The translations under genes were made by a program, and so were the position numbers. The notes beneath the pieces are model-generated. The model worked only from the letters and a program-made list of their open reading frames with translations, was not told the origin of the DNA and ran no database searches. A stretch of DNA of 64,000 nucleotides from Rhodobacteraceae bacterium (ex Bugula neritina AB1) (lineage in GTDB: Bacteria > Pseudomonadota > Alphaproteobacteria > Rhodobacterales > Rhodobacteraceae), in NCBI GenBank assembly GCA_001730095.1, contig MDLF01000048.1, positions 1 through 64,000 on the forward strand, in the 5' to 3' direction. Position 1 is the first letter of the stretch. Every line of letters begins with the position of its first letter. This document shows, piece after piece, positions 1 to 64,000 of the stretch.

Positions 1-1302
1 GCTGCCATACTCCGCCCCATGCGACTTAAGGGTCGTATAGAGAGGGCTGCGGCGAATATCCCGCGCAGATGACTTTTCATGTCCTGGCGGCTGTAGCGTA
101 TAATGTTCGCCATAGATCTCGATGGCCCGCGAGTACAAGTAATCTTCGGTTGTATGCACCGGCCCAAAGCGACGCGCGTCCAGGGACCACAGGTCCTTTT
201 GGGGCGATCCGTTCAGGATCCAGTCCGCCATGACCTCACCGATTCCACCGCCCGCGGCGATCCCAACAACACAGCCCGACGCAACAAAGCCGTTTTCAAG
301 ATCGGCAATCGGCCCGAGGACAAAATCTCCATCCGCAGAAAACGGAATGGGTCCGTTTACGACGTCGCGAATACCCAATGAACCCAGGATCGGTGTGCGG
401 GTGATCGCAGCATTGAGAAACGGCTCCAACCGATCCAGTTCAGGCGGCAAAAGCTCCTGCCCAAAGTTCTTGGGAATTTTGTCTTTGTCGAACGGAACCG
501 TATTCGGTTCCCAGGCCCCGACAATCAGGCCATTTGCCTCGGGTTTATAGTAGATGGACAAGTCTGGATCGCGCATCGACGGCATGTTGGCGTTCACGTC
601 ATCCAGATTGTCTGTAATCAGGTATTGGTGCTCAACCCCGCAACAGGCGAGGTTCACACCCATTCTCTTGCCCAGCTCACGCGCCCAGACGCCCCCGGCA
701 TTGACCACGGTATTACATTCAATGGTGCCCTTGGTCGTCTCCACCGCGGTGATGCGGCGTCCCGACTTTTTGAACCCCGTGACCGATATGCCCTGTTCTA
801 TTGTGGCGCCGTGGTTTCGCGCACCAATGGCAAAGGACTGGGTCAGACCGGTGGGGTCCGCGACACCGTCCCCTGGAACATACAGCGCGCCCAGCACGCC
901 ATTTGTGTCCATGATCGGGAACAGGTCGCGGGCCTCATTGGCCGTGAGGATTTCAGCTTCCAGGCCGAAACTGTCGGCCATCGTCTTTGAGCGGCGGATT
1001 TCCCGCAACCGCTCTTCATTTGAAGCCAGTCTCAGACTGCCCGTAGCGCGCCACCCGGTCGCTTGCCCTGTTTCAGCTTCCAGCCCGGCGTAGATTTCAG
1101 TGCTCCGCTTGAGCATTGATGACACGTTTTTCGAGGACCGCAGCTGACCGACCATACCGGCGGCATGCCAGGTGGACCCATGAGTCAAGGCGGCCTTTTC
1201 GAGCAAAACGACGTCTTCCGCTCCGGCCTTGGCGAGATGGTAGGCGATGGAGGTGCCCAAGATCCCCCCACCGACCACAACGATGTTCGCCTGAGATTTC
1301 AT
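1..1302 (-). CDS. Sarcosine/dimethylglycine dehydrogenase-like flavoprotein, N-terminal part (runs off left edge)
   Basis: The reverse strand is open from the ATG at 1302 to base 1 (434 codons) with no stop, so the gene is cut by the window edge. It opens with a dinucleotide-binding GGGILG motif near residues 11-16 and a GSTWHAAGM motif whose His (about residue 46) is the position that carries covalent FAD in dimethylglycine and sarcosine dehydrogenases. The visible part covers the DAO-type FAD domain and its linker; a GcvT-like half would lie to the left. The family oxidatively removes N-methyl groups and passes the one-carbon unit to tetrahydrofolate. It is a close paralogue of the next gene upstream and overlaps that gene's stop by 4 bases (ATGA), so it is the last visible member of the microcompartment operon. 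The substrate is inferred only as an N-methylated amine. Confidence 0.85.
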   Translation of the reverse strand, partial: MKSQANIVVVGGGILGTSIAYHLAKAGAEDVVLLEKAALTHGSTWHAAGMVGQLRSSKNVSSMLKRSTEIYAGLEAETGQATGWRATGSLRLASNEERLREIRRSKTMADSFGLEAEILTANEARDLFPIMDTNGVLGALYVPGDGVADPTGLTQSFAIGARNHGATIEQGISVTGFKKSGRRITAVETTKGTIECNTVVNAGGVWARELGKRMGVNLACCGVEHQYLITDNLDDVNANMPSMRDPDLSIYYKPEANGLIVGAWEPNTVPFDKDKIPKNFGQELLPPELDRLEPFLNAAITRTPILGSLGIRDVVNGPIPFSADGDFVLGPIADLENGFVASGCVVGIAAGGGIGEVMADWILNGSPQKDLWSLDARRFGPVHTTEDYLYSRAIEIYGEHYTLQPPGHEKSSARDIRRSPLYTTLKSHGAEYGS

Positions 1303-3740
1303 GCGCGCACTTTCTCGGAGGACGGATCATAGACGGGGTGGAAATGCACCTGCGCGGGCGTCAAAACTCCGGCCACTTCCAGTTCATATTCACCCTGTTC
1401 AATGAACGCCTTGTCGACACCGGCCTTGTTGCTGACATATCCGAGACCAACTGGCATCCCGACCGAGTGGCCAAACCCGCCAGACGTGAGATAGCCAACT
1501 TGCACGCCATTGCGGTAAATGGTTTCTCGTCCAAGCAGAACCACGTCCTTGTTTTCCACAGTGAACGACACCAGGCGGCGTCCCAGCGGGCGATTGCGCG
1601 CGTCTTCCAAGGCGGCCCGGCCGACAAAATCGACGTTCTTGTCGAAGTCCACCGCGAACCCGATGCCGGCTTCAAACGGGTTCTCGTCAGGCGTAACCTC
1701 AGCCCCCCAGACACACATCCGTTTTTCGATGCGCAAGCCATCGAGCGCTCGGTAACCGGCATCTTTCAGCCCGTAAGCTTCACCCGCCTGCTTGAGACGG
1801 TCGTAAACCGTTTGCATGTACTCTGACGGGATGTGCAGTTCCCAACCCAGCTCGCCGACGAATGACATACGCATTGCCCGGACCGGTGCCCCGGCAACCA
1901 TGATGTCCTTCACATGGCCAAAGGGAAAATCGGCACCATCCAGTGATGCTTCTGTAATCGACGCCAGCAATTCACGGGATTTCGGCCCCATCAGGCCAAG
2001 CACGCCATATTGCGAGGTGATGTTTATCAGGGAAACGGTTTCGTCCTGAATGCTCTTCTCGATGAAGTTGAAGTCACGCGTCGCCATAGCCGTGCCGGTA
2101 ACGACATAATACTTGTCTTCTGCGATCCGAGCGATTGTCAGGTCGGATTCAATCCCGCCCTTGGCGTTCAGAATTTGCGTGTATGTCAGTCGCCCGGGGG
2201 CTTTCGCCATATTGCCCGCACAAATGCGCTGCAGGAACTTTTCTGCATCGGGGCCAACAAGCATTGCCTTGGAGAAAGAGGACTGATCAAAGACTGCCAC
2301 ATCTTCGCGACAGGCACGGTGTTCCTCGGCGACATGTGGCATCCAATTGAAATTGCTCCACGCGTATTGATCCACAGGCTCCACGCCTTGTGGTGCGAAC
2401 CAGTTTGCGCGCTCCCAACCGGCCTTGGCTCCGAAGCTGGCCCCGTTTGCCTTCAGGCGATCGTAGATTGCGCTTTTGCGCAGCGGGCGACCTTTTTGGA
2501 ATTCATAATATGGCCAATGCAATGCAAAGTGGTGACCCTGCCCCTCAAGTGACCGTGTCCGAACGGCATTGTCAGACCAGTGAAACTGCGAGAAGCGGCG
2601 AATATCAACAGGCCAGAGATCAAATGGCGCCTCGCCTTCCAGCATCCAGGTCGCGATGGCCATGCCAGCCCCGCCACCTGCCGCGATACCCATGGCGTTG
2701 TACCCGGTAGAGACGAAGAAGTTTCTCACTTCCGGGGCTTCGCCCAGAATGAAATAAGTGTCTTCGGTGAAGCCTTCGAGACCGTTGAACCACTGTTTTA
2801 TGCCAGCATTGGCCAAGCCAGGGAACCGCTCCATCATCGACGGCATAAATTGCTCAAAATGATCGAATTCTTCCGGGAAGAGCTTAAACTCTTCATCATT
2901 CAAAGTTGGACGCGGCAAATGTGGGATGGGATTGAACTCGTAGCCGCCGCAGACCAATCCGCCCACTTCTTCCTTGTAATAGGTCAACTTGTCCGGATCG
3001 CGCAGCGACGGCATCGTCGGGCTGAGACCCTCGAGCTTTTCCGTAACCATGTACTGGTGGTGCGACGGTTGAACCGGGATATTGACACCGGCCATACGGC
3101 CAAGCTCGCGAGACCACGTCCCCGCCGCAACAAGAACCTTGTCACACTTGATGTCGCCACGGGTGGTTTTGACGCCTACCACCGAGCCATTCTCGATTTC
3201 AAAGCCGAGAACGCCCGTACCTTCAAAGATCTTTACCCCACGATTGCGCGCACCTTTGGCCAACGACATGGTGATGTCCGACGGATTGGCGACCCCGTCC
3301 GAGGCCGTGTACAATCCGCAATCCAGATCCGAGACATCCATTCCAGGGCACATCTCTGCAACCTCCTGTGGGGTAAGCAGTTCCGTCTCCAGGTCAAAGG
3401 AACGCGCCATTGTGAGCTGGCGCAGGTACTCGCGGCGGCGGTCTTTCGTGCAGGCCAACCGCAGCGATCCGTTCGCCTTCCAACCCGTCGCAAGCTCGGT
3501 TTCCGCCTCAAGACTCGCGTAAAGCTCGACCGAGTAGCGCAGAAGACGCGTCAGGTTTGCACTTGCCCTTTGCTGACCGACCATCCCGGCCGCGTGCCAA
3601 GTGGACCCGGAGGTCAGTTGGCCGCGTTCCAGGACAACAACATCTTTGCAGCCAAACTTGGCCAGGTGATAGGCCGCAGAACAGCCGGCAATGCCTCCAC
3701 CAACGATGACAATTTCACTTTGTGTTGGAAAATTCTTCAT
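1299..3740 (-). CDS. Dimethylglycine/sarcosine dehydrogenase-like FAD-GcvT protein
   Basis: This 813-residue protein has the full two-part build of the family: an FAD-binding DAO domain (GGGIAGCSAAYHLAKFG near residues 14-30, covalent-flavin type STWHAAG with His49), the FAO-type linker, then a folate-binding GcvT domain and its C-terminal barrel from about residue 420 on. The family demethylates compounds such as dimethylglycine or sarcosine and captures formaldehyde as methylene-tetrahydrofolate. I chose the ATG at 3740 because GAGG lies about 7 bases upstream; a longer reading frame to 3815 has no such site and adds non-family sequence. It follows a BMC-T gene after 134 bases and overlaps the next paralogue by 4 bases. 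Two such proteins in a BMC operon are unusual. The actual substrate cannot be read from the sequence. Confidence 0.9.
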   Translation of the reverse strand: MKNFPTQSEIVIVGGGIAGCSAAYHLAKFGCKDVVVLERGQLTSGSTWHAAGMVGQQRASANLTRLLRYSVELYASLEAETELATGWKANGSLRLACTKDRRREYLRQLTMARSFDLETELLTPQEVAEMCPGMDVSDLDCGLYTASDGVANPSDITMSLAKGARNRGVKIFEGTGVLGFEIENGSVVGVKTTRGDIKCDKVLVAAGTWSRELGRMAGVNIPVQPSHHQYMVTEKLEGLSPTMPSLRDPDKLTYYKEEVGGLVCGGYEFNPIPHLPRPTLNDEEFKLFPEEFDHFEQFMPSMMERFPGLANAGIKQWFNGLEGFTEDTYFILGEAPEVRNFFVSTGYNAMGIAAGGGAGMAIATWMLEGEAPFDLWPVDIRRFSQFHWSDNAVRTRSLEGQGHHFALHWPYYEFQKGRPLRKSAIYDRLKANGASFGAKAGWERANWFAPQGVEPVDQYAWSNFNWMPHVAEEHRACREDVAVFDQSSFSKAMLVGPDAEKFLQRICAGNMAKAPGRLTYTQILNAKGGIESDLTIARIAEDKYYVVTGTAMATRDFNFIEKSIQDETVSLINITSQYGVLGLMGPKSRELLASITEASLDGADFPFGHVKDIMVAGAPVRAMRMSFVGELGWELHIPSEYMQTVYDRLKQAGEAYGLKDAGYRALDGLRIEKRMCVWGAEVTPDENPFEAGIGFAVDFDKNVDFVGRAALEDARNRPLGRRLVSFTVENKDVVLLGRETIYRNGVQVGYLTSGGFGHSVGMPVGLGYVSNKAGVDKAFIEQGEYELEVAGVLTPAQVHFHPVYDPSSEKVRA

Positions 3741-3874
3741 TTCGCCCTCACCAACGATTCGCGCAGCATGACATTGGACACGGATGCCAGCCGCCCTCTT
3801 CTTGAAAACCCGCACAAAGCAATCTGCGCGCGCAGTTCACTGTTTGCCAACAAGGACAGATGCGACCCGGCATG

Positions 3875-4504
3875 TTACTTCGCACGCCCCTTGATGCTTC
3901 CCAGCACCTCGGTGATGCGGTCGCGCGCAATGGTCATGTCCTCCAGCGTGCCCGACATGAACACTCGCCCCGTGGCGCCCATCATCTGAACGTCGTTTAT
4001 GGTGACACCGGGCGCGGCCTTTTCTGCCTCATTGGCCGCAACGCAGGCAAACAGTGCAGGGGCCATTTCATAGATGAGCAACGCCACCCCCGGCACCAGT
4101 ATCGACCCATCCCGCGACCGGTTCAGAATGATCGCATGTTGATCCGACAAATCCTCGATGATGTCGTGATACAAAACCTTGGGTGCCAGTTGATCAGCCG
4201 CCTTGGCGCCAATCCCGTTGAGGATCGCCTGCCCGGCCGCCTCCAGTTCTTTCATCGAGTCAGCATGCAACTCCAAAAGTCCGAACTGTCGTTCGGTAAA
4301 CAGAATGCCCGGTTCCATGTCCGGTGCAACTTTCAGCGCGAGATCGGTGATCCGGTGAATACTCAAGGCCGGAGCGACCTCGATAATCAGCGAGTTTTGC
4401 CCTTTGAAAGGCGGATAGGCTCTGGCCCGCGTCGGCGACGACAAGTATGCCGCAAACTGCGGCTGCAGATCTTCGATGGGGAGATATACGCGAAGTTCTG
4501 TCAT
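3875..4504 (-). CDS. BMC-T tandem-domain microcompartment shell protein (copy 1)
   Basis: The 209-residue protein has two successive BMC-like folds, the layout of trimeric BMC-T shell proteins that form pseudohexagonal tiles in the facet of bacterial microcompartments. Visible family features are the ERQFGLLELHA stretch (about residues 71-81) and the ACVAANEAEKAAPGVTINDVQMMGATGRVFMSG region in the second half, with the typical helix then beta-hairpin around a pore loop. It is a diverged paralogue of the protein at 5490-6101, sharing ERQFG, DQHA, NEAEK and MxGAxGR blocks. It lies 25 bases downstream of the BMC-H gene on the same strand. Two different BMC-T proteins in one operon is common in BMC loci; one often has a gated pore, but that cannot be judged here. 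Confidence 0.9.
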   Translation of the reverse strand: MTELRVYLPIEDLQPQFAAYLSSPTRARAYPPFKGQNSLIIEVAPALSIHRITDLALKVAPDMEPGILFTERQFGLLELHADSMKELEAAGQAILNGIGAKAADQLAPKVLYHDIIEDLSDQHAIILNRSRDGSILVPGVALLIYEMAPALFACVAANEAEKAAPGVTINDVQMMGATGRVFMSGTLEDMTIARDRITEVLGSIKGRAK

Positions 4505-4529
4505 GTCCTATTCACCTTTCTTCGCTGAC

Positions 4530-4808
4530 TTACTTCGCAGCGGCAAAGTGTTTGCCAAGATCGGTATGCGGACGCGGAATCACGTGAACCGCAGTAAGAT
4601 CACCAACCTGGCTGGCTGCCTGGGCCCCTGCCTCTGTCGCGGCCTTCACGGCACCAACGTCCCCGCGGACGACAACAGAAACCAGCCCACCCCCCACTTC
4701 GTTGCGTGCGACGATTTCAACATTAGCCGCTTTGACCATTGCATCCGCAGCTGACAGGGCAGGCACGTAGCCTTTGGTTTCGATCATTCCGATTGCAAGA
4801 TTTGCCAT
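4530..4808 (-). CDS. BMC-H hexameric microcompartment shell protein
   Basis: This 92-residue protein is a canonical single-domain BMC protein of the PduA/EutM/CcmK type. It starts with [32 protein letters not shown] and contains [24 protein letters not shown] and [10 protein letters not shown], matching the family along its whole length. Hexamers of such proteins tile the facets of the shell and let small metabolites pass through the central pore. The gene lies between the BMC-P and BMC-T genes, 20 and 25 bases from each, in the same orientation. It is the only BMC-H in view, so it is probably the main facet protein. The identification is firm; pore selectivity is unknown. Confidence 0.96.
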
Positions 4809-4828
4809 GGGGTTATCCTCTCTTGAAT

Positions 4829-5074
4829 TTATTTTGATTTTTCGTCGATGGATCCGATGATGATCGCATCAACCGGAGCCGTTATTCCCTTGAAATAGGC
4901 GGCAGCGACCGACCCTTGCGTGATCAACACGGCTTCGTCGTCTGCACATCCCAGCGGATCAAAGGCGATCAAACGACCACCTCCGTCGGCCTCCACCTCC
5001 AACAGTGCCCCGGCGGGCAGCGTGTCGACATGTCTGGAAGACCAGATTTTTCCTTTCACGCGACCTTTGATCAT
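4829..5074 (-). CDS. BMC-P pentameric vertex protein (EutN/CcmL family)
   Basis: The 81-residue product begins [28 protein letters not shown] and continues with an OB-like fold ending in [12 protein letters not shown], the hallmark of EutN/CcmL proteins. Pentamers of this family cap the twelve vertices of microcompartment shells. Its start overlaps the stop of the 139-residue protein gene by 4 bases, so the two are probably translated together. With BMC-H and two BMC-T proteins nearby, the operon encodes every tile class needed for a closed shell. Length and motifs are normal for the family. Confidence 0.95.
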
Positions 5075-5490
5075 AGTTCAATCCTTTCGATCCGGATGCC
5101 TCGGCGCCGGGCTTCGTCCTGGGCCAGCGGAGTGATGCAACTGAGCCGGGCCACGCGCACATGGCGTCCGGAAATCGCGGCGATATCGCTTTCGGTGACC
5201 AGCTTCTTGTCCAGAACGTCTGGTGTCGGTCCTCGAGGGGTGGAAACAATGGGACGCGCAGGCATCGCGGCTGCGGGCAGTCCACCCAGCGAAAACTGTA
5301 TGGTCCCGGCGCGCACCCCGGAAGCATAGCTGGGATCCTGCAAGCGCTCCACAAGGTCCTGCGCGAACCGGTTCAGGTCGGCGCTCGAGGATATCTGCAC
5401 CCTCTCGGTCGATACTTGCCGTGTTTCCGAACGCAGCGCAGCCAATTCCTCGCGCAGAATCGAGCGTATTTCGTCCCGTATTGACGACAT
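5071..5490 (-). CDS. BMC-associated small protein with N-terminal encapsulation-peptide-like helix
   Basis: This 139-residue protein has no enzyme domain I recognise. Residues 1-20 (SSIRDEIRSILREELAALR) form an amphipathic helix that strongly resembles the extreme C-terminus of the aldehyde dehydrogenase in the same operon. Residues about 28-65 look like a second helical segment (FAQDLVERLQDP). A Pro-rich linker leads to a C-terminal block, about 97-139, with LVTESDIAAI and CITPLAQDEARRRGI. Similar TPLARD-type tails occur on several BMC-associated proteins, by memory only. The gene overlaps its neighbours by 1 base (TAATG) and 4 bases. I infer a core-assembly or cargo-linking role, since short amphipathic helices target cargo to shells; a regulatory role is also possible. 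Confidence 0.7.
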   Translation of the reverse strand: MSSIRDEIRSILREELAALRSETRQVSTERVQISSSADLNRFAQDLVERLQDPSYASGVRAGTIQFSLGGLPAAAMPARPIVSTPRGPTPDVLDKKLVTESDIAAISGRHVRVARLSCITPLAQDEARRRGIRIERIEL

Positions 5491-6101
5491 TATTCAGCTC
5501 CGGCATCGCGCAATGCCTGTTCTGCTGCGTTTCTCGCGTTGCGTACGTCGGCTTCGGTTCCGGCCAGATACAACCGGCCATTCGCACCCACCATGCGCAT
5601 ATCGATCAACTTGATATCTGCTTCCTTCTCGGCTTCGTTGCAGGCAAGGATCGCGTAAGCCGCCGACTGGCACTCCAGCAGGTAGATGCTGTCACCACCA
5701 ATCACCATCGATCCCAGTTTGTTGCGGTTCATGAGAAACGCATGCTGGTCATCAACATTTGTCACCAGTTTGGACGCCGAAATCCTGGGCGGCGCCACGT
5801 CATTCATGGTCTGTCCCAGCTCTTCGAGGATTGCCGCAGCGCCCGAGTGCACTTCGGCAGTCGAGTGAGAATGGAATTGCAACGTCCCGAACTGGCGCTC
5901 CACGACAAGAAGCCCCGCCCGCACATCAGAGCTCTTGAGCACCACGTCAGTCAGCGCCTCGATGTCCAGACCGGGTGCGATCTCGACGATCTGGGCCGCC
6001 ATACGCAATCGCGGCAGAGTTCCACGCATCCACGTAGAGATATAGGCAAGGGTTTGCGGCTGAAGCTGGTCAATGAAAATGGAAGCACGGAGATTTGGCA
6101 T
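5490..6101 (-). CDS. BMC-T tandem-domain microcompartment shell protein (copy 2)
   Basis: This 203-residue protein is the second tandem BMC-domain shell protein of the operon. It carries VVERQFGTLQFHSHS (about residues 66-80), DDQHAFLMNRN, ACNEAEKEADIKLIDMRMVGANGRLYLAGT and a C-terminal helix, matching the 3875-4504 protein block by block though overall identity is modest. It starts directly after the aldehyde dehydrogenase stop (TAGATG) and its own stop overlaps the next start (TAATG), so translation of cargo enzyme, shell and scaffold-like protein is linked. The two copies probably form distinct trimers. Which one carries a gated pore is not visible. Confidence 0.9.
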   Translation of the reverse strand: MPNLRASIFIDQLQPQTLAYISTWMRGTLPRLRMAAQIVEIAPGLDIEALTDVVLKSSDVRAGLLVVERQFGTLQFHSHSTAEVHSGAAAILEELGQTMNDVAPPRISASKLVTNVDDQHAFLMNRNKLGSMVIGGDSIYLLECQSAAYAILACNEAEKEADIKLIDMRMVGANGRLYLAGTEADVRNARNAAEQALRDAGAE

Positions 6102-7616
6102 CTATAGGCTCCCTTTGAGGCTTCGAAGTTCTTCCAAAATCAATTGTCGAATCTCGTTTCTGTCGGTCTGTGGGGATGGATCAGGTACCGTGGCCATTGG
6201 CGAAGCCGTCGGAGCAGGCGTTTGCGTGGTCTGGGAAAGATCAACAACCTCCAGGTTGGCGGGCACATCGCTCCCGAACGCGATCTTGGTCCAGTGCACC
6301 AGATGCTGCGGGCCGACGTTTTCGCCAATCGACGAACGCCCGGAGTATCCTGTCCCGATCATGAACGACGGTGGAAGATATGTCGCAAAACCGGCAGCAC
6401 CCTGGCTGCAAGGTGCGTTTACCACCACCCGGTAAACCGGCATCGCTTGGGAAAAGGCAACCAGATGGGTCTGGTCATTACCGTGGAACGCCGCCGAATG
6501 CCCGGCACCGCGTTTCGCCGCGTGCTTGGCAAAGGTCACCGCTTGCTGGAAATCCACGGCTGCCGTCAGCGTCAGCACGGGGCACAGTTTTTCCTTGAAC
6601 AACAGATCATCCTGTCCGGGCTTTGGCACCACTGGCACCAGGACCTTGGCCGTCGGGCTGACCCTGATGCCTGCCCTCTCCGCGATCCACGTCGCGGATT
6701 TGCCAATGGCTTCAAGGTTAAAACCCTTGTCGCCCCAAAGGTAACTGCGCAACCGATCCGTATCTTCTTCGTTGCAGACATGCGCGCCCGCAGTACGTAG
6801 CGCCCGCTTTACGTTGTCAAAATTCTCTTCCAGCGTCAGGCAAATGCTTTCGTTGGTACACAGGATCGAATTGTCGAAACTCTTGCTGTCGACGAGGCAT
6901 TTCGCAGCCGCATCAACCTGGGCTGATGGATCGACAAAGGCCACCGCATTGCCGGGCCCGACGCCAAGCGCCGGATTGCCCGAAGAATAGGCCGCACGCA
7001 CCATCATGTTGCCACCTGTGGCCATGATGACGTTGATCTTGTCAGATGCCATAATCTCTTCCACCAAGGGCACCGACGGTTCTTCAACACATTGAATGAG
7101 ACCTGACGGCGCGCCTGCCGCTTCGGCAGCTTCGGCAACGGCGCGCGCGGCGGCAACAGAGCTCTGCTTGGCCATCGGGTGCGGGCTCAGCACGATCGCA
7201 TTGCGGCTGAGAATGGCCAGTATTGATTTGTAATAGACTGTGGCCACCGGGTTGGTGACCGGAGCCAGCGCAAAGATGACACCGGCGGGCTTGGGCAACT
7301 CGATGATCTTGCGATCCTCATCAACACGAGGCGTCACCAGATCCATATCGCGGTAATGATCCAGCAGATCATGGGTGCACAGCCGGTTCTTGATGGTCTT
7401 GTGTTCCACAACACCATAACCGGTTTCCTCAACCGCGAGCTCCGCGAACTCGGCGGCCCTGTCAAAGGCCGCCTTTGCAACCGCCTCAGCGATGCGCAAG
7501 ACGGCTTCGCGATCAAAGGTCTGGTAGTATTTCGCGGCCCAGGCCGCACGTCCCACTTTCATATGGGCCGATGACAGGTCCCGATCCGGGACGTTCAGGC
7601 GCGCGCCACCGTCCAT
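6102..7616 (-). CDS. CoA-acylating aldehyde dehydrogenase with C-terminal encapsulation-like tail
   Basis: This 504-residue enzyme belongs to the EutE/PduP-type acylating aldehyde dehydrogenases, which turn an aldehyde, NAD and CoA into acyl-CoA and NADH. Visible are the PAGVIFALAPVTNPVAT segment (about 110-126), GVGPGNAVAFVD (218-229) and the catalytic-cysteine region SFDNSILCTNES with Cys253. After the enzyme core a Pro/Thr-rich linker (about 461-484) leads to a terminal amphipathic helix (NEIRQLILEELRSL, ending at 504). That tail resembles residues 5-19 of the 139-residue protein encoded two genes downstream, and is probably the signal that places the enzyme inside the shell. The start overlaps the upstream aminotransferase stop (TAATG). 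The aldehyde it handles is unknown; relatives include enzymes for acetaldehyde, propionaldehyde and sulfoacetaldehyde. Confidence 0.88.
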   Translation of the reverse strand: MDGGARLNVPDRDLSSAHMKVGRAAWAAKYYQTFDREAVLRIAEAVAKAAFDRAAEFAELAVEETGYGVVEHKTIKNRLCTHDLLDHYRDMDLVTPRVDEDRKIIELPKPAGVIFALAPVTNPVATVYYKSILAILSRNAIVLSPHPMAKQSSVAAARAVAEAAEAAGAPSGLIQCVEEPSVPLVEEIMASDKINVIMATGGNMMVRAAYSSGNPALGVGPGNAVAFVDPSAQVDAAAKCLVDSKSFDNSILCTNESICLTLEENFDNVKRALRTAGAHVCNEEDTDRLRSYLWGDKGFNLEAIGKSATWIAERAGIRVSPTAKVLVPVVPKPGQDDLLFKEKLCPVLTLTAAVDFQQAVTFAKHAAKRGAGHSAAFHGNDQTHLVAFSQAMPVYRVVVNAPCSQGAAGFATYLPPSFMIGTGYSGRSSIGENVGPQHLVHWTKIAFGSDVPANLEVVDLSQTTQTPAPTASPMATVPDPSPQTDRNEIRQLILEELRSLKGSL

Positions 7617-8896
7617 TATGCAACCCTCCGCATCGATCTGAGAAGCTGACGCGCGCGCGGCATCGCCGCATCAAAACGATCCATGATTTCCTGGCAGAGC
7701 TCCACGTCCTTCACGACGCCCGGCTTGAATTGCAGAACCCGCTTGTCCAACGAAGAAAAGATGGCCCACACCCCGTTTTCATAAAGCGCCCTTGAGACCG
7801 CAATGGCCCCTTCCGGGTGATCGAACTCCAACCCAAGCACCAGGCCGCGCTGCCGGACTCCGACAAACAGGTCACTGTGTCTGGCCATCATCTCGGCCAT
7901 CGATCTGGCAAAGAAGTTGGCGACAAAATCAATGTTCGAAATGATCTCCGGCCGTTGCAGCATTTCCAGCACGTGATGCCCAACCAGACAGCCCAGCTCT
8001 GACCCCCCCGCCGTCGAAATATGCGCCGCGCCGTCTTCGACCTGCCACTGGCCGCATTCTTCTGTGACCATGCAGGCGCTGACAGGATAGATGCCGCCGC
8101 CCAGTCCCTTACCACAGACAAAGATGTCCGGCTTCAGGCCATATCCTTGCCAACCCCACATCACGCCGGTGCGCATCAGACCGGTCTGCACTTCGTCCGA
8201 AATGAACTTGGCGCCGTATTTATGGCACAGGTCCTGACACGCCTTGAGATACCCGTCTTCCGGCATTGGAAAGCCATAGGTCGCCGGAATGGTCTCGATG
8301 ATAAAGGCCGCAACGTCGCCTTTTTTCAACTCCTGCTCCAGCGCATCCGGGTCATTGAACGGAACCTGAAAGAACTCCTCGGGGCGATCCGCAAGAAAGA
8401 TCTTGCTGAAACGCTCGTCGCCGGTGGCCACGGAAAGCCCGGAATGGCCGTGATATCCCTTGATGATCGAGACGATCTTCTTACGTTTGGTCGCATAGCG
8501 CGCGGTCTTGATGGCAAGTTCCACCGCCTCTGCGCCGCCCGCGCCAAAAATTGCGTATTTCATGTGGGGCGTTGTCGCCACGAGTTTTTCCGCAAAGGCC
8601 GCTCGCGCGACAGACGGGAACCAGTGGTTGCCTATGTCAAAATAGTCGAGACCGGATTTCAACACCTCGACCAGCTCCGGGTGCCGGTGGCCGAAATTGT
8701 AGGTGCCGCCGTTCAGGTGCAGATCAATCAGCCGCTTCCCGGTCATGTCGTGCAAAAAGTAACCTTCGCGGCGGTCGATCACCATCGGAGTGCCGGCATC
8801 TTGCCAGAACTTGACCTTGCCCGGATTCCAGTACTCTGCCGCTTTCGTCAGCAATTCTTCTTTGGAGGCGAACGAAAAGTAACCGTAGTTAAACAC
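7616..8896 (-). CDS. Class III aminotransferase-fold PLP enzyme of the BMC operon
   Basis: This 426-residue protein shows the class III PLP-dependent fold: DLHLNGGTYNFGHRHP near the N-terminus, GAGGAEAVELAIKTAR (about 117-132), ISDEVQTGLMRTG with the PLP-ring Asp, and FVCGKGLGGGIYPVSA with the Schiff-base Lys (about residue 265). The family transfers an amino group from an amine to a keto acid and yields an aldehyde or ketone. Members of the same fold act as phospho-lyases on amino-alcohol phosphates, and such a role has been reported for the Mycobacterium aminopropanol microcompartment. Either reaction would supply an aldehyde to the acylating dehydrogenase encoded directly downstream. It is the first gene of the BMC operon and faces the DeoR-type regulator. 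No amino-alcohol kinase is seen, so aminotransferase is my first choice. Confidence 0.85.
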   Translation of the reverse strand: MFNYGYFSFASKEELLTKAAEYWNPGKVKFWQDAGTPMVIDRREGYFLHDMTGKRLIDLHLNGGTYNFGHRHPELVEVLKSGLDYFDIGNHWFPSVARAAFAEKLVATTPHMKYAIFGAGGAEAVELAIKTARYATKRKKIVSIIKGYHGHSGLSVATGDERFSKIFLADRPEEFFQVPFNDPDALEQELKKGDVAAFIIETIPATYGFPMPEDGYLKACQDLCHKYGAKFISDEVQTGLMRTGVMWGWQGYGLKPDIFVCGKGLGGGIYPVSACMVTEECGQWQVEDGAAHISTAGGSELGCLVGHHVLEMLQRPEIISNIDFVANFFARSMAEMMARHSDLFVGVRQRGLVLGLEFDHPEGAIAVSRALYENGVWAIFSSLDKRVLQFKPGVVKDVELCQEIMDRFDAAMPRARQLLRSMRRVA

Positions 8897-8912
8897 GTGA
8901 TTCCCCTGTGTG

Positions 8913-8932
8913 GATGGTCATAAAGTACCATC
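8913..8932. promoter_or_regulatory. Inverted repeat between BMC operon and deoR-type gene, candidate operator
   Basis: The 133-bp divergent spacer between the aminotransferase start (8896) and the regulator start (9030) contains GATGGT-N8-ACCATC, a perfect 6-bp inverted repeat with 8 bases between arms. It lies 17 bases upstream of the aminotransferase start codon, a good place for a repressor to block the BMC operon. Assignment to the adjacent DeoR-type protein is inference from position only; family operators are short and variable. Confidence 0.35.
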
Positions 8933-9029
8933 ATTTGCCCGTTTAGCAACTTTTTATGCTGGATGTCGGTCATTTTACTTGCTGGAAATCCCCGAGATTC
9001 CCCGTAGTCTGGATCAACGGAGGCATAAA

Positions 9030-9803
9030 TTGACCCAGAAATTATCAAAAAAGGCAAAACGACAGGAACACATCCTGAAAGCGCTTGAATTAGACCCGGC
9101 CATGCGGGTCAATGACCTGGCAAGACGTCTGGATGTGTCACAAGAGACCGTCAGACGCGACCTCAGCGAACTCGACGACAGCGGCAGGATCAAACGAACT
9201 TATGGAGGAGCCGTTCGCGCGACTCGCTTCGAACCGCATCTGGCAGAACGTCTGCAACTGCACATAAAAGAGCGCGAAAGAATCGCACAGAAGGCGGTGG
9301 AACTTCTCGGAGATCACGAAAGCCTGTTTGTCGGCGGCGGCTCGACAACCTTTCACTTTGCCCGTGCGCTAAAGTCGGCAGACAGAAGATTGACGGTGCT
9401 CACGCCTTCCTTTGGCATTGCCACCGAGCTGGCAAGCAACGCCAAGATCGAAGTGCTTTTCCTGCCCGGTCAGGTCGAACCACGCGAAGGGTTGGTGCAT
9501 GGCCCGGAGACCCTCGAATACATTGGCCGCTACCGGACGCCCCTTGCCGTGGTCGGGGCCACCGCCGTTGACGAAGAAGGCGTGAGCGAGGCCCTTCTCA
9601 GCTCAGCACGTGTTTATCAGGCGATGATTCAAAGTGCAGATCGCACTTTGGTACTGGCGGATTCCTCCAAAATGGGCGGGCGTTCCCTTCGGGTTGTTCT
9701 CAAGTGGAATCCAAACGTGGATCTGCTCACCGACAGCCAACCCAGCGACAGCATCCGCCAGGCAGCCGAGGACGCGGGAACCCAAATTCTTGTCGCCCCT
9801 TGA
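9030..9803 (+). CDS. DeoR-family transcriptional regulator
   Basis: Residues of this 257-residue protein show the N-terminal DeoR helix-turn-helix (ALELDPAMRVNDLARRLDVSQETVRRDLSELDDSGRIKRTYGGAV) followed by the sugar-isomerase-like sensor domain (LFVGGGSTTFHFARAL, then GATAVDEEGVSEALLSSARV and ADSSKMGG near the end). I place the start at the TTG at 9030 because GGAGG lies 6 bases upstream and the family N-terminus begins there; the longer frame from 8910 would read through the promoter. It is divergent from the BMC operon and is its likely regulator, usually a repressor relieved by a phosphorylated metabolite. The inducer is unknown. Confidence 0.88.
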   Translation: MTQKLSKKAKRQEHILKALELDPAMRVNDLARRLDVSQETVRRDLSELDDSGRIKRTYGGAVRATRFEPHLAERLQLHIKERERIAQKAVELLGDHESLFVGGGSTTFHFARALKSADRRLTVLTPSFGIATELASNAKIEVLFLPGQVEPREGLVHGPETLEYIGRYRTPLAVVGATAVDEEGVSEALLSSARVYQAMIQSADRTLVLADSSKMGGRSLRVVLKWNPNVDLLTDSQPSDSIRQAAEDAGTQILVAP

Positions 9804-10240
9804 CGTCCAGTCCAAAAAGAGATGCTGGCAGACGGATTGCGGCTTACCTCTGCCGGGCCTGCAAACCGCCCCTTTTTTTGCGGCCAGGTCATCCACGCCC
9901 TCAACACGCAGGGGCGATTGCGGGATGGGGCGAAATGACACTCTAAGGGATTTTGGCAAAGCCGCCATGCGCGCACGGCGCGGCGGATTCTACGAAAGAG
10001 CCCCATGTAAGTACCGGCTGCTGTTCGCAAGTGAGATATTGGCGTGGCTTGCGGAAGTCGCTGATATGTATCCGGCCTGTTTGTCGGCTCGCGGGCCGTG
10101 GCCATTTTGGGTTACGCACGCGCCGTGGTCTCATTACTGTCCAGACCGATGACGATCATTTGGGCTCTCAGACTCTGGGGGCGTAGTGTCTCCGTACCAT
10201 GCTTTTCTCCTTCGCGAACTCCTTTGGGACTTGAGGCGCT
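9804..10240. other. 437-bp interval without a recognisable gene
   Basis: Between the deoR-type gene and the IS110 transposase stop no reading frame resembles a known protein. The part nearest the transposase is likely the 3' flank of the insertion element. The left part has a short C/T run (cccctttttttg near 9888) but no clear stem before it. The element end could not be fixed, because a second copy or an empty site would be needed for comparison. Confidence 0.5.
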
Positions 10241-11308
10241 TCAGATGGCGCCCAAAGCCTCGTCTCTCTGGACCGCATACTTCGACCCGTGGCGCAGAAC
10301 GCTCCCTGCGGTGCGGGCCAGCTTGTTGGCCAATGCAACTGCGGCCTTGTTGTGGGGCATGCGTGCCGTGACGCCCCTCAGCCAATCCCCCAAGCCCACG
10401 GCATCCCAGCGGTGTGGACGCATCAAGATGACATTGGCAGCCTGCACTAACAACATGCGTAAATACCCATTGCCGCGCTTGCTGATCCGACCAAGGATGG
10501 TCCGCCCACCTGTGCTGAACTGGCGCGGCACCAGACCTACCCACGCTGCAAAGTCCCGCCCTCTGTCAAATACCTCGCCCTTGCCAATGGCGGCAACGAT
10601 CGCCGTCGATATCAGTGGACCGATCCCTGGAATGGTCATGATGTTGGCGCTGTATTCTTCTGACTTGCTGATCTCTTCAATCTCTGAGGAGATTGCATTG
10701 ATCCGTTCATCAACCCAGAGCCAATCGCCATAAAGCCCCATCAGGATGGAGCGCATACGGGGTGAGATTTCATCACGCCGGTTTTCCAGGATCGCCTCAA
10801 ACGAGCTCTGCAACCTATGCCGTCCCGCCCGCACGGTGATGCCTTGCGCAATCAGGAACGCCCGGATTTGATTGATCGTGGCGGTGCGGCGTGCCACCAG
10901 TCTTGACCGCACTCGGTGCATTGCCTGCAGGTCCAATTGATCCTGACTTTTCTCGGTAACGGTCCGCAGGTTTGGTCTCATTGCTGCTTCTGCGATTGCC
11001 GCGGCATCATTGTAGTCGTTCTTTTGCCCTTTATTGAATGGCTTCACATAGATCGCTGGAATGATCCGGGGTTCGAAGCCAAGCTCTCGCAGCATGCGGC
11101 CAACAAAATGCGCGCTCATGCAGGCTTCCATACCAACGATGCAGTGAGGAAGTTGCTCAAACGTCGACTTCAACGCCAACCGCCTAATTTTTTGGCGCAA
11201 AACGCGCTGACCTGCGTGGTCAAAGCCGACCAGATGGAACGTGTCTTTTCCGATGTCGACGCCAATGACTGCAACCTCGTCGATATCTTCAGGGTTCTTC
11301 GATTTCAT
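10241..11308 (-). CDS. IS110-family transposase
   Basis: This 355-residue protein has the IS110 layout: an N-terminal RuvC-like DEDD domain (VIGVDIGKDTFH, then CIVGMEACMSAHF, then NDYNDAAAIAEA carrying the last Asp pair) and the C-terminal Transposase_20 domain (MTIPGIGPLISTAIVAAIG and RDFAAWVGLVPRQFSTGG...GNGYLRMLLVQAA) with the serine-containing region. These enzymes recombine DNA guided by a bridge RNA made from the element's own non-coding end. I chose the ATG at 11308 because GGAG lies 8 bases upstream; the open frame to 11461 adds non-family sequence. The element sits between the BMC/DeoR block and the betaine transporter operon and appears intact. Element ends and target core were not resolved. 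Confidence 0.92.
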   Translation of the reverse strand: MKSKNPEDIDEVAVIGVDIGKDTFHLVGFDHAGQRVLRQKIRRLALKSTFEQLPHCIVGMEACMSAHFVGRMLRELGFEPRIIPAIYVKPFNKGQKNDYNDAAAIAEAAMRPNLRTVTEKSQDQLDLQAMHRVRSRLVARRTATINQIRAFLIAQGITVRAGRHRLQSSFEAILENRRDEISPRMRSILMGLYGDWLWVDERINAISSEIEEISKSEEYSANIMTIPGIGPLISTAIVAAIGKGEVFDRGRDFAAWVGLVPRQFSTGGRTILGRISKRGNGYLRMLLVQAANVILMRPHRWDAVGLGDWLRGVTARMPHNKAAVALANKLARTAGSVLRHGSKYAVQRDEALGAI

Positions 11309-11485
11309 AGCCACTTCTCCTGTTTGCAGAAATAGGCAAAGCCTAAACTGATGGGTGAAGCAGCCGGTACATCCCATTAGTTCCGAATGCTGCGTTGTGG
11401 CTGAACGGAAGCAAAGAACCGGAAACCGCCGATGGAAGTTTAGGATAGCAATAACTGCCAAGCACCCATAGGCGTCTGGCAGTTA
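11309..11485 (-). other. Non-coding leader of the IS110 transposase, possible bridge-RNA region
   Basis: About 177 bases separate the transposase start from a strong inverted repeat near the ABC operon's end. In IS110-group elements the left-end non-coding stretch upstream of the transposase encodes the bispecific bridge RNA, of similar length. I cannot verify guide loops without the flanking and donor sequences, so this is assignment by position. The right limit is uncertain because the hairpin at 11452-11485 may belong to the neighbouring operon instead. Confidence 0.3.
11452..11485 (-). terminator. Strong hairpin after the glycine betaine binding-protein gene
   Basis: TAACTGCCA and TGGCAGTTA form a perfect 9-bp stem with 16 bases between; the inner part can pair further (CGCC with GGTG). 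It begins 21 bases beyond the stop of the binding-protein gene on its strand, where a terminator is expected, but no T-run follows. It could instead be a structured end of the IS110 element. Confidence 0.4.
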
Positions 11486-11506
11486 AGTTTGAATGGTACG
11501 AACAGT

Positions 11507-12460
11507 CTATTCGATCCAACCGTTGACAACATCTGCGTTATTGGCGACCCATTCTTCGGCCACATCGCGGGGGTCCATTTTATCCCGGCCGATCTTCAGG
11601 ATCCAATCGTTGATCGTGTCGGGTTCCATAGCCAGCTGGCTAAGAAATTTGGCAACCGGCGGATTCCGTTGCTCAAGCGATTTGGAATAGGCGACATAGA
11701 TACTGGCATCCTGACTGGCGCAGGCGAATGTGGAAACTTCCAACCAGTCTTCGGCATCCAGGTTCACATCCTCGCAGCCCTCGGTGCGGGCCGGTTCCTC
11801 GATCGGTGTGATGTCATAGGCGGCGTGGATCCATTCCGGCGTCCAGTAGTAAAACAGGATCGGCTGCTCGCGGGTCACGGCAGTTTTCAGCTGTGCCTTG
11901 AACGTGTCCTGAGGCAGCACTTCGGCTTCCCATAATTCTTCCAGACCGTATGATTTGAACTTGACCTGCCACATGCGGGTGGATTTCCAACCGGCATCGC
12001 CCGCCCAATATTCACCCTTGCCGTTGCCGTCTTTATCGAACATTGCGGCAATCTCGGGGTCTTTAAGGTCTTCGATCGAGGTGATACGGTCGGCCATGTG
12101 GCTGGGCACATAGATGCGCTGCGTGCCTTTGTATGGGATGTTGTGGGCGACTGTGCCTGCTTCGTCGATATACTTGTCCCAGATGGCTTGCCGGTTCGGC
12201 ATCCACAGATCGGAGTAAACATCGACCGAGCCGTCCCCCTTGTCCATGCCCGTTGCAATGACCGAGCCGTCTGACATGCCGTCGACAATTTCCGCCTCGG
12301 AATCGAGCGGCCCTTCGATGACCGCCTGAATGACATGGCCGATGGCCTTGGCTCCGGTCCAGCTAAGGTCACCGATCTTGACGGTGGCGTCCTGAGCCAT
12401 AACTCCGGTTGCCAAGGCCGACAAGGTGACGGCTCCAATTGTTGTTTTGAGGTTTTTCAT
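11507..12460 (-). CDS. Glycine betaine/choline-type ABC transporter substrate-binding protein
   Basis: This 317-residue secreted protein starts with a signal peptide (KNLKTTIGAVTLSALATGVMAQD, cleavage after AMA/Q-like site about residue 22) and continues with the OpuAC/ProX fold (VKIGDLSWTGAKAIGHVIQAVIEG, DVYSDLWMPNR, GKGEYWAGDAGWKSTR, FYYWTPEWIHAAYDI). Family members bind quaternary amines with a cage of aromatic residues; several Trp residues sit in the expected motifs. It is the last gene of the operon and lies 51 bases below the permease gene. Substrate could be glycine betaine, choline or a related methylated amine; the nearby GcvT-type enzymes favour a compound that is degraded rather than one used only for osmoprotection. 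Confidence 0.9.
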   Translation of the reverse strand: MKNLKTTIGAVTLSALATGVMAQDATVKIGDLSWTGAKAIGHVIQAVIEGPLDSEAEIVDGMSDGSVIATGMDKGDGSVDVYSDLWMPNRQAIWDKYIDEAGTVAHNIPYKGTQRIYVPSHMADRITSIEDLKDPEIAAMFDKDGNGKGEYWAGDAGWKSTRMWQVKFKSYGLEELWEAEVLPQDTFKAQLKTAVTREQPILFYYWTPEWIHAAYDITPIEEPARTEGCEDVNLDAEDWLEVSTFACASQDASIYVAYSKSLEQRNPPVAKFLSQLAMEPDTINDWILKIGRDKMDPRDVAEEWVANNADVVNGWIE

Positions 12461-12511
12461 AACTTTCCCTTTCCTGTTGTGACGGGGCCGGGTGACCCCT
12501 TTATTGGATTT

Positions 12512-14056
12512 TTATTGGCGCGTGACTTTCGCCTTCTGGACCACCCTGTCGATCATCATCGCCAACAGAGCAATTCCGATACCGGCCAGGACGCCGCGCC
12601 CTGTCTCGGTATTCTCAAGGGCCTCGGTCACCACGTACCCCATGCCCCCCGCGCCGATCAGCGCGGCAATGACCACCATGGAGAGGCTCATCATCACGAC
12701 CTGGTTGATCCCGGCCATGATCGACGGCAGCGCCAGAGGCAGTTCGACCTTGGTCAGCAACTGACGGGGGTTCGCCCCAAAGGCGAGCGCGGCTTCCTTG
12801 GTGTTGTCGGGTACGTGCCGGATGCCCAATGCGGTCAAGCGCACCATCGGTGGCATCGCAAAGATCACCGTCGCCAGAATGCCCGGAGGCTTGCCAATTG
12901 AGAAAAACGCGATGGCGGGCAGCAGATAGACAAAGGACGGGATGGTCTGCATCACATCAAGGATCGGCGTGACAACAGCCTGACCGCGCCGCGACTTACC
13001 AACCCAAACCCCAAGGGGCAGCCCTGCAACCACACAGATCAGCGATGAAGCCACCACCAGAGACATCGTATCCATCGCCGTCTGCCAAAACCCGAAGACA
13101 GCGAGATAGATCAGCGAGGCGCCCACAAAGATCGCTGTACGGCTGCCCGCGACCTGATAGGCGATGAACAGCAGAACGCTCATCGTGATCGGCCAGGGCG
13201 TGCCCACAAACACCGAGGTGATCGCGCTGAGCATACCGCGCAGAACATGGGTGATACCGTCGAACAGGAACCCATAGAACACAGTCAGATAGCTGATCCC
13301 ATCATCAATCGCTTGCGACGTATAGGTGTTCAGGTTGACCGGCGGCGCCCCTTCGCTTGGAGGGGTCCGCTTGATGGTGCGATTGCCGTCGTCATCCCGC
13401 GGGAAAGAAATCTGATCGGGTCGGTCGATCCAGATGAAAGTGGGGAATTCCCCGATGATGAAACAATCGAAGCGCTTTTTGAACTCGACATGCTCACCCT
13501 TGGCAATTGCCCGGTCTTGGCGGATACAGCTGCGTTCTTCGGGCGCAAATTGGGTCGTGCGGTACAGCAGCAATGGCAAGATCAGCAGTGAGATCAGCAA
13601 AGCGATGAGCAAACGTGAGGCAACAAGCCCGGAATTGACCCTCCGGTCGATGCGCCATTTTTCGTATTGGGCTGAATAGAACCGGTCCGCTAGCCAGGCA
13701 AACAATAAACGCCCGATCACGAATACAACAATCGCGCTGACCAGATGGGTTTGCGTCCAGCCCTCGTAGCGTTCGACCAGATAGGCCTTGCCGGCGTTTT
13801 CGATGGCGGCGTTGGAATATTTGTGGACCAGCGCGCAATTCACCAGCGTGATCAGGTCCACAACAAAACCGATGATGAACAGCTTCCAGTTCCCGCGCAG
13901 GGCGGCCCAGACAAAACCACCCAGAAGAGCCGCTTTGTTCAGGTGAAAGCGGCCCAGCGTCGCCTTCTGGATTTGCAGGAATACGTCCGCATAGTAAGCG
14001 CCGTTTGCCCCGGCGAAATCGATGAAGGGTTTGCGGATATCAGGTGTATCGTTCAT
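12512..14056 (-). CDS. ABC permease of proline/glycine betaine type with long N-terminal extension
   Basis: The C-terminal part (about residues 285-510) is a BPD_transp_1 permease of the ProW/OpuAB type with the EAA loop (KEAALAFGANPRQLLTKVELPLALPSIMAGI). The first 250 or so residues are extra: several hydrophobic segments (around 44-73, 107-125 and 148-163) and a soluble stretch before the permease core. At 514 residues it is much longer than a 280-350-residue ProW protein. Extended permeases of this type occur in Rhodobacteraceae, but the role of the extension is not known to me. It starts 3 bases after the ATPase stop, so the two are co-translated. Confidence 0.88.
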   Translation of the reverse strand: MNDTPDIRKPFIDFAGANGAYYADVFLQIQKATLGRFHLNKAALLGGFVWAALRGNWKLFIIGFVVDLITLVNCALVHKYSNAAIENAGKAYLVERYEGWTQTHLVSAIVVFVIGRLLFAWLADRFYSAQYEKWRIDRRVNSGLVASRLLIALLISLLILPLLLYRTTQFAPEERSCIRQDRAIAKGEHVEFKKRFDCFIIGEFPTFIWIDRPDQISFPRDDDGNRTIKRTPPSEGAPPVNLNTYTSQAIDDGISYLTVFYGFLFDGITHVLRGMLSAITSVFVGTPWPITMSVLLFIAYQVAGSRTAIFVGASLIYLAVFGFWQTAMDTMSLVVASSLICVVAGLPLGVWVGKSRRGQAVVTPILDVMQTIPSFVYLLPAIAFFSIGKPPGILATVIFAMPPMVRLTALGIRHVPDNTKEAALAFGANPRQLLTKVELPLALPSIMAGINQVVMMSLSMVVIAALIGAGGMGYVVTEALENTETGRGVLAGIGIALLAMMIDRVVQKAKVTRQ

Positions 14057-14059
14057 GGT

Positions 14060-15121
14060 TCAGGTTTCCCCTTGAATGCCGCGCAGCAGGGCGTCTTTGG
14101 TCACGACCCCGACGGGTTTGTTGTCGCTCATGATCACCACGGGATTGTCCTGATTGACCGCTAGACCAACCAACGTATCGAGATCGTCTTCTGGATCCGC
14201 CTGAGGGCAGTCCTGAAGACTTGGCAGCATGACGCCGCCGGATTCATATTTTTCAACCGGTTGCATAACCGTATGCGCGAAGATGAGTTTCAGCTTGGAG
14301 ATGCCCGCCACGAAATCCGCCACATAGTCATCGGCTGGTTTGGTGACGATCTCTTCCGGTGTGCCGGTTTGAACGATCTCGCCATCCTTCATGATGGCGA
14401 TGCGGCTGCCCATGCGGATGGCCTCATCCAGATCATGCGTGATGAAAAGTGTTGTCTTTTTCATCGACTTCGAAAGTTCGAGAAATTCGTCCTGCAACCC
14501 GCGTCGAATGAGCGGGTCTAGCGCGGAGAACGGCTCGTCCATCAGCAGGATATCGGGGTCCGCCGCCATGGCACGCGCCAGCCCGACCCGCTGCTGCATA
14601 CCGCCCGATAGCTCGGACGGGTAGCGGTCGCCATAGCCTTGCAGATCTACCAGCTCGATGGTGCGGTCGGCGACCTGTGCACGGGTAAAGGCGTCAACGT
14701 TGCGCAGCTCCAACGCAAAGGCGATGTTGTCGCGTACTGTCCGGTGCGGCAGCAAGGCCATGTTCTGGAAAACCATGCCGATCTTGTCCGCGCGCATTAC
14801 CCGCAGTTCTTCGGCATCCAGGTCCCCGACATTCACTCCATTGATAAGAATCTCACCGCCTGTAGGCTCGATCAGACGGTTGATGTGACGCACCAGGGTG
14901 GATTTGCCAGAGCCCGAAAGCCCCATGATGCAGAAGATTTCGCTTTCGCCAACGCTGATCGAGACGTCCCGCACGCCGACAACCGCCTGATACTGTTCCA
15001 GCACCTCTGCCTTGGTCAGGTTATCCCTGCGGACGGCTTCCATTGCTTCGTCAGCGCGAGCGCCAAATATCTTCCAGACATTGCGCGTCTCAACGACGTT
15101 TTTTCTTGTTGCGTCACTCAC
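14060..15121 (-). CDS. ABC transporter ATPase of ProV/OpuAA type
   Basis: The 353-residue protein has Walker A GLSGSGKST (67-75), the signature LSGGMQQRVGLARA (171-184), Walker B ILLMDEP (191-197) and the H-loop FITHDLDEA. The opening helix region (KIFGARADEAMEAVRRDNLTKAEVLEQYQAVVGVRDVS) is the N-terminal extension typical of glycine betaine importer ATPases. A C-terminal stretch with GLAVNQDNPVVIMSDNKPVGVVTKDALL resembles a CBS-like segment that senses ionic strength in OpuA. Its start overlaps the stop of the GcvT-DUF1989 gene by 4 bases. It energises uptake through the permease and binding protein encoded downstream. Confidence 0.92.
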   Translation of the reverse strand: MSDATRKNVVETRNVWKIFGARADEAMEAVRRDNLTKAEVLEQYQAVVGVRDVSISVGESEIFCIMGLSGSGKSTLVRHINRLIEPTGGEILINGVNVGDLDAEELRVMRADKIGMVFQNMALLPHRTVRDNIAFALELRNVDAFTRAQVADRTIELVDLQGYGDRYPSELSGGMQQRVGLARAMAADPDILLMDEPFSALDPLIRRGLQDEFLELSKSMKKTTLFITHDLDEAIRMGSRIAIMKDGEIVQTGTPEEIVTKPADDYVADFVAGISKLKLIFAHTVMQPVEKYESGGVMLPSLQDCPQADPEDDLDTLVGLAVNQDNPVVIMSDNKPVGVVTKDALLRGIQGET

Positions 15122-17439
15122 GCTCTTGCTTTCTCTCTTTTGGGGTCAAGGAATGGCAGGCTGGTGACGTTGCATGGCAGGCGCTTCATGTGGCCATCCA
15201 GTTTTCCGACTTCCAGCGTGGTGCCAGGTTCTGCATTTTCAACCGCCACACGCGCCATCGCGATGGCGTGACCCAGTTGCGGTGAAAAACTGCCGCTGGT
15301 CACGACACCAACTTTTTCGCGACCAACAAATACGCCATCGCCATGGGTCGGCACTTCATTGCCTGGCAAAAGCAGGCCGACCAATTTGCGCCGTGGTGAT
15401 GCAGCGTTGCGTTCTAATGCGGCCCGGCCCAGGAAGGCAGGCTTCTTGAAATCAACGGCAAAGCCCAGGCCGGATTCCAAGGCGTCACTTTCTGGGCCAA
15501 ACTCCGCCCCGGCGATCATCAGCCCGGCCTCAAGACGCAACATGTCCAGCGCATGGCCGCCCATCGGCACCAGCCCATGCTTTTCGCCGGCCGCCATCAG
15601 CCCATCCCAGATTTCCAGCGCATCATTCTGGTCGCAGAAAATCTCGTAACCCAGCTCGCCGGTAAACCCAGAGCGACACAGCATGAAAACGGGCCCGTCC
15701 CGGTCATGCAAACGGGCCACCGTGAAGCCGAACCATTTCAGATTGTCCAGCGACGGTCGCGTTGGTTGCGTGAACACAATCTCGCGCAGAATGTCACGGG
15801 ATTTCGGCCCCTGTATCGCCAGATTGGGCATCTTGTGGCCCAGCGACAGGATACGGGCGTTCAGGTCCAACTGTTCCGCCTGTTCGCGCAGATGTGCGGC
15901 GGAAAGGTCCGAACCACAGCACCAGCGGAAGGCGGTTGGCTCTAGCCTGAACAGTGTGCCATCATCCAGCACGCTGCCCCTTTCGTCGCATAACAGAGCA
16001 TAAAAACCGCGATGTTGTGACAGCTTTGCGACGTCGCGCGTCATGCAATGCTGCAGCAATTCCTCAGCATCCGGTCCCACCACATCGAATTTGCGCAGAC
16101 CAGACATATCCTGCAGAGTGGCTGCGTTTCGGCAGGCCCAATATTCCTCGGTGGCACCGGTTGCGTCATATTGCGTCGGCATCCAAAGGTCACGCGCAGG
16201 CTGGTAGTTGCTTGTCAGCTTGGAGGTGCGCGGATGAAAGGCCGAGTGCCGGGTCAGCTTGCCCTCATCCCCGGGCATGGCCCGCCAGGAAACAGAATGT
16301 GTAATCGAGCTATCCTCCTCGTAGATACGCACGTGAATGTCGGTGGGATTCCAGCCGTTGATCGGATCAACATCATCCGGACAGGCGGTCGAGACGCAGA
16401 CCAGGTCTGTCAGCGCCTGCATCACCACGTAATCTCCGGGGCGCGACCACGCCTCATCGGCGCCAATGTGATGGCTCTGCCAATCTATCCAGGAGTTGAA
16501 AAAGAAGTTGATGGCAGGCCAGGCGCGCCGGGACTGGATGCCATAAGGCGCAAAGGCATGACTGATATTGTCGGAACAGTTCAGATGGCCAGGAAAGCCA
16601 CGCTCTTCATATCCCCGAGCGGTACAGGCCAGGGCGAAGGTATCATGGCGCCCGACGGTATCCTGCCGCACTGCCAGCAGCGGGCGCATGTCCTGATCAA
16701 AGAATTTGTCGTGTAGGCCAGGCAAGGGATAGGCACTGCGCGTCATCGTGCGTGATACGGCAGAATCGATAAAGCGTTCGATGCCTGCATCCAGGGCGGA
16801 TGACCGCATGGCCATGAAATCCGAACATTGCTGCCCTTCCACGTCGATGACCTGGACAAACTGACCTTTCCCGAGCTCGTAAGCATGCGCCGTACCGCGC
16901 TTGACGCGCCACTCGTCGCGCACCCTGCCGAGAGGGTCCGGCAGATTTGCTTCGGCCGAACCGCCCTCAGGCAGCTTTATCTCAACAGAAAAGCGCGCGC
17001 CGCCACCGGATGTGACAAAGTCCCGGTCAACGGGTGCAATAACGAATAGCCTCGCCGGGGCGCGCAACCGGGTGATGAATGTTTCTCCGGGCGCGGTTGA
17101 AGGGTCAAACACACTATAGGCGCGCGCAGAAAAAAGGCAGCCATCGCGACGCTTCGCGATGGCTGCCATGATGCGGCTGTCGAATTTCTCTGGATCCAGT
17201 GCGATACTGTCTTCAGCAGGCAATTCGATCGCCGACAGGGAGAACGAAGATTCATCTGCGGTCTGTGCGGTTATCCATGCGGTTGCAGCCCCGTCGACAT
17301 TGGTAACAGAAATGACAGCGCCAGCAGGTAGGTCGACATGGCCCATTTCGCCCCACATTATGTCGAGCTTCAGCCGGTTCGCCGACTTGAGACCCTCAAA
17401 CCTGTAGCGCTCACTGCTCTTTAACATCTGGACGTTCAC
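15118..17439 (-). CDS. DUF1989-GcvT fusion, predicted folate-dependent aminomethyl/demethylase protein
   Basis: The 773-residue protein joins two kinds of module. Residues about 176-405 match DUF1989, the urea-carboxylase-associated family (AYELGKGQFVQVIDVEGQQCSDFMAM, then GHLNCSDNISHAF and NGWNPTDIHVRIYE). The first 150 residues (VDLPAGAVISVTNVDGAATAWI) look like a diverged second DUF1989 half. From about 425 a GcvT aminomethyltransferase domain follows (RNAATLQDMSGLRKFDVVGPDAEELL, CRSGFTGELGYEIFC, EAGLMIAGAEFGPE) with its C-terminal barrel. GcvT domains bind tetrahydrofolate and accept one-carbon units. It is the first gene of the betaine-type transporter operon and faces lacI-type operators, so it likely handles the imported amine. 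The exact reaction is unknown. Confidence 0.85.
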   Translation of the reverse strand: MNVQMLKSSERYRFEGLKSANRLKLDIMWGEMGHVDLPAGAVISVTNVDGAATAWITAQTADESSFSLSAIELPAEDSIALDPEKFDSRIMAAIAKRRDGCLFSARAYSVFDPSTAPGETFITRLRAPARLFVIAPVDRDFVTSGGGARFSVEIKLPEGGSAEANLPDPLGRVRDEWRVKRGTAHAYELGKGQFVQVIDVEGQQCSDFMAMRSSALDAGIERFIDSAVSRTMTRSAYPLPGLHDKFFDQDMRPLLAVRQDTVGRHDTFALACTARGYEERGFPGHLNCSDNISHAFAPYGIQSRRAWPAINFFFNSWIDWQSHHIGADEAWSRPGDYVVMQALTDLVCVSTACPDDVDPINGWNPTDIHVRIYEEDSSITHSVSWRAMPGDEGKLTRHSAFHPRTSKLTSNYQPARDLWMPTQYDATGATEEYWACRNAATLQDMSGLRKFDVVGPDAEELLQHCMTRDVAKLSQHRGFYALLCDERGSVLDDGTLFRLEPTAFRWCCGSDLSAAHLREQAEQLDLNARILSLGHKMPNLAIQGPKSRDILREIVFTQPTRPSLDNLKWFGFTVARLHDRDGPVFMLCRSGFTGELGYEIFCDQNDALEIWDGLMAAGEKHGLVPMGGHALDMLRLEAGLMIAGAEFGPESDALESGLGFAVDFKKPAFLGRAALERNAASPRRKLVGLLLPGNEVPTHGDGVFVGREKVGVVTSGSFSPQLGHAIAMARVAVENAEPGTTLEVGKLDGHMKRLPCNVTSLPFLDPKREKARA

Positions 17440-17475
17440 TTTATGGCCTCTCCGGTCGTCGCCTTAGCAATGAAA

Positions 17476-17554
17476 GTAACCGGTTACATGTTTGACTCAA
17501 AGCCGCCAAAAAACCGGTTACATAGCTGGTTAATGTTGATGTAACCGGTTTCAT
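17476..17554. promoter_or_regulatory. Three palindromic operators for the adjacent LacI-type regulator
   Basis: The 177-bp spacer between the divergent GcvT-fusion operon and the regulator carries three copies of one palindrome: GTAACCGGTTAC at 17476-17487, AACCGGTT extended to AAACCGGTTACAT at 17511-17523, and ATGTAACCGGTTTCAT at 17539-17554. The consensus ATGTAACCGGTTACAT has the central CG and two-fold symmetry usual for LacI-family sites. Spacing of about 31-36 bases centre to centre would put the sites on nearly the same helix face (three turns or so). Confidence 0.8.
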
Positions 17555-17616
17555 AAAAGCAATTGCATCATCATGCGTCAAGAGGTATTTACAGTCAGCA
17601 ATGATCGGAGAGCGGT

Positions 17617-18618
17617 TTGACCAGAAAAGTCGGTAGAATACGGGACGTCGCAAGCGAGACCGGGTTGTCAATTGCCACCATCTCCCGGGTGATGAACGGG
17701 GCCAAGAATGTGAACCCCGACACCCGCAAGCGTGTTCTGGACGCCTGCAAGAAACTTGATTACTTGCCCAACCCTGCCGCGCGCGCGCTTTCGACCAGCA
17801 AGTCAAAAACCATCGCCGCCATCATCCCCACCATCGAACACTCGGTATTTGCGAAATATGTTGCGGCCATAGAAAACACCCTTGCCGAGAACGGATATTC
17901 TCTCGTCTTAGCTATTTCGAAAAGTGATCTGGAGGTCGAGTTAACCGCCGCACGGAAACTGCTGGGCATGGGGGCGGAAGCATTCATTTTGAGTGGAGCA
18001 ACCCACAGTTCCGACCTGTTCGACCTGTTCGACCGGCGCGGTGTGCCTTATGTCTTTACTTCGGTCTGGGACAAAGACAGCACCGTTCCAACGATTGGAT
18101 ACGATAACAGGTCGCTGGCAAAGCAGGCAGTGGACTACCTTAAGACCAAGGGTCATCGCAGCATCGCAGTCCTGCATGGCCCAGCCCAGGAAAGTGACAG
18201 GACACTCGCCCGCATCGAAGGGGCGAAAGCGTCAGGAGAAGATGGTCTTCGGTTGGATTTTTACGAAACAACTCTGGATGTGGCGGGGGGCAAGGCAGCC
18301 ATTCACCAGGCGTTGGCGATCAGTGAAGACTATACAGCGGCATTGTGTTTTTCGGATGTCCTTGCCCTTGGTGCCCTTTTTGGCTTGGGGGAAGCCGGTA
18401 AGAGCATTCCAGATGATGTCTCGGTCATGGGTTTTGACAATCTTGACTGGTCAGAAGCTGTCGTTCCGCCGTTAACCACAATCAACCTGCCGGCGAGGCA
18501 GATGGGCTCCACTGTGGCCTCACAATTGATGGATTTACTTGAAACGGGTGCGCCTCTGATGCCAACCGAACTAACCGGGAAAATTCTAGAGAGACAATCC
18601 GTTGTGACATTGAAGTGA
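17617..18618 (+). CDS. LacI-family transcriptional regulator
   Basis: The 333-residue protein has the LacI helix-turn-helix at the N-terminus (GRIRDVASETGLSIATISRVMNGAKNVNPDTRKRVLDA) and the hinge LPNPAARALSTSKS, then a periplasmic-binding-protein-like effector domain (TIAAIIPTIEHSVFAKYVAAIE, GYDNRSLAKQAVDYL, VMGFDNLDWSEAVVPPLTTI). The start is a TTG at 17617 with GGAG about 6 bases upstream; no ATG gives the family N-terminus. It is divergent from the GcvT-fusion/ABC operon and the three palindromes between them are its likely targets, for both repression of the operon and self-control. The inducer is unknown, perhaps the imported amine or a product. Confidence 0.92.
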   Translation: MTRKVGRIRDVASETGLSIATISRVMNGAKNVNPDTRKRVLDACKKLDYLPNPAARALSTSKSKTIAAIIPTIEHSVFAKYVAAIENTLAENGYSLVLAISKSDLEVELTAARKLLGMGAEAFILSGATHSSDLFDLFDRRGVPYVFTSVWDKDSTVPTIGYDNRSLAKQAVDYLKTKGHRSIAVLHGPAQESDRTLARIEGAKASGEDGLRLDFYETTLDVAGGKAAIHQALAISEDYTAALCFSDVLALGALFGLGEAGKSIPDDVSVMGFDNLDWSEAVVPPLTTINLPARQMGSTVASQLMDLLETGAPLMPTELTGKILERQSVVTLK

Positions 18619-18966
18619 GCCAGCAGTTTATAGAAGTAGAAAATTTCTTCGCTTTGGATCGCAAGACACAGCAACATATTGGGCCGAGCACTGGCAAGGG
18701 ATCACAGTCAATCCCGTGTCAAACAACTTTTGCGCATCATTGCCACTTGTGTGGAGCGCAGCATCAACTGGGGCCGCAGCCACCTGCTGGATGTCTGCAC
18801 TCGGGAAAGCGGCCCCGAAATTTCGCGCCAGCAGCGGAGTGCCTGCTGCGCCTGGTACGAATGTCGCGAAAGGACTGCGAACAGCCAAATGCGCCTGTAG
18901 CACCCAAGTCAGGCGACGAGGACCGGCATGGGCTCGATTAGATCAATTGCCACGCATTGGCCGAGC

Positions 18967-18991
18967 AACCAGTTTAGTGACTGAACTGGTT
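18967..18991. repeat. 25-bp near-perfect palindrome
   Basis: AACCAGTTTAGT, a central G, and ACTGAACTGGTT pair with a single mismatch. It lies 350 bases beyond the LacI gene stop and is not a copy of that regulator's operators. It may be a transposon end, a terminator without T-run, or an operator of a lost gene. Confidence 0.5.
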
Positions 18992-19109
18992 ACGACACCC
19001 TTCCGGTGTGATGAGGGAGCGAAACAACATCCACGGGTAGGGTACAGCGTTCAACTAGTTGCCGTGCGTTGACACCCGCATGGAACCCCATAAATTAGTC
19101 ACAAAAGTT

Positions 19110-19161
19110 CCCCTCCGATGATAAGAACCCATGGGGTTCTCCTAGACGGTAGTCGGAGGGG
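19110..19161. repeat. Nested stem-loop upstream of the IS3 remnant
   Basis: CCCCTCCGA (19110-19118) pairs with TCGGAGGGG (19153-19161), and between them AGAACCC (19124-19130) pairs with GGGTTCT (19134-19140) around ATG. The two-level hairpin lies 119 bases before the decayed transposase start and may be part of the mobile element's leader or end. Confidence 0.5.
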
Positions 19162-19380
19162 TCGTAACCTTCAAAAAAGTTCAGTTAGATTGCCTTTCTG
19201 CTGCTTCGTCGGTAATCCCCCCGATCTTAAGGGGATGCGGAAGTAGAATTTTCTCGGGAGGATGAACGAGGAGCTTCCGATGAAGAAGACACGATTCACA
19301 GAAGCCCAGATCATGGGTGTGCTGCGCCAGATGGAAGGCGGTGTGCCTGCCGCCGAACTGTGCCGCGAGCACGGGAGTGA

Positions 19381-19419
19381 GGCGGAATAGGAATTGATCC
19401 AGTGGATCAATTCCCCGCC
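19381..19419. repeat. Palindromic mini-insertion in the IS3 orfA remnant
   Basis: GGAATTGATCC (19390-19400) and GGATCAATTCC (19404-19414) form a perfect 11-bp inverted repeat around AGT; outer GGCGG and CCGCC extend the stem with a small bulge. It stands where an intact IS3 OrfA would read straight from the helix-turn-helix into ATLYKW, and it creates the stop codon. Confidence 0.7.
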
Positions 19420-19597
19420 AAACCAGCGCCACGCTGTACAAGTGGCGGGTGAAGTATGGCGGCATGGACGCCAGTCTCATCAGTGAGATGAAGGCGATGG
19501 CCGAGGAGAACCGGCGGCTGAAGCACATATACGCTGACGTCAGCATGCAGAACGACCTGCTGAAGGAGGCGCTCGGAAAAAAATGATCCGGCCATCC

Positions 19598-19638
19598 ACT
19601 GCCCAGCAGGGCATTGCGAAGCAATGTCCCGAGAGGGG
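19598..19638. repeat. Second structured mini-insertion, in the IS3 orfB remnant
   Basis: About 41 bases interrupt OrfB between MIRPS and QRRELAVKA and shift the frame. They can fold as three adjacent small hairpins: GCCC-agca-GGGC, CATTGC-gaa-GCAATG and CCC-gaga-GGG, or as one compact multi-arm structure. It differs in sequence from the insertion in orfA. Limits are inferred by comparing with the usual family protein sequence. Confidence 0.6.
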
Positions 19639-19780
19639 CAACGCCGAGAGTTGGCCGTGAAAGCGGTGGCGATCAACGGCGTCAGCATTGCGCTGGCCTG
19701 CCGGGCATTTGGTGTCAGCGAGACGTGCTATCGGTACAGCCTGAAGCTGGACGAAGAGAACGAACAGATCGCCACCTAAC

Positions 19781-20116
19781 ATGAACAACACACCGGAATG
19801 GAACCGGTGCAAGCCTATAGCTCTTCTCCTTCAGGGCAAAAACCGCTCAAAAAGCGTGACAAGTCCATCGCTCTTCTCTGCTGAAGGCACCCGCTACCAG
19901 CAGGACTATCTGGGTGAAAACGACGAGGGTGCGCAATTGCCGATGCTGCATATATTTACCCGGTCAGATGACGGCATCCGGCATTTCTGGGGATCAGAGA
20001 TGCTGTTTGAGCCCAGCCCCTGGCAGCCGCGTCATGTCGATGCGCTGTGGCCGATGTGGAACCTGTTCGACCTTACTCCCGATGGGCGTGGTGATCACAT
20101 GCCCGGTCAGCGCTGA
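19781..20116 (+). pseudogene. C-terminal remnant of a DUF899 (thioredoxin-like) protein
   Basis: The frame ending at 20116 reads RYQQDYLGENDEGAQLPMLHIFTRSDDGIRHFWGSEMLF and WPMWNLFDLTPDGRGD, the conserved C-terminal half of DUF899 family proteins, which have a thioredoxin-like fold. The first 30 or so residues do not fit the family and adjoin the IS3 remnant, so the 5' half was probably lost when the element inserted or decayed. An ATG at 19781 exists, but a working product is unlikely. The fragment lies just beyond the ahcY terminator. Confidence 0.75.
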
Positions 20117-20131
20117 CCCGCTCAACCACAT

Positions 20132-20164
20132 AAAAAAGCGCCGCCGGATTGCTCCAGCGGCGCT
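20132..20164 (-). terminator. Rho-independent terminator of ahcY
   Basis: On the reverse strand AGCGCCGC and GCGGCGCT form an 8-bp GC-rich stem followed at once by a run of six T. It begins 23 bases after the ahcY stop codon. Confidence 0.9.
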
Positions 20165-20186
20165 GATCTTTGGCAAGTACTGCCGC

Positions 20187-21575
20187 TTAGTAGCGGTAGT
20201 GTTCCGGCTTGAACGGGCCTTCCGGCTTGACGCCGATGTAGGCGGCCTGTTCGGCGCTCAGCTCAGTCAGTTTAACGCCGATGCGGCCCAGGTGCAGGCG
20301 AGCGACTTTTTCGTCCAGATGCTTGGGCAGGATGTAGACGTCGTTTTCATAGTGATCGCCGCGGGTCCACAGTTCGATCTGTGCCAGCACCTGGTTGGTG
20401 AAAGAGGCCGACATCACAAACGACGGGTGGCCAGTGGCGTTGCCAAGGTTCAAGAGGCGGCCTTCGGACAACAGGATCAGACGGCTGCCCGAGGGCATCT
20501 CGATCATGTCCACCTGATCTTTGATGTTGGTCCACTTGTGGTTCTTCAGCGCGGCGACTTGGATTTCGTTGTCGAAATGGCCGATGTTGCCGACGATGGC
20601 CATGTCCTTCATCTCGCGCATATGCTCGATGCGGATCACGTCCTTGTTGCCGGTGGTGGTGATGAAGACGTCGGCGGTGGCGACTTCATCTTCCAGCAGG
20701 GTGACCTCAAAGCCGTCCATGGCGGCCTGCAGGGCGCAGATCGGGTCGGCCTCAGTCACTTTGACACGGGCGCCGGCGCCGCGCAGCGAAGCTGCTGAGC
20801 CTTTGCCCACATCGCCGTAACCGCAGACCACGGCAACCTTGCCGGCCAGCATGGTGTCAGTGGCGCGGCGGATGCCGTCGACCAGCGATTCCTTACAGCC
20901 GTATTTGTTGTCGAACTTGGACTTGGTGACCGAGTCGTTCACGTTGATCGCCGGGAACGGCAGCTGGCCGTTTTTCTGCAGCTCATACAGGCGGTGAACG
21001 CCGGTGGTGGTCTCCTCGGACACGCCCAGGATCGCATCGCGGGTCTTGGTGAACCAGCCGGGGGAGGCTTCCATGCGCTTGAGGATCTGCGCCTTGATAA
21101 CGGCTTCTTCCTCGGACTGCGGCACCGGAATGATATCCTCGCCTGCTTCGGCGCGGGCGCCCAGCAGCACATAGAGGGTGGCGTCGCCGCCATCGTCCAA
21201 GATCAGGTTGGCGCCCTCAGGGAACATGAAGGATTTATCGAGGTAATCCCAATGCTCCTCCAGGGTCTGGCCCTTGATCGCAAAGACCGGAATGCCGGCC
21301 TCGGCAATTGCCGCTGCGGCATGGTCCTGGGTCGAGAAGATGTTGCAGGATGCCCAGCGCACATCTGCGCCCAGCGCCACCAGCGTTTCGATCAGAACCG
21401 CAGTCTGAATAGTCATGTGCAGCGAGCCGACGATGCGCGCGCCTTTCAGCGGTTTGCTGTCGCCGTATTCCTTGCGCAATGCCATCAGGCCCGGCATTTC
21501 TGTTTCAGCGATATCCAGCTCTTTGCGGCCAAAGCCTGCCAGCGCGATGTCCTTGACGATATAATCCCCGGCCAT
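20187..21575 (-). CDS. ahcY: Adenosylhomocysteinase
   Basis: The 462-residue protein reversibly splits S-adenosylhomocysteine into adenosine and homocysteine, removing the product that inhibits methyltransferases. It matches the family throughout: [30 protein letters not shown] at the start, [12 protein letters not shown], the NAD-binding [33 protein letters not shown], and the C-terminal [11 protein letters not shown] and [13 protein letters not shown] tail. I use the ATG at 21575, where GGAG lies 8 bases upstream; the frame extends to 21623 without family similarity. In purple bacteria and their relatives ahcY lies near the regBA redox genes, as here. It would also support the methylated-amine catabolism suggested at the left. 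Confidence 0.98.
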
Positions 21576-21689
21576 AGTCTGCTCCATTCCGGTTACGAGT
21601 ACACTTGATGCAGGGCCTAGCATTGCAATAGTTTATATTCAACGAAGATACCCGAGACCGGAGCCGAGGGCTCAGGCATTTCATCACTC

Positions 21690-21721
21690 GCCAGGTAGAA
21701 GAAAGAGCCTGCAATGCAGGC
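21690..21721 (-). terminator. Hairpin with T-rich tail after the small secreted-protein gene
   Basis: On the reverse strand GCCTGCA-T-TGCAGGC (21707-21721) is followed by TCTTTCTTCT. It starts 4 bases after the stop at 21726 and lies upstream of ahcY, so it likely separates the two transcripts. Confidence 0.6.
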
Positions 21722-21725
21722 AAAG

Positions 21726-22040
21726 TCAGCTTGGCGTGCCTGGTTCCGGCGCTTTATCTGCTATCTGGAAAAAGGACGATCCGGTTGCAACAACGCAACT
21801 GATCCCGTTTGCATGAGTGACCAAAACCGAAAAAGTACCGGTTTCGTCAGATGACCAAACTTCTATCATTGTCGCTTCAGCCCGGCTTTTCTGCAGACCG
21901 CCGGCCGTAAGCCGTTCGGAGTAGCCGCTTTCCAGTCTTTGCGTCATAACCTCGCGGTTACCGCAGCTGGCTGCCAAGGCTGGCGGCGCTGTCGCAGCCA
22001 TGCCGAACAACAGGGAAAGACCTAGTAAACGCTTGAACAT
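21726..22040 (-). CDS. Small secreted protein of unknown function
   Basis: This 104-residue protein begins with a clear signal peptide (FKRLLGLSLLFGMAATAPPALA, cleavage about residue 23). The mature part contains two Cys residues (in SCGNREVMTQRLESGYSE and GISCVVATGSSFF), which could form one disulfide in the periplasm, and a central IEVWSSDETGTFSVLVTHANG segment. I do not recognise a named domain, although small proteins of this look are widespread in Rhodobacteraceae. It is on the same strand as ahcY, but a terminator-like hairpin lies between them. No function can be assigned. Confidence 0.75.
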   Translation of the reverse strand: MFKRLLGLSLLFGMAATAPPALAASCGNREVMTQRLESGYSERLTAGGLQKSRAEATMIEVWSSDETGTFSVLVTHANGISCVVATGSSFFQIADKAPEPGTPS

Positions 22041-22273
22041 GACAAACTCCTTTCTGTTGCGTGTCTGTTCGCAAAAGGGGTTTGCCGCAGGGAGGGGGCG
22101 GTGCCCCTTGTGTACCTATGATATTGGGGCTGACGGCAGGGTTTTCAAACGCACGCGGTATAAACTGCCCGTTTTAATCTGTGTTCGCGCAAACAGGTTT
22201 TGATCCGGGGAACATTGCTCTGCTCACCTTCAGAGGGTAGTCAAATACCCGAGTACAGCGACAGGACACCCCC

Positions 22274-22870
22274 ATGCCCGCGAAACCTGCCCGGGCCTGG
22301 CAGCGTATGCTGTCCGGCCGCCGCCTGGATCTTCTGGACCCAACGCCAATGGACATAGAGATTGAGGATATTGCCCATGGGCTGGCATTTGTGGCGCGGT
22401 GGAACGGGCAGACACGCGGGGATTTCGCCTATTCGGTGGCAGAGCATTCACTGCTGGTCGAGGACATCTTTAGCCGGATGCAGCCCAGAGCACCCGTCAA
22501 ATGGCGGCTGGCGGCGCTGCTGCATGATGCGCCGGAATATGTGATCGGCGATATGATTTCACCAGTGAAGGCTGCGGTCGGGCCGGGATACGAGGATCTG
22601 GATCAGCGGCTGACTGCGGCCATTCATCTGCGGTTCGGTCTGCCTGCCGCCCTGCCCAAAACCGTCAAGGCGCAGATCAAGCGCGCCGACAAGGTCAGCG
22701 CCTGGATGGAAGCGGTGCAGATCGCCGGGTTCTCAAAAGCAGAAGCCAGCAAATTCTTTGGCCGTCTGAATGCGGAGATTGCCGATGGCCTGCAGATCCG
22801 CCTGCGCCCGCCGGTAGACGTGCGGCAGGATTTCATTGCCCGGCACCAGGCGCTGTTGCAGCAGATGTAG
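22274..22870 (+). CDS. HD-domain phosphohydrolase (YfbR-like)
   Basis: The 198-residue protein carries an HD metal-binding set: His35 region (IAHGLAFVARWNGQT), His58 in VAEHSLLV, His84-Asp85 in AALLHDAPEYVIGD and Asp139 in KRADKVSAWMEAV. This is the pattern of YfbR-type 5'-deoxynucleotidases and related small HD hydrolases, which remove phosphate from nucleoside monophosphates. The region MDIEIEDIAHGLAFVARWNGQTRGDFAYSVAEHS is typical of this group in alphaproteobacteria. It stands alone between divergent and convergent neighbours. The substrate is inferred, not shown. Confidence 0.85.
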   Translation: MPAKPARAWQRMLSGRRLDLLDPTPMDIEIEDIAHGLAFVARWNGQTRGDFAYSVAEHSLLVEDIFSRMQPRAPVKWRLAALLHDAPEYVIGDMISPVKAAVGPGYEDLDQRLTAAIHLRFGLPAALPKTVKAQIKRADKVSAWMEAVQIAGFSKAEASKFFGRLNAEIADGLQIRLRPPVDVRQDFIARHQALLQQM

Positions 22871-23204
22871 CCGACAACGGGTTCCTTCCGGCCGGGGGCT
22901 GCCCTGCCGGTGTGCACTTATTGTCCTGCTGCCTGTCCTGCGAAATAATGTCGGTCAGTTGAGGATGGCGGCGCCGCCATGGGGCGGAGGCGGGACGGGA
23001 GGGTCGCTCCCGCACGCGAACGTCGTCTGTGCGTGCCCGTGCCAATGGGCCCTGTTCCATGGTGCCGGGGGTGTCAGGCCCGGCGATGACCGCGATCACC
23101 TGGGACTATGCCCCAGGCCGCTTAAAATCGCGTGAGGCCACCGTGCGCAGGCAGCGCAACACCCTGTCGGCGCCGCAGGGATCACGGCGCCTGCTGTGGA
23201 ACGC
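22871..23204. other. 334-bp interval without a gene; contains a 16-bp perfect palindrome
   Basis: No protein-like frame stands out between the convergent HD-hydrolase gene and regA. ATGGCGGCGCCGCCAT at 22965-22980 is a perfect palindrome, and CCTGGG-N6-CCCAGG-like arms near 23099 could form a hairpin after regA. In Rhodobacter relatives hvrA follows regA; no hvrA-like protein is visible here. Confidence 0.5.
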
Positions 23205-23759
23205 TCAGCGCGGGCTGCGCTTGGCCAGAATCCGCTGCAGGGTACGGCGGTGCATGTTCAGCCGCCGCGCCGTTTCCGAGACATTGCGGTCGCACAGCTC
23301 ATAGATCCGCTGGATATGCTCCCAGCGCACCCGGTCGGCGCTCATCGGGTTTTCCGGCGGCGGCGGCAGCTCGTCTCCGGTCGACAGCAGCGCGTTCATG
23401 ATGTCGGTGGCGTCAGCCGGCTTGGACAGGTAATCGGTCGCGCCGATCTTTACAGCCGCAACTGCCGTTGCGATGGCGCCATAGCCAGTCAGCACCACAA
23501 CCCGGCTGTCCGGGCGCTTTTCTCGCAGCACCTCGACCACATCCAGGCCGTTGCCATCCTCAAGCCGCAGATCAACCACCGCATAGGCCGGCGGGCGGGC
23601 GGTTGCGATAGCACTGCCTCCAGCTACAGAGCCCGCGGTTTCCACTTCAAAGCCGCGTTTTTCCATAGCCTTGGCCAGGCGCCGCAGAAACGGCTCGTCA
23701 TCATCGACGAGCAACATTGTCTTGTCGGGTCCAATTTCCTGCATAACAGTTTCGGCCAT
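23205..23759 (-). CDS. regA: Redox response regulator RegA/PrrA/ActR
   Basis: The 184-residue protein has a receiver domain with the acidic pair in LLVDDDEPF (19-22), the phospho-acceptor Asp63 in VVDLRLEDGNG, Thr in VVVLTGYG and Lys in YLSKPAD. After the proline-rich linker (LPPPPENPMS) comes a Fis-type helix-turn-helix (NVSETARRLNMHRRTLQRILAKRSPR) almost identical to known RegA proteins. It is phosphorylated by RegB and controls genes for photosynthesis, respiration, carbon and nitrogen fixation according to redox state. senC and regB lie to the right in the usual cluster. Length and motifs are normal. Confidence 0.97.
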   Translation of the reverse strand: MAETVMQEIGPDKTMLLVDDDEPFLRRLAKAMEKRGFEVETAGSVAGGSAIATARPPAYAVVDLRLEDGNGLDVVEVLREKRPDSRVVVLTGYGAIATAVAAVKIGATDYLSKPADATDIMNALLSTGDELPPPPENPMSADRVRWEHIQRIYELCDRNVSETARRLNMHRRTLQRILAKRSPR

Positions 23760-23838
23760 GCCCGGTCCTCCGCGCAGCTTTATTTATTCATGCAAGAATA
23801 TGACCGGGCAGGGGAAAAGGTCAAACAGCTATCCTGCT

Positions 23839-24459
23839 TCAACTTTTTTCAACGAAACAGGCGGTTTTCTCTGCCATCTGCTCGGCTGTTTCATCGCGGC
23901 GGAAGAACTCTACGAAGCCTTCCTCGGGCAGCACGAGATAGGAGAATGTAGAGTGATCTACGAGATAGTAATCCTCATCCCCGTCGTTCTTCTTGAAGTA
24001 GGTTTTGTAGGCCTTGCTGGCGGTCTTCACCTGCTCCAGAGAGCCTGTCAGCCCAATCATCTTTTCATGCAGGTTGGCAGCGAAATCCCCAACGGCTTCA
24101 GGCGTATCGCGGTCCGGGTCGATGGAAATGAACACTGGTGTTGCACTGATTCCGCGCTCTGCCAGAACGTCAATCGAATCTGCATTGCGAGCTGCATCCA
24201 TAGGGCAGACATCCGGGCAGAAGGTGTAGCCGAAATAGACGATGGAGGGCTCGGTGATCACGTCCTTGTCGGTGACAGTCTCCCCCTTCGCATTCACCAG
24301 CTCGAACGGTCCGCCGATAGTGTCTGCTCCGCCTGCAATCTGGCTGCTGCGGCACTGCGCGAATTTGTCACCCCCACCGCCCCCGCGGGTCATGAACCAG
24401 GCGCCGCCCACCAGGGCAGCGACAAAAACAGCAGCAAGAAGAGCATAAAGGCGGGTCAT
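23839..24459 (-). CDS. senC: SCO1/SenC copper chaperone
   Basis: This 206-residue protein has an N-terminal membrane anchor (about residues 4-22) and a thioredoxin-like periplasmic domain with the copper-binding CPDVCP motif (Cys81, Cys85) and the partner His169 in VDHSTFSYLV. SCO proteins deliver copper to cytochrome c oxidase; in Rhodobacter the homologue PrrC also links oxidase activity to the RegB/PrrB signal. It is divergent from regB across 117 bases and lies 79 bases upstream of regA on the same strand, the standard cluster. Confidence 0.95.
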   Translation of the reverse strand: MTRLYALLAAVFVAALVGGAWFMTRGGGGGDKFAQCRSSQIAGGADTIGGPFELVNAKGETVTDKDVITEPSIVYFGYTFCPDVCPMDAARNADSIDVLAERGISATPVFISIDPDRDTPEAVGDFAANLHEKMIGLTGSLEQVKTASKAYKTYFKKNDGDEDYYLVDHSTFSYLVLPEEGFVEFFRRDETAEQMAEKTACFVEKS

Positions 24460-24576
24460 GGGATCACACTTTTCATCAGGGAAGGGTTGTTGATCGTTTG
24501 CGGCGCCAGACCTATCAAGAATTACAGCCGATGCAACTGACGCACGGCGTCACATCTGCGGGAGCACCGAAGCCGA

Positions 24577-25971
24577 ATGAGCGATCGCCTTTTCATGCTG
24601 CAAAGCAGCCACGATCACAGCCATTGGGTCCGGTTGCGGACACTGATCCTGCTGCGCTGGGTGGCAATTGCCGGGCAAATCTCAGCGATCGCGGTGGCGC
24701 AGCACCGGTTCAATCTGCAGCTGGAGCTTGGGCTGTGCTATCTGGCAATCGGGATTTCCGCCGCCGGCAACCTGATTGCCATCTTTGCGTTTCCGGAAAA
24801 CAAACGCCTCAGCGAGTTCGAAAACTTCCTGATGGTTCTGTTCGATCTGCTGCAACTGGCCTTTCTGGTCTATCTGACCGGCGGGCTGAACAATCCCTTT
24901 GCGTTGCTTGTGCTGGGACCGGTGACAATTTCCGCAGCGGTGATGGGTTTGCGTTCGACCCTCATCATCGGGGCGACCGCTATTATCCTGGTTACCCTTA
25001 TGGCCGAGTTCCACCTGCCACTGCGGACCGAGCAGGGGTTTGTCCTGCGCATCCCGGATGTGTTCATTTTCGGCAACTGGATCGCAATCGTCATCGCAAT
25101 TCTGTTTATCGGTGCCTATTCCTTCAAGGTCAGCAACGAGATGAGACTGATGTCAGATGCGCTGAGCGCCACCCAGCTGGCGTTGTCGCGCGAGCAGAAG
25201 CTGACCGACCTGGGCGGTGTGGTCGCGGCGGCAGCGCATGAGCTGGGAACGCCGCTGGCCACCATCAAGCTGACCAGTGCTGAACTGATCGAAGAACTGG
25301 AGGACCGGCCGGAGCTGCGCGAAGATGCTGCCCTGATCCGCGAGCAGGCCGACCGTTGCCGGGATATCCTGCGCGCCATGGGCCGGGCCGGCAACGACGA
25401 CCTGCACTTGCGACAGGCACCGTTTTCAACACTTGTGACAGAAGCGGCTGAACCGCATATGAACCGGGGCAAGGCTGTTCTGTATCATGAGGAACCGTTG
25501 GAAGGCGGAGATTACCAGCAGCCTACGGTCCTGCGGAAACCGGAAATCATCCACGGGCTGCGCAATCTGGTGCAGAATGCGGTCGATTTCTCCAAATCCG
25601 CGGTCTGGATCGATGCCGCCTGGGACAACGAACGGATCGTTCTCAGAATCAGCGACGACGGGCTGGGGTTTCCACCGCATCTGCTGGGCCGTATCGGCGA
25701 CCCTTTCGTGCGCCGCCGCCGCGGCGAAAGTGAGCTGAAGCAGCGCCCCGGATACGAAGGCATGGGCCTTGGCTTGTTTATCGCCAAGACTCTGCTGCAA
25801 CGTACTGGCGCGCAGCTGAGGTTTGCCAATGGGTCTGACCCTCACCAGACCCTGATTCCAGGAATCAAACGGCAAGGCGCCATCATCGAAGTTGTCTGGC
25901 CGCGCATCAAGATCGACGCAATGGCAACAGGAGGGCCTGTGACAGGGAAAAATATACCGTTAGAAATTTAA
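24577..25971 (+). CDS. regB: Redox sensor histidine kinase RegB/PrrB/ActS
   Basis: The 464-residue kinase has six membrane segments in the first 185 residues, including the quinone-sensing GGLNNPF motif at 102-108. The cytoplasmic part has the H-box AAAAHELGTPLATIKL with His221, the redox-active cysteine at 261 (ADRCRDILRAMG) and the ATP-binding core (LRNLVQNAVDFS, SDDGLGFP, GMGLGLFIAKTLL). It autophosphorylates when the quinone pool is reduced and passes phosphate to RegA. It is divergent from senC-regA. An ATG at 24577 gives the usual RegB N-terminus. Confidence 0.97.
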   Translation: MSDRLFMLQSSHDHSHWVRLRTLILLRWVAIAGQISAIAVAQHRFNLQLELGLCYLAIGISAAGNLIAIFAFPENKRLSEFENFLMVLFDLLQLAFLVYLTGGLNNPFALLVLGPVTISAAVMGLRSTLIIGATAIILVTLMAEFHLPLRTEQGFVLRIPDVFIFGNWIAIVIAILFIGAYSFKVSNEMRLMSDALSATQLALSREQKLTDLGGVVAAAAHELGTPLATIKLTSAELIEELEDRPELREDAALIREQADRCRDILRAMGRAGNDDLHLRQAPFSTLVTEAAEPHMNRGKAVLYHEEPLEGGDYQQPTVLRKPEIIHGLRNLVQNAVDFSKSAVWIDAAWDNERIVLRISDDGLGFPPHLLGRIGDPFVRRRRGESELKQRPGYEGMGLGLFIAKTLLQRTGAQLRFANGSDPHQTLIPGIKRQGAIIEVVWPRIKIDAMATGGPVTGKNIPLEI

Positions 25972-25993
25972 CTATTCACTTTTAGGAAACCAA

Positions 25994-26008
25994 TTAAACT
26001 TCATTTAA
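25994..26008. promoter_or_regulatory. CtrA-type binding site TTAA-N7-TTAA
   Basis: TTAA ACTTCAT TTAA followed by CCAT is an exact match to the full CtrA box (TTAA-N7-TTAA, extended TTAACCAT half-site). It lies 52 bases upstream of the PAS-protein start, in an AT-rich spacer after regB, so CtrA could directly control that gene. Confidence 0.55.
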
Positions 26009-26060
26009 CCATTTTTAGGGAACCATGCTGTAAAACGAGAGCTGAACTAGGCAGGAAAAC

Positions 26061-27608
26061 ATGCAGAATTTCGCGTCGATCGAATTGTTTGTACTGGCTG
26101 CACTGTGCGCCGCCACAGCCGCAGCCGCGGTCTGGTGGCTGTCGCCTTCACCCCGCCGCAACAGTATGGAACAAGACCTGCTGACCGCCGACGGCCGCAC
26201 CGATGCTGTTTTTCTGTTTGACGACAGCAGCCTGATCGGTTGGTCTTCTGGCGCCCGCAAATTCATTGGCGATCAGGCCGAAAACTTTGATTGGAGCATG
26301 CTGCGCGATCAGCTGGCCCGCAGTTACCCCGGCCTGCCGCAGTCGCCCGGATATCTCAAAGACGTGGGGCCGCTGGTGCTGTCCGGCACTGCCGCTGCAG
26401 AAAGCCGCGAGGCGCATTGCGAATGGATCGATGGTGTGACCCGTGTGCAGCTGCGCCGCAGCACTGTGGAAGAGCACAACAAGTCTCTAAATCAGGAATT
26501 GACGACCTTGCGCGCCGCCGTGCATCAGGCGCCCTATCCGGTCTGGTTGCAATCCGAAGAAGGCAGCGTCACCTGGTCCAACCTTGCCTATGACAATCTC
26601 AGTCAGAAGATCCGTGGCCGCAGCACGGATGTTGCCGAGCCTTTGTTCACCGATCTGCATGATCCGATGACCAGTGGCAAACCGGAACGGATTTTCATCC
26701 CTCTGCCGGACAGTGGCAAAAAACTTTGGTACAACGTGTCGACCACCGAAACCGAGGCTGGCTGGCTGTGTCATGCGGTCGATGTGAATGCTGTCGTTGA
26801 CGCAGAGGTCGCCCAGCGCAACTTTGTTCAGACTCTGGCCAAGACCTTTGCCCAGCTGTCGATTGGCCTGGCTATCTTTGACCGCAACCGTCAGCTGGTC
26901 CTGTTCAATCCGGTCCTGATTGATCTCACTGCGCTGTCTGCAAACTTTCTCAGCTCGCGCCCCAACCTGCTGACCTTCTTTGACCGCCTGCGCGATCAAC
27001 GGATGATGCCGGAACCCAAAAGCTACTCCAGCTGGCGCCATCAGATGGCGGACCTTCTGGAAGCCGCTGCGGAAGGCCGTTACCAGGAAACCTGGTCGCT
27101 ACCGTCGGGCTCTGTCTACAAAGTCTCTGGTCGGCCGCACCCGGATGGCGCTATCGCTTTCCTGTTCGAGGATATCACTGCTGAAGTCTCCCTGACCCGC
27201 CAATTCCGCTCTGAACTGGAGATGGGCCAGTCAATCCTGGATCATATGAACGAAGCCATTGCAGTTTTTGCCAATGACGGCAGCCTCAGCTTTTCCAACA
27301 GCGCCTATGACAACCTTTGGCAGATGGACCCCGATTCCAGCTTTGCCAAAGTGTCGATCATGGATGCCAGCCGGATCTGGCAGGACACCTGCGTCCCCAC
27401 CCCGGTTTGGGGAGAGATCCGTGACTTTGTAGCAGGCTGTGAAACCCGCGATCCCTGGTGGTCCAATGTTCAGCTGCGCGATGGCACCCGGAAGATTTGC
27501 AGAGTGTCCGCCATTCAGAATGGTGCCACCATGGTATCCTTCCGCTCTCCGGAAACCGCCGCCCTGCCAGACACACAGGAACGCTTCCCAGCCTCCACCC
27601 AGGGCTGA
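26061..27608 (+). CDS. Membrane-anchored multi-PAS protein in the divL position, without kinase domain
   Basis: The 515-residue protein has one N-terminal membrane helix (about 8-28) followed by at least three PAS-like segments: about 45-125 (DAVFLFDDSSLIGWSSGARKFIG), 160-240 (PVWLQSEEGSVTWSNLAYDNL) and 275-380 or so, with a further one at 410-500 (EAIAVFANDGSLSFSNSAYDNLWQ). No H-box or ATPase motifs follow. The gene is directly upstream of tsaE-amgK-murU; in Caulobacter, from memory, divL occupies this position. DivL is a PAS-rich pseudokinase that controls CtrA activity. A CtrA box precedes the gene. I infer a shortened DivL-like protein; it may also be a generic PAS sensor. Confidence 0.8.
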   Translation: MQNFASIELFVLAALCAATAAAAVWWLSPSPRRNSMEQDLLTADGRTDAVFLFDDSSLIGWSSGARKFIGDQAENFDWSMLRDQLARSYPGLPQSPGYLKDVGPLVLSGTAAAESREAHCEWIDGVTRVQLRRSTVEEHNKSLNQELTTLRAAVHQAPYPVWLQSEEGSVTWSNLAYDNLSQKIRGRSTDVAEPLFTDLHDPMTSGKPERIFIPLPDSGKKLWYNVSTTETEAGWLCHAVDVNAVVDAEVAQRNFVQTLAKTFAQLSIGLAIFDRNRQLVLFNPVLIDLTALSANFLSSRPNLLTFFDRLRDQRMMPEPKSYSSWRHQMADLLEAAAEGRYQETWSLPSGSVYKVSGRPHPDGAIAFLFEDITAEVSLTRQFRSELEMGQSILDHMNEAIAVFANDGSLSFSNSAYDNLWQMDPDSSFAKVSIMDASRIWQDTCVPTPVWGEIRDFVAGCETRDPWWSNVQLRDGTRKICRVSAIQNGATMVSFRSPETAALPDTQERFPASTQG

Positions 27609-27656
27609 ACGGGAAACCGGCTTGCAGCATCTTCGCGGCGGCGCCATTGTACCGCC

Positions 27657-28133
27657 ATGACCACACACTCTGCGGCCTGCACGCTGAATTCGCCTGAAGA
27701 AACGGCCAAGCTGGCCGCCCGTATCGCCGGAGCTCTGCGCCCCGGCGATTGCCTGTTGCTGGATGGCGTCATCGGGGCCGGCAAGACCCATTTCGCGCGC
27801 CATCTCATCCAGTCTTTGATGGAAGTCCCGGAAGACGTGCCATCGCCAACCTTTACGCTGGTGCAAACATACGATGTGCCTGCCGGCGAGCTGTGGCACA
27901 CTGATTTATACCGGCTGTCTTCTCTGGATGAGCTGGAAGAGCTGGGTCTGACCGACGCATTTGACACCGCAATCTGCCTGGTGGAATGGCCCGGCAAGCT
28001 GCAGGAGCTGACGCCGCCGCACGCCCTGCGTCTGCAGTTGGCGCTTGACCCGAAAATCGAAGACCGCCGCCAGCTGACATTCAGCTGGAGCGACGCAAAA
28101 TGGCAGCCTCTCATGGAGCGCATCTTCGCATGA
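27657..28133 (+). CDS. tsaE: tRNA threonylcarbamoyladenosine biosynthesis ATPase TsaE
   Basis: The 158-residue protein has the TsaE P-loop GVIGAGKTHFARHL (about 38-51), the SPTFTLVQTYD block (63-73), HTDLYRLSSLDELEELGL and the VEWPGKL motif. TsaE works with TsaB and TsaD to attach threonylcarbamoyl to A37 of ANN-decoding tRNAs. Its stop overlaps the amgK start by 4 bases. The gene begins 48 bases after the PAS-protein gene and probably starts the tsaE-amgK-murU-addBA operon. Confidence 0.96.
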   Translation: MTTHSAACTLNSPEETAKLAARIAGALRPGDCLLLDGVIGAGKTHFARHLIQSLMEVPEDVPSPTFTLVQTYDVPAGELWHTDLYRLSSLDELEELGLTDAFDTAICLVEWPGKLQELTPPHALRLQLALDPKIEDRRQLTFSWSDAKWQPLMERIFA

Positions 28134-29128
28134 TTGACCGAAAGACCCTTTGCGAGAAATTTCTGTCGCAGACACCCTATGTCGACTGGCAGCGCGGTTT
28201 GCTGGCCGGCGATGCCTCTAACAGGCGTTACGAACGGTTGACCGGACCAGACGGCAGAACCGTCGTCCTGATGGACGCCCCCCCGGAGAAAGGCGAGGAC
28301 GTGCGCCCCTTTGTGCGCATAGCTGACTATTTGCGGACGCAGGGGCTGAGTGCGCCTGAAATTCTGGCGCAGGATGCTGTGCATGGCTTTCTTCTGCTGG
28401 AAGACCTTGGCGACGATCTGTTTTCCCGTGTGATCCAGCGGGAACCGGCCTTGGAAAAAGAACTCTACGAAGCCGCAACGGATGTTCTTGTGGCCCTTCA
28501 CCAGGCTCCGATGCCGAAACTGGAACCCTATGGGCCAAGATTGATGGCGGAAATGTCCGGGCTGGCATTGTCAAAGTACCGGACAGGCATTCTGGGTCAT
28601 TGCGATCCGGGTCTGCAGTCCCGTTTCGAAGACCACTTCGAGGACATTCTGCGCGACACCGTCAAGGGCGATCCGGTTCTGGTGCAGCGGGATTATCATG
28701 CTGAAAATCTCCTGTGGCTGCCGGACCGGACCGGCGTCGCGCGCGTCGGCCTTTTGGATTTTCAGGATGCGCGCGCAGGCCACCCTGCATTTGATCTGAT
28801 GTCGCTGCTCCAGGACGCGCGCCGCGACGTCCCTGCCGGAATAGAAATGCAAATGATCAGCCACTACATTGCTGCAGCCAATATAGACGAATCCGGTTTC
28901 CGCACCGCCTATTCCGTTTTGAGCGTGCAGCGGAACATGCGCATTCTCGGCGTGTTTGCACGGCTCAGCATCGACTATGGAAAACCGCATTATGTGACCC
29001 TGATACCGCGGGTCTGGGATCACTTTATTCGCGGGCTGGACCACTCTGCGCTGGCGCCGGTGGCAGACCTGTTGCGTGACAGCCTGCCTGCACCGTCTCC
29101 GGAAAACCTGGACAAGCTGAGGCCCTGA
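28130..29128 (+). CDS. amgK: Anomeric sugar kinase AmgK (APH-fold)
   Basis: The 332-residue protein has an aminoglycoside-phosphotransferase fold: nucleotide-loop region GDASNRRYERLTG, catalytic-loop QRDYHAENLLWLP and metal-binding LLDFQDARAGHPAFDLMSLL. With a MurU-type nucleotidyltransferase directly downstream it matches AmgK, which phosphorylates N-acetylmuramic acid or GlcNAc at the anomeric position in peptidoglycan recycling. The ATG at 28130 overlaps the tsaE stop; the frame could begin at 28100 but that reading lies inside tsaE. The stop overlaps murU by 1 base (TGATG). Confidence 0.9.
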   Translation: MIDRKTLCEKFLSQTPYVDWQRGLLAGDASNRRYERLTGPDGRTVVLMDAPPEKGEDVRPFVRIADYLRTQGLSAPEILAQDAVHGFLLLEDLGDDLFSRVIQREPALEKELYEAATDVLVALHQAPMPKLEPYGPRLMAEMSGLALSKYRTGILGHCDPGLQSRFEDHFEDILRDTVKGDPVLVQRDYHAENLLWLPDRTGVARVGLLDFQDARAGHPAFDLMSLLQDARRDVPAGIEMQMISHYIAAANIDESGFRTAYSVLSVQRNMRILGVFARLSIDYGKPHYVTLIPRVWDHFIRGLDHSALAPVADLLRDSLPAPSPENLDKLRP

Positions 29129-29820
29129 TGCTGCGCTCCCCTGAAGCTGTGATGCTGTTTGCCGCAGGGTTTGGCACCCGGATGCGGGAGCTGACCCGCG
29201 ACAAACCCAAGCCAATGATTGAAGTTGCAGGCCAACCTTTGGTTGCCCACGCCCTGACATTGGCCAAAGCTGTGGAGCCGGCCCGGATTGCAGCAAACCT
29301 GCACTACAAACCTGAGCCGCTAAAAGCCTTTTTAGAGTCTGAAAATGTCTTGTTGAGCCATGAGGCGCCCGCGATCCTCGATACCGGTGGCGGCCTGCGC
29401 CATGCCCTGCCCCTGCTGGGAGACGGACCGGTTTTCACCATGAACACCGATGCCATCTGGAAAGGCCCGAATCCGCTGCAACTGGCGCGGGATGCCTGGA
29501 ATCCGGAGCAGATGGATGCGCTGCTGGTCTGTGTACCCACCGAACGCACAGTAGGCCGCACAGGCAGCGGCGATTTTTCGGCTGATGCCGCGGGCCGCAT
29601 CAGCCGCGGCGGCAATCTGGTTTATGGCGGGGTGCAGATCCTGAAAACGGATGGCCTGCATCAAATTGACGAGCAGGTGTTCTCGCTGAATGTGCTGTGG
29701 AACAAAATGGCTGCGGACAACCGCCTGTTTGCGCTGGAATATCCCGGCCGCTGGTGCGATGTGGGCCACCCCGAAGGGATTGCACTGGCCGAGGAGCTGA
29801 TCGCCGCAGATGATGTTTGA
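29128..29820 (+). CDS. murU: N-acetylmuramate-1-phosphate uridylyltransferase MurU
   Basis: This 230-residue nucleotidyltransferase opens with the pyrophosphorylase signature LFAAGFGTRMRELTRDKPKPMIEV (about 10-33) and has the metal-binding MNTDAIW segment and a C-terminal GRWCDVGHPEGI. MurU makes UDP-MurNAc from MurNAc-1-phosphate, letting the cell reuse wall sugars without de novo synthesis. It is paired with the AmgK-type kinase, which provides its substrate. The gene overlaps its upstream partner by 1 base and the next gene, addB, by 11 bases. Confidence 0.92.
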   Translation: MLRSPEAVMLFAAGFGTRMRELTRDKPKPMIEVAGQPLVAHALTLAKAVEPARIAANLHYKPEPLKAFLESENVLLSHEAPAILDTGGGLRHALPLLGDGPVFTMNTDAIWKGPNPLQLARDAWNPEQMDALLVCVPTERTVGRTGSGDFSADAAGRISRGGNLVYGGVQILKTDGLHQIDEQVFSLNVLWNKMAADNRLFALEYPGRWCDVGHPEGIALAEELIAADDV

Positions 29821-32743
29821 ACCCAGCAGCACCCCGCGCGTCTTTGCCCTGCCCTGCGGGGTCGATTTCCCCCGCGCGCTGGTCGAAGGGTTGCGCAGAC
29901 GCTCTCAAGACCTGCCGCCCGAGGCACTGGCCCGGGCCGAACTGATCGTCAACACCTCCCGCATGGCGCGGCGGGTGCGGGGTTTGTTTGATGACTGCCC
30001 TGCCCTTCTGCTGCCGCGGATGCTGATGCTTACTGACTTGGCCCAGCGCGCCACGCTGGAAGGGCTGCCGCCTGCCCTGCCCCCGCTGCGGCGCCGGCTG
30101 GAACTGTCGCAGCTGATCGCCAAACTGCTGGACGCCCAGCCCGATCTCGCCTCGCGCGCCTCGCTTTATGATCTGTCCGACAGCCTTGCGGCACTGATCG
30201 ACGAGATGCAGGGCGAAGGCGTCAGCACCGATACAATCCGCGGTCTGGATGTGTCCGACATGTCCGGCCACTGGGCGCGGGCGCAGGCCTTTATCGGCAT
30301 CGCCGATGAGTTCACCGGCCTGCATGAGGGCGCGATGGATGCCCAGGCACGGCAGCGTCAGGTGGTGCTGAACCTGATCGAACAGTGGCAGGAAACCCCG
30401 CCTCAGCATCCGGTGATTCTGGCCGGTTCCACCGGGTCGCGCGGAACAACGCTGCTGCTGATGCAGGCTATCGCCCGTCTACCGCAGGGCGCCGTGGTGC
30501 TGCCCGGGTTCGACTTTGACCAGCCTGCACATGTCTGGAGCGGGCTGGATGATCCGATGATATCGGAAGATCATCCGCAGTACCGCTTTCACAAGCTGAT
30601 GAAAGATTTGGAGATTTCGCCGGCGGATGTGCGACCGTGGACCTCTGCGTCACCGGTTTCGCCCGAACGCAACCAGCTGGTGTCACTGGCCCTGCGCCCT
30701 GCCCCGGTCACCGACGCCTGGATGAGCGAAGGCCCACAGCTGACCGGGCTGGACCGGGCCGCAGAAAACGTCACGTTGGTCGAGGCCCCGAGCCCGCGTG
30801 CAGAGGCTTTGGCGATTGCCTTGCGCTTGCGCCAGGCAGCGGAGGATGGCCAGACCGCTGCGCTGATTACCCCGGATCGGATGCTGACCCGCCAGGTCTC
30901 TGCTGCGCTGGACCGTTGGGACATCCTGCCCGACGACTCAGCCGGCCAGCCGTTGCAGCTGTCTCCGCCCGGCCGTCTCCTGCGCCATGTGGCGGGTCTG
31001 TTCTGTAAGCCGCTGGCTTGCGACAGTCTTTTGACTCTGCTGAAGCATCCTCTGTGCCATGATGGCGCCGGCCGCGGTGACCATCTGCGTCAGACCCGCG
31101 AGCTGGAGCTGTCCCTGCGCCGGAATGGTCCTCCATTCCCGGATGCCCAGGCCTTTGCCGGATTTGAAACCGGCCGGGAGCTGACACCCGGCTGGACCGC
31201 ATGGCTGTCTGCCTGCTTTGCAGATCAGCACGGTGCAGGCACTCTGCCTCTGACCGATTGGGTCGATCGGCTGCGCAGTCTAGCCGAACGCATCGCCTCT
31301 GGCAGCCAGGCTGAGGGCGCCGGCACGCTGTGGGACAAGAAGGCGGGCCAGGCCGCGCTTGCCTGCATCGAAAACCTGGAAGCTGAAGCCCCCTTTGGCG
31401 GTGAGATGAGCGCGCGCGATTTTGCGGATCTGCTGGGCGCATTGCTGAGCCAGGGCGAAGTGCGCGACCGCGACGCGCCCTATGGTTCGATCATGATATG
31501 GGGCACGTTGGAGGCACGTGTCCAAGGGGCCGATCTGGTGATCCTTGGCGGCCTCAACGAGGGCAGCTGGCCCGAGGCCGCCTCTCCCGATCCCTGGCTG
31601 AACCGCCAGCTGCGCAATCAGGCGGGACTGCTGCTGCCGGAACGCCGCATCGGCCTGTCGGCGCATGATTTTCAGCAGGCCATTGCCGCGCCCGAGGTCT
31701 GGCTGACCCGTGCCGAACGGTCGGAGGAGGCCGATACCGTCCCTTCACGCTGGCTGAACCGGCTGATCAACCTGCTGTCCGGCCTGCCCGAGCAAGGCGG
31801 CCGCGATGCGCTGGCGGCCATGCGGGCCAAGGGCCGACAGTGGCTGGGCTGGGCTGAAACGCTGGAAGAACCGGCGCCGATTCCGCAGATGCCGCGCCCG
31901 TCTCCGCGCCCGCCGGTGGCCAGCCGCCCGCGCCGGCTGACAATCACAGAAATCCCCCGGCTGATCCGCGACCCCTATGCGATATACGCCAAACATGTGC
32001 TGCGGCTGAGGCCGCTCAATGCTTTGGTGCAGGAACCCGACGCCCTGCTGCGCGGCATCGTCGTGCATGAGGTGTTTGAGCATTTCATTAAGGAAGCCCA
32101 GGCCGATCCCTCTCTGCTGACCGCTGAGCAGCTCATCGCCAAGACCGGCGCGCTGCTGGACATACACGTGCCCTGGCCGGTTGCCCGCATCCTGTGGCAC
32201 ACCCGCATCCGCAAGATCGCTGCGGATTTCGTGCTGGCCGAGCAGGAACGCCAGTCCCGTGCAAAACCAGTGGCGTTTGAGGCCAAAGGCAGCGCCCGGT
32301 TGAATCCATTGGACTTCACGATTGCTTGCCGTGCCGACCGGATTGACATGGACGACCGCGGCTTCCTGCATCTTTACGACTACAAGACCGGCGCGCCGCC
32401 TTCGGAAGCGCAGCAGAAGAAGTTTGACAAACAACTGCTGATCGAGGCTGCAATGGCCGAGGAAGGCGCCTTTGAAGACCTCGGGCCGGCCGAAGTCGCC
32501 CGTGCCTTGTTCATAGGATTAGGCAGCAAGATGAAGGAAGTGCGCGCGCCGCTGGACCAGCAGCCACCTGCCAAGGTCTGGGAAGAGCTGCGCACCCTGA
32601 TCGGGGCCTATTTCGAGCCTGAACAAGGCTATTCGAGCCGGCGCATGGTGCATCGGGATGACATTGCCGGCGATTTTGACCATCTGGCGCGCTACGGCGA
32701 ATGGGACCGCAGCGCCACGCCGCAGCCAGAGGATCTGACATGA
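29810..32743 (+). CDS. addB: AddB subunit of the double-strand-break repair helicase-nuclease
   Basis: The 977-residue protein is the alphaproteobacterial type of AddB. It has an inactivated helicase-like core (IVNTSRMARRVRGLF, VILAGSTGSRGTTLLL, LVILGGLNEGSWPE) and a C-terminal PDDEXK nuclease: GIVVHEVFEHF (about 749-759), then DRIDMDD and YDYKTGAPP (about 843-861). With AddA it processes broken DNA ends into 3' tails for RecA. Two ATG codons stand at 29810 and 29813; the first is used here. It overlaps murU upstream and addA downstream, so all are one operon. Confidence 0.95.
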   Translation: MMFEPSSTPRVFALPCGVDFPRALVEGLRRRSQDLPPEALARAELIVNTSRMARRVRGLFDDCPALLLPRMLMLTDLAQRATLEGLPPALPPLRRRLELSQLIAKLLDAQPDLASRASLYDLSDSLAALIDEMQGEGVSTDTIRGLDVSDMSGHWARAQAFIGIADEFTGLHEGAMDAQARQRQVVLNLIEQWQETPPQHPVILAGSTGSRGTTLLLMQAIARLPQGAVVLPGFDFDQPAHVWSGLDDPMISEDHPQYRFHKLMKDLEISPADVRPWTSASPVSPERNQLVSLALRPAPVTDAWMSEGPQLTGLDRAAENVTLVEAPSPRAEALAIALRLRQAAEDGQTAALITPDRMLTRQVSAALDRWDILPDDSAGQPLQLSPPGRLLRHVAGLFCKPLACDSLLTLLKHPLCHDGAGRGDHLRQTRELELSLRRNGPPFPDAQAFAGFETGRELTPGWTAWLSACFADQHGAGTLPLTDWVDRLRSLAERIASGSQAEGAGTLWDKKAGQAALACIENLEAEAPFGGEMSARDFADLLGALLSQGEVRDRDAPYGSIMIWGTLEARVQGADLVILGGLNEGSWPEAASPDPWLNRQLRNQAGLLLPERRIGLSAHDFQQAIAAPEVWLTRAERSEEADTVPSRWLNRLINLLSGLPEQGGRDALAAMRAKGRQWLGWAETLEEPAPIPQMPRPSPRPPVASRPRRLTITEIPRLIRDPYAIYAKHVLRLRPLNALVQEPDALLRGIVVHEVFEHFIKEAQADPSLLTAEQLIAKTGALLDIHVPWPVARILWHTRIRKIAADFVLAEQERQSRAKPVAFEAKGSARLNPLDFTIACRADRIDMDDRGFLHLYDYKTGAPPSEAQQKKFDKQLLIEAAMAEEGAFEDLGPAEVARALFIGLGSKMKEVRAPLDQQPPAKVWEELRTLIGAYFEPEQGYSSRRMVHRDDIAGDFDHLARYGEWDRSATPQPEDLT

Positions 32744-35700
32744 CCATTCGCGATGCCGCCTCTGAGGCGCAGTTCAGGGCCGCCCGCCCCGATGCCTCGA
32801 CCTGGCTGGCGGCAAATGCCGGCTCGGGCAAAACCAAAGTGCTGACCGACCGGGTTGCGCGGCTGCTGTTGAAGGGCGTGCAGCCGCAGCACATTCTGTG
32901 TCTGACCTACACCAAGGCCGCGGCCAGCGAGATGCAGAACCGGCTGTTCAAGCGCCTCGGCGAATGGGCGATGCTGGGTGATCCGGCGCTGATTGCAGCC
33001 CTGACCGAACTGGGAGAGATCAACACCGCCGACGAAGATCTCGCCAAAGCGCGGACATTGTTTGCCCGCGCCATTGAAACGCCGGGCGGGCTGAAAATCC
33101 AAACCATTCACTCGTTCTGTTCGTCGCTCCTGCGCCGTTTCCCGCTGGAGGCCGGCGTCAGCCCTCAGTTTTCCGAAATGGACGACCGGGCGGGCCAGTT
33201 GCTGCGCGCCGAAATCATGGAAGATTTTGCCCAAGGCACAGAGGCTCCGCTGGTGGATGCGCTGGCGCGCCATGTCAGCGACAGCGATTTCGAAACCCTG
33301 ACCGCAGCCATCTGCCAACGCCGCGCCGATTTTGGCGAACCGATGGATTGGGACGGGCTGTTGCAGCTGTTCGATCTGCCTGAAGGGTTTGATGAGTCCG
33401 CATTGGAAGCGTTGGTCTTTTTGGGCGGAGAAGAAGAGCTTCTGCAGCGCACCCGCGAGATGCTGGGGCAGGGCGGTGCGACCGATCAGAAAGCCGCTGC
33501 CAAACTGACCGGTATCACCGTGCCAACGCTTGGTGATCTGAGTACGCTGGAAGGCATCTTTTTGACTGGCGCCAGCGCCAAAGAGCCTTTCACCGCCAAG
33601 GTCGGCAAATTCCCGACCAAGAAGCTGCGCGAATCTCATCTGTCGCTGATGGACCAGCTGGAACCGCTGATGCTGCGGGTTGAAGATGCCCGCGCCAAAC
33701 GCCTGGGGCTGACTGCGGCGCGCAAGAGCCACGGCCTGCACCGTTTTGCCGCTGCCTTTCTGCCGGAGTACGAGCGCCGCAAGCAGCTGCGCGGCTGGCT
33801 GGACTTTGACGACCTGATCCTGAAGGCCCGGCAATTGCTGAACGACCCGGGCGTGGCGGCCTGGGTTTTGTACCGGCTGGATGGCGGTATCGACCATATC
33901 CTGGTGGATGAGGCGCAGGACACCAGCCCGGTGCAATGGGACGTAATCGAGAAGCTTGCACAGGAATTCACGGCCGGCGAGGGCGCGCGTTCGGACGTCG
34001 AACGCACCATCTTTGTGGTCGGTGACAAAAAGCAGTCAATCTACTCCTTTCAGGGCGCGGACCCCGACGCTTTTGACCGAATGCAAGAGGAGTTCGGCAA
34101 GCGGTTGGCGGAAACCGGGGCAGGGCTGCAGGATGCCTCGCTGGATTTCTCTTTCCGTTCCTCAGCGGCGATCCTGAAACTGGTCGATCTGGTGTTCAAA
34201 GACAGCCCCCGCGCAGGTTTCCGCAAGGAGGCGCTGCACCGTGCCTTTAAATCTGATCTGCCGGGCAGGGTGGACCTGTGGCCGGTGGTCGAAAAGGTCG
34301 AGGATGACGAAGACCCCGACTGGACCAGCCCCGTCGACCGCCCCAGCAGCCGCCACCACACGGTGATCCTGGCCGAACGTATCGCGCGCTCGATCAAGGA
34401 GATGATCGAGACCGGCGTGACGATCCCCGAGGATGGATCTGAACGCGGCACTTTCCGGCGCCGGCCTGTGACGGCCGGTGATTTCCTGATCCTGGTGCAG
34501 CGCCGTTCAGAGCTGTTTTCGGAAATCATCCGCGCTTGCAAGAAGGCAGAATTGCCCATCGCCGGCGCTGACCGACTCAAGGTCGGAGCGGAACTCGCAG
34601 TCAAAGACATTGCAGCGCTGCTGCGCTTTCTGGCTCTTCCAGAAGACTCTTTATCTCTGGCAGAGGCTCTGAAATCGCCGCTGTTCGGCTGGAGCGAGCA
34701 GGCGCTGTTCGATCTCGCGCACCGGCGCGAGGCGATGTACCTGTGGCCTGCGCTGCGCGGGCGGGCAGGGGATTTCCCGGAAACCATGGCGGTGCTGAAT
34801 GACCTGCGCGCAAATGCGGATTTCCTGCGGCCCTTTGACCTGATCGAGCGCATTTTGACCCGCCACGGCGGTCGCCAGAAGCTGCTGGGCCGGCTGGGGC
34901 CAGAAGCCGAGGACGGCATCAACGCGCTGCTGTCGCAAGCGCTGGCTTACGAGCGCACCGATGTACCGAGCCTGACCGGGTTTCTGGTCTGGATGCAGAC
35001 GGACGATCTGGAGATCAAACGACAGATGGGCGCCGCCAGTGACATGATCCGGGTGATGTCGGTGCATGGTTCCAAAGGGCTGGAGGCGCCAATCGTCATT
35101 CTGCCGGACACTGCAAAACGGCGGCCGCCCACGGATCCAGAGATCATGTTGGCGGGCGGCACCCCGGTTTGGAAGGTACCCAAAGAGCAGATGCCTGCCG
35201 CCATGCTGGCCGCACGTGAGACGGCACAGGAAAAGCTGCAGAATGAGCGGCTGAGGCTCTTGTATGTGGCTCTAACCCGCGCAGAGAAGTGGCTGATCGT
35301 GGCCGCCGCTGGTGATACTGGTGAACCGGGTGACAGCTGGTACCGCATGGTTGAAGGCGCCCTGCACGAAGGCGGCGCCATGGAATGCGTGACTGGAGGC
35401 GGCACCGGCCTGCGCTTACAGCATGGCGATTGGGATGGGCTGCCGCTGGACGTTCCGACTGCCGTAGCGGCTGAAACGCATAGCCTGCCTGAAGTCTTCA
35501 CCCGCATCGCTCCTGCCTATGCAGCGCCGGCGCCAGCCCTCAGCCCTTCGGACCTAGGAGGCGCCAAAGCCCTGGCCGGGGATCAAGGACTGGATGAAAC
35601 AGCAGCCAAGGCCCGCGGCAGCCGGCTGCATCTGCTGCTGGAACACCTGCCGGGTCGGGCCGAGGAAGATTGGCCGCAGCTGGCACAGAACCTGCTGCAA

Positions 35701-36093
35701 AAATCCGATGACACCGCTGAATTGCTATGTGAAGCAACCGCTGTGCTGAAGAACCCGGATCTCTCGCATATTTTCCACCCCGACACGCTGGCGGAGGTGC
35801 CGGTCACTGCGGACCTGCACGGCAGCCGCCTGCATGGCATTATCGACCGGCTGATTGTCACACCGGAAAAAGTCGTCGCGGTGGATTTCAAATCCAACGC
35901 CACAGTTCCAGAAACTGCTGAGCAATGCCCCGAAGGCCTGCTGCGCCAGATGGGCGCCTATGCCCATGCGCTGAGACAGATCTACCCGGACCGGGCGGTT
36001 GAGACAGCGCTGCTGTGGACCCGCACCGCAATCCTGATGCCGCTTTCGCACGACCGCGTTACTGCAGCACTGCTGCGGCGGATGGAACCTTGA
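32740..36093 (+). CDS. addA: AddA subunit, UvrD-type helicase-nuclease
   Basis: This 1117-residue protein has superfamily 1 helicase motifs: Walker A ANAGSGKT (25-32), LTYTKAAASEMQNRL, motif II ILVDEAQDTSPVQW (about 387-400), GDKKQSIYSFQGA, MSVHGSKGLEAP and LYVALTRAEKWLIV. A RecB-type nuclease follows: GSRLHLLLEHLP and HGIIDRLIV...VDFKSN (about 1032-1053). It unwinds and cuts DNA ends with AddB. The ATG at 32740 overlaps the addB stop by 4 bases; the frame extends to 32701 but that part lies within addB. Confidence 0.97.
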   Translation: MTIRDAASEAQFRAARPDASTWLAANAGSGKTKVLTDRVARLLLKGVQPQHILCLTYTKAAASEMQNRLFKRLGEWAMLGDPALIAALTELGEINTADEDLAKARTLFARAIETPGGLKIQTIHSFCSSLLRRFPLEAGVSPQFSEMDDRAGQLLRAEIMEDFAQGTEAPLVDALARHVSDSDFETLTAAICQRRADFGEPMDWDGLLQLFDLPEGFDESALEALVFLGGEEELLQRTREMLGQGGATDQKAAAKLTGITVPTLGDLSTLEGIFLTGASAKEPFTAKVGKFPTKKLRESHLSLMDQLEPLMLRVEDARAKRLGLTAARKSHGLHRFAAAFLPEYERRKQLRGWLDFDDLILKARQLLNDPGVAAWVLYRLDGGIDHILVDEAQDTSPVQWDVIEKLAQEFTAGEGARSDVERTIFVVGDKKQSIYSFQGADPDAFDRMQEEFGKRLAETGAGLQDASLDFSFRSSAAILKLVDLVFKDSPRAGFRKEALHRAFKSDLPGRVDLWPVVEKVEDDEDPDWTSPVDRPSSRHHTVILAERIARSIKEMIETGVTIPEDGSERGTFRRRPVTAGDFLILVQRRSELFSEIIRACKKAELPIAGADRLKVGAELAVKDIAALLRFLALPEDSLSLAEALKSPLFGWSEQALFDLAHRREAMYLWPALRGRAGDFPETMAVLNDLRANADFLRPFDLIERILTRHGGRQKLLGRLGPEAEDGINALLSQALAYERTDVPSLTGFLVWMQTDDLEIKRQMGAASDMIRVMSVHGSKGLEAPIVILPDTAKRRPPTDPEIMLAGGTPVWKVPKEQMPAAMLAARETAQEKLQNERLRLLYVALTRAEKWLIVAAAGDTGEPGDSWYRMVEGALHEGGAMECVTGGGTGLRLQHGDWDGLPLDVPTAVAAETHSLPEVFTRIAPAYAAPAPALSPSDLGGAKALAGDQGLDETAAKARGSRLHLLLEHLPGRAEEDWPQLAQNLLQKSDDTAELLCEATAVLKNPDLSHIFHPDTLAEVPVTADLHGSRLHGIIDRLIVTPEKVVAVDFKSNATVPETAEQCPEGLLRQMGAYAHALRQIYPDRAVETALLWTRTAILMPLSHDRVTAALLRRMEP

Positions 36094-36157
36094 CGATCCG
36101 TTAAGCCGTACATAGGTTCCAACTCCAGTTGCCACATAACTCCATGGAGACATGCAT

Positions 36158-36478
36158 ATGTCCACCGTTGCCGTCACCGACGCCACCTTTGACGCCGAAG
36201 TCAGGAACTCCGAGATCCCCGTTGTGGTGGATTTCTGGGCTGAGTGGTGCGGTCCCTGTAAGCAGATTGGCCCCGCTCTGGAAGAGCTGGCCGCAGAATT
36301 CGATGGCAAGGTGAAAATCGCCAAGGTCGATGTTGACAGCAACCCGAACTCCGCTGCCGCCATGGGCGTTCGCGGTATCCCGGCGCTGTTCCTCTTCAAA
36401 GACGGTCAGGTGGTTTCCAACCGTGCAGGCGCTGCTCCGAAGGCTGCGTTGCAAACCTGGATCGAAGAGTCGATCTGA
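36158..36478 (+). CDS. trxA: Thioredoxin
   Basis: The 106-residue protein has the complete thioredoxin fold with the active site [10 protein letters not shown] (Cys31 and Cys34) and the cis-proline region [14 protein letters not shown]. It reduces disulfides in the cytoplasm. Two in-frame ATGs exist; the second, at 36158, has GGAGA 7 bases upstream, whereas the first (36152) is too close, so I use the second. It follows addA after 64 bases, as in many alphaproteobacteria, and ends before a strong terminator. Confidence 0.96.
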
Positions 36479-36500
36479 GCCTGATCCAAGACAGATTTCC

Positions 36501-36531
36501 AAAGGCTGTCCCTCGCGGGATGGCCTTTTTT
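36501..36531 (+). terminator. Rho-independent terminator of trxA
   Basis: AAAGGC-tg-TCCC-tcgc-GGGA-tg-GCCTTTTTT forms a stem with one internal mismatch pair and a T-run, 23 bases after the trxA stop. Confidence 0.88.
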
Positions 36532-36626
36532 GTTTGTTACTGGCCCAGCCATTCGCGGCAAACTGGCTCTTTTCTTAACCTTCCAAGCCTGTGACGGTCC
36601 GGACGAATGCAATTTCAGGAGGCAGT

Positions 36627-36974
36627 ATGGCCAAGACACGGGTACTGGTGGAATTCGGCATGGGCACATCGCTCAGGCGGGAGGATTACACCGAAGCCGC
36701 CCGCCGCGCGATCAAGGATGCGCTGTGGCACAACTCCGTCAACATGGCGGAGCTGTTTGAGTTCCGGAAGGAAGACATGATCATCGACGCCGAGATCGGC
36801 GTGCAGAAACCGGAGGCCGTGGATACTGAGGCGCTGAAGGAGATCTTCCCCTATGGCCAGCCCAGCATCCGGGTTGTGGAAGGCGGGCTGAACATCGAGA
36901 AGCCCCACGGCGGCCGCACAGTGATCGCCAATGCAGCCGTTGTCGTGTCCTTTGATATGGAGGCTGCACAATGA
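36627..36974 (+). CDS. Lin0512-family protein, copy 1
   Basis: This 115-residue protein belongs to the small conserved Lin0512 family of unknown function. It shows RVLVEFGMGTSLRREDYTEAARRAIKDALWHNSVN, then a central DAEIGVQKPEAVDTEALKEIFPYGQPSIRVVEGGL and an ANAAVVVSFD tail. AGGAGG stands 4 bases before the ATG at 36627. It is followed by a paralogue with a 4-base overlap (ATGA). Shared features are the EMGMG/EFGMG start, ARRA, IGVQxPEAVD and the RASVRxVxGGL block. Paired copies suggest a hetero-oligomer, but no biochemical role is known to me. Confidence 0.85.
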   Translation: MAKTRVLVEFGMGTSLRREDYTEAARRAIKDALWHNSVNMAELFEFRKEDMIIDAEIGVQKPEAVDTEALKEIFPYGQPSIRVVEGGLNIEKPHGGRTVIANAAVVVSFDMEAAQ

Positions 36975-37336
36975 GCGAGAAACGGATCATCCTGGAAATG
37001 GGCATGGGCAATGATCTTTACGGCCAGGACTATACCAAGGCCGCACGGCGCGCGGTACAGGACGCGCTGCATCACTCCTCAATCACCTTGTTTTCCAAGC
37101 TGGGGATCGACCACAGCGAGATGCGTGTCGACGTGACCATCGGCGTGCAGCAGCCAGAGGCGGTGGATTGCGATCTGGTGGCCACAGACCTGCCACGGGG
37201 CCGGGCCAGTGTCCGCGCCGTCAAGGGGGGTCTGGATGTTGAAGATGCCGCGGCCGAAACCCGGCACGTGGTTGCAACCGCTGCAATCGAAGCCTGGCTG
37301 CCAGACCAGGCCGGAAAGTATAAAATCAGCGGTTGA
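36971..37336 (+). CDS. Lin0512-family protein, copy 2
   Basis: The 121-residue partner of the preceding gene has RIILEMGMGNDLYGQDYTKAARRAVQDALHHSSITLF, VTIGVQQPEAVDCDLVATDLPRGRASVRAVKGGLDVE and a C-terminal VATAAIEAWLP. The pair is translated with a 4-base overlap. The two are clearly diverged, so duplication is old. In this family the fold is a small alpha/beta sandwich that assembles as a ring, by general recollection only. No function is assigned. Confidence 0.85.
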   Translation: MSEKRIILEMGMGNDLYGQDYTKAARRAVQDALHHSSITLFSKLGIDHSEMRVDVTIGVQQPEAVDCDLVATDLPRGRASVRAVKGGLDVEDAAAETRHVVATAAIEAWLPDQAGKYKISG

Positions 37337-37354
37337 ACCAGGCCCTGAACGAAG

Positions 37355-37381
37355 AAAGCCGCCCGGAATGGGGCGGCTTTT
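37355..37381 (+). terminator. Terminator after the Lin0512 pair
   Basis: AAGCCGCCC-ggaatg-GGGCGGCTT followed by TT gives a 9-bp GC-rich stem with a short T-run, about 20 bases after the stop at 37336. Confidence 0.8.
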
Positions 37382-37403
37382 GAATTTGGTGCTGATCGAT
37401 GAA

Positions 37404-37595
37404 TTACAGCGATGCGATGTCGCCGCGGTTCAGGCCGATGTCTTCCAGCTGAGCGTCCGACAGCTTGTCCAGAGCGTTGCGGGTCTGGCGGGTTTCGTTC
37501 CACTCAACGATTGCGTTTTTCACGTTGATCACGGTATCGACCACGCGGAGAACGGTGACTGCTCCGAGCGGCGCGTAGATGTTTGCTGTAGTCAT
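37404..37595 (-). CDS. Small DUF1127-domain protein
   Basis: The 63-residue protein ends with NALDKLSDAQLEDIGLNRGDI, the YjiS-like DUF1127 motif common in small alphaproteobacterial proteins, after a central VINVKNAIVEWNETRQTR helix. Such proteins have been linked to RNA turnover and stress or nutrient responses in relatives. I chose the ATG at 37595 because AAGGA lies 9 bases upstream; the longer frame to 37736 has no family match. It is divergent from hslV and convergent with the Lin0512 pair. Confidence 0.88.
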   Translation of the reverse strand: MTTANIYAPLGAVTVLRVVDTVINVKNAIVEWNETRQTRNALDKLSDAQLEDIGLNRGDIASL

Positions 37596-37741
37596 TGCGC
37601 TAGTCCTTCTTAGAAACAGCCGACCCTGTGCCGGTTGTGAGCCCCATGTAGGATATGCGACCGAGTCCCACAATTGCTGGATTCTCAGTCCCGATCTGCA
37701 CCCATTGCATACCGTATGCAGCTGTATCCTCCGCATCCAAT

Positions 37742-37772
37742 CCCTTGTGCCCTGCAGGTGATGGTTCCATAT
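37742..37772 (+). promoter_or_regulatory. RpoH-type heat-shock promoter of hslVU
   Basis: CCCTTG (37742-37747) and CCATAT (37767-37772) are separated by 19 bases, which matches the spacing of sigma-32 promoters (CTTGAAA with CCCCATNT). It lies 26 bases before the hslV start, and hslVU is a classic heat-shock operon. Confidence 0.5.
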
Positions 37773-37797
37773 AGAGAGCAGAAATTTGGAGGCATGA

Positions 37798-38355
37798 ATG
37801 GCAGACGATCAATTCCCAGGCTGGCACGGCACCACCATTATCGGCGTGAAGAAGGATGGCGAAGTTGTCATCGCCGGCGACGGCCAGGTGTCGCTGGGCC
37901 AGACCGTGATCAAGGGAACCGCCCGCAAGGTACGACGTCTGTCACCCGGCGGCTTTGACGTGGTGGCGGGATTTGCCGGTTCGACTGCAGATGCGTTTAC
38001 CCTGCTCGAACGTCTGGAAGTGAAGCTGGAAGCCACACCGGGCCAGCTGGCCCGCGCCAGCGTTGAATTGGCCAAAGACTGGCGCACCGATAAATACCTG
38101 CAAAAGCTGGAGGCGATGCTGATCGTCACCGACGGCAAGGACATGTTTGTGATCACCGGCGCCGGCGACGTGCTGGAACCAGAACATGATGTCGCTGCCA
38201 TCGGCTCCGGCGGGAATTTTGCCCTGGCAGCTGCCCGCGGCATGATGGACAGCGAAAAATCCGCCGAAGCTGTGGCCCGCGATGCCATGGCGATTGCTGC
38301 TGATATCTGTGTCTACACCAATGGAAACCTGACCGTCGAAACCATCGGCGGCTAA
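37798..38355 (+). CDS. hslV: ATP-dependent protease subunit HslV (ClpQ)
   Basis: The 185-residue protein is the proteolytic subunit of the HslVU protease. The mature N-terminal nucleophile is Thr12 in [13 protein letters not shown], exposed after removal of the short propeptide; typical blocks [31 protein letters not shown] and [16 protein letters not shown] follow. A strong GGAGG lies before the ATG at 37798. It forms a two-ring chamber driven by HslU, encoded 62 bases downstream. The stop codon lies within a perfect inverted repeat. Confidence 0.97.
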
Positions 38356-38397
38356 GAATTTTCCACAAAATTCTTAGCAGAACTTTTCCCAAAAGTT
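38352..38397 (+). promoter_or_regulatory. Two consecutive AT-rich hairpins between hslV and hslU
   Basis: CTAAGAATTTT-ccac-AAAATTCTTAG (38352-38377) is a perfect 11-bp inverted repeat that includes the hslV stop. AACTTTT-ccc-AAAAGTT (38381-38397) is a second perfect 7-bp one directly after. Neither has a following T-run, so simple termination is unlikely; they could set the ratio of hslU to hslV mRNA or protect a processed end. Confidence 0.55.
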
Positions 38398-38417
38398 TTG
38401 CCCCGGAAAGGACTGAA

Positions 38418-39731
38418 ATGACCGATCTGACCCCCCGTGAAATTGTCTCGGAACTGGACCGCTTCATCATCGGCCAAAAGGAAGCCAAGCGCGCCGTGGC
38501 CGTGGCTCTGCGCAGCCGCTGGCGGCGCAAGCAGCTGGCTGACGATCTGCGTGATGAGGTATATCCCAAGAATATTCTGATGATCGGCCCCACCGGCGTC
38601 GGTAAAACAGAGATTTCCCGCCGACTGGCAAAGCTGGCTCGCGCGCCTTTCATCAAGGTGGAAGCCACCAAATTCACCGAGGTCGGATATGTTGGCCGCG
38701 ATGTAGAACAGATCATCCGCGATCTGGTGGACAGCGCCATTGCCCAAACACGCGCGTTCATGCGCGACGACGTTAAGGCCAACGCTCGTAAAGCCGCCGA
38801 AGACCGTGTGGTGGAAGCCATTGCCGGCACTGATGCCCGCGAAGCCACCCGCGAGATGTTCCGCAAGAAGCTAAAAGCCGGGGAACTGGACGACACCGTG
38901 ATTGAGCTGGACGTCGCCGACACATCCAACCCGATGGGCAATATGTTCGACATCCCCGGCCAGCCCGGCGCAGGCAATATGGGTATGCTGAACCTCGGCG
39001 ATCTGTTTGGCAAAGCCATGGGCGGGCGTACCACCCGCAAAAAATTGACCGTTGCCGAAAGCTATGAAGTGCTGATCAGCGAGGAAGCCGACAAGCTGCT
39101 GGATGATGAAACCGTGACCCGCACAGCTCTGGAATCAGTCGAGCAGAACGGCATCGTGTTTCTGGATGAGATCGACAAGGTTTGCGCCCGTCAGGAAACC
39201 CGCGGCGGTGACGTCAGCCGGGAAGGGGTCCAGCGCGACCTTTTGCCTTTGATCGAGGGCACCACTGTCAGCACCAAACACGGACCAGTCAAAACCGACC
39301 ACATCCTGTTCATCGCCTCCGGTGCCTTTCATATCGCCAAACCCTCTGACCTGCTGCCAGAGCTGCAGGGCCGTTTGCCGATCCGCGTAAACCTGCGGGC
39401 GCTGACCGAAAAGGACTTTGTCCGTATTCTGACCGAAACAGACAATGCGCTGACCCGGCAATATACTGCCCTCATGGGCACCGAAGAAGTTGCTGTGACT
39501 TTCACCGAGGATGGCATTGCCGCGCTGGCCAAAATTGCCGCCGAAGTGAACCAGACCATTGAGAATATCGGTGCCCGGCGGCTTTATACTGTGATGGAAA
39601 GGGTGTTCGAGGAACTCTCCTTTACTGCCCCTGACCGTTCGGGTGAGGCCGTCACGGTGAACGCCGAATTCGTCAAGAAGAACCTGGGCGAGCTTGGCCG
39701 CTCTGCGGATGTCAGCCGTTACGTGCTGTAG
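38418..39731 (+). CDS. hslU: ATP-dependent protease ATPase subunit HslU (ClpY)
   Basis: The 437-residue AAA+ protein has Walker [15 protein letters not shown] (57-70), the Walker B region [12 protein letters not shown] (about 240-251), the sensor [18 protein letters not shown] and a C-terminal VSRYVL tail that docks into HslV. The pore loop GYVGRDVE (about 91-98) is present. It unfolds substrates for HslV. An AAAGGA site stands before the ATG. The gene ends before a strong hairpin. Confidence 0.98.
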
Positions 39732-39760
39732 ATTGCCAAGGCAGCCCGCATCCTCTGGAC

Positions 39761-39793
39761 AATAACGGCAGGTCCGGTAGCCTGCCGTTATTT
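39761..39793 (+). terminator. Terminator-like hairpin after hslU
   Basis: AATAACGGCAGG and CCTGCCGTTATT form a perfect 12-bp stem with an 8-base loop, 30 bases after the hslU stop, ending in TTATTTAAG rather than a long T-run. It can act on transcripts from either strand. Confidence 0.7.
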
Positions 39794-39813
39794 AAGTATT
39801 GGGGGCAAAGATC

Positions 39814-40929
39814 ATGCAAGGCCTGCACGCGGTTTGGATTATTCTCCTGTTTGCTCTGGCTGGCTGCACGGACAGATCTTTTTCGCCGACAGTGCCGGAA
39901 GCCTTGACCGTCGGCACGTCGAAAACGATCTTTGCCGCCACCAACCGTGATCCGCTGCAGGACGGCAGGTTTGGATCTGAACGGGCCGACGGGATCAGCT
40001 TTCTGGAATTGACAGTATCTATTCCCCCCAAGCATCAGCCCGGTTCCCTGAAATTCGGCTATGGGAACCCGGACCCGGTCACCGAGTTCACCATGGCCGG
40101 GCGCAGGAGTTTTGAAGGTGAGGCCGCCTTTTCCTCCAGACTGCGGCAGGAACTGAAAGAGTTTCCTGCCGGCGAGCAGGATGTCACCGTGTTTGTCCAT
40201 GGCTTCAATTCCACCCAGGCGGAAACCGCGTTCCGGGCCGCCCAGCTGTCACATGACCTTAGTATTCCGGGCGCAACGGTCATCTATTCCTGGCCCAGCA
40301 AAGGCAAGGCGCTTGGCTATGCCTATGATGGCGACAGCGTATTGTTTGCCCGCGATGGGCTGGAACTGCTTCTGCGCCAGCTGCGCTCTTCCGGGGCTGG
40401 CCGGATTGTCGTGGTGGCACATTCCATGGGAGGGCTTCTGACGATGGAATCCCTGCGCCAGATTGAAATCAAAACACCAGGCTGGTCGGCGCGCAATCTG
40501 GGCGGTGTTGTGCTGATGTCGCCTGACCTTGATGTTGATGTGTTCAAATCACAGATGGAGCGCTTTGCCGAGGTTCCGCAGCCGTTTGCAATATTTGTAT
40601 CGCAAAAGGACAATATCCTGACCCTGTCGCAGCGGCTGAGGGGTCTTCATGGCCGCGCACGGCTCGGTAATTTGAACAGCATAGAAGATATCAGCGACTA
40701 CCCCGTCGAAGTTGTCGATACCACGGCTTTCTCTGATGAAGCTGAATCGCAGCATTTTGTTGCGGCAACATCTCCGGCGCTATTGGCGTTGTTGAAAGGT
40801 GCCCGCGAAACAACAAAAGCGTTTGAGAAAAACCAGGACGGTTTCCGAAGAATCCTGCCGGGACAGATCGTAGTCCGAGACAGTGCTGTAGCTGTGGCGC
40901 TGTCAGGCCCGCCGTCCAGCAACAGGTGA
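39814..40929 (+). CDS. Alpha/beta-hydrolase lipoprotein (DUF900 family)
   Basis: This 371-residue protein has a lipoprotein signal (LHAVWIILLFALAGC with the lipobox LAGC, Cys about residue 19), so it is probably membrane-anchored in the periplasm. The hydrolase core carries VTVFVHGFNSTQAETAFRAAQLSHDL, GATVIYSWPSKG, the nucleophile elbow VVAHSMGGLLTMESL and VVLMSPDLDVDVF, all typical of DUF900. The Ser in HSMGG is the likely nucleophile. I use the ATG at 39814 with GGGGGC 7 bases upstream; a TTG at 39799 is also possible. Substrate unknown. It converges with the Smr gene, 6 bases apart. Confidence 0.88.
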   Translation: MQGLHAVWIILLFALAGCTDRSFSPTVPEALTVGTSKTIFAATNRDPLQDGRFGSERADGISFLELTVSIPPKHQPGSLKFGYGNPDPVTEFTMAGRRSFEGEAAFSSRLRQELKEFPAGEQDVTVFVHGFNSTQAETAFRAAQLSHDLSIPGATVIYSWPSKGKALGYAYDGDSVLFARDGLELLLRQLRSSGAGRIVVVAHSMGGLLTMESLRQIEIKTPGWSARNLGGVVLMSPDLDVDVFKSQMERFAEVPQPFAIFVSQKDNILTLSQRLRGLHGRARLGNLNSIEDISDYPVEVVDTTAFSDEAESQHFVAATSPALLALLKGARETTKAFEKNQDGFRRILPGQIVVRDSAVAVALSGPPSSNR

Positions 40930-40935
40930 CAGGTT

Positions 40936-41523
40936 TCAGCGAAAACGCCTGAGGAAAACGTAATAGGCACCTTCTCCGCCGTGGCTGATATGAGCGGGTG
41001 TCACCTGCAATACGGCCTGAGCCAGCGGCGGCAACGCCAGCCATTGCGGAACCTTGTGGCGCAACACGCCGCGCGGCACTGGCATCGGACCCGGTTCATC
41101 CCGGTCCTTGCCCTTCCCTGTTACCACCAGAACCAACCGTTTGCCCGATGCCTGTGCCGACAGGATGAAACGGGTCAGAGCCGGGTGTGCCGTGTCGATC
41201 CGCATCCCATGCAGGTCCAGCTTCCCTTCCGGTCTGATCTTGCCCCGTTTCATCCGGCGAAATGCCTTTTCGTCCATTTGCAGGGGATCACTGGACAGGC
41301 TGCGGGCGATCGATGGTTTCAGATCATGTTTTGCAGGCTTTGGTTTGGCACGGCTGCCCAGCTCAAACGCGGCCAGTCGCGGCTCTGGCTGCTTGACCGG
41401 CTTGGGTTTCGGCATCGGCGCAGCTGGCGGTGAAGAATGCGCACCCGGCTGCAAACGTTCCGTGTGTTTCACGACCTTGTGCCAAAGATCGATTTCTTCT
41501 CCTGTCAGTTTGCGCCGTGTCAT
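40936..41523 (-). CDS. Smr-domain protein
   Basis: The 195-residue protein has a low-complexity, Pro/Lys-rich N-terminal half (about 25-70) and a C-terminal Smr domain: KLDLHGMRIDTAHPALTRFI with the LDxHG motif and LVVTGKGKDRDEPGPMPVPRGVLRHKVPQWL with the TGKG motif. Smr domains are small endonuclease or nicking domains related to MutS2 tails; in bacteria, Smr proteins are tied to ribosome collision rescue or DNA repair. I start at the ATG at 41523, one base beyond the mltA stop, so it is co-translated with mltA. Confidence 0.9.
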   Translation of the reverse strand: MTRRKLTGEEIDLWHKVVKHTERLQPGAHSSPPAAPMPKPKPVKQPEPRLAAFELGSRAKPKPAKHDLKPSIARSLSSDPLQMDEKAFRRMKRGKIRPEGKLDLHGMRIDTAHPALTRFILSAQASGKRLVLVVTGKGKDRDEPGPMPVPRGVLRHKVPQWLALPPLAQAVLQVTPAHISHGGEGAYYVFLRRFR

Positions 41524-41524
41524 A

Positions 41525-42577
41525 TTAGATTTCTTCCGGCAGCATCGCATAGGCTCGCTGGATCGGCAGCAGAACCACCATCCGGCCTGGATCTTTCATT
41601 GTGCCAGCGGTTTCACCGGCTGCGTCACCGGTACCAACAAAAATATCGGCGCGCTGCGCCCCTTTGATGGCAGAGCCAGTGTCCTGCGCCACCATCAGCC
41701 TGCGCAAGGGCATATGCCCGTCCTTTTCCACCCAGACCGGTGCGCCCAGCGGTGTGTAGGCCGGATCAGCTGCAATGGTGCGCATCGGTGTGACAGACCG
41801 GTTCATCGCGCCAAGCGGCCCCTTGGAGGCGGCAACCCTGTGAACTTCCCGGAAGAACACATAGGACGGGTTGTGAAACAGCAGTTCCTTGCCGTCTACC
41901 GGGTTTCGCCGCACCCAGGATTTGATCACCTGTGCGCTTACCTGATGGACATTGTAGATGCCGCGGCGCACCAGTTCGCGACCGATGGATTTGTATTCGT
42001 GCCCGTTGGCGCCGCCATAGCCGACCCGGATGGTCGACCCGTCAGGCAAGCGGATGCGGCCCGACCCCTGGATTTGCAGGAAGAAAAGCTCCACCGGGTC
42101 ATCGACCCAGGCAATTTCCAGGCCACGGCCCTGCATCACGCCGCTGGTCAGAATGTCCCGGCGCGGCAGCCACTGGCCGGCCCCCCGTGCCTCTGGTGGC
42201 ATTTTGTAAACCGGATGCTGGAACCGGCCGGACGGGTAGCGGGACCCGCTGAGTTCGGGCTCAAAGTAGCCGGTGAACAAAGCAGGTTTGCCATCTTCGA
42301 TCAAAACTGGGCGGAAAAAGAGTTCGAAAAACGCTCTTGCCCCATCAGGAGACTGGGACCGGGCAGCGTTACATAGAGCCGCCCAGTCGGGGTCTTTTAA
42401 GTCCTGGCAGGTCCCCAGAAAGACCTCCAAGGCTGCAGCGTGATCATCCTCGGCCCAGCCATCAAGCTGGGAGAATTCCAGAATGCTGGACATAGTTTCA
42501 GACTGCGCCCCGGAAGCGGTCATTGCGGCACCTGCAATTGCAGCTGCCCCAAGAACACCCCGAAGAGCGGCAATCAT
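41525..42577 (-). CDS. mltA: Membrane-bound lytic murein transglycosylase A
   Basis: The 350-residue protein has a signal peptide (MIAALRGVLGAAAIAGAAMTASGA), an MltA domain (ALFTGYFEPELSGSRYPSGRFQHPVYKMP, WVDDPVELFFLQIQGSGRIRLPDG) and a C-terminal 3D domain (VAQDTGSAIKGAQRADIFVGTGDAAG) that holds the three catalytic aspartates. It cuts the peptidoglycan glycan chain to 1,6-anhydro-muropeptides. The start at 42577 overlaps the Tim44-domain gene stop by 4 bases. No lipobox Cys is clear, so anchoring is uncertain. Its products could feed the AmgK/MurU recycling route encoded at 28-30 kb. Confidence 0.93.
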   Translation of the reverse strand: MIAALRGVLGAAAIAGAAMTASGAQSETMSSILEFSQLDGWAEDDHAAALEVFLGTCQDLKDPDWAALCNAARSQSPDGARAFFELFFRPVLIEDGKPALFTGYFEPELSGSRYPSGRFQHPVYKMPPEARGAGQWLPRRDILTSGVMQGRGLEIAWVDDPVELFFLQIQGSGRIRLPDGSTIRVGYGGANGHEYKSIGRELVRRGIYNVHQVSAQVIKSWVRRNPVDGKELLFHNPSYVFFREVHRVAASKGPLGAMNRSVTPMRTIAADPAYTPLGAPVWVEKDGHMPLRRLMVAQDTGSAIKGAQRADIFVGTGDAAGETAGTMKDPGRMVVLLPIQRAYAMLPEEI

Positions 42578-43230
42578 GCGTCCGTCGCGACAAGCTGCCA
42601 ATTAGGATCATCTGCGCCCATGGCGCGGGCAAAAACCCAAGTGTCCTTCTGGCGCTTCACGGCTTTGGGATCTCCCTCAACTATATCGCCGCCACGGTCG
42701 CGCACGACAGAGGTCAACTCCCCTACAAACCGCATGGTAATCTCAGCCCGGCCTGACTGTGCATCAAACTGTGCGTCTGCCAAAGTGGTTTCACGCACAC
42801 CGATGAACTCGGCTTCGATCTTCAAGCCCTGATCCTCGCGCTGTGCAACAGCTTCCACGAAACTGTCGAACACATCTTCTGCTAGAAAGGGCTGAATTTC
42901 ATCCAGGTTGCCATGCTCAAACCCCATCAGGATCATCTCGTAGGCGCCACGGGCACCCTGGACGAATTCCTGCACATGGAACGAAGGTTCAACCCGCTTC
43001 ATCTCTGCCAGCGCCCGCGCCTGCGGGCTGCCATCCTCTACGTAATCGGTGATGTCCCGGTCGGGGCCGCCGTCGATCACTTCCAGATCGGGGCGGCGGC
43101 CGCGTGCTTCGGATTGCGGCACCGGCGGCTTTTCAAAACCTTCGCGTGTTCCGAGCACGCTTTTCAAGCGCAGGATCAGAAACACGGCAATACCGGCCAG
43201 AACCAAAAGCTGAATCACAGGCGACTCCAT
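42574..43230 (-). CDS. Tim44/TimA-domain membrane protein
   Basis: The 218-residue protein begins with a membrane helix (PVIQLLVLAGIAVFLILRL, residues about 4-22) and carries a Tim44-like domain in the second half (GARGAYEMILMGFEHGNLDEIQPFLAEDVFDSFVEAV, then VRETTLADAQ and WVFARAMGADDPNWQLVATDA). In mitochondria, Tim44 tethers the import motor; the bacterial homologue TimA has been described as a membrane protein but its role is not settled. It lies in the typical alphaproteobacterial position opposite fxsA-secB, at the head of the mltA-smr operon. Confidence 0.9.
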   Translation of the reverse strand: MESPVIQLLVLAGIAVFLILRLKSVLGTREGFEKPPVPQSEARGRRPDLEVIDGGPDRDITDYVEDGSPQARALAEMKRVEPSFHVQEFVQGARGAYEMILMGFEHGNLDEIQPFLAEDVFDSFVEAVAQREDQGLKIEAEFIGVRETTLADAQFDAQSGRAEITMRFVGELTSVVRDRGGDIVEGDPKAVKRQKDTWVFARAMGADDPNWQLVATDA

Positions 43231-43345
43231 GGATACCTCATACTAGGCGTTCGTGCTTGGTTTGAAACCAAAGCGATCAGGTCTTATGTAGGTGACGGGC
43301 GGGAGCAAGTCTACCGCTGCAGCGTATGATCTCAAGGAAACCCTA

Positions 43346-43846
43346 ATGTATCTTTTCCTGGCCTTTCTGATGGTTCCCATCATAGAAATCGCTCTGTTTA
43401 TTCAGGTGGGGGGCGTCATTGGGCTGTGGCCGACTCTGGCCATCGTGGTTCTGACCGCAGTTATCGGCACCTGGCTGGTCAAAACACAGGGACGCATGGC
43501 GATGGGACAGCTGAGATCGTCTTTTCAGCAGTTGAACGACCCTGCAGAGCCTCTGGCCCATGGCGCAATGATCCTATTTGCCGGCGCTTTGCTGCTGACA
43601 CCGGGTTTCTTTACAGATGCCTTTGGCTTTGCCCTGCTGATGCCGCCGGTGCGGCTGGCAGTGTATCGCTATCTGCGCGCCCGTATGACAATGGCTCAGT
43701 TCCAGATGGGACCGGGCAGCATGCATGGCCGCCACTATCCCGGCACAGCCGGAAAACCGGATGACATCATCGATGGTGATTACGAAGATGTGACCCAGCG
43801 GGAACGTCCCAAAGGCCCATCAGGCTGGGTTGACGGCCCCCGTTGA
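43346..43846 (+). CDS. fxsA: FxsA-family membrane protein
   Basis: This 166-residue protein has the FxsA core with several hydrophobic helices: YLFLAFLMVPIIEIALFIQVGGVIG, GLWPTLAIVVLTAVIGTWLVKTQG, AMILFAGALLLTPGFFTDAFGFALLMPPVR. FxsA blocks F-plasmid exclusion of phage T7 when overproduced in E. coli; its normal role is unclear. The soluble C-terminal tail (HGRHYPGTAGKPDDIIDGDYEDV) is acidic. I take the ATG at 43346 with AGGA 9 bases upstream. secB follows after 56 bases. Confidence 0.92.
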   Translation: MYLFLAFLMVPIIEIALFIQVGGVIGLWPTLAIVVLTAVIGTWLVKTQGRMAMGQLRSSFQQLNDPAEPLAHGAMILFAGALLLTPGFFTDAFGFALLMPPVRLAVYRYLRARMTMAQFQMGPGSMHGRHYPGTAGKPDDIIDGDYEDVTQRERPKGPSGWVDGPR

Positions 43847-43902
43847 GATACCCGGACCAAGCTGTTAAGCACAGCTCAAAGCTTATTTTCAGGAGTATCC
43901 AG

Positions 43903-44388
43903 ATGGCCGAAAACGGCGAAGCGCAGCAGCCCCAAGTGCAGATGAACATCCTGGGCCAGTTCATCCGTGATATGTCATTCGAAAACGTGATGGCGCAAAA
44001 AGGCACCGGCGGCGAAGTTCAGCCTGATGTCGGCGTGCAGGTCAACCTGGACGCAAAAAAGCGCTCTGCTGAAAACCAGTATGAAGTCATCACCAAGCTG
44101 ACCGTTGAATCCAAGAACAAGGAAGGTGGCAACGTTCTGTTCGTTCTGGAACTGGAATATGTCGGTGTGTTCAATATCGTTGGCGTGCCGGAAGACCAGC
44201 TGCATCCGTTCCTGCTGATTGAATGCCCGCGCATGACCTTCCCATTCCTGCGCCGCATCGTGTCCGACGTGACCCGCGACGGCGGCTTCCCGCCGCTGAA
44301 CCTGGACAATATCGACTTTGTAGCGATCTACCGCAATGAACTGGCCCGCCGCCAGACGGAAGCGGCTGAAGCTGCACCCACACAGTAA
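43903..44388 (+). CDS. secB: Protein-export chaperone SecB
   Basis: The 161-residue tetrameric chaperone binds unfolded precursors and passes them to SecA. It shows QVQMNILGQFIRDMSFENV, DVGVQVNLDAKKRSAENQYEVITKLTVESKN, VLELEYVGVFNI and the SecA-contact region PFLLIECPRMTFPFLRRIVSDVTRDGGFPPL. GGAG stands 8 bases before the ATG at 43903; the frame extends to 43843 but that overlaps fxsA. A strong terminator follows. secB next to dnaQ-coaE-aroE-maf is standard in alphaproteobacteria. Confidence 0.97.
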   Translation: MAENGEAQQPQVQMNILGQFIRDMSFENVMAQKGTGGEVQPDVGVQVNLDAKKRSAENQYEVITKLTVESKNKEGGNVLFVLELEYVGVFNIVGVPEDQLHPFLLIECPRMTFPFLRRIVSDVTRDGGFPPLNLDNIDFVAIYRNELARRQTEAAEAAPTQ

Positions 44389-44410
44389 TTCAACCGAATA
44401 CTGGATCAGA

Positions 44411-44441
44411 AAACGCCGCTGACATTCAGCGGCGTTTTTTT
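44411..44441 (+). terminator. Rho-independent terminator of secB
   Basis: CGCCGCTG-acatt-CAGCGGCG followed by seven T, about 25 bases after the secB stop, near the end of the convergent dnaQ gene. Confidence 0.93.
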
Positions 44442-44462
44442 ATTGAATTGACCACCCTAGCT

Positions 44463-45191
44463 TCAGGTGGCTTTCCACAAAGCATCATCGCCCATTTCCC
44501 CGACAAATGCCTCATGTGCAGCCAGTTCGTCAGCCGTGATCCGCGGTGGCAGCGGTGTTTGGCGTGGGGCAGGGCGCCAATCTTCTTCTACTTGTCCATT
44601 CCCTTTTGAGGCCGTTTGTGTAGACAGACCAAAGTCCGGCTGGCGCCCGCCAATCAGCTCCAGATAGACATCAGCCAGGATCTCGGAGTCGAGCAGAGCG
44701 CCGTGCAGGGTCCGGTTCGAGTTATCAATGCTGAAACGGCGGCAAAGCGCATCCAGTGTCGCCGGTGATCCCGGAAACCGCTGCCGCGCCATGGCCAGTG
44801 TATCGATTGCCTGATCCATCGGCAGCTTTGGCAGTCCCATCCAGCCGAGTTCTGCATTCAGGAACTTCATATCAAAGCTGGCGTTGTGAATGATCAGCTT
44901 GGAGTCCTGCACAAAGTCCAGAAACTGTTGCCCGATTTTGGCAAACACAGGTTTATCCCGAAGCGTCACAGCACCGGGTTCCGGTTTTTGCGGCGGTTCC
45001 AGAAGATCCGGACCGATGCCATGTACTGAAAACGCCTCTGCCGGCATCGAGCGTTCCGGGTTCATATACTTGTGAAACGTTTTCCCGGTCGGCATGTGAT
45101 TGAACAGTTCCACCGCGCCGATTTCGACAATCCGGTCCCCGGAAAACGGATCAAAACCAGTGGTTTCGGTATCGAGAACGATTTCACGCAT
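44463..45191 (-). CDS. dnaQ: DNA polymerase III epsilon subunit (3'-5' proofreading exonuclease)
   Basis: The 242-residue protein starts REIVLDTETTGFDPFSGDRIVEIGAVEL, the ExoI motif of DEDDh exonucleases, and carries LIIHNASFDMKFLNAEL (ExoII) and LCRRFSIDNSNRTLHGALLDSEILADVY (ExoIII, with catalytic His and Asp). A C-terminal tail from about 190 provides the polymerase-binding segment. It proofreads replication by DNA polymerase III. The ATG at 45191 lies 8 bases inside the upstream coaE; the frame runs on to 45245 but without family similarity. Confidence 0.96.
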   Translation of the reverse strand: MREIVLDTETTGFDPFSGDRIVEIGAVELFNHMPTGKTFHKYMNPERSMPAEAFSVHGIGPDLLEPPQKPEPGAVTLRDKPVFAKIGQQFLDFVQDSKLIIHNASFDMKFLNAELGWMGLPKLPMDQAIDTLAMARQRFPGSPATLDALCRRFSIDNSNRTLHGALLDSEILADVYLELIGGRQPDFGLSTQTASKGNGQVEEDWRPAPRQTPLPPRITADELAAHEAFVGEMGDDALWKAT

Positions 45192-45777
45192 CGGCCAGCT
45201 TGCTCCTGATATCTGCGAGGACTTGCGCCACTTGCGCCTCTGCATGTTCCAAAGTGTCGGTTTCGATCACATAGTCGGAACGGGCGATTTTTTGCTCAAT
45301 CGGCATCTGCTTCTGCAGAATATGACGGAATTGTTCAAACGTCATCGACCCCCGGGCAAGAACCCGCTCCTGTTGGGTTTCCGCATCGACGCTCACACAG
45401 GCGACTGCATCCATTTCCGCGTCGCCTCCGGTTTCAAACAACAGAGGAATGTCGAAAACAAGGATGTCACTCTGTGCCGACGCACGAAATTCTGCCCGGT
45501 CCTGTGCGACCAGTGGATGAACAATCGCCTCGATCCGCTTCAGCGCTTCCGGGTCCTGGCCAATGATCTGCTTTAACCTAGCCCGGCTGATTTCACCGTT
45601 TGCTATCGCCTCTGGAAAGACAGACTGCATCGACTGAACCGCTGCACCGCCTTTGCCATAAAGCCTGTGAACAGCTGCATCTGCATCCCAGACTGCACAT
45701 TCTCGGGCTGCAAACATTTTGGCGGTAGTGCTTTTCCCCATGCCGATTGAACCGGTGAGGCCAAGGCAGAAGCTCAT
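45184..45777 (-). CDS. coaE: Dephospho-CoA kinase
   Basis: The 197-residue protein opens with the P-loop GLTGSIGMGKSTTAKMF (about 6-22), followed by CAVWDADAAVHRLYG, HPLVAQDRAEF and DIPLLFETGGDAEMDAVACVSVD, all usual for CoaE. It adds the 3'-phosphate to dephospho-CoA, the last step in coenzyme A synthesis. It overlaps aroE upstream by 4 bases and dnaQ downstream by 8 bases in the conserved maf-aroE-coaE-dnaQ block. Confidence 0.97.
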   Translation of the reverse strand: MSFCLGLTGSIGMGKSTTAKMFAARECAVWDADAAVHRLYGKGGAAVQSMQSVFPEAIANGEISRARLKQIIGQDPEALKRIEAIVHPLVAQDRAEFRASAQSDILVFDIPLLFETGGDAEMDAVACVSVDAETQQERVLARGSMTFEQFRHILQKQMPIEQKIARSDYVIETDTLEHAEAQVAQVLADIRSKLADA

Positions 45778-46607
45778 GCGAGCACAGCTTCGCGCGTGCC
45801 TGCGTCAACTTCGGGACGGAGACCGAACCAACGTTCAAATCCGGGCACTGCCTGATGCAAAAGCATGCCCAGCCCGTCAACAACAGTGCAGCCCGCATCC
45901 TCAGCGGTTTGCAGCAAATCGGTTTTCAGGGGCGCATAGATGAGGTCGGTGACAACAACGTCTGGACGCAGACCGTCAAGCGGTACGCGCAAGCGTGGCT
46001 TGCCCACCATTCCAAGTGACGTGGTGTTCACGATCAGCGCGCCATCCTCAATTGCGTTGCCAGCCTGGACCCATTCCAGGACTTTAATGCGGCTGCCAAA
46101 ATCCTTCTGCAGCTGATCCGCCCGGTCGCGTGTCCGGTTGGTAAGCAGGATTTCTGGCACGCCTGCCTCCAGCAAGGAGGCAACAACCGCCCGGCAAGCA
46201 CCGCCAGCCCCCAGAACAACCGCCGGCCCGGATTTCGGATCCCAATTGGGCGCGCCTTGATGCAGGTTCGTAATGAAACCGTAGCCATCTGTATTATCTG
46301 CCAAGACAGTGCCGTCCTGACGGAAGATCAACGTATTGGCGGCTCCTATCAGCTTGGCCCTGTCTGTCACCGTGTCGGCAATCTTCATCACCGCCTCTTT
46401 ATGAGGGATGGTGACATTGGCTCCAACAAACCCCATTTTCGGCATTGCCTGAATGGTCTCGGCCAGGTTCTCCGGCTCCACATGCATAGGAACATAGTGG
46501 CCAGCGATGCCGTGTGTTTTCAGCCAATGCTGGTGAAGCTGAGGGGATTTGGAATGCGCCACAGGGCAGCCGATCACGCCGGCCAGCGGGATTTTTGCTT
46601 CTGTCAT
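45774..46607 (-). CDS. aroE: Shikimate dehydrogenase
   Basis: The 277-residue enzyme reduces 3-dehydroshikimate with NADPH in aromatic amino acid synthesis. It shows the substrate site GCPVAHSKSPQLHQHWL, catalytic Lys in GANVTIPHKEAVM, NTDGYGFITNL, the NADP-binding GAGGACRAVVASLLEAG with NRTRDRADQL, and VVTDLIYAPLKTDLLQ. It overlaps maf by 4 bases and coaE by 4 bases. Length is normal. Confidence 0.97.
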   Translation of the reverse strand: MTEAKIPLAGVIGCPVAHSKSPQLHQHWLKTHGIAGHYVPMHVEPENLAETIQAMPKMGFVGANVTIPHKEAVMKIADTVTDRAKLIGAANTLIFRQDGTVLADNTDGYGFITNLHQGAPNWDPKSGPAVVLGAGGACRAVVASLLEAGVPEILLTNRTRDRADQLQKDFGSRIKVLEWVQAGNAIEDGALIVNTTSLGMVGKPRLRVPLDGLRPDVVVTDLIYAPLKTDLLQTAEDAGCTVVDGLGMLLHQAVPGFERWFGLRPEVDAGTREAVLA

Positions 46608-47203
46608 TGCTCGATCACCCCTTGCAAACCCAGGTAACTGATAAGCTCCATCAGCGGCAATCCCAAGACATTAAAGTAACTGCCGTCAATGCTGGCAAAC
46701 AACCGCACGCCCTCTTCTTCCAGCTTGTATGCGCCCACTGCATGCCGGATGCTTTCCCAGTTCCGGGACACATAGTCATCTATATATGTGTTCGAAGATT
46801 TCCGCATCATCAGCCGGACCTGACCAACATGTCGCCAGATGGGTTCCCCATCGCGGTAGATCACCGCCGCAGACAACAACATATGGCGTTTTCCGCACAT
46901 CTGCTTAAGCTGATCAGCGGCCTCTGCGGCGCTGACAGGTTTGGAGATGATTTTACCTTCAAAATCTAGCACCTGATCACATCCAAGTACGAGCTTGCCC
47001 GGGTGCTTGCCACTAATCTTGCGGGCCTTGGCTTCAGCCAGGGCATCCGCAATGTCCCGCGGCGAAGCCTGTTCGGACAAAAGCGCAGCCTTGATCGCAT
47101 CCTCGTCCAGACGCGGCACGTCAGTGACAAATTCAATACCGGCCTGACGCAGCAGATGCGCCCGTATTTCAGAACCGGATGCCAGAACTATGTGGGCAGT
47201 CAT
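46604..47203 (-). CDS. maf: Maf-family nucleotide pyrophosphatase, YceF-like
   Basis: The 199-residue Maf-fold protein begins HIVLASGSEIRAHLLRQAGIEF and has LVLGCDQVLDFEG in place of the ADTVV motif of classical dTTP/UTP-type Maf; a GSDQV-like motif marks the YceF group, which hydrolyses 7-methyl-GTP in E. coli. NTYIDDYVSRNWESIRHAVGAYKLEEEG and SYFNVLGLPLMEL complete the family match. It is the first gene of the leftward block beside the predicted origin. The specificity is inferred from this motif only. Confidence 0.88.
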   Translation of the reverse strand: MTAHIVLASGSEIRAHLLRQAGIEFVTDVPRLDEDAIKAALLSEQASPRDIADALAEAKARKISGKHPGKLVLGCDQVLDFEGKIISKPVSAAEAADQLKQMCGKRHMLLSAAVIYRDGEPIWRHVGQVRLMMRKSSNTYIDDYVSRNWESIRHAVGAYKLEEEGVRLFASIDGSYFNVLGLPLMELISYLGLQGVIEQ

Positions 47204-47613
47204 GTGGAAAACCCCGTGGGAAAGACGCAGATCATTTCAGGACGTTTTGTATGGTTTTCCACGCTCAAGTAAAGACTCCAGGGGTTGACTGAAATCTCAG
47301 GATTCTGTCGGCTGAGTCGTCCCTTGTGAGTCAGGATAACTTTTTGTTCGTGGATATGCCGGCTTTCCCCGGATCTTCCCGGTGTTATCCCCAAGGCTGG
47401 AAAGGTAAACACATTCTTAACATTCCTTGTTTCTAAGGCGTTAAGAAAATATCAACGTTTCCTGTCCCATCCCAGCTGGTATCTTATCCTTGCTGGGGAT
47501 AAGCGGAGGAAGAGTCATTTATCCACTGAAATCCATGCACACTACAAAAACATCATCCTTCTAATACTTTCTTAATTATTAGGGTGATCAGACCAAACCG
47601 GGGAGAACCGCCC
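47203..47613. other. Predicted chromosomal replication origin (oriC)
   Basis: This AT-enriched 410-bp gap lies exactly where the maf block points left and hemJ-rho-mnmEG-parAB point right. It holds DnaA-box-like 9-mers: TTTTCCACA (reverse strand, 47203-47211), TTTTCCACG (47255-47263), ATATCCACG (reverse, 47349-47357), TTATCCCCA (47385-47393), TTATCCTTG (47484-47492), TTATCCCCA (reverse, 47494-47502) and TTATCCACT (47519-47527). A run rich in A and T (about 47542-47585) could be the unwinding element. The inverted pair CTTATCC and GGATAAG at 47483-47503 stands out. Gene order maf-[ori]-hemJ-rho near parAB is typical of Rhodobacteraceae origins. Confidence 0.65.
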
Positions 47614-48069
47614 ATGGACCTGAGCGATGTCATGTTCACGCTCTACCCATATGCAAAGTCACTGCACATCATGGCAGTTCTCAGCTGGATGGCGGGTCTT
47701 TTCTATCTTCCCCGTTTGTTTGTGTATCATGTGGAGCAGGCAGAGAAGGTCCAGGAAGCAGTGCCAATCTTCCTCCAAATGGAGGAGAAGCTTCTTAGGA
47801 TCATCATGCGTCCGGCGATGTATGTGTCCTGGGCTGCAGGGCTGCTCATTGTGCTGACGCCGGGGATTGTCGACTGGAGCTCCATCTGGCCTTGGACCAA
47901 GGGCGTATCAGTGATTGCCATGACCTGGTTCCATCATTGGCTGCTGTTCCGCTATCGCGACTTCAAGGAAGGACGAAACATGTGCACCGGGCGGCAGTTT
48001 CGGATGATGAACGAGGTACCTACCGTCCTGATGCTGGTGATTGTGATCTCGGTTATCTTCAAATTCTGA
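47614..48069 (+). CDS. hemJ: Protoporphyrinogen oxidase HemJ
   Basis: The 151-residue membrane protein has four hydrophobic helices and the HemJ signatures KSLHIMAVLSWMAGLFYLPRLFVYHVE, MRPAMYVSWAAGLLIVL, WFHHWLLFRYRDF and RMMNEVPTVLMLVIVISVIF. HemJ oxidises protoporphyrinogen IX in heme synthesis in most alphaproteobacteria. I use the ATG at 47614, since GGGGAGAA lies just upstream; the frame opens at 47584. It is the first rightward gene beside the predicted origin. Confidence 0.95.
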   Translation: MDLSDVMFTLYPYAKSLHIMAVLSWMAGLFYLPRLFVYHVEQAEKVQEAVPIFLQMEEKLLRIIMRPAMYVSWAAGLLIVLTPGIVDWSSIWPWTKGVSVIAMTWFHHWLLFRYRDFKEGRNMCTGRQFRMMNEVPTVLMLVIVISVIFKF

Positions 48070-48208
48070 CGCAGAGGCTCAGAAACGGGCCTAGCAGCCC
48101 CGAAACACGTGCAGCCGGCGTTTGACTCGTCTGAAACGACTCCCTATGTATGGCTCTCAGCGGGCCCGTCCGGGCATGCCGTGTTTTCCATTCCTGTCGT
48201 CAGACCGA

Positions 48209-48227
48209 CCCCCTGAATAAACGGGGG
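48209..48227 (+). promoter_or_regulatory. Hairpin in the rho leader
   Basis: CCCCC-tgaataaac-GGGGG sits 17 bases before the rho start codon, so its 3' arm is close to the ribosome-binding region. It may tune rho translation; rho is often autoregulated in its leader. Confidence 0.4.
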
Positions 48228-48243
48228 AGTAGAGGCCGTATAT

Positions 48244-49515
48244 ATGACCGAGCAATCCCTGAATCTCGCTGATCTCAAGGCAAAAAGCCCCAAGGCTCTG
48301 CTGTCCATGGCGGAAGAGCTGGAGATCGAAAACGCCTCGACCATGCGTAAGGGTGAGATGATGTTCCAGATCCTGCGTGAACGCGCAGACGAGGGATGGG
48401 ACATTGCCGGCGACGGGGTGCTGGAAGTGCTGCAGGATGGCTTTGGCTTCCTGCGTTCACCAGAGGCAAACTACTTGCCGGGTCCGGACGATATCTATGT
48501 TTCCCCTGACATGATCCGCCAGTATTCACTGCGCACCGGTGACACGGTAGAAGGCCAGATCAAGGCGCCATTGGAGACCGAACGTTACTTTGCGCTGACC
48601 AATGTTACCAAGATCAACTTTGAAGAGCCTGAGAAGGCGCGCCACAAGATTGCATTCGATAACCTGACGCCGCTCTATCCGGATGAGCGGCTGAAGATGG
48701 AGATCGAGGATCCGACCATCAAGGATCGTTCCGCCCGGGTGATCGACCTTGTTGCCCCGATCGGTAAAGGTCAGCGTTCGCTGATCGTCGCACCGCCGCG
48801 GACCGGCAAAACCGTGATCCTGCAGAACATTGCGCATTCGATCGAAAAGAACCACCCGGAGTGCTATCTGATTGTTCTGTTGATCGACGAGCGCCCGGAA
48901 GAGGTGACCGACATGCAGCGCTCGGTGAAGGGCGAAGTTGTCTCCTCCACCTTTGATGAGCCAGCCACCCGCCACGTTGCGGTTTCGGAAATGGTCATCG
49001 AGAAAGCTAAGCGTCTGGTCGAACATAAGCGAGATGTTGTGATTCTTCTCGATTCCATCACAAGACTTGGTAGGGCCTTTAACACCGTGGTGCCATCCTC
49101 GGGTAAAGTTCTGACCGGTGGTGTTGATGCAAACGCGCTGCAGCGCCCGAAGCGCTTCTTTGGTGCTGCGCGGAACATCGAAGAGGGGGGTTCGCTCACC
49201 ATCATCGCAACGGCGCTGATCGACACCGGCTCGCGTATGGACGAGGTGATCTTTGAAGAATTCAAAGGCACCGGTAACTCGGAAATCGTGCTGGACCGCA
49301 AGATTGCCGACAAGCGCGTGTTCCCGGCAATCGATATCCTCAAATCCGGCACCCGGAAAGAGGATCTTCTGGTCGACAAGATCGATCTGGCCAAGACCTT
49401 TGTTCTGCGCCGGATCCTGAACCCGATGGGTACGACAGATGCAATCGAGTTCCTTCTGTCGAAGCTGAAGCAGACCAAGTCGAACTCTGAGTTCTTCGAC
49501 TCGATGAACACCTGA
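48244..49515 (+). CDS. rho: Transcription termination factor Rho
   Basis: The 423-residue protein has the N-terminal SAP-like helix bundle ([27 protein letters not shown]), the cold-shock RNA-binding domain ([43 protein letters not shown]) and the hexameric ATPase core with Walker A APPRTGKT (about 182-189), Walker [15 protein letters not shown] and the Q and R loops. It releases RNA polymerase at rut-containing transcripts. Length and motifs are normal. Confidence 0.98.
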
Positions 49516-49545
49516 TCCGGGCCGGCGAGAGAGAAGGGCCATTCC

Positions 49546-50832
49546 ATGGACACGATCTTTGCGCTGGCCTCCGCCCAAGGGAAGGCCGGGGTTGCGGTAA
49601 TCCGCGTCTCCGGTCCGTTAGCATTGGATGCCGGCGCGCAGCTTTGCGGCGGAGAAATGCCTGCCCGGCGTGCCTGTCTGCGGAATTTGCGCGACGAATC
49701 AGGTGAGCACCTGGATGAGGCTTTGGTTCTGTCCTTTTCAGCACCAAACAGCTTCACTGGTGAAAATACTGTTGAATTTCAAACACATGGAAGCACGGCC
49801 GTAATCTCTGCCGTGCTTGAATCGCTGAGTCGAATCGATGGGCTGAGGATGGCACAGCCAGGCGAATTCACGCGCCGGGCTTTGGAAAATGGAAATTTGG
49901 ACCTGGCCCAAGTCGAAGGCTTGGCTGATCTGATCGATGCCGAAACCGAAGCGCAGCGCAAGCAGGCACAGGTAATCCTTGCCGGCGGACTGGGGAAGCT
50001 GGCTGAAATCTGGCGTGCCAATCTGATCCGGGCGGCCTCTCTCATCGAAGTTACCATCGATTTTGCGGACGAAGAAGTGCCCGTCGACGTTACGCCGGAA
50101 GTCACCGCGTTGCTGACCGAAGTTCAGGCCGGCCTTGAAAAAGAAACCGACGGTATCAAAATTGCCGAACGGATTCGCAATGGTTTCGAAGTGGCCATTG
50201 TCGGAGCGCCCAATGTAGGTAAATCAACTTTACTGAACGCGCTTGCCGGCCGCGAGGCAGCTCTTACTTCCGAATACGCTGGCACCACCCGCGACATTAT
50301 CGAAGTTCGTATGGATCTTGCCGGTCTGCCCGTCACACTTCTTGATACAGCAGGTCTGCGTGAGACCGAAGATCATGTCGAAGGCTTAGGGATCGCTCTG
50401 GCGCGAAAGCGGGCTGAGGAAGCAGACCTGCGTGTCTGTCTGGCCGAGGATGGAGAGATCCTGGATGTTGACATGCGGCCAGGTGATATTTGCCTGCGAC
50501 CGAAAGCGGATCAACGGGATAACAAAGAGAATGCTATTTCCGGCCAATCTGGATATGGAATCGATCGATTGGTTGACCATGTCACGGTTGTGCTGCAGAA
50601 CCGTTCGGCTCAGGCCGGCATTGCGACCCGAGCACGGCATCGGGATGCAATGCTGTCTGCATTGCTCAGCTTGAAAGAAGCACAAGGCATCCTGCAGCAG
50701 GGGCCGGAGTTTTATGATATAGCTGCAGAAGAGATGCGGTCAGCCATTCGGGCTTTGGAAATGTTGGTAGGCCGTATTGGTGTGGAGAATCTCCTAGATG
50801 AAATTTTTTCGAGTTTTTGCCTGGGGAAATGA
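49546..50832 (+). CDS. mnmE: tRNA modification GTPase MnmE
   Basis: The 428-residue protein has the folate-binding N-terminal domain ([23 protein letters not shown]), a helical domain, the inserted GTPase (G1 [11 protein letters not shown] near 220-230, G2 GTTRD, G3 DTAG) and the C-terminal FCLGK motif, whose Cys is essential. With MnmG it makes the 5-carboxymethylaminomethyl group on wobble uridine 34. Its GTPase domain is short relative to E. coli and the NKxD (G4) motif is not clear (the region reads LRPKADQ), as in other alphaproteobacteria. mnmG begins 13 bases after its stop. Confidence 0.96.
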
Positions 50833-50837
50833 AGGAG

Positions 50838-50853
50838 TGTTTCACGTGAAACA
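50838..50853. promoter_or_regulatory. parS centromere site 1, spanning the mnmG start codon
   Basis: TGTTTCACGTGAAACA is a perfect 16-bp parS palindrome, the ParB binding site. Its centre contains the GTG used as the mnmG start, with AAGGAG directly before the site. It lies 3.3 kb from parB and about 3.4 kb from the predicted origin. Confidence 0.95.
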
Positions 50854-52720
50854 TTCAGCTTATGACGTCATTGTTGTTGGTGGAGGCCATGCTGGTACAG
50901 AAGCGGCACATGCTTCTGCGCGGATGGGCTCGTCAACAGCACTGGTGACGCTGACACGCAGCGGTATTGGCGTTATGTCTTGCAATCCGGCTATTGGCGG
51001 CTTGGGGAAAGGCCATCTTGTACGCGAGATCGATGCTATGGATGGTGTCATGGGTCGGGTTGCTGACTTGGCTGGTATCCAGTTTCGTCTTCTCAACCGT
51101 AGAAAAGGGCCTGCTGTCCAAGGACCTAGAGCCCAGTCCGATAGAAAAATCTATCAAAGTGAAATGCTGAAACTGACAGAAGGGCAGTGTAACCTGGATA
51201 TCATCGAAGGCGAAGTGACTGACTTTTTGATGAGCTCTGGCGTCGTCACTGGCGTGATTTTGGCAGATGGGAGTGAGCTGACAGCCAAGGCAGTTGTCTT
51301 GACATCCGGGACATTCCTGCGCGGTGTCATTCATATTGGTGATGTCTCAAGGCCAGGCGGGAGGATGGGCGATAAGCCCTCAGTAAAGCTGGCTGAACGT
51401 CTTGATAGTTTTGAGTTACCTCTCGGCCGGCTGAAAACAGGTACACCGCCTAGGCTGGATGGGCGTACAATCAATTGGGATATCTTGGGCACGCAGCCGG
51501 GTGATGAAGATCCAGTTTTCTTTTCGTTTATGACAGGATCTGTGAGCGCCAAGCAGTTGCCTTGTGGGATTACGCATACAAATCCCAAAACTCACGACAT
51601 CATTCGGCAAAATCTGGAGAGATCCGCCATGTATGGCGGACACATTGACGGAGTTGGACCCAGGTATTGCCCGTCGATAGAAGATAAAATTGTCCGGTTT
51701 TCTGACAAGGAATCACATCAGATATTTTTGGAACCAGAAGGCGTAGAGGACTACACTGTTTATCCAAACGGTATCTCCACCAGTCTTCCGGTGGAAGTGC
51801 AAGAAGAGTACGTTCAGTCGATCTATGGTCTGGAGCGAGCAGTCATTTTGCAACCTGGTTATGCGATTGAATATGATTATGTTGACCCACGCGCGTTGCA
51901 ACTGGATCTGTCACTCAAGAATGTCCCCGGTCTGTATCTTGCAGGACAGATAAATGGCACTACGGGATATGAAGAAGCGGCCGCCCAAGGGCTTGTTGCG
52001 GGTCTCAACGCGGCGCGGCGCGCCAAGGGTGAGGAGCCGGTAACATTCAGCCGGTCAAGCAGTTATATCGGTGTTATGGTCGATGATTTGACGACGAATG
52101 GGGTGACTGAACCCTATCGTATGTTCACTTCAAGAGCTGAGTTCCGACTTTCATTGCGGGCAGACAATGCAGATCAACGGTTGACCCCCTTAGCAATCGA
52201 ACTTGGCTGTGCTGGAGAGGAGCGAAAGATCTCCTTCTTGGAGAAAAGTAATCAACTTTCCGCGGCGAGGCAGGTCCTGGATTCGCAGACATTTACTCCA
52301 AAACAAATTTCCGGGGTAGGTATCCGAGTGAATCAAGATGGAAACCGTAGGACTGGTCTTGATGTTCTGGCATTTCCCGATGTTTGCTTTGAGGATGTGG
52401 TAGGTTTGATGCCAGAATTGTTTGATGTCCAAGACGGAATACGGCGTCAAATGGAAAAAGACGCGCTTTACGCCAACTACATTGCACGTCAAGAGCGGGA
52501 AATTTCTGTACTAAAACGAGATGAAGGCCACCGGATACCTGATGGATTCGTGTTTTCTGGGATTGATGGGTTGTCGAAAGAGTTGCAGCAAAAGCTGGAG
52601 CACGCTCGTCCGGAAACCCTGGCACAGGCTGCGAGAATCGATGGGATTACGCCTGCGGCGTTGGCTCTGATCCTGGCGCGGCTCCGTAAGCGGAATTCGA
52701 ATCAGGAGAAAACCGCATGA
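50846..52720 (+). CDS. mnmG: tRNA modification enzyme MnmG (GidA)
   Basis: The 624-residue FAD protein has [41 protein letters not shown], the FAD block [23 protein letters not shown], two conserved Cys (CNPAIGG and PCGITHT) and the MnmE-binding C-terminal helices. It works with MnmE on uridine 34. I start at the GTG at 50846, giving [14 protein letters not shown], with AAGGAG 8 bases upstream; the ATG at 50798 lies inside mnmE. Codons here and in rsmG-parA are visibly richer in A/T than in most of the window. Confidence 0.97.
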
Positions 52721-53334
52721 GCGTCCGAGGGATTCTTGAGACGCTCAATGTTTCACGTGAAACATTAGATCGTCTAGAGATCTTTGTTAGCATATTGCGA
52801 AAGTGGAATCCAAAGATCAATCTGGTTTCCCGAGCCAGTCTTGAACATGTTTGGTCAAGACACATCGCTGATTCAGTTCAAGTGTTCCGCTGTGTTGATG
52901 CTCCTGACTCTTGGGTCGATATCGGTAGCGGGGGAGGGTTCCCTGGTTTGATTGTGGCGCTTCTGGCCGTTGATGAGGCGCCTGAGATGAAAGTCACGCT
53001 TATCGAAAGCGATCAGCGTAAGTCAGCTTTTTTGCGCTCAGCAGCGCGGGAATGCGGTGCTTCTGTTACGGTTTTGTCCGAACGTATTGAAGCAGTTGCA
53101 CCACAGCAGGCGGATGTTTTGTCCGCTCGTGCGCTTGCTGATTTGTCAGATCTCCTTGAATTTGCGGAACGTCATCTTTCCGATGGTGGTGTCGCTTTGT
53201 TCCCAAAGGGAGAGAACTGGAAAAAAGAAGTGGATAACGCGCGGCAGAGATGGCGGTTCGAGGCAGAGCCGGCTAAAAGTTTGACAGAACCAGAAGCAGT
53301 AATCCTGAAAATCAGAGGAGTAGAACGTGTCTGA
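52717..53334 (+). CDS. rsmG: 16S rRNA (guanine-527-N7)-methyltransferase RsmG (GidB)
   Basis: The 205-residue enzyme has the SAM-binding [42 protein letters not shown] and [15 protein letters not shown], and methylates G527 of 16S rRNA. The N-terminal part [28 protein letters not shown] is typical; the NVSRET residues are encoded by a parS site. It overlaps mnmG by 4 bases and parA by 8 bases. Confidence 0.97.
52749..52764. promoter_or_regulatory. parS centromere site 2, inside rsmG
   Basis: A second perfect TGTTTCACGTGAAACA lies in the 5' part of rsmG, where it encodes the NVSRET residues. Together with site 1 it is 1.9 kb away and marks the ParB loading region beside parAB. Confidence 0.95.
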
Positions 53335-54136
53335 TTTTTCCCGCCCAGAGGGGCCTCGTATCATCGCGGTCGCAAATCAGAAAGGTGGGGTGGGGAAGAC
53401 AACAACAGCCATAAACCTGGCCGCGGCTTTGGTTGAATGTGGTCTACGGGTTATGGTGGTGGATCTTGATCCGCAAGGTAATGCTTCAACAGGTCTTGGG
53501 ATCGAAGCATCTGATCGTGACCTGACCACTTATGATCTCTTGGTTGAGGATGCGTCTCTGAAAGATGTTATCCGTCAGACGGAAATCGAAGATTTATGCA
53601 TAATTCCGGCCACTGTGGATCTCAGCTCTGCGGATATTGAACTGTTCACCAATGAAAAGCGCAGTTTTCTTCTGCACGATGCGCTTCGGCAGACCGCGAT
53701 GGATGAATATGATTGGGACTATGTCTTGATTGATTGTCCGCCGTCGTTAAACCTCTTGACCGTAAACGCCATGGTTGCCGCACATTCCGTTCTGGTTCCC
53801 TTGCAGAGTGAGTTTTTTGCACTGGAAGGGGTTACACAGCTGATGCTGACAATTCGGGAAGTGCGACAGTCTGCGAATCAAAACCTTCGCATTGAAGGGA
53901 TTGTTTTAACCATGTTTGATCGGCGTAATAACCTATCTCAGCAGGTAGAACAGGATGCGCGAGACAATCTGGGTGATCTGGTTTTTCAAACCAAAATCCC
54001 GCGCAATGTAAGGGTGAGCGAAGCTCCCTCATATGCGCTTCCGGTCCTGAACTATGACACCAACTCGCTGGGCGCACAGGCGTATCGTGCCTTGGCGGAA
54101 GAAATCATCAATAAGCATAACAAGATAGCGGCCTAA
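53327..54136 (+). CDS. parA: Chromosome-partitioning ATPase ParA
   Basis: The 269-residue protein has the deviant Walker A motif NQKGGVGKTTTAINLA (about 17-32), DLDPQGNASTGLG, DCPPSLNLLTVNAM and LRIEGIVLTMFDRR, the pattern of chromosomal ParA/Soj. It binds DNA with ATP and pulls the ParB-parS complex after replication. The start is a GTG at 53327 with AGAGGAG 6 bases upstream, overlapping the rsmG stop. No N-terminal DNA-binding extension is present. Confidence 0.97.
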   Translation: MSDFSRPEGPRIIAVANQKGGVGKTTTAINLAAALVECGLRVMVVDLDPQGNASTGLGIEASDRDLTTYDLLVEDASLKDVIRQTEIEDLCIIPATVDLSSADIELFTNEKRSFLLHDALRQTAMDEYDWDYVLIDCPPSLNLLTVNAMVAAHSVLVPLQSEFFALEGVTQLMLTIREVRQSANQNLRIEGIVLTMFDRRNNLSQQVEQDARDNLGDLVFQTKIPRNVRVSEAPSYALPVLNYDTNSLGAQAYRALAEEIINKHNKIAA

Positions 54137-54162
54137 ATGCAGAGTACCTACCGGAGGCAACC

Positions 54163-55056
54163 ATGGCAGACAAAAAGACAAAACCACGCGGGCTGGGCCG
54201 GGGACTGTCGGCGTTGATGGCGGATGTGAACCCTGCGCCGGTGAGTACGCAGGCAGAAGCTCCGCGAAATGCAGAGATAATGGTGCCGATCGAAAATGTC
54301 GTGGCCAACCCCAACCAGCCGCGCCGACAGTTTCTGCAGGAAGACCTGGATGACCTGACGGCTTCTATCAAAGAGAAAGGGGTTCTTCAGCCTCTGATCG
54401 TGCGGCCACGACCGGGCGGCCAATATGAGATTGTCGCAGGTGAAAGGCGTTGGAGAGCCTCTCAGGCTGCGCAATTGCATGAAGTTCCTGTATTGATCCG
54501 GGACTATTCTGATCTCGAAATGATGGAAGTTGCCATCATCGAGAACATCCAGCGCTCTGACCTCAACGCAATGGAAGAGGCGCAGAGCTACAAACAGCTG
54601 ATGGAAAAATTCGGGCATACTCAGGAGAAGATGGCAGAAGCGCTTGGTAAAAGCCGCAGTCATATTGCAAACCTTGTCCGGCTTCTGCATTTGCCTGATG
54701 ATGTGCAGATACTGGTTCAGGAACGTAAACTTTCGGCAGGCCATGCCCGGGCTTTGATCACTTCTGACAATGCTTCTGGATTGGCAAAAAAGATCGTGCA
54801 AGGTGGATTGTCTGTCCGTGCTACCGAGGCATTGGTCAAGAAAGACGCGGCAGGGATTCAGACTTCTTCGACGAAGAAACCCAAAAAGGCGGTTGAAAAG
54901 GACGCGGATACCCGTGCGTTGGAAGGGGATCTTTCGGCAATGCTGAAGATGAAAGTGTCGATTGATCACAAGCCTGGCGGAGAAAGCGGATCGCTCACGA
55001 TCAGCTATGCAGACTTGGACCAATTGGACGAATTGTGCAATTTACTTAGCCGTTAG
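54163..55056 (+). CDS. parB: Chromosome-partitioning protein ParB
   Basis: The 297-residue protein opens with the ParA-contact sequence (KPRGLGRGLSALMADV), then the CTPase/ParB-N domain with NPNQPRRQFLQEDLDDLTASIKEKGVLQPLIVRP, GERRWRAS and ENIQRSDLNAMEEA, the helix-turn-helix QEKMAEALGKSRSHIANLVRLL, and a C-terminal dimer domain. It loads at parS and spreads as a CTP-dependent clamp. GGAGG stands 6 bases before the ATG. Confidence 0.97.
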   Translation: MADKKTKPRGLGRGLSALMADVNPAPVSTQAEAPRNAEIMVPIENVVANPNQPRRQFLQEDLDDLTASIKEKGVLQPLIVRPRPGGQYEIVAGERRWRASQAAQLHEVPVLIRDYSDLEMMEVAIIENIQRSDLNAMEEAQSYKQLMEKFGHTQEKMAEALGKSRSHIANLVRLLHLPDDVQILVQERKLSAGHARALITSDNASGLAKKIVQGGLSVRATEALVKKDAAGIQTSSTKKPKKAVEKDADTRALEGDLSAMLKMKVSIDHKPGGESGSLTISYADLDQLDELCNLLSR

Positions 55057-55399
55057 GGCGAGTCCAGATAAAGGTCAGGACTGCCGACAATACGATGGCC
55101 TGTATACCCAGGACATAGGCTGGTACGCCGATCAATAGAGATAGTCCAAAGACGGCGGCAATCGAAAGGGTTGCCGCCTTTTTTGCGTTTGGCCGGATAG
55201 CGCCTTGGTCACGCCAATCAGTGATCATCGGGCCAAAGGTATTATGCGCCAGAATCCAGTTGTGCAGGCGATCTGAAGAGTTTGCAAAACAGAAGGCCGC
55301 AAGAAGCAGGAAAGGTACAGTTGGAACAAGAGGAAGAACAATGCCGACCACAGCCAAGGCCACAAAGAATAGTCCAAGGCCGGCGTAGAGGAAACGCAT
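55046..55399 (-). CDS. DUF454 (YbaN-like) inner-membrane protein
   Basis: This 117-residue protein has hydrophobic segments at about 3-25, 28-40 and 75-112 and the family core GIVLPLVPTVPFLLLAAFCFANSSDRLHNWILAHNTFGPMITDWRD. The family is widespread and uncharacterised. It lies 4 bases downstream of hemW on the same strand, so it is probably co-expressed, and its 3' end overlaps the end of parB by 11 bases in a convergent arrangement. Confidence 0.9.
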   Translation of the reverse strand: MRFLYAGLGLFFVALAVVGIVLPLVPTVPFLLLAAFCFANSSDRLHNWILAHNTFGPMITDWRDQGAIRPNAKKAATLSIAAVFGLSLLIGVPAYVLGIQAIVLSAVLTFIWTRPNG

Positions 55400-55403
55400 T
55401 GTT

Positions 55404-56558
55404 CTAATCCATCAACAGATTGCGGAGAACCGCATTCAATACCGCGCGGCCCTGATCGGTTGCGCGTAACCTTTGATCCGAGATAGTGACCATGCCCATC
55501 TGTACAAGGTCATCCAGCCGGTTTTTATGGAGATCCCGGCCGGCAAGTTGAGAAAAACGTACCATATCCAGGCCTTCAGAAAGGCGCATCCCCATCATCA
55601 AGTATTCTGCCGCAGCATCTTCTGCTAGCAAAGGTTCTCGCAGGGATTCGCCATTGCCCACGCCGGCGGCTTGCAGCCATGCACCGGGAGAGAGATGGGT
55701 TTCAGTCGCAAACCTGGTGCCGTCCAGGGTAAGGCGACCATGGGCGCCGGGACCGATGCCAGCGTAGTCGCCATAACGCCAATAGATCAGGTTGTGGCGG
55801 GATTCCGAACCGGGTTTGGCATGGTTGGAAATCTCATAGCCGTACATACCGAATTCGGCACAGATCTCTTGTGTGGCAAGATACATGTCGGCGGCAGTGT
55901 CATCGGTCGGAAGATTGCGCAGCTTACCGCGAGCGTATCGATCGCCAAAGGCGGTGCCATCCTCGATCGTAAGCTGGTAGAGCGACAAGTGGTCGATGGC
56001 CATCGATAGAGCTTCGCGCAGCTCTTTCTGCCAAGCATCGAGGGTCTGACCCTGACGGGCATAGATCAGGTCAAAGCTTACCCGGTCGAAACAGTTGCGG
56101 GCGATGTCAAAGGCGGATTTCGCCTCGGAAACACTGTGGATGCGTCCGAGCCGGCGCAGATCTTCATCGTTCATTGCCTGAATGCCCATGGAGATCCTAT
56201 TGACCCCGGCATCGCGGTAACCCGCAAAGCGCCCAGCTTCGACAGAGCCGGGGTTTGCTTCAAGAGAGATCTCTATGTCATTGGCAAAGGGCCAGATTTC
56301 ACGTGCCCGTTCGATAATGGCGGACACTGTTTCGGGCAACATCAGGGATGGGGTGCCGCCGCCGAAGAAAATCGAGTTCAGAACCCGGCCGGACAGCTGT
56401 TCCGAGAGTCTATCAAGCTCAGATAAATAGGCTCTAACCCACAGGTTCTGGTCTATTTTTGCAGAGACATGACTGTTGAAGTCGCAATAGGGGCATTTGG
56501 CTTGGCAGTAGGGCCAATGTACATAGAGGCCAAAACCCCCATTGCGCCAGTCATCCAC
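55404..56558 (-). CDS. hemW: Heme chaperone HemW (radical SAM, oxygen-independent coproporphyrinogen oxidase-like)
   Basis: The 384-residue radical SAM protein carries the cluster motif CQAKCPYCDF (CxxxCxxC, near residues 17-24), GGGTPSLMLPETVSAI, SLEANPGSVE, GIQAMNDEDLRRLGR and the C-terminal HemN domain. HemW inserts heme into respiratory enzymes rather than making porphyrin. I place the start at the GTG at 56558 ([17 protein letters not shown]), overlapping the rdgB stop by 8 bases; a much longer frame to 56684 reads rdgB in another frame. Confidence 0.92.
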   Translation of the reverse strand: MDDWRNGGFGLYVHWPYCQAKCPYCDFNSHVSAKIDQNLWVRAYLSELDRLSEQLSGRVLNSIFFGGGTPSLMLPETVSAIIERAREIWPFANDIEISLEANPGSVEAGRFAGYRDAGVNRISMGIQAMNDEDLRRLGRIHSVSEAKSAFDIARNCFDRVSFDLIYARQGQTLDAWQKELREALSMAIDHLSLYQLTIEDGTAFGDRYARGKLRNLPTDDTAADMYLATQEICAEFGMYGYEISNHAKPGSESRHNLIYWRYGDYAGIGPGAHGRLTLDGTRFATETHLSPGAWLQAAGVGNGESLREPLLAEDAAAEYLMMGMRLSEGLDMVRFSQLAGRDLHKNRLDDLVQMGMVTISDQRLRATDQGRAVLNAVLRNLLMD

Positions 56559-57165
56559 CGAAACAGCCCTGGATGAACTGGGCCACTGCCTTGCCGCGGT
56601 GACTGATCTTGTTCTTTTCGGCCGGGTCCATTTCGGCGCAAGTGATGTCAAACCCGTCAGGCTGGAACATCGGATCGTAGCCAAAGCCGTGTTCGCCGCG
56701 GATTGGCCAGACCAGCTGGCCGGGCATCACGCCTTCGAAGGCTTCGTCATGGCCGTCCGGCCATGCGATGACCAGGGTGCAGCGGAACTGGGCAGTCCGG
56801 GGGACGACGGCACCGACGGCGTTCAATTCGTCGTTGGCACGGGTCATCGCCATCTTGAAGTCGCGGCCGTTGGGGGTTTCGGCCCAGTCGGCGGTGTAGA
56901 CACCGGGGGCACCGTTCAGCGCGTCGATGGTGATGCCGGAGTCATCCGACAGGGCAGGGAGGCCGGTGGCCTTGGCCGCTGCATGCGCCTTGATGCGGGC
57001 ATTGCCGACAAAGGTGTCTTCGGTTTCTTCCGGTTCCGGCAGATCCATTTCGCCGGCGCCGACCACGCTGACACCAAACGGCGCGAGAATCTCAGAGATC
57101 TCGGCCAGCTTGCCCTTGTTGTGGGTGGCGACAAGTAACTTGCCGCCTTCCAGTTTGCGGGTCAT
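56551..57165 (-). CDS. rdgB: dITP/XTP pyrophosphatase
   Basis: The 204-residue protein begins [18 protein letters not shown] (SHNxGK-type substrate motif) and has [25 protein letters not shown] and [13 protein letters not shown], as in RdgB/HAM1 proteins. It removes inosine and xanthosine triphosphates from the nucleotide pool. It overlaps rph by 4 bases upstream and hemW by 8 bases downstream. Confidence 0.97.
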
Positions 57166-57875
57166 TTGCAGGCGGCCTTCTGCATTTCGGCGAGTTCGGA
57201 CGTGCCTTGGGCGGCCAGATCCATCAGCTGGTTCATCTGATCGCGGGAGAAGACAGAGCCTTCGGCTGACATCTGGACTTCGATCAACTTGCCGGAGCCG
57301 GTCATGATGAAATTGCCGTCGACGCCGGCCTCGGAATCTTCGGGATAGTCGAGATCCAGAACCGGCTGGCCGGCATAGATGCCGCAGGACACTGCCGCGA
57401 CAGGGTCCATCAGCGGATCAATTTGTACATCGCCGGCTTTCATCAGCTTGTTCACAGCCAGGCGCAGCGCCACCCAGCCACCGGTGATCGAGGCGCAGCG
57501 GGTGCCGCCGTCGGCCTGCAGAACATCGCAGTCGACGGTGATCTGGCGCTCACCCAAGGCGACGCGGTCCACGCCAGCCCGCAAAGCCCGACCGATCAGG
57601 CGCTGGATTTCAACGGTGCGGCCGCCCTGCTTGCCCGAGGAAGCCTCACGGCGCATGCGAGTGTTGGTGGCGCGGGGCAGCATGCCGTATTCGGCGGTGA
57701 CCCAACCCAGGCCGGTGCCTTTGATGAACGGCGGCACGCGGTCTTCGATGGTGGCGGTGCACAGCACATGGGTATCGCCCATTTTGATCAGGCAGGAGCC
57801 CTCGGCGTGTTTGGTGAATCCGGTCTCGATAGAGACGGCACGCATTTTATTCAATTCTCGTCCTGAGGGTCGCAT
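57162..57875 (-). CDS. rph: Ribonuclease PH
   Basis: The 237-residue protein starts [29 protein letters not shown] and contains [59 protein letters not shown] and a C-terminal [23 protein letters not shown], normal for RNase PH. It trims tRNA 3' ends by phosphorolysis. The ATG at 57875 fits the family; the frame extends to 57920. It is divergent from hrcA-grpE and heads the rph-rdgB-hemW-DUF454 operon. Confidence 0.97.
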
Positions 57876-57936
57876 GAGATATCCTTTTGCTGTTGATTTG
57901 GGGATAGCCCCCGGAACCAAGACGATGCAAGCCCGA

Positions 57937-57964
57937 TTGACCTTTTGGCATGCAGCTCTTTAAT
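57937..57964 (+). promoter_or_regulatory. Sigma-70-type promoter of hrcA-grpE
   Basis: TTGACC (57937-57942) and TTTAAT (57959-57964) are separated by 16 bases, 55 bases upstream of the chosen hrcA start. No CIRCE element (TTAGCACTC-N9-GAGTGCTAA) is seen here. Confidence 0.45.
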
Positions 57965-58019
57965 GACATCTTGGCGACGGTTTCTTATGTTTGAAACCGC
58001 AAGAAATGCTGGAAGGCCG

Positions 58020-59084
58020 ATGAGTGACCCGCAAAATATTCTGCAGGATCTGAACGACCGCTCGCGGGAAGTTTTTCGGACGGTTGTGGAAAGCTATCTG
58101 GAAAGCGGCGATCCTGTTGGCAGCCGGACCCTGACGCGTTCGCTCAGCGAGAAAGTCAGCGCTGCGACAATCCGCAATGTGATGCAGGATCTGGAGTATC
58201 TTGGGCTTCTGGACAGCCCGCATGTCAGCGCCGGTCGAGTGCCGACGCAACTTGGGCTCAGGATGTTTGTGGATGGCCTTTTGGAGGTTGAAGACCTGAA
58301 GGCTAATGACAGAGAGAAAATAGACGCGACACTGGGGAAGAGCGCCGGTGATGTAGGCGGCATGCTGGACCGGGTTGGCGCAGCATTGTCAGGTGTCACG
58401 CAGGGGGCATCACTGGTGCTGACGCCCAAGCATGAGGCTGAAATCCGTCATATCGAGTTTGTCTCTCTGGCGCATGACCGGGCATTGGTTGTTCTGGTGT
58501 TCTCGGACGGCCACGTGGAAAACCGCCTGTTCACACCGCCACCGGGTCAGACGCCAAGCTCGATGCGGGAAGCGGCGAACTTCCTTAATGCGTTGATCGA
58601 GGGGCGGACGCTGAGCGAAGTTCAGCGGCAAATCCAGGGGGAGATTGCCGCGCGGCGGCAGGAAATAGACAGTCTGGCGCATGCCATGATCGAAAGCGGC
58701 TTGGCGATCTGGGAAGACGACGGCAGCGAACAGGCCCGACTGATTGTACGTGGACGAGCGAATCTGCTTGCTGAGACTGGAGCAGCTGAGGAGCTGGAGC
58801 GGATCCGGACTCTGTTTGATGACCTTGAACGCAAGCGCGATATTGCTGAATTCCTGGAACTGACCGAGGACGGCGACGGCGTGCGCATTTTTATCGGTTC
58901 GGAGAACAAACTTTTCTCACTTTCGGGTTCCTCTTTGGTGGTGTCTCCTTATATGAACGCGGATCGAAAGATCATCGGTGCGGTCGGGGTGATTGGTCCG
59001 ACGCGCCTGAATTACGGACGGATTGTGCCCATTGTGGACTACACGGCACAGCTGGTCGGCAAACTGTTGTCGGACCGGAGTTAG
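58020..59084 (+). CDS. hrcA: Heat-inducible transcription repressor HrcA
   Basis: The 354-residue protein has the winged helix DRSREVFRTVVESYLESGDPVGSRTLTRSLSEKVSAATIRNVMQDLEYLGLLDSPHVSAGRVPT and the GAF-like dimer domain with VVLVFSDGHVENRLF and the C-terminal VGVIGPTRLNYGRIVPIVDYTA. HrcA represses groESL and other chaperone genes through CIRCE sites. I use the ATG at 58020, close behind GGAAGG; an ATG at 57987 is the alternative. grpE follows after 9 bases. Confidence 0.95.
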   Translation: MSDPQNILQDLNDRSREVFRTVVESYLESGDPVGSRTLTRSLSEKVSAATIRNVMQDLEYLGLLDSPHVSAGRVPTQLGLRMFVDGLLEVEDLKANDREKIDATLGKSAGDVGGMLDRVGAALSGVTQGASLVLTPKHEAEIRHIEFVSLAHDRALVVLVFSDGHVENRLFTPPPGQTPSSMREAANFLNALIEGRTLSEVQRQIQGEIAARRQEIDSLAHAMIESGLAIWEDDGSEQARLIVRGRANLLAETGAAEELERIRTLFDDLERKRDIAEFLELTEDGDGVRIFIGSENKLFSLSGSSLVVSPYMNADRKIIGAVGVIGPTRLNYGRIVPIVDYTAQLVGKLLSDRS

Positions 59085-59093
59085 AGGTGAAAT

Positions 59094-59654
59094 ATGGCAG
59101 AGCTCAAGGACGAAGACTTTCTGGATGACATCGACGCCGCCGAGGCTGAAGAGCTGGCAGCGCAGACCGAGGAATTTGATGACGCCTCGCTGGAAATTGA
59201 TGCGCTCCGGGCAGAACGGGATGAGCTGAAGGACCGCTTTATGCGGGCGCTGGCAGATGCGGAGAACGCGCGCAAGCGGGGCGACAAGGCACGCCGTGAA
59301 GCAGAGAATTATGGCGGTTCAAAACTGGCCCGCGACATGCTGCCGGTCTATGACAACATGAAACGCGCGATTGAAGCAGCGACCGACGAGCAGCGCGAAG
59401 TCTCTGCTGCGCTGATCGAAGGCGTGGAACTGACCATGCGCTCCCTTTTGGGTGTGTTTGAAAAACATGGTATCCGGATTGTGTCGCCGGAAGTGGGCGA
59501 CAAGTTTGACCCCAAAGTACATGAAGCAATGTTTGAGGCGCCTGTGCCGGGCACCAAGGCTGGCGACATTATTCAGGTGTCGGCCGAAGGGTTCATGCTG
59601 CACGACCGGCTGCTGCGCGCAGCGCAGGTCGGGGTTTCCTCGACGCCTGCGTAG
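59094..59654 (+). CDS. grpE: Nucleotide exchange factor GrpE
   Basis: The 186-residue protein has an acidic N-terminus, a long coiled coil (about 38-88: ERDELKDRFMRALADAENARKRGDKARREAENYG) and the DnaK-binding wing (HGIRIVSPEVGDKFDPKVHEAMFEAPVPGTKAGDIIQVSAEGFMLHDRLLRAAQVGVS). It releases ADP from DnaK. An AGGTG stretch precedes the ATG. hrcA-grpE pairing is standard in alphaproteobacteria. Confidence 0.97.
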   Translation: MAELKDEDFLDDIDAAEAEELAAQTEEFDDASLEIDALRAERDELKDRFMRALADAENARKRGDKARREAENYGGSKLARDMLPVYDNMKRAIEAATDEQREVSAALIEGVELTMRSLLGVFEKHGIRIVSPEVGDKFDPKVHEAMFEAPVPGTKAGDIIQVSAEGFMLHDRLLRAAQVGVSSTPA

Positions 59655-59659
59655 CGGGT

Positions 59660-59705
59660 GCGCCCTTGGGGGCGCTGCCTCCGGCGGGAGTATTTTGGGA
59701 AAGAT
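59660..59705. repeat. GC-rich hairpin and GGCGGGAGTATTTT motif after grpE
   Basis: GCGCCC-ttgg-GGGCGC (59660-59675) is followed by GCCTCCGGCGGGAGTATTTT. I recall closely similar strings recurring downstream of many genes in Rhodobacteraceae genomes, so this is probably a family-specific dispersed repeat. The recall cannot be checked here. Confidence 0.4.
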
Positions 59706-59741
59706 GAAATAGCGGTTCCAATCGGAGCCGCTATTTTTTCT
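59706..59741. terminator. Bidirectional terminator between grpE and mutS
   Basis: AAATAGCGG-tTCC-aatc-GGA-gCCGCTATTTTTT pairs over about 12 bases with one mismatch and has A and T runs on both sides, so it can end both convergent transcripts. Confidence 0.85.
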
Positions 59742-62372
59742 TCAGGAAACGGCGTCTTTCAGTTTGTAGAGCATTTCCAGTGCTTCACGTGGGGACAGGT
59801 CGTCCGGCTGGATGCTCTCCAACAGCGCCTCGGCTGGAGATGGGCCAGTAGGGGTCTTCGGCTGCGGCGGCGGGGCCGCTGCAAAGAGCGGCAGATCGTC
59901 AATCTGGATCTTGGTGCCCCCCTCGCGGCTGCCCTGCTCCAGCATGTCGAGTACATCACGGGCGCGGGCAACAACCGATGCGGGGAGACCGGCAAGCTGG
60001 GCGACCTGTACACCATAGGAACGGTCGGCGGCGCCTTTGCGGACCTCGTGCAGAAAGATGACTTCACCCTCCCACTCTCTCACTGCAACAGTGGCATTTT
60101 CGACGCCTTCAAGCTTGCCGGCGAGCTGTGTCAGCTCGTGGTAGTGGGTGGCAAACAGCGCGCGGGAGCGGTTGATCTCATGCAAGTGTTCGAGCGTTGC
60201 CCAGGCAATTGACAGGCCATCATAGGTGGCTGTGCCCCGGCCAATTTCATCGAGGATCACCAGGGCACGGTCATCGGCCTGATTCAAAATGGCGGCGGTT
60301 TCGACCATTTCCACCATAAAAGTGGAGCGGCCACGGGCCAGGTCATCAGAGGCGCCGACACGGCTGAACAACTGGCTGATCAAGCCGATATGAGCGGCCT
60401 CAGCCGGGACATAGCTGCCCATCTGGGCAAGCAGAGCAATCAGTGCGTTCTGGCGCAGGAAGGTGGATTTACCGGCCATGTTCGGACCGGTGAGCAGCCA
60501 GACCGCGGCGCCGTCTTGAGCAGTAAGATCGCAGTCGTTGGCTACAAACGCTTCGCCGCCTTGCTGGCGCAAAGCCTGTTCCACCACCGGGTGGCGGCCG
60601 CCCTCCACGTGAAAGGCGCGGCTGGTGTCGACCTTTGGTCGGGTCCAGTTTTCTGCGCGTGACAGATCAGCAAGCCCTGTCAGAAGATCCAGTTCTGCCA
60701 AACCGCGAGCGGCAGTGTTGAGCCGGGCCGCGCAGTCCAGAATTGAGCTAGAAAGCCTTGTATAGAGCCGCTTTTCGATCTCCAGTGCCAAATTGCCTGC
60801 ATTCAGGATACGGGTTTCGATCTCGCTGAGCTCCACTGTGGTGAACCGCACCTGATTGGCTGTGGTCTGGCGGTGGATATAGGTTTCGTTCAGCGGCGGA
60901 GACATCATCTTATCCGCGTGAGTTGCGGTGGTTTCGATGAAATATCCCAGCACATTGTTGTGCTTTATCTTCAGCGAAGTCACGCCAGTGTGTTCGGCAT
61001 ATTGTTTCTGCATCGAGGCAATGACCGAGCGGCCCTCGTCGCGCAGGGTGCGGGCCTCGTCCAGTTCGAGGTCATAGCCGGCAGCAATGAATCCGCCGTC
61101 GCGTGCCATCAGCGGAGGCTCTGCCACAAGCGACGCGTCCAGCAGTGACAGCAGATCGTCGAACCCCCGCAGATCTGACAGAGCGGAGGACATGAGCTCC
61201 GGCAGCTCCATCCCGACACATAGATCCGCAATGGCTTCTGCCTGGCACAGGCCGTTGCGGATGGCGGCGAGGTCACGAGGACCGCCGCGTTCCAGCGCCA
61301 AACGGGACAGGGCGCGGTCGAGATCAGGTGTCTTGCGCAGGGCAGACCGGAGATCTTCAGCAGTTCGGTTGTGCACTACTGCAAAATCTAGGGCAGCCAG
61401 CCGCCGGTGTATTGTCTCCAGATTCCGGGACGGGCTGGACAGGCGTTGTTCCAGCAGGCGGGCACCACCGGGGGTGACGGTGCGGTCCACCACTGACAGA
61501 AGCGAGCCGGCACGGCCTCCGGAGAGGGACCGGGTCAGTTCCAGATTACGGCGGGTTGCTGCATCAATCTGGACCACCCGGTCCTGGGCTTCCTGCTGCG
61601 GCGGTTGCAACAGCGGCAGTTTGCCCTTCTGGGTGATTTCCAGATAGTCGATCAGCGCGCCCATGGCAGAGACTTCTGCGCGGGTGAAAGTTCCGAAACC
61701 GTCCAGGGCGCTGACGTTGAACAGCCTGCAGATGCGTTTCTCTGCTGCGGTGCTGTCAAAGCTGGCTTTGCCCAGCGGGGTCAACGGAATCTTGTATTCA
61801 TCAGCCAGTGGCAGCGCGGCGTCATAGGCGGGGCCGTCGGCGACGATTAGTTCGGAAGGGGCAAGGCGGGCGAGTTCCGGAGACAGGCGGACGCGGGCAA
61901 CCGGCATCACGTGAAACGCGCCTGTGGAGATGTCGGCCCAGGCAAGAGCGGCCTCATCCCGCAGTTCGGAATAAGAGACCAGGAAGTTGTGGCGGCGTGC
62001 TTCCAACAGGGAATCTTCGGTCAGGGTGCCAGGGGTCACCAGCCGCACCACATCGCGTTTGACCACGGACTTGGAGCCGCGTTTCTTGGCCTCAGCGGGG
62101 CTTTCCAGCTGCTCACCGACGGCGACACGGAAACCTTTACGGATCAGGGTCAGCAAATAGCCTTCGGCGGCATGAACCGGCACGCCGCACATGGGGATGT
62201 CTTCTCCGTTGTGTTTGCCGCGTTTGGTCAGCGCGATGTCCAGAGCCTCTGCCGCATTTACGGCGTCTTCAAAGAACATCTCGTAGAAATCGCCCATCCG
62301 GTAGAACAGGAGCGCATCCGCGTGTGCTTCCTTGATTTCGAGATACTGCGCCATCATGGGCGTTACGGTCAT
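59742..62372 (-). CDS. mutS: DNA mismatch repair protein MutS
   Basis: The 876-residue protein has the mismatch-contact motif LLFYRMGDFYEMFFEDA (Phe-X-Glu reader; here GDFYEMFF), the connector and lever domains, and the ATPase core with Walker A LLTGPNMAGKSTFLRQ (about 617-632), STFMVEMVETAAIL, VILDEIGRGTATYDG and ATHYHEL. It detects mispairs and recruits MutL. I start at the ATG at 62372 (MTVTPMMAQYLEIKEAH); the frame opens at 62405. It converges with grpE. Confidence 0.97.
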   Translation of the reverse strand: MTVTPMMAQYLEIKEAHADALLFYRMGDFYEMFFEDAVNAAEALDIALTKRGKHNGEDIPMCGVPVHAAEGYLLTLIRKGFRVAVGEQLESPAEAKKRGSKSVVKRDVVRLVTPGTLTEDSLLEARRHNFLVSYSELRDEAALAWADISTGAFHVMPVARVRLSPELARLAPSELIVADGPAYDAALPLADEYKIPLTPLGKASFDSTAAEKRICRLFNVSALDGFGTFTRAEVSAMGALIDYLEITQKGKLPLLQPPQQEAQDRVVQIDAATRRNLELTRSLSGGRAGSLLSVVDRTVTPGGARLLEQRLSSPSRNLETIHRRLAALDFAVVHNRTAEDLRSALRKTPDLDRALSRLALERGGPRDLAAIRNGLCQAEAIADLCVGMELPELMSSALSDLRGFDDLLSLLDASLVAEPPLMARDGGFIAAGYDLELDEARTLRDEGRSVIASMQKQYAEHTGVTSLKIKHNNVLGYFIETTATHADKMMSPPLNETYIHRQTTANQVRFTTVELSEIETRILNAGNLALEIEKRLYTRLSSSILDCAARLNTAARGLAELDLLTGLADLSRAENWTRPKVDTSRAFHVEGGRHPVVEQALRQQGGEAFVANDCDLTAQDGAAVWLLTGPNMAGKSTFLRQNALIALLAQMGSYVPAEAAHIGLISQLFSRVGASDDLARGRSTFMVEMVETAAILNQADDRALVILDEIGRGTATYDGLSIAWATLEHLHEINRSRALFATHYHELTQLAGKLEGVENATVAVREWEGEVIFLHEVRKGAADRSYGVQVAQLAGLPASVVARARDVLDMLEQGSREGGTKIQIDDLPLFAAAPPPQPKTPTGPSPAEALLESIQPDDLSPREALEMLYKLKDAVS

Positions 62373-62442
62373 TGAAGGTCCCCCGGGGTCGTCGTTGCAA
62401 GACATTTACAATGGGGGGAGTCCGAGGGAAACCCGGATGTGG

Positions 62443-62467
62443 CTGCCGCCGGGCGGACCGGCGGCAG
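62443..62467. terminator. Perfect 10-bp hairpin after the flagellin gene
   Basis: CTGCCGCCGG-gcgga-CCGGCGGCAG begins 7 bases after the flagellin stop on its strand. It lacks a T-run, so it may stall polymerase or protect the mRNA end. Confidence 0.5.
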
Positions 62468-62474
62468 GCTGTTG

Positions 62475-63308
62475 TCAGTAGAGGTTGCGCAGTGTGTCTG
62501 GCATAGAGTTAGCGATGGAGAGTGATACGGTGCTCAGTTGCTGTTGCGCCTGCAAAGCGCGCCACTGAGCCGCAGCCTCTTCCATGCTTGTGTCGATCAT
62601 TGAACTGACACCACGGGTGAGGGCATCCGACTGTTTGCTGACATAATCACCTTGGCCAGCCAGCTGATTGGCACTGGATCCCAGCGCTGCCGCGCCTTCG
62701 ATTGCATAGGCCAGAAAACCTTCGATTTCTCCCAGAGCCGTCAAGGCGCTGGCGCCATCGGTGATTGCGGTGCGGCCGCCGAGATCGAACAGTGGGCTGC
62801 CTTCGAAGTCGACGCCGTCAACGTTCAGGGTGTTCAGGCTGCCGTCACTGGAGATTGCAGATGGTACTGTCAGCCCGGTGCCGCCGCCTCCGTCGACGTC
62901 TGTTTTCAGAAGATTCACTCCGTTAAAGTCAGAAGACGAGATGATTGAGTTTATCTGTTCCGTCTTCTCGGCCATGGCGGCCTCGTACTTGCTGAAGTCG
63001 CCCATGCCGCTGCTGGCCATGATGGCCAATGACCGCATTTCTGTCAGGGTATCGGTAATCTGTTCCGCCCCGGCTGACGCAACCGCGACTGTTGCTTCGC
63101 CCAGCGACAAAGAGTCCGACACCGAGCTCAGGCCGGAAATGTCGGAGTTCATCAGTTCGGAGATCGCCCACAGCGCTGCATTGTCTTGCGCTGAATTAAC
63201 GTTTTGGCCAGTGGAAATGCTGTCTTGCGTTTGGCCGAGCTGAGAGTTCACTCCGCCCAATGTTTGCAAGGCTACCATTGCCCCGGAATTGTTGTGGAAG
63301 CTTATCAT
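62475..63308 (-). CDS. Flagellin-like protein
   Basis: The 277-residue protein has both flagellin ends: N-terminal ALQTLGGVNSQLGQTQDSISTGQNVNSAQDNAALWAISELMNSDI and C-terminal LQAQQQLSTVSLSIANSMPDTLRNLY, joined by a short, low-complexity middle (DGGGGTGLTVPS). The D0/D1 core is present but the outer domain is small, as in FljK-type flagellins of this family. No other flagellar gene is near, so it is an isolated copy, and N-terminal INTN-like residues differ from the usual (MISFHNNSGAM). It may be a minor filament protein. Confidence 0.85.
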   Translation of the reverse strand: MISFHNNSGAMVALQTLGGVNSQLGQTQDSISTGQNVNSAQDNAALWAISELMNSDISGLSSVSDSLSLGEATVAVASAGAEQITDTLTEMRSLAIMASSGMGDFSKYEAAMAEKTEQINSIISSSDFNGVNLLKTDVDGGGGTGLTVPSAISSDGSLNTLNVDGVDFEGSPLFDLGGRTAITDGASALTALGEIEGFLAYAIEGAAALGSSANQLAGQGDYVSKQSDALTRGVSSMIDTSMEEAAAQWRALQAQQQLSTVSLSIANSMPDTLRNLY

Positions 63309-63605
63309 TCCTCACTTTTCCTTTGATCCTATGCCCTTTTCGGGCGGACAAACGCCGTTCTGACTGTTGCTTGCAGGTCCCTGACTTTTTGACCTCAGCG
63401 CCACCTGGACGCCAGGTGCGTGTTAATACCTATTAAGAAACTACAGCATTCTGCGGTCTACTTTTAGACGAAATCTTGACGGAAATTATCGCCTTTTAGC
63501 CGCATTTTTCTAAAATCTGACGATACAGATTCTTGAAACCGCGGATTGAGAGGCGCCCTGGGCTGGGCTAAGACAGACGGCGACGAGGAGAGGACACAAA
63601 ACCAA
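63309..63605. other. Divergent spacer between flagellin and malic enzyme genes
   Basis: No gene is seen. CACCTGG-acg-CCAGGTG (63402-63418) is a perfect 7-bp inverted repeat, and TTAA-N6-TTAA at 63423-63436 is one base short of a CtrA box. Both lie on the flagellin side and could regulate it. Confidence 0.4.
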
Positions 63606-64000
63606 ATGCCCAAGAACAAGATCACCGACGAAGAAGCCCTGGCGTTTCACATGGCGCCATCCCCGGGCAAATGGGAGATCAATGCCACTGTCCCAATGAC
63701 CACGCAAAGGGACCTGTCGCTGGCATATTCTCCGGGCGTTGCGGTTCCCTGCGAGGCCATCGCACAGAATCCTGAAACAGCCTATGACTATACCAACAAA
63801 GGCAACCTAGTTGCGGTGATCTCGAACGGCACGGCTGTCTTGGGTCTGGGCAATTTGGGCGCCTTGGGTTCCAAGCCGGTGATGGAAGGCAAATCCGTTC
63901 TGTTCAAACGGTTCGCCGATGTGAACTCGATCGATATCGAATTGGACACGGAAGATCCTGACAAGTTCATCGAAGCGGTCAAGCTGATGGGGCCAACCTT
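63606..64000 (+). CDS. maeB: NADP-dependent malic enzyme, N-terminal part (cut by window edge)
   Basis: From the ATG at 63606 (GGAGAGG upstream) the frame is open to the window end: 131 codons reading NKITDEEALAFHMAPSPGKWEI, TTQRDLSLAYSPGVAVPCEAI, NKGNLVAVISNGTAVLGLGNLGALGSKPVMEGKSVLFKRF. This matches the N-terminal domain of MaeB-type enzymes, which decarboxylate malate to pyruvate and usually carry a C-terminal phosphotransacetylase-like domain, outside this window. The conserved Tyr (SLAYSPGV) and Lys (SKPVMEGK) are present. Confidence 0.93.
   Translation, partial: MPKNKITDEEALAFHMAPSPGKWEINATVPMTTQRDLSLAYSPGVAVPCEAIAQNPETAYDYTNKGNLVAVISNGTAVLGLGNLGALGSKPVMEGKSVLFKRFADVNSIDIELDTEDPDKFIEAVKLMGPT

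Follow-up and report, generated by a model that had tools for sequence, protein, structure and literature searches.

A leftward run of nine genes, every frame open, occupies the minus strand from position 8896 to position 1 of the window, the term used here for the whole 64,000-nucleotide stretch of DNA that was analyzed. From 8896, a class III PLP enzyme is followed by an acylating aldehyde dehydrogenase, a bacterial microcompartment (BMC) shell protein of the BMC-T kind, a 139-residue protein, BMC-P, BMC-H, a second BMC-T and two flavoproteins, DAO1 and DAO2. The preliminary description of a single leftward BMC operon with these genes is borne out by the open frames and the family matches, as is its statement that no B12 dehydratase, glycyl radical enzyme, phosphotransacylase or alcohol dehydrogenase stands beside the operon. 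The features are as follows.

8910–9803, plus strand: DeoR-family regulator, divergent from the operon and just beyond the range 1–8896 (Pfam PF08220/PF00455)
7616–8896, minus strand: class III PLP enzyme (AMT3), proposed amino-alcohol-phosphate lyase and signature enzyme (PF00202, 233.7 bits)
6102–7616, minus strand: CoA-acylating aldehyde dehydrogenase (PF00171)
6105–6164, minus strand: encapsulation-peptide-like C-terminal helix of the dehydrogenase (similar C-terminus in 29 of the 29 rows listed, including Rhodococcus jostii)
5490–6101, minus strand: BMC-T1, MSM0275-type (PDB entry 5l39, 248 bits, next match 151; tree)
5071–5490, minus strand: 139-residue accessory protein, presumed cargo or assembly protein, conserved in related loci
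5437–5487, minus strand: encapsulation-peptide-like N-terminal helix of the 139-residue protein, twin of the dehydrogenase helix
4829–5074, minus strand: BMC-P vertex protein, MSM0273-type (PF03319; PDB entry 5l37, 83.8 bits, next 27.6)
4530–4808, minus strand: BMC-H shell protein (PF00936; 71% identity to the R. jostii RMM BMC-H)
3875–4504, minus strand: BMC-T2, MSM0271-type (PDB entry 5suh, 285.7 bits, next match 142; tree)
1299–3740, minus strand: DAO1, dimethylglycine/sarcosine-dehydrogenase-like, with a tetrahydrofolate-type domain (DAO–FAO_M–GCV_T–GCV_T_C)
1–1302, minus strand: DAO2, a second such flavoprotein, cut at the contig end (DAO–FAO_M)

Operon structure and selection

Five of the eight junctions between the operon genes overlap or abut (0–4 bp), two leave 20 and 25 bp between the genes, and the remaining one leaves 134 bp. 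This widest gap precedes DAO1 as read from the ATG at 3740 and shrinks to 59 bp with an upstream GTG at 3815. Its RNA fold is not unusual (z = 0.64), and a promoter and terminator scan returned site counts no higher than those in shuffles. Base 1 is a contig end in a draft assembly (contig C48 of genome G000) and the missing half of DAO2 was not found elsewhere in that assembly, so that leftward extension from this genome is impossible.

Comparison with five relatives gave dN values of 0.03–0.22 for six of the genes and of 0.38–0.66 for the gene of the 139-residue protein, with dS at least 1.1 or saturated in all 35 pairs (the seven genes from the class III enzyme to BMC-T2, each against five relatives). 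Purifying selection is clear for six operon genes and looser for the 139-residue protein.

Shell and dehydrogenase of the RMM type

The PDB search of the shell covered BMC-T1, BMC-T2 and BMC-P, and for each of these the RMM shell of Mycobacterium smegmatis was the best match by a wide margin. BMC-T2 has no Pfam match and scores 173.8 bits with the NCBIfam CcmP model, under its cut-off. In a BMC-T tree of 48 rows (16 chosen loci, two R. jostii, one Methylibium and 11 other-type rows), T1 of the window grouped with the 275-like protein of R. jostii and T2 with the 271-like protein, and the RMM-like T1 and T2 were separated, with support of 100/100, from the family's other BMC-T type. In addition, the RMM order on R. 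jostii plasmid pRHL2 (aldehyde dehydrogenase, BMC-T, hypothetical protein, BMC-P, BMC-H and BMC-T) is that of the window, which holds the BMC-T pair, the BMC-P and the BMC-H of an RMM-type shell.

The NCBIfam scores of the dehydrogenase, 410 bits for AdhE, 373 bits for EutE-like TIGR02518 and 272 bits for SauS, all lie under cut-off. Among 113 plasmid records its top match is the R. jostii RMM dehydrogenase (42.2%, 348 bits), the next kinds scoring about 253 bits, and this comparison, together with the shared C-terminal helix, places it in the RMM group of acylating aldehyde dehydrogenases. The 139-residue protein has no Pfam family and only weak C-terminal matches to PduM/TIGR02536, far under cut-off; its AlphaFold2 model is modest (mean pLDDT 76.4, pTM 0.33), and a Foldseek search of the PDB with this model gave no match at E = 0.001 or better. 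Residues R5, I8, R9, L12, E14, E15 and L16 of its helix are invariant in seven aligned sequences.

The locus matches the RMM (AAUM/Aut) type in its shell set, in the dehydrogenase and the accessory protein with their helices, and in its gene order. The preliminary description held that the type could not be named; the PDB matches, the BMC-T tree and the R. jostii order name it. The likeness to the RMM1/AAUM/Aut systems of M. smegmatis and R. jostii extends from the BMC-H, BMC-P and two BMC-T proteins (of the 275 and 271 kind), the acylating dehydrogenase with its C-terminal helix, the small accessory protein and the gene order to an APH-family kinase and an SDR in the relatives of the window. 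However, the class III enzyme of the window is of another clade (24% identity), a DeoR regulator stands where those systems have GntR, the relatives have a Pot-type ABC transporter instead of a permease, and the window has two DMGDH-like genes and no detected kinase, SDR or transporter. Paracoccus is an alphaproteobacterial genus. PMC8156839 reports RMM2, with a diol dehydratase, in Paracoccus yeei TT13; the RMM shell class is shared with the window, whereas the diol dehydratase family was not found among the proteins of the window operon. The missing phosphotransacylase and alcohol dehydrogenase are normal for the RMM type according to Axen et al. (2014).

Related loci and the two flavoproteins

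The comparison set comprised 22 related loci bearing the class III gene. Kept out were L007 and L010 (fragments with no usable class III gene), L009 (on a contig shared with L048), L112 (the other half of the split locus of the L113 genome), and L051, L074 and L115–L117 (without a class III gene of the clade of the window). An amino-alcohol-kinase homologue adjoins the class III gene in 20 of the 22 loci, and an SDR and an ABC ATPase are each present in 20; a DeoR homologue scores at least 90 bits in ten. Both kinase-less loci (L044 and L110) end at contig ends, and the L044 genome has the kinase at the start of another contig. The L004 kinase matches PDB entry 6ef6, presumably the aminopropanol kinase of M. 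smegmatis, with 273 bits; against the RMM phosphotransferase of R. jostii it reaches 36%. The 139-residue protein has homologues in all 22 loci and in R. jostii; it is missing, with the kinase and the SDR, from all four loci that have an RMM-like shell and no class III gene (L051, L115, L116 and L117).

Up to the contig end, the window locus has no kinase, SDR or transporter of the kind usual in the relatives, and the RMM combination of amino-alcohol kinase and SDR within the locus is not seen there. Neither sought kind of kinase was found in the genome of the window, and its best SDR reaches only 38%. The earlier statement that no amino-alcohol kinase is visible therefore holds for the window locus but not for the relatives, where the two exceptions are cut off. 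Contig C70, which starts with a phosphotransferase fragment, was rejected as the site of the missing kinase: its neighbors read by eye as ABC exporter and glycosyltransferase-like genes, and it shares no 20-base overlap with the window. A kinase at 28100–29128 of the window, presumably for cell-wall recycling, was rejected as part of the pathway; an NTP transferase and a PD-(D/E)XK nuclease-domain protein follow it. A 1002-residue kinase–phospholyase-like fusion is encoded at C48:86985–89993 (PRK06148, 1533 bits; cut-off 1128) and might serve in trans.

The demethylase-like pair stands in the window where the related loci carry transporter, dehydrogenase and kinase. DAO1 has all four domains of the dimethylglycine/sarcosine dehydrogenase family and the part of DAO2 that precedes the contig end has the first two; neither protein has an NCBIfam equivalog at cut-off among the matches listed. 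The nearest relatives of DAO1 in the family sample stand at 51–55%. In the tree, DAO2 is sister (support 100/99) to the DAO2 genes of clusters that carry DeoR, a betaine-type ABC transporter and two choline-kinase-like genes. Among the 394 genomes, 18 others have relatives of DAO2 at 50% or more, and 15 of these 18 carry a DAO1-type gene on the same contig at a distance of 5.0–8.8 kb. In each of the six clusters read, the end of DAO2 and the start of a choline-kinase-like gene are only 4–27 bp apart, so that in the window this spot falls in the lost contig end. These clusters, from the same bacterial family, resemble the window in having relatives of DAO1 and DAO2 but show no BMC genes in six 20-kb stretches compared with the BMC proteins of the window.

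Each of these observations on DAO2 favors a place for both flavoproteins in the pathway, where they would act as demethylases on an N-methylated amino alcohol or on its phosphate, the kinase being encoded immediately beyond base 1; so, weakly, since the scan sites did not outnumber those in shuffles, does the lack of a minus-strand terminator-like site from BMC-T2 to DAO1. We regard this as possible, though doubtful. None of the 22 relatives has such a pair in its locus, DAO1 showed no encapsulation-type end, and the tree does not settle whether DAO1 belongs with the cluster DAO1 genes or with two paralogues of its own genome. In genome G255, the BMC and the DAO cluster lie far apart on contig C1, so that the link is not general. 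Furthermore, DMGDH-like enzymes are common, with 30 matches to DAO1 or its domains in the genome of the window, and their known substrates carry a carboxylate. A link of N-demethylation to the BMC pathway is plausible but unproven.

The class III enzyme and the proposed pathway

Descriptions of RMM compartments come from Rhodococcus and Mycobacterium; whether an aminotransferase or a phospho-lyase underlies their chemistry is disputed. In the PDB, the class III enzyme of the window is matched best by acetylornithine aminotransferase (165.6 bits); ethanolamine-phosphate phospho-lyase (6tor, 115.8 bits) falls behind the aminotransferases for acetylornithine, ornithine and putrescine, and 5g4i is absent from the best 60 of its 119 matches. 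It does not cluster by sequence with characterized phospho-lyases. The RMM class III enzyme of R. jostii is clearly related to phospholyases (5g4i, 320 bits; 6tor, 298 bits), and the low identity of this enzyme and that of the window (24%) and their different best PDB relatives argue against orthology to the RMM signature enzyme. Judged by sequence, the window enzyme is another class III clade and not the RMM phospholyase.

The position of the transaminase Arg is Gln in all 24 rows of this clade, with Lys two residues further; it is Lys in 5g4i, 6tor and the R. jostii enzyme, and the two phospholyases have Arg or Lys two residues past it. Ethanolamine-phosphate and 5-phosphohydroxylysine phospho-lyases share with the window enzyme the fold family, the loss of the transaminase Arg, the basic residue two positions on and, in the related loci, a kinase partner, although the window enzyme forms a separate clade with putative lyase activity. 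These features make a lyase for phosphorylated amino alcohols more likely than an aminotransferase. The PLP enzyme was earlier taken as the aldehyde source for the acylating dehydrogenase, in aminotransferase mode; the role stands, whereas a lyase is the likelier mode. A true aminotransferase, which would convert a free amine or amino alcohol to the aldehyde without a phosphorylated intermediate, is unlikely: the closest solved structures are aminotransferases, the genome has no detected kinase and the route has been published for RMM-type BMCs (Axen et al., 2014; Ravcheev et al., 2019), but the Gln substitution speaks against it, as does a kinase that adjoins the class III gene in nearly all relatives and is missing together with it elsewhere.

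The locus is probably an RMM-type (AAUM/Aut) metabolosome in which a phosphate-lyase class III enzyme feeds the acylating dehydrogenase. Most likely, the class III enzyme would split an amino-alcohol phosphate into phosphate, ammonia and an aldehyde, the leading candidates being 1-amino-2-propanol phosphate to propionaldehyde and ethanolamine phosphate to acetaldehyde; conversion of aminoacetone or 1-amino-2-propanol to propionyl-CoA is an RMM proposal cited in PMC8156839. The dehydrogenase would convert the aldehyde to acyl-CoA inside or at the shell, which would keep the aldehyde confined. In the relatives, the Pot-type ABC transporter would bring the substrate in, the SDR would interconvert amino ketone and amino alcohol, and the APH-family kinase would make the phosphate. 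In the genome of the window, DAO1 and DAO2 would replace these locus genes, and the phosphate would have to be made by a kinase encoded in the unassembled gap or at another site. The full chain, from demethylation of an N-methylated amino alcohol (or its phosphate) by DAO1 and DAO2 through a choline-kinase-like enzyme past the contig end and the new class III lyase clade to the RMM-type shell, is rather unlikely. Among the papers found, leaving aside supplements such as the type descriptions of the BMC catalogue, none describes the demethylase link or this exchange of the class III enzyme.

An orphan locus, in which an RMM core was transferred or reduced, lost transporter, SDR and kinase and no longer supports a working pathway, is very unlikely: the usual partner genes are missing, an IS110-type transposase gene lies at 10241–11461 and genome G238, of the same genus, lacks such a BMC-T, but purifying selection on six genes is strong, the frames are free of stops and the assembly gap beside the operon may conceal genes.

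The related loci keep the shell, the dehydrogenase and the kinase, but their class III enzyme is of another clade. Through this naturally occurring exchange of the signature enzyme, the choice between aminotransferase and phospho-lyase becomes testable by one enzyme assay, and the co-occurrence of kinase, class III enzyme and 139-residue protein marks a working unit. Should the demethylases be part of the pathway, BMC catabolism would reach N-methylated amino alcohols, and the DAO/choline-kinase pathway of the family would be joined to a BMC, with a substrate class new to BMCs.

Composition and type of the locus

Nine open, tightly packed genes run along the minus strand of the window between 8896 and 1, with families assigned by profile search, which bears out the leftward bacterial microcompartment (BMC) operon of the preliminary description.

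Features of the region
8896 to 1, minus strand: operon, in the order class III PLP enzyme (7616-8896), aldehyde dehydrogenase, BMC-T (T1, 5490-6101), 139-aa protein, BMC-P, BMC-H, BMC-T (T2, 3875-4504), two dimethylglycine dehydrogenase (DMGDH)-like flavoproteins (DAO1, 1299-3740; DAO2, 1-1302)
8910-9803, divergent from the operon: DeoR regulator
10241-11461, minus strand: IS110-family transposase gene, separating the DeoR gene from the TMAO-demethylase-like operon
11507-17439, minus strand: betaine-family ABC transporter and DUF1989-GCV_T protein (profile matches)
G000:C48:86985-89993 (L140 2986-5994), on the window's contig: PRK06148 protein

In the PDB, the shell proteins match those of the RMM, an aminoacetone/amino-alcohol microcompartment, of Mycobacterium smegmatis: T1 matches MSM0275 (248 bits versus 151 for the next match), T2 MSM0271 (286 versus 142) and BMC-P MSM0273 (84 versus 28). 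A tree built from 48 BMC-T rows groups the 275-like protein of Rhodococcus jostii with T1 (18-row clade, 99/93) and its 271-like protein with T2 (18-row clade, 100/98), and separates another BMC-T type of the same bacterial family from both clades (100/100). Furthermore, the top plasmid match of the aldehyde dehydrogenase is the RMM locus of R. jostii pRHL2, in which the genes follow the window's order: aldehyde dehydrogenase, BMC-T, hypothetical protein, BMC-P, BMC-H, BMC-T. Axen et al. (2014) count R. jostii among the carriers of an RMM and, in their account of the type, describe it as being without alcohol dehydrogenase or PTAC. On these grounds the core of the operon is of RMM type, and the earlier view that the type cannot be named with certainty is superseded.

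Of 394 family genomes, 20 carry T1 relatives; the window-like form (at least 54%) is present in 11 of them, counting the window's own, and nine have only a form of 38-41%. In a class-wide sample of 385 genomes, 11 have T2 relatives, again counting the window's own. The second BMC-T type (L023-L032, L034), 38-41% identical to T1 and found in nine further family genomes, also stands beside the window-like type in two genomes, G014 and G227.

A short, amphipathic-looking motif lies at the C-terminus of the dehydrogenase in all 29 rows listed, and the N-terminus of the 139-aa protein is its near twin (7/7 aligned). A 15-residue hydrophobic-moment scan ranked at least one other part of the dehydrogenase above the C-terminal motif, and placed the stretches of the 139-aa protein third and fourth; the case for cargo signals therefore rests on conservation and position. 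The C-terminal peptide is consistent with the dehydrogenases that the BMC catalogue (PMC8217296) calls 'type I'.

The class III enzyme and related loci

The window was compared with 22 other loci bearing the same class III clade, certain rows being left out and neighbour families being named from the gene set of one of them (L004). A homologue of the 139-aa protein was found in all 22, and an APH-family kinase homologue, an SDR and a Pot-type ABC ATPase in 20 each. Of the two loci lacking the kinase, one belongs to a genome that carries it at the start of another contig; for the other, the contig ends. A substrate-binding protein was found in 18/22 at the chosen threshold, two of the misses being at the edge of the stretch compared, and an isochorismatase-type hydrolase in 13/22. 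DMGDH-like genes were found in none of the 22. By gene content the window is thus the odd locus of the set, its core kept and its periphery replaced.

In four further loci (L051, L115-L117), which have an RMM-like shell and lack the class III gene, the kinase, the SDR and the 139-aa protein are missing too. In them an acylating dehydrogenase accompanies the shell; thiolase and AMP-binding genes lie near that of L051, and TRAP transporter genes occur at L051 and L116. They are possibly another BMC type with the RMM shell in common. One RMM-like locus (L046 8364-16797) has the kinase without the usual kind of SDR or ABC transporter, and adjoins an N,N-dimethylformamidase-beta-like gene (PF20254).

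The R. jostii RMM class III enzyme is, by its PDB matches, a close phospholyase relative (320 bits for phospholyase 5g4i and 298 for ethanolamine-phosphate phospho-lyase, against 168 for the next kind). In contrast, the window enzyme is only 24% identical to it and has acetylornithine, putrescine and ornithine aminotransferases as its closer PDB relatives. Throughout its clade (24/24 rows, 23 loci), Gln, within the motif VLQ(F/W)KPG, replaces the Arg of putrescine aminotransferase and dialkylglycine decarboxylase; phospholyases have Lys here, followed two residues later by a basic one. The role of this position we take to be that known from ornithine aminotransferase work. The change from Arg to Gln, together with the kinase association in related loci, favours a lyase that would act on an amino-alcohol phosphate and come from another branch of the fold. 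Separately, in the 1002-aa PRK06148 protein a kinase domain is joined to a class III domain of the same kind as the RMM lyase of R. jostii.

The demethylase pair and flanking genes

Contig C48, one of 106 in the draft assembly, starts at base 1 and truncates DAO2, the missing half of which was absent among 30 matches in the same genome. DAO2 relatives (at least 50%) occur in 18 other genomes, 15 of which have a DAO1-type gene on the same contig, 5.0-8.8 kb off. In the tree, the window's DAO2 pairs as sister with the DAO2 genes from six clusters in other genomes (100/99), and DAO1 falls in a nine-row set with the DAO1 genes of these clusters and two paralogues from its own genome (97/92), the branching inside the set being unsettled. 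The six clusters (L144-L149, 20 kb each) carry DeoR and an OpuAC/ProW-type transporter (permease 6/6, ATPase 5/6), as well as an inositol-monophosphatase-family gene in 4/6. A choline-kinase-like gene lies 4-27 bp past DAO2 in all six, and a second precedes DAO1 in five. If the window keeps this order, a kinase would lie directly beyond the contig end. Searches of the window genome's assembly for both kinds of kinase revealed neither; positive controls were recovered in 9/10 other genomes in one search and in 9/9 in another.

On the other flank, the DUF1989-GCV_T protein scores 1055 bits against the TMAO demethylase model, slightly below the cut-off of 1100. At 1e-5, the PDB matches of the accompanying binding protein are all glycine-betaine binders (the best at 41 bits), which do not establish TMAO specificity.

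Relation to known RMM loci

The RMM (also named Aaum; PMC8007038) has been proposed to convert aminoacetone to propionyl-CoA (PMC8156839), and an aminotransferase route was proposed by Ravcheev et al. (2019; PMC6620236). Its presence beyond actinobacteria is not new, since RMM2 was reported in Paracoccus yeei TT13 (PMC8156839), and Ravcheev et al. (2019; PMC6620236) report the cluster from 11 genomes spread over Actinobacteria, Firmicutes and Proteobacteria. No description of the class III swap or of the demethylase neighbours was found in the literature searched, supplements, including the type descriptions of the BMC catalogue, being outside its scope. The locus is real and conserved, an RMM in altered form. 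The swapped lyase makes the question of RMM chemistry open to test, and the demethylase link, if true, would represent a substrate class new to BMCs.
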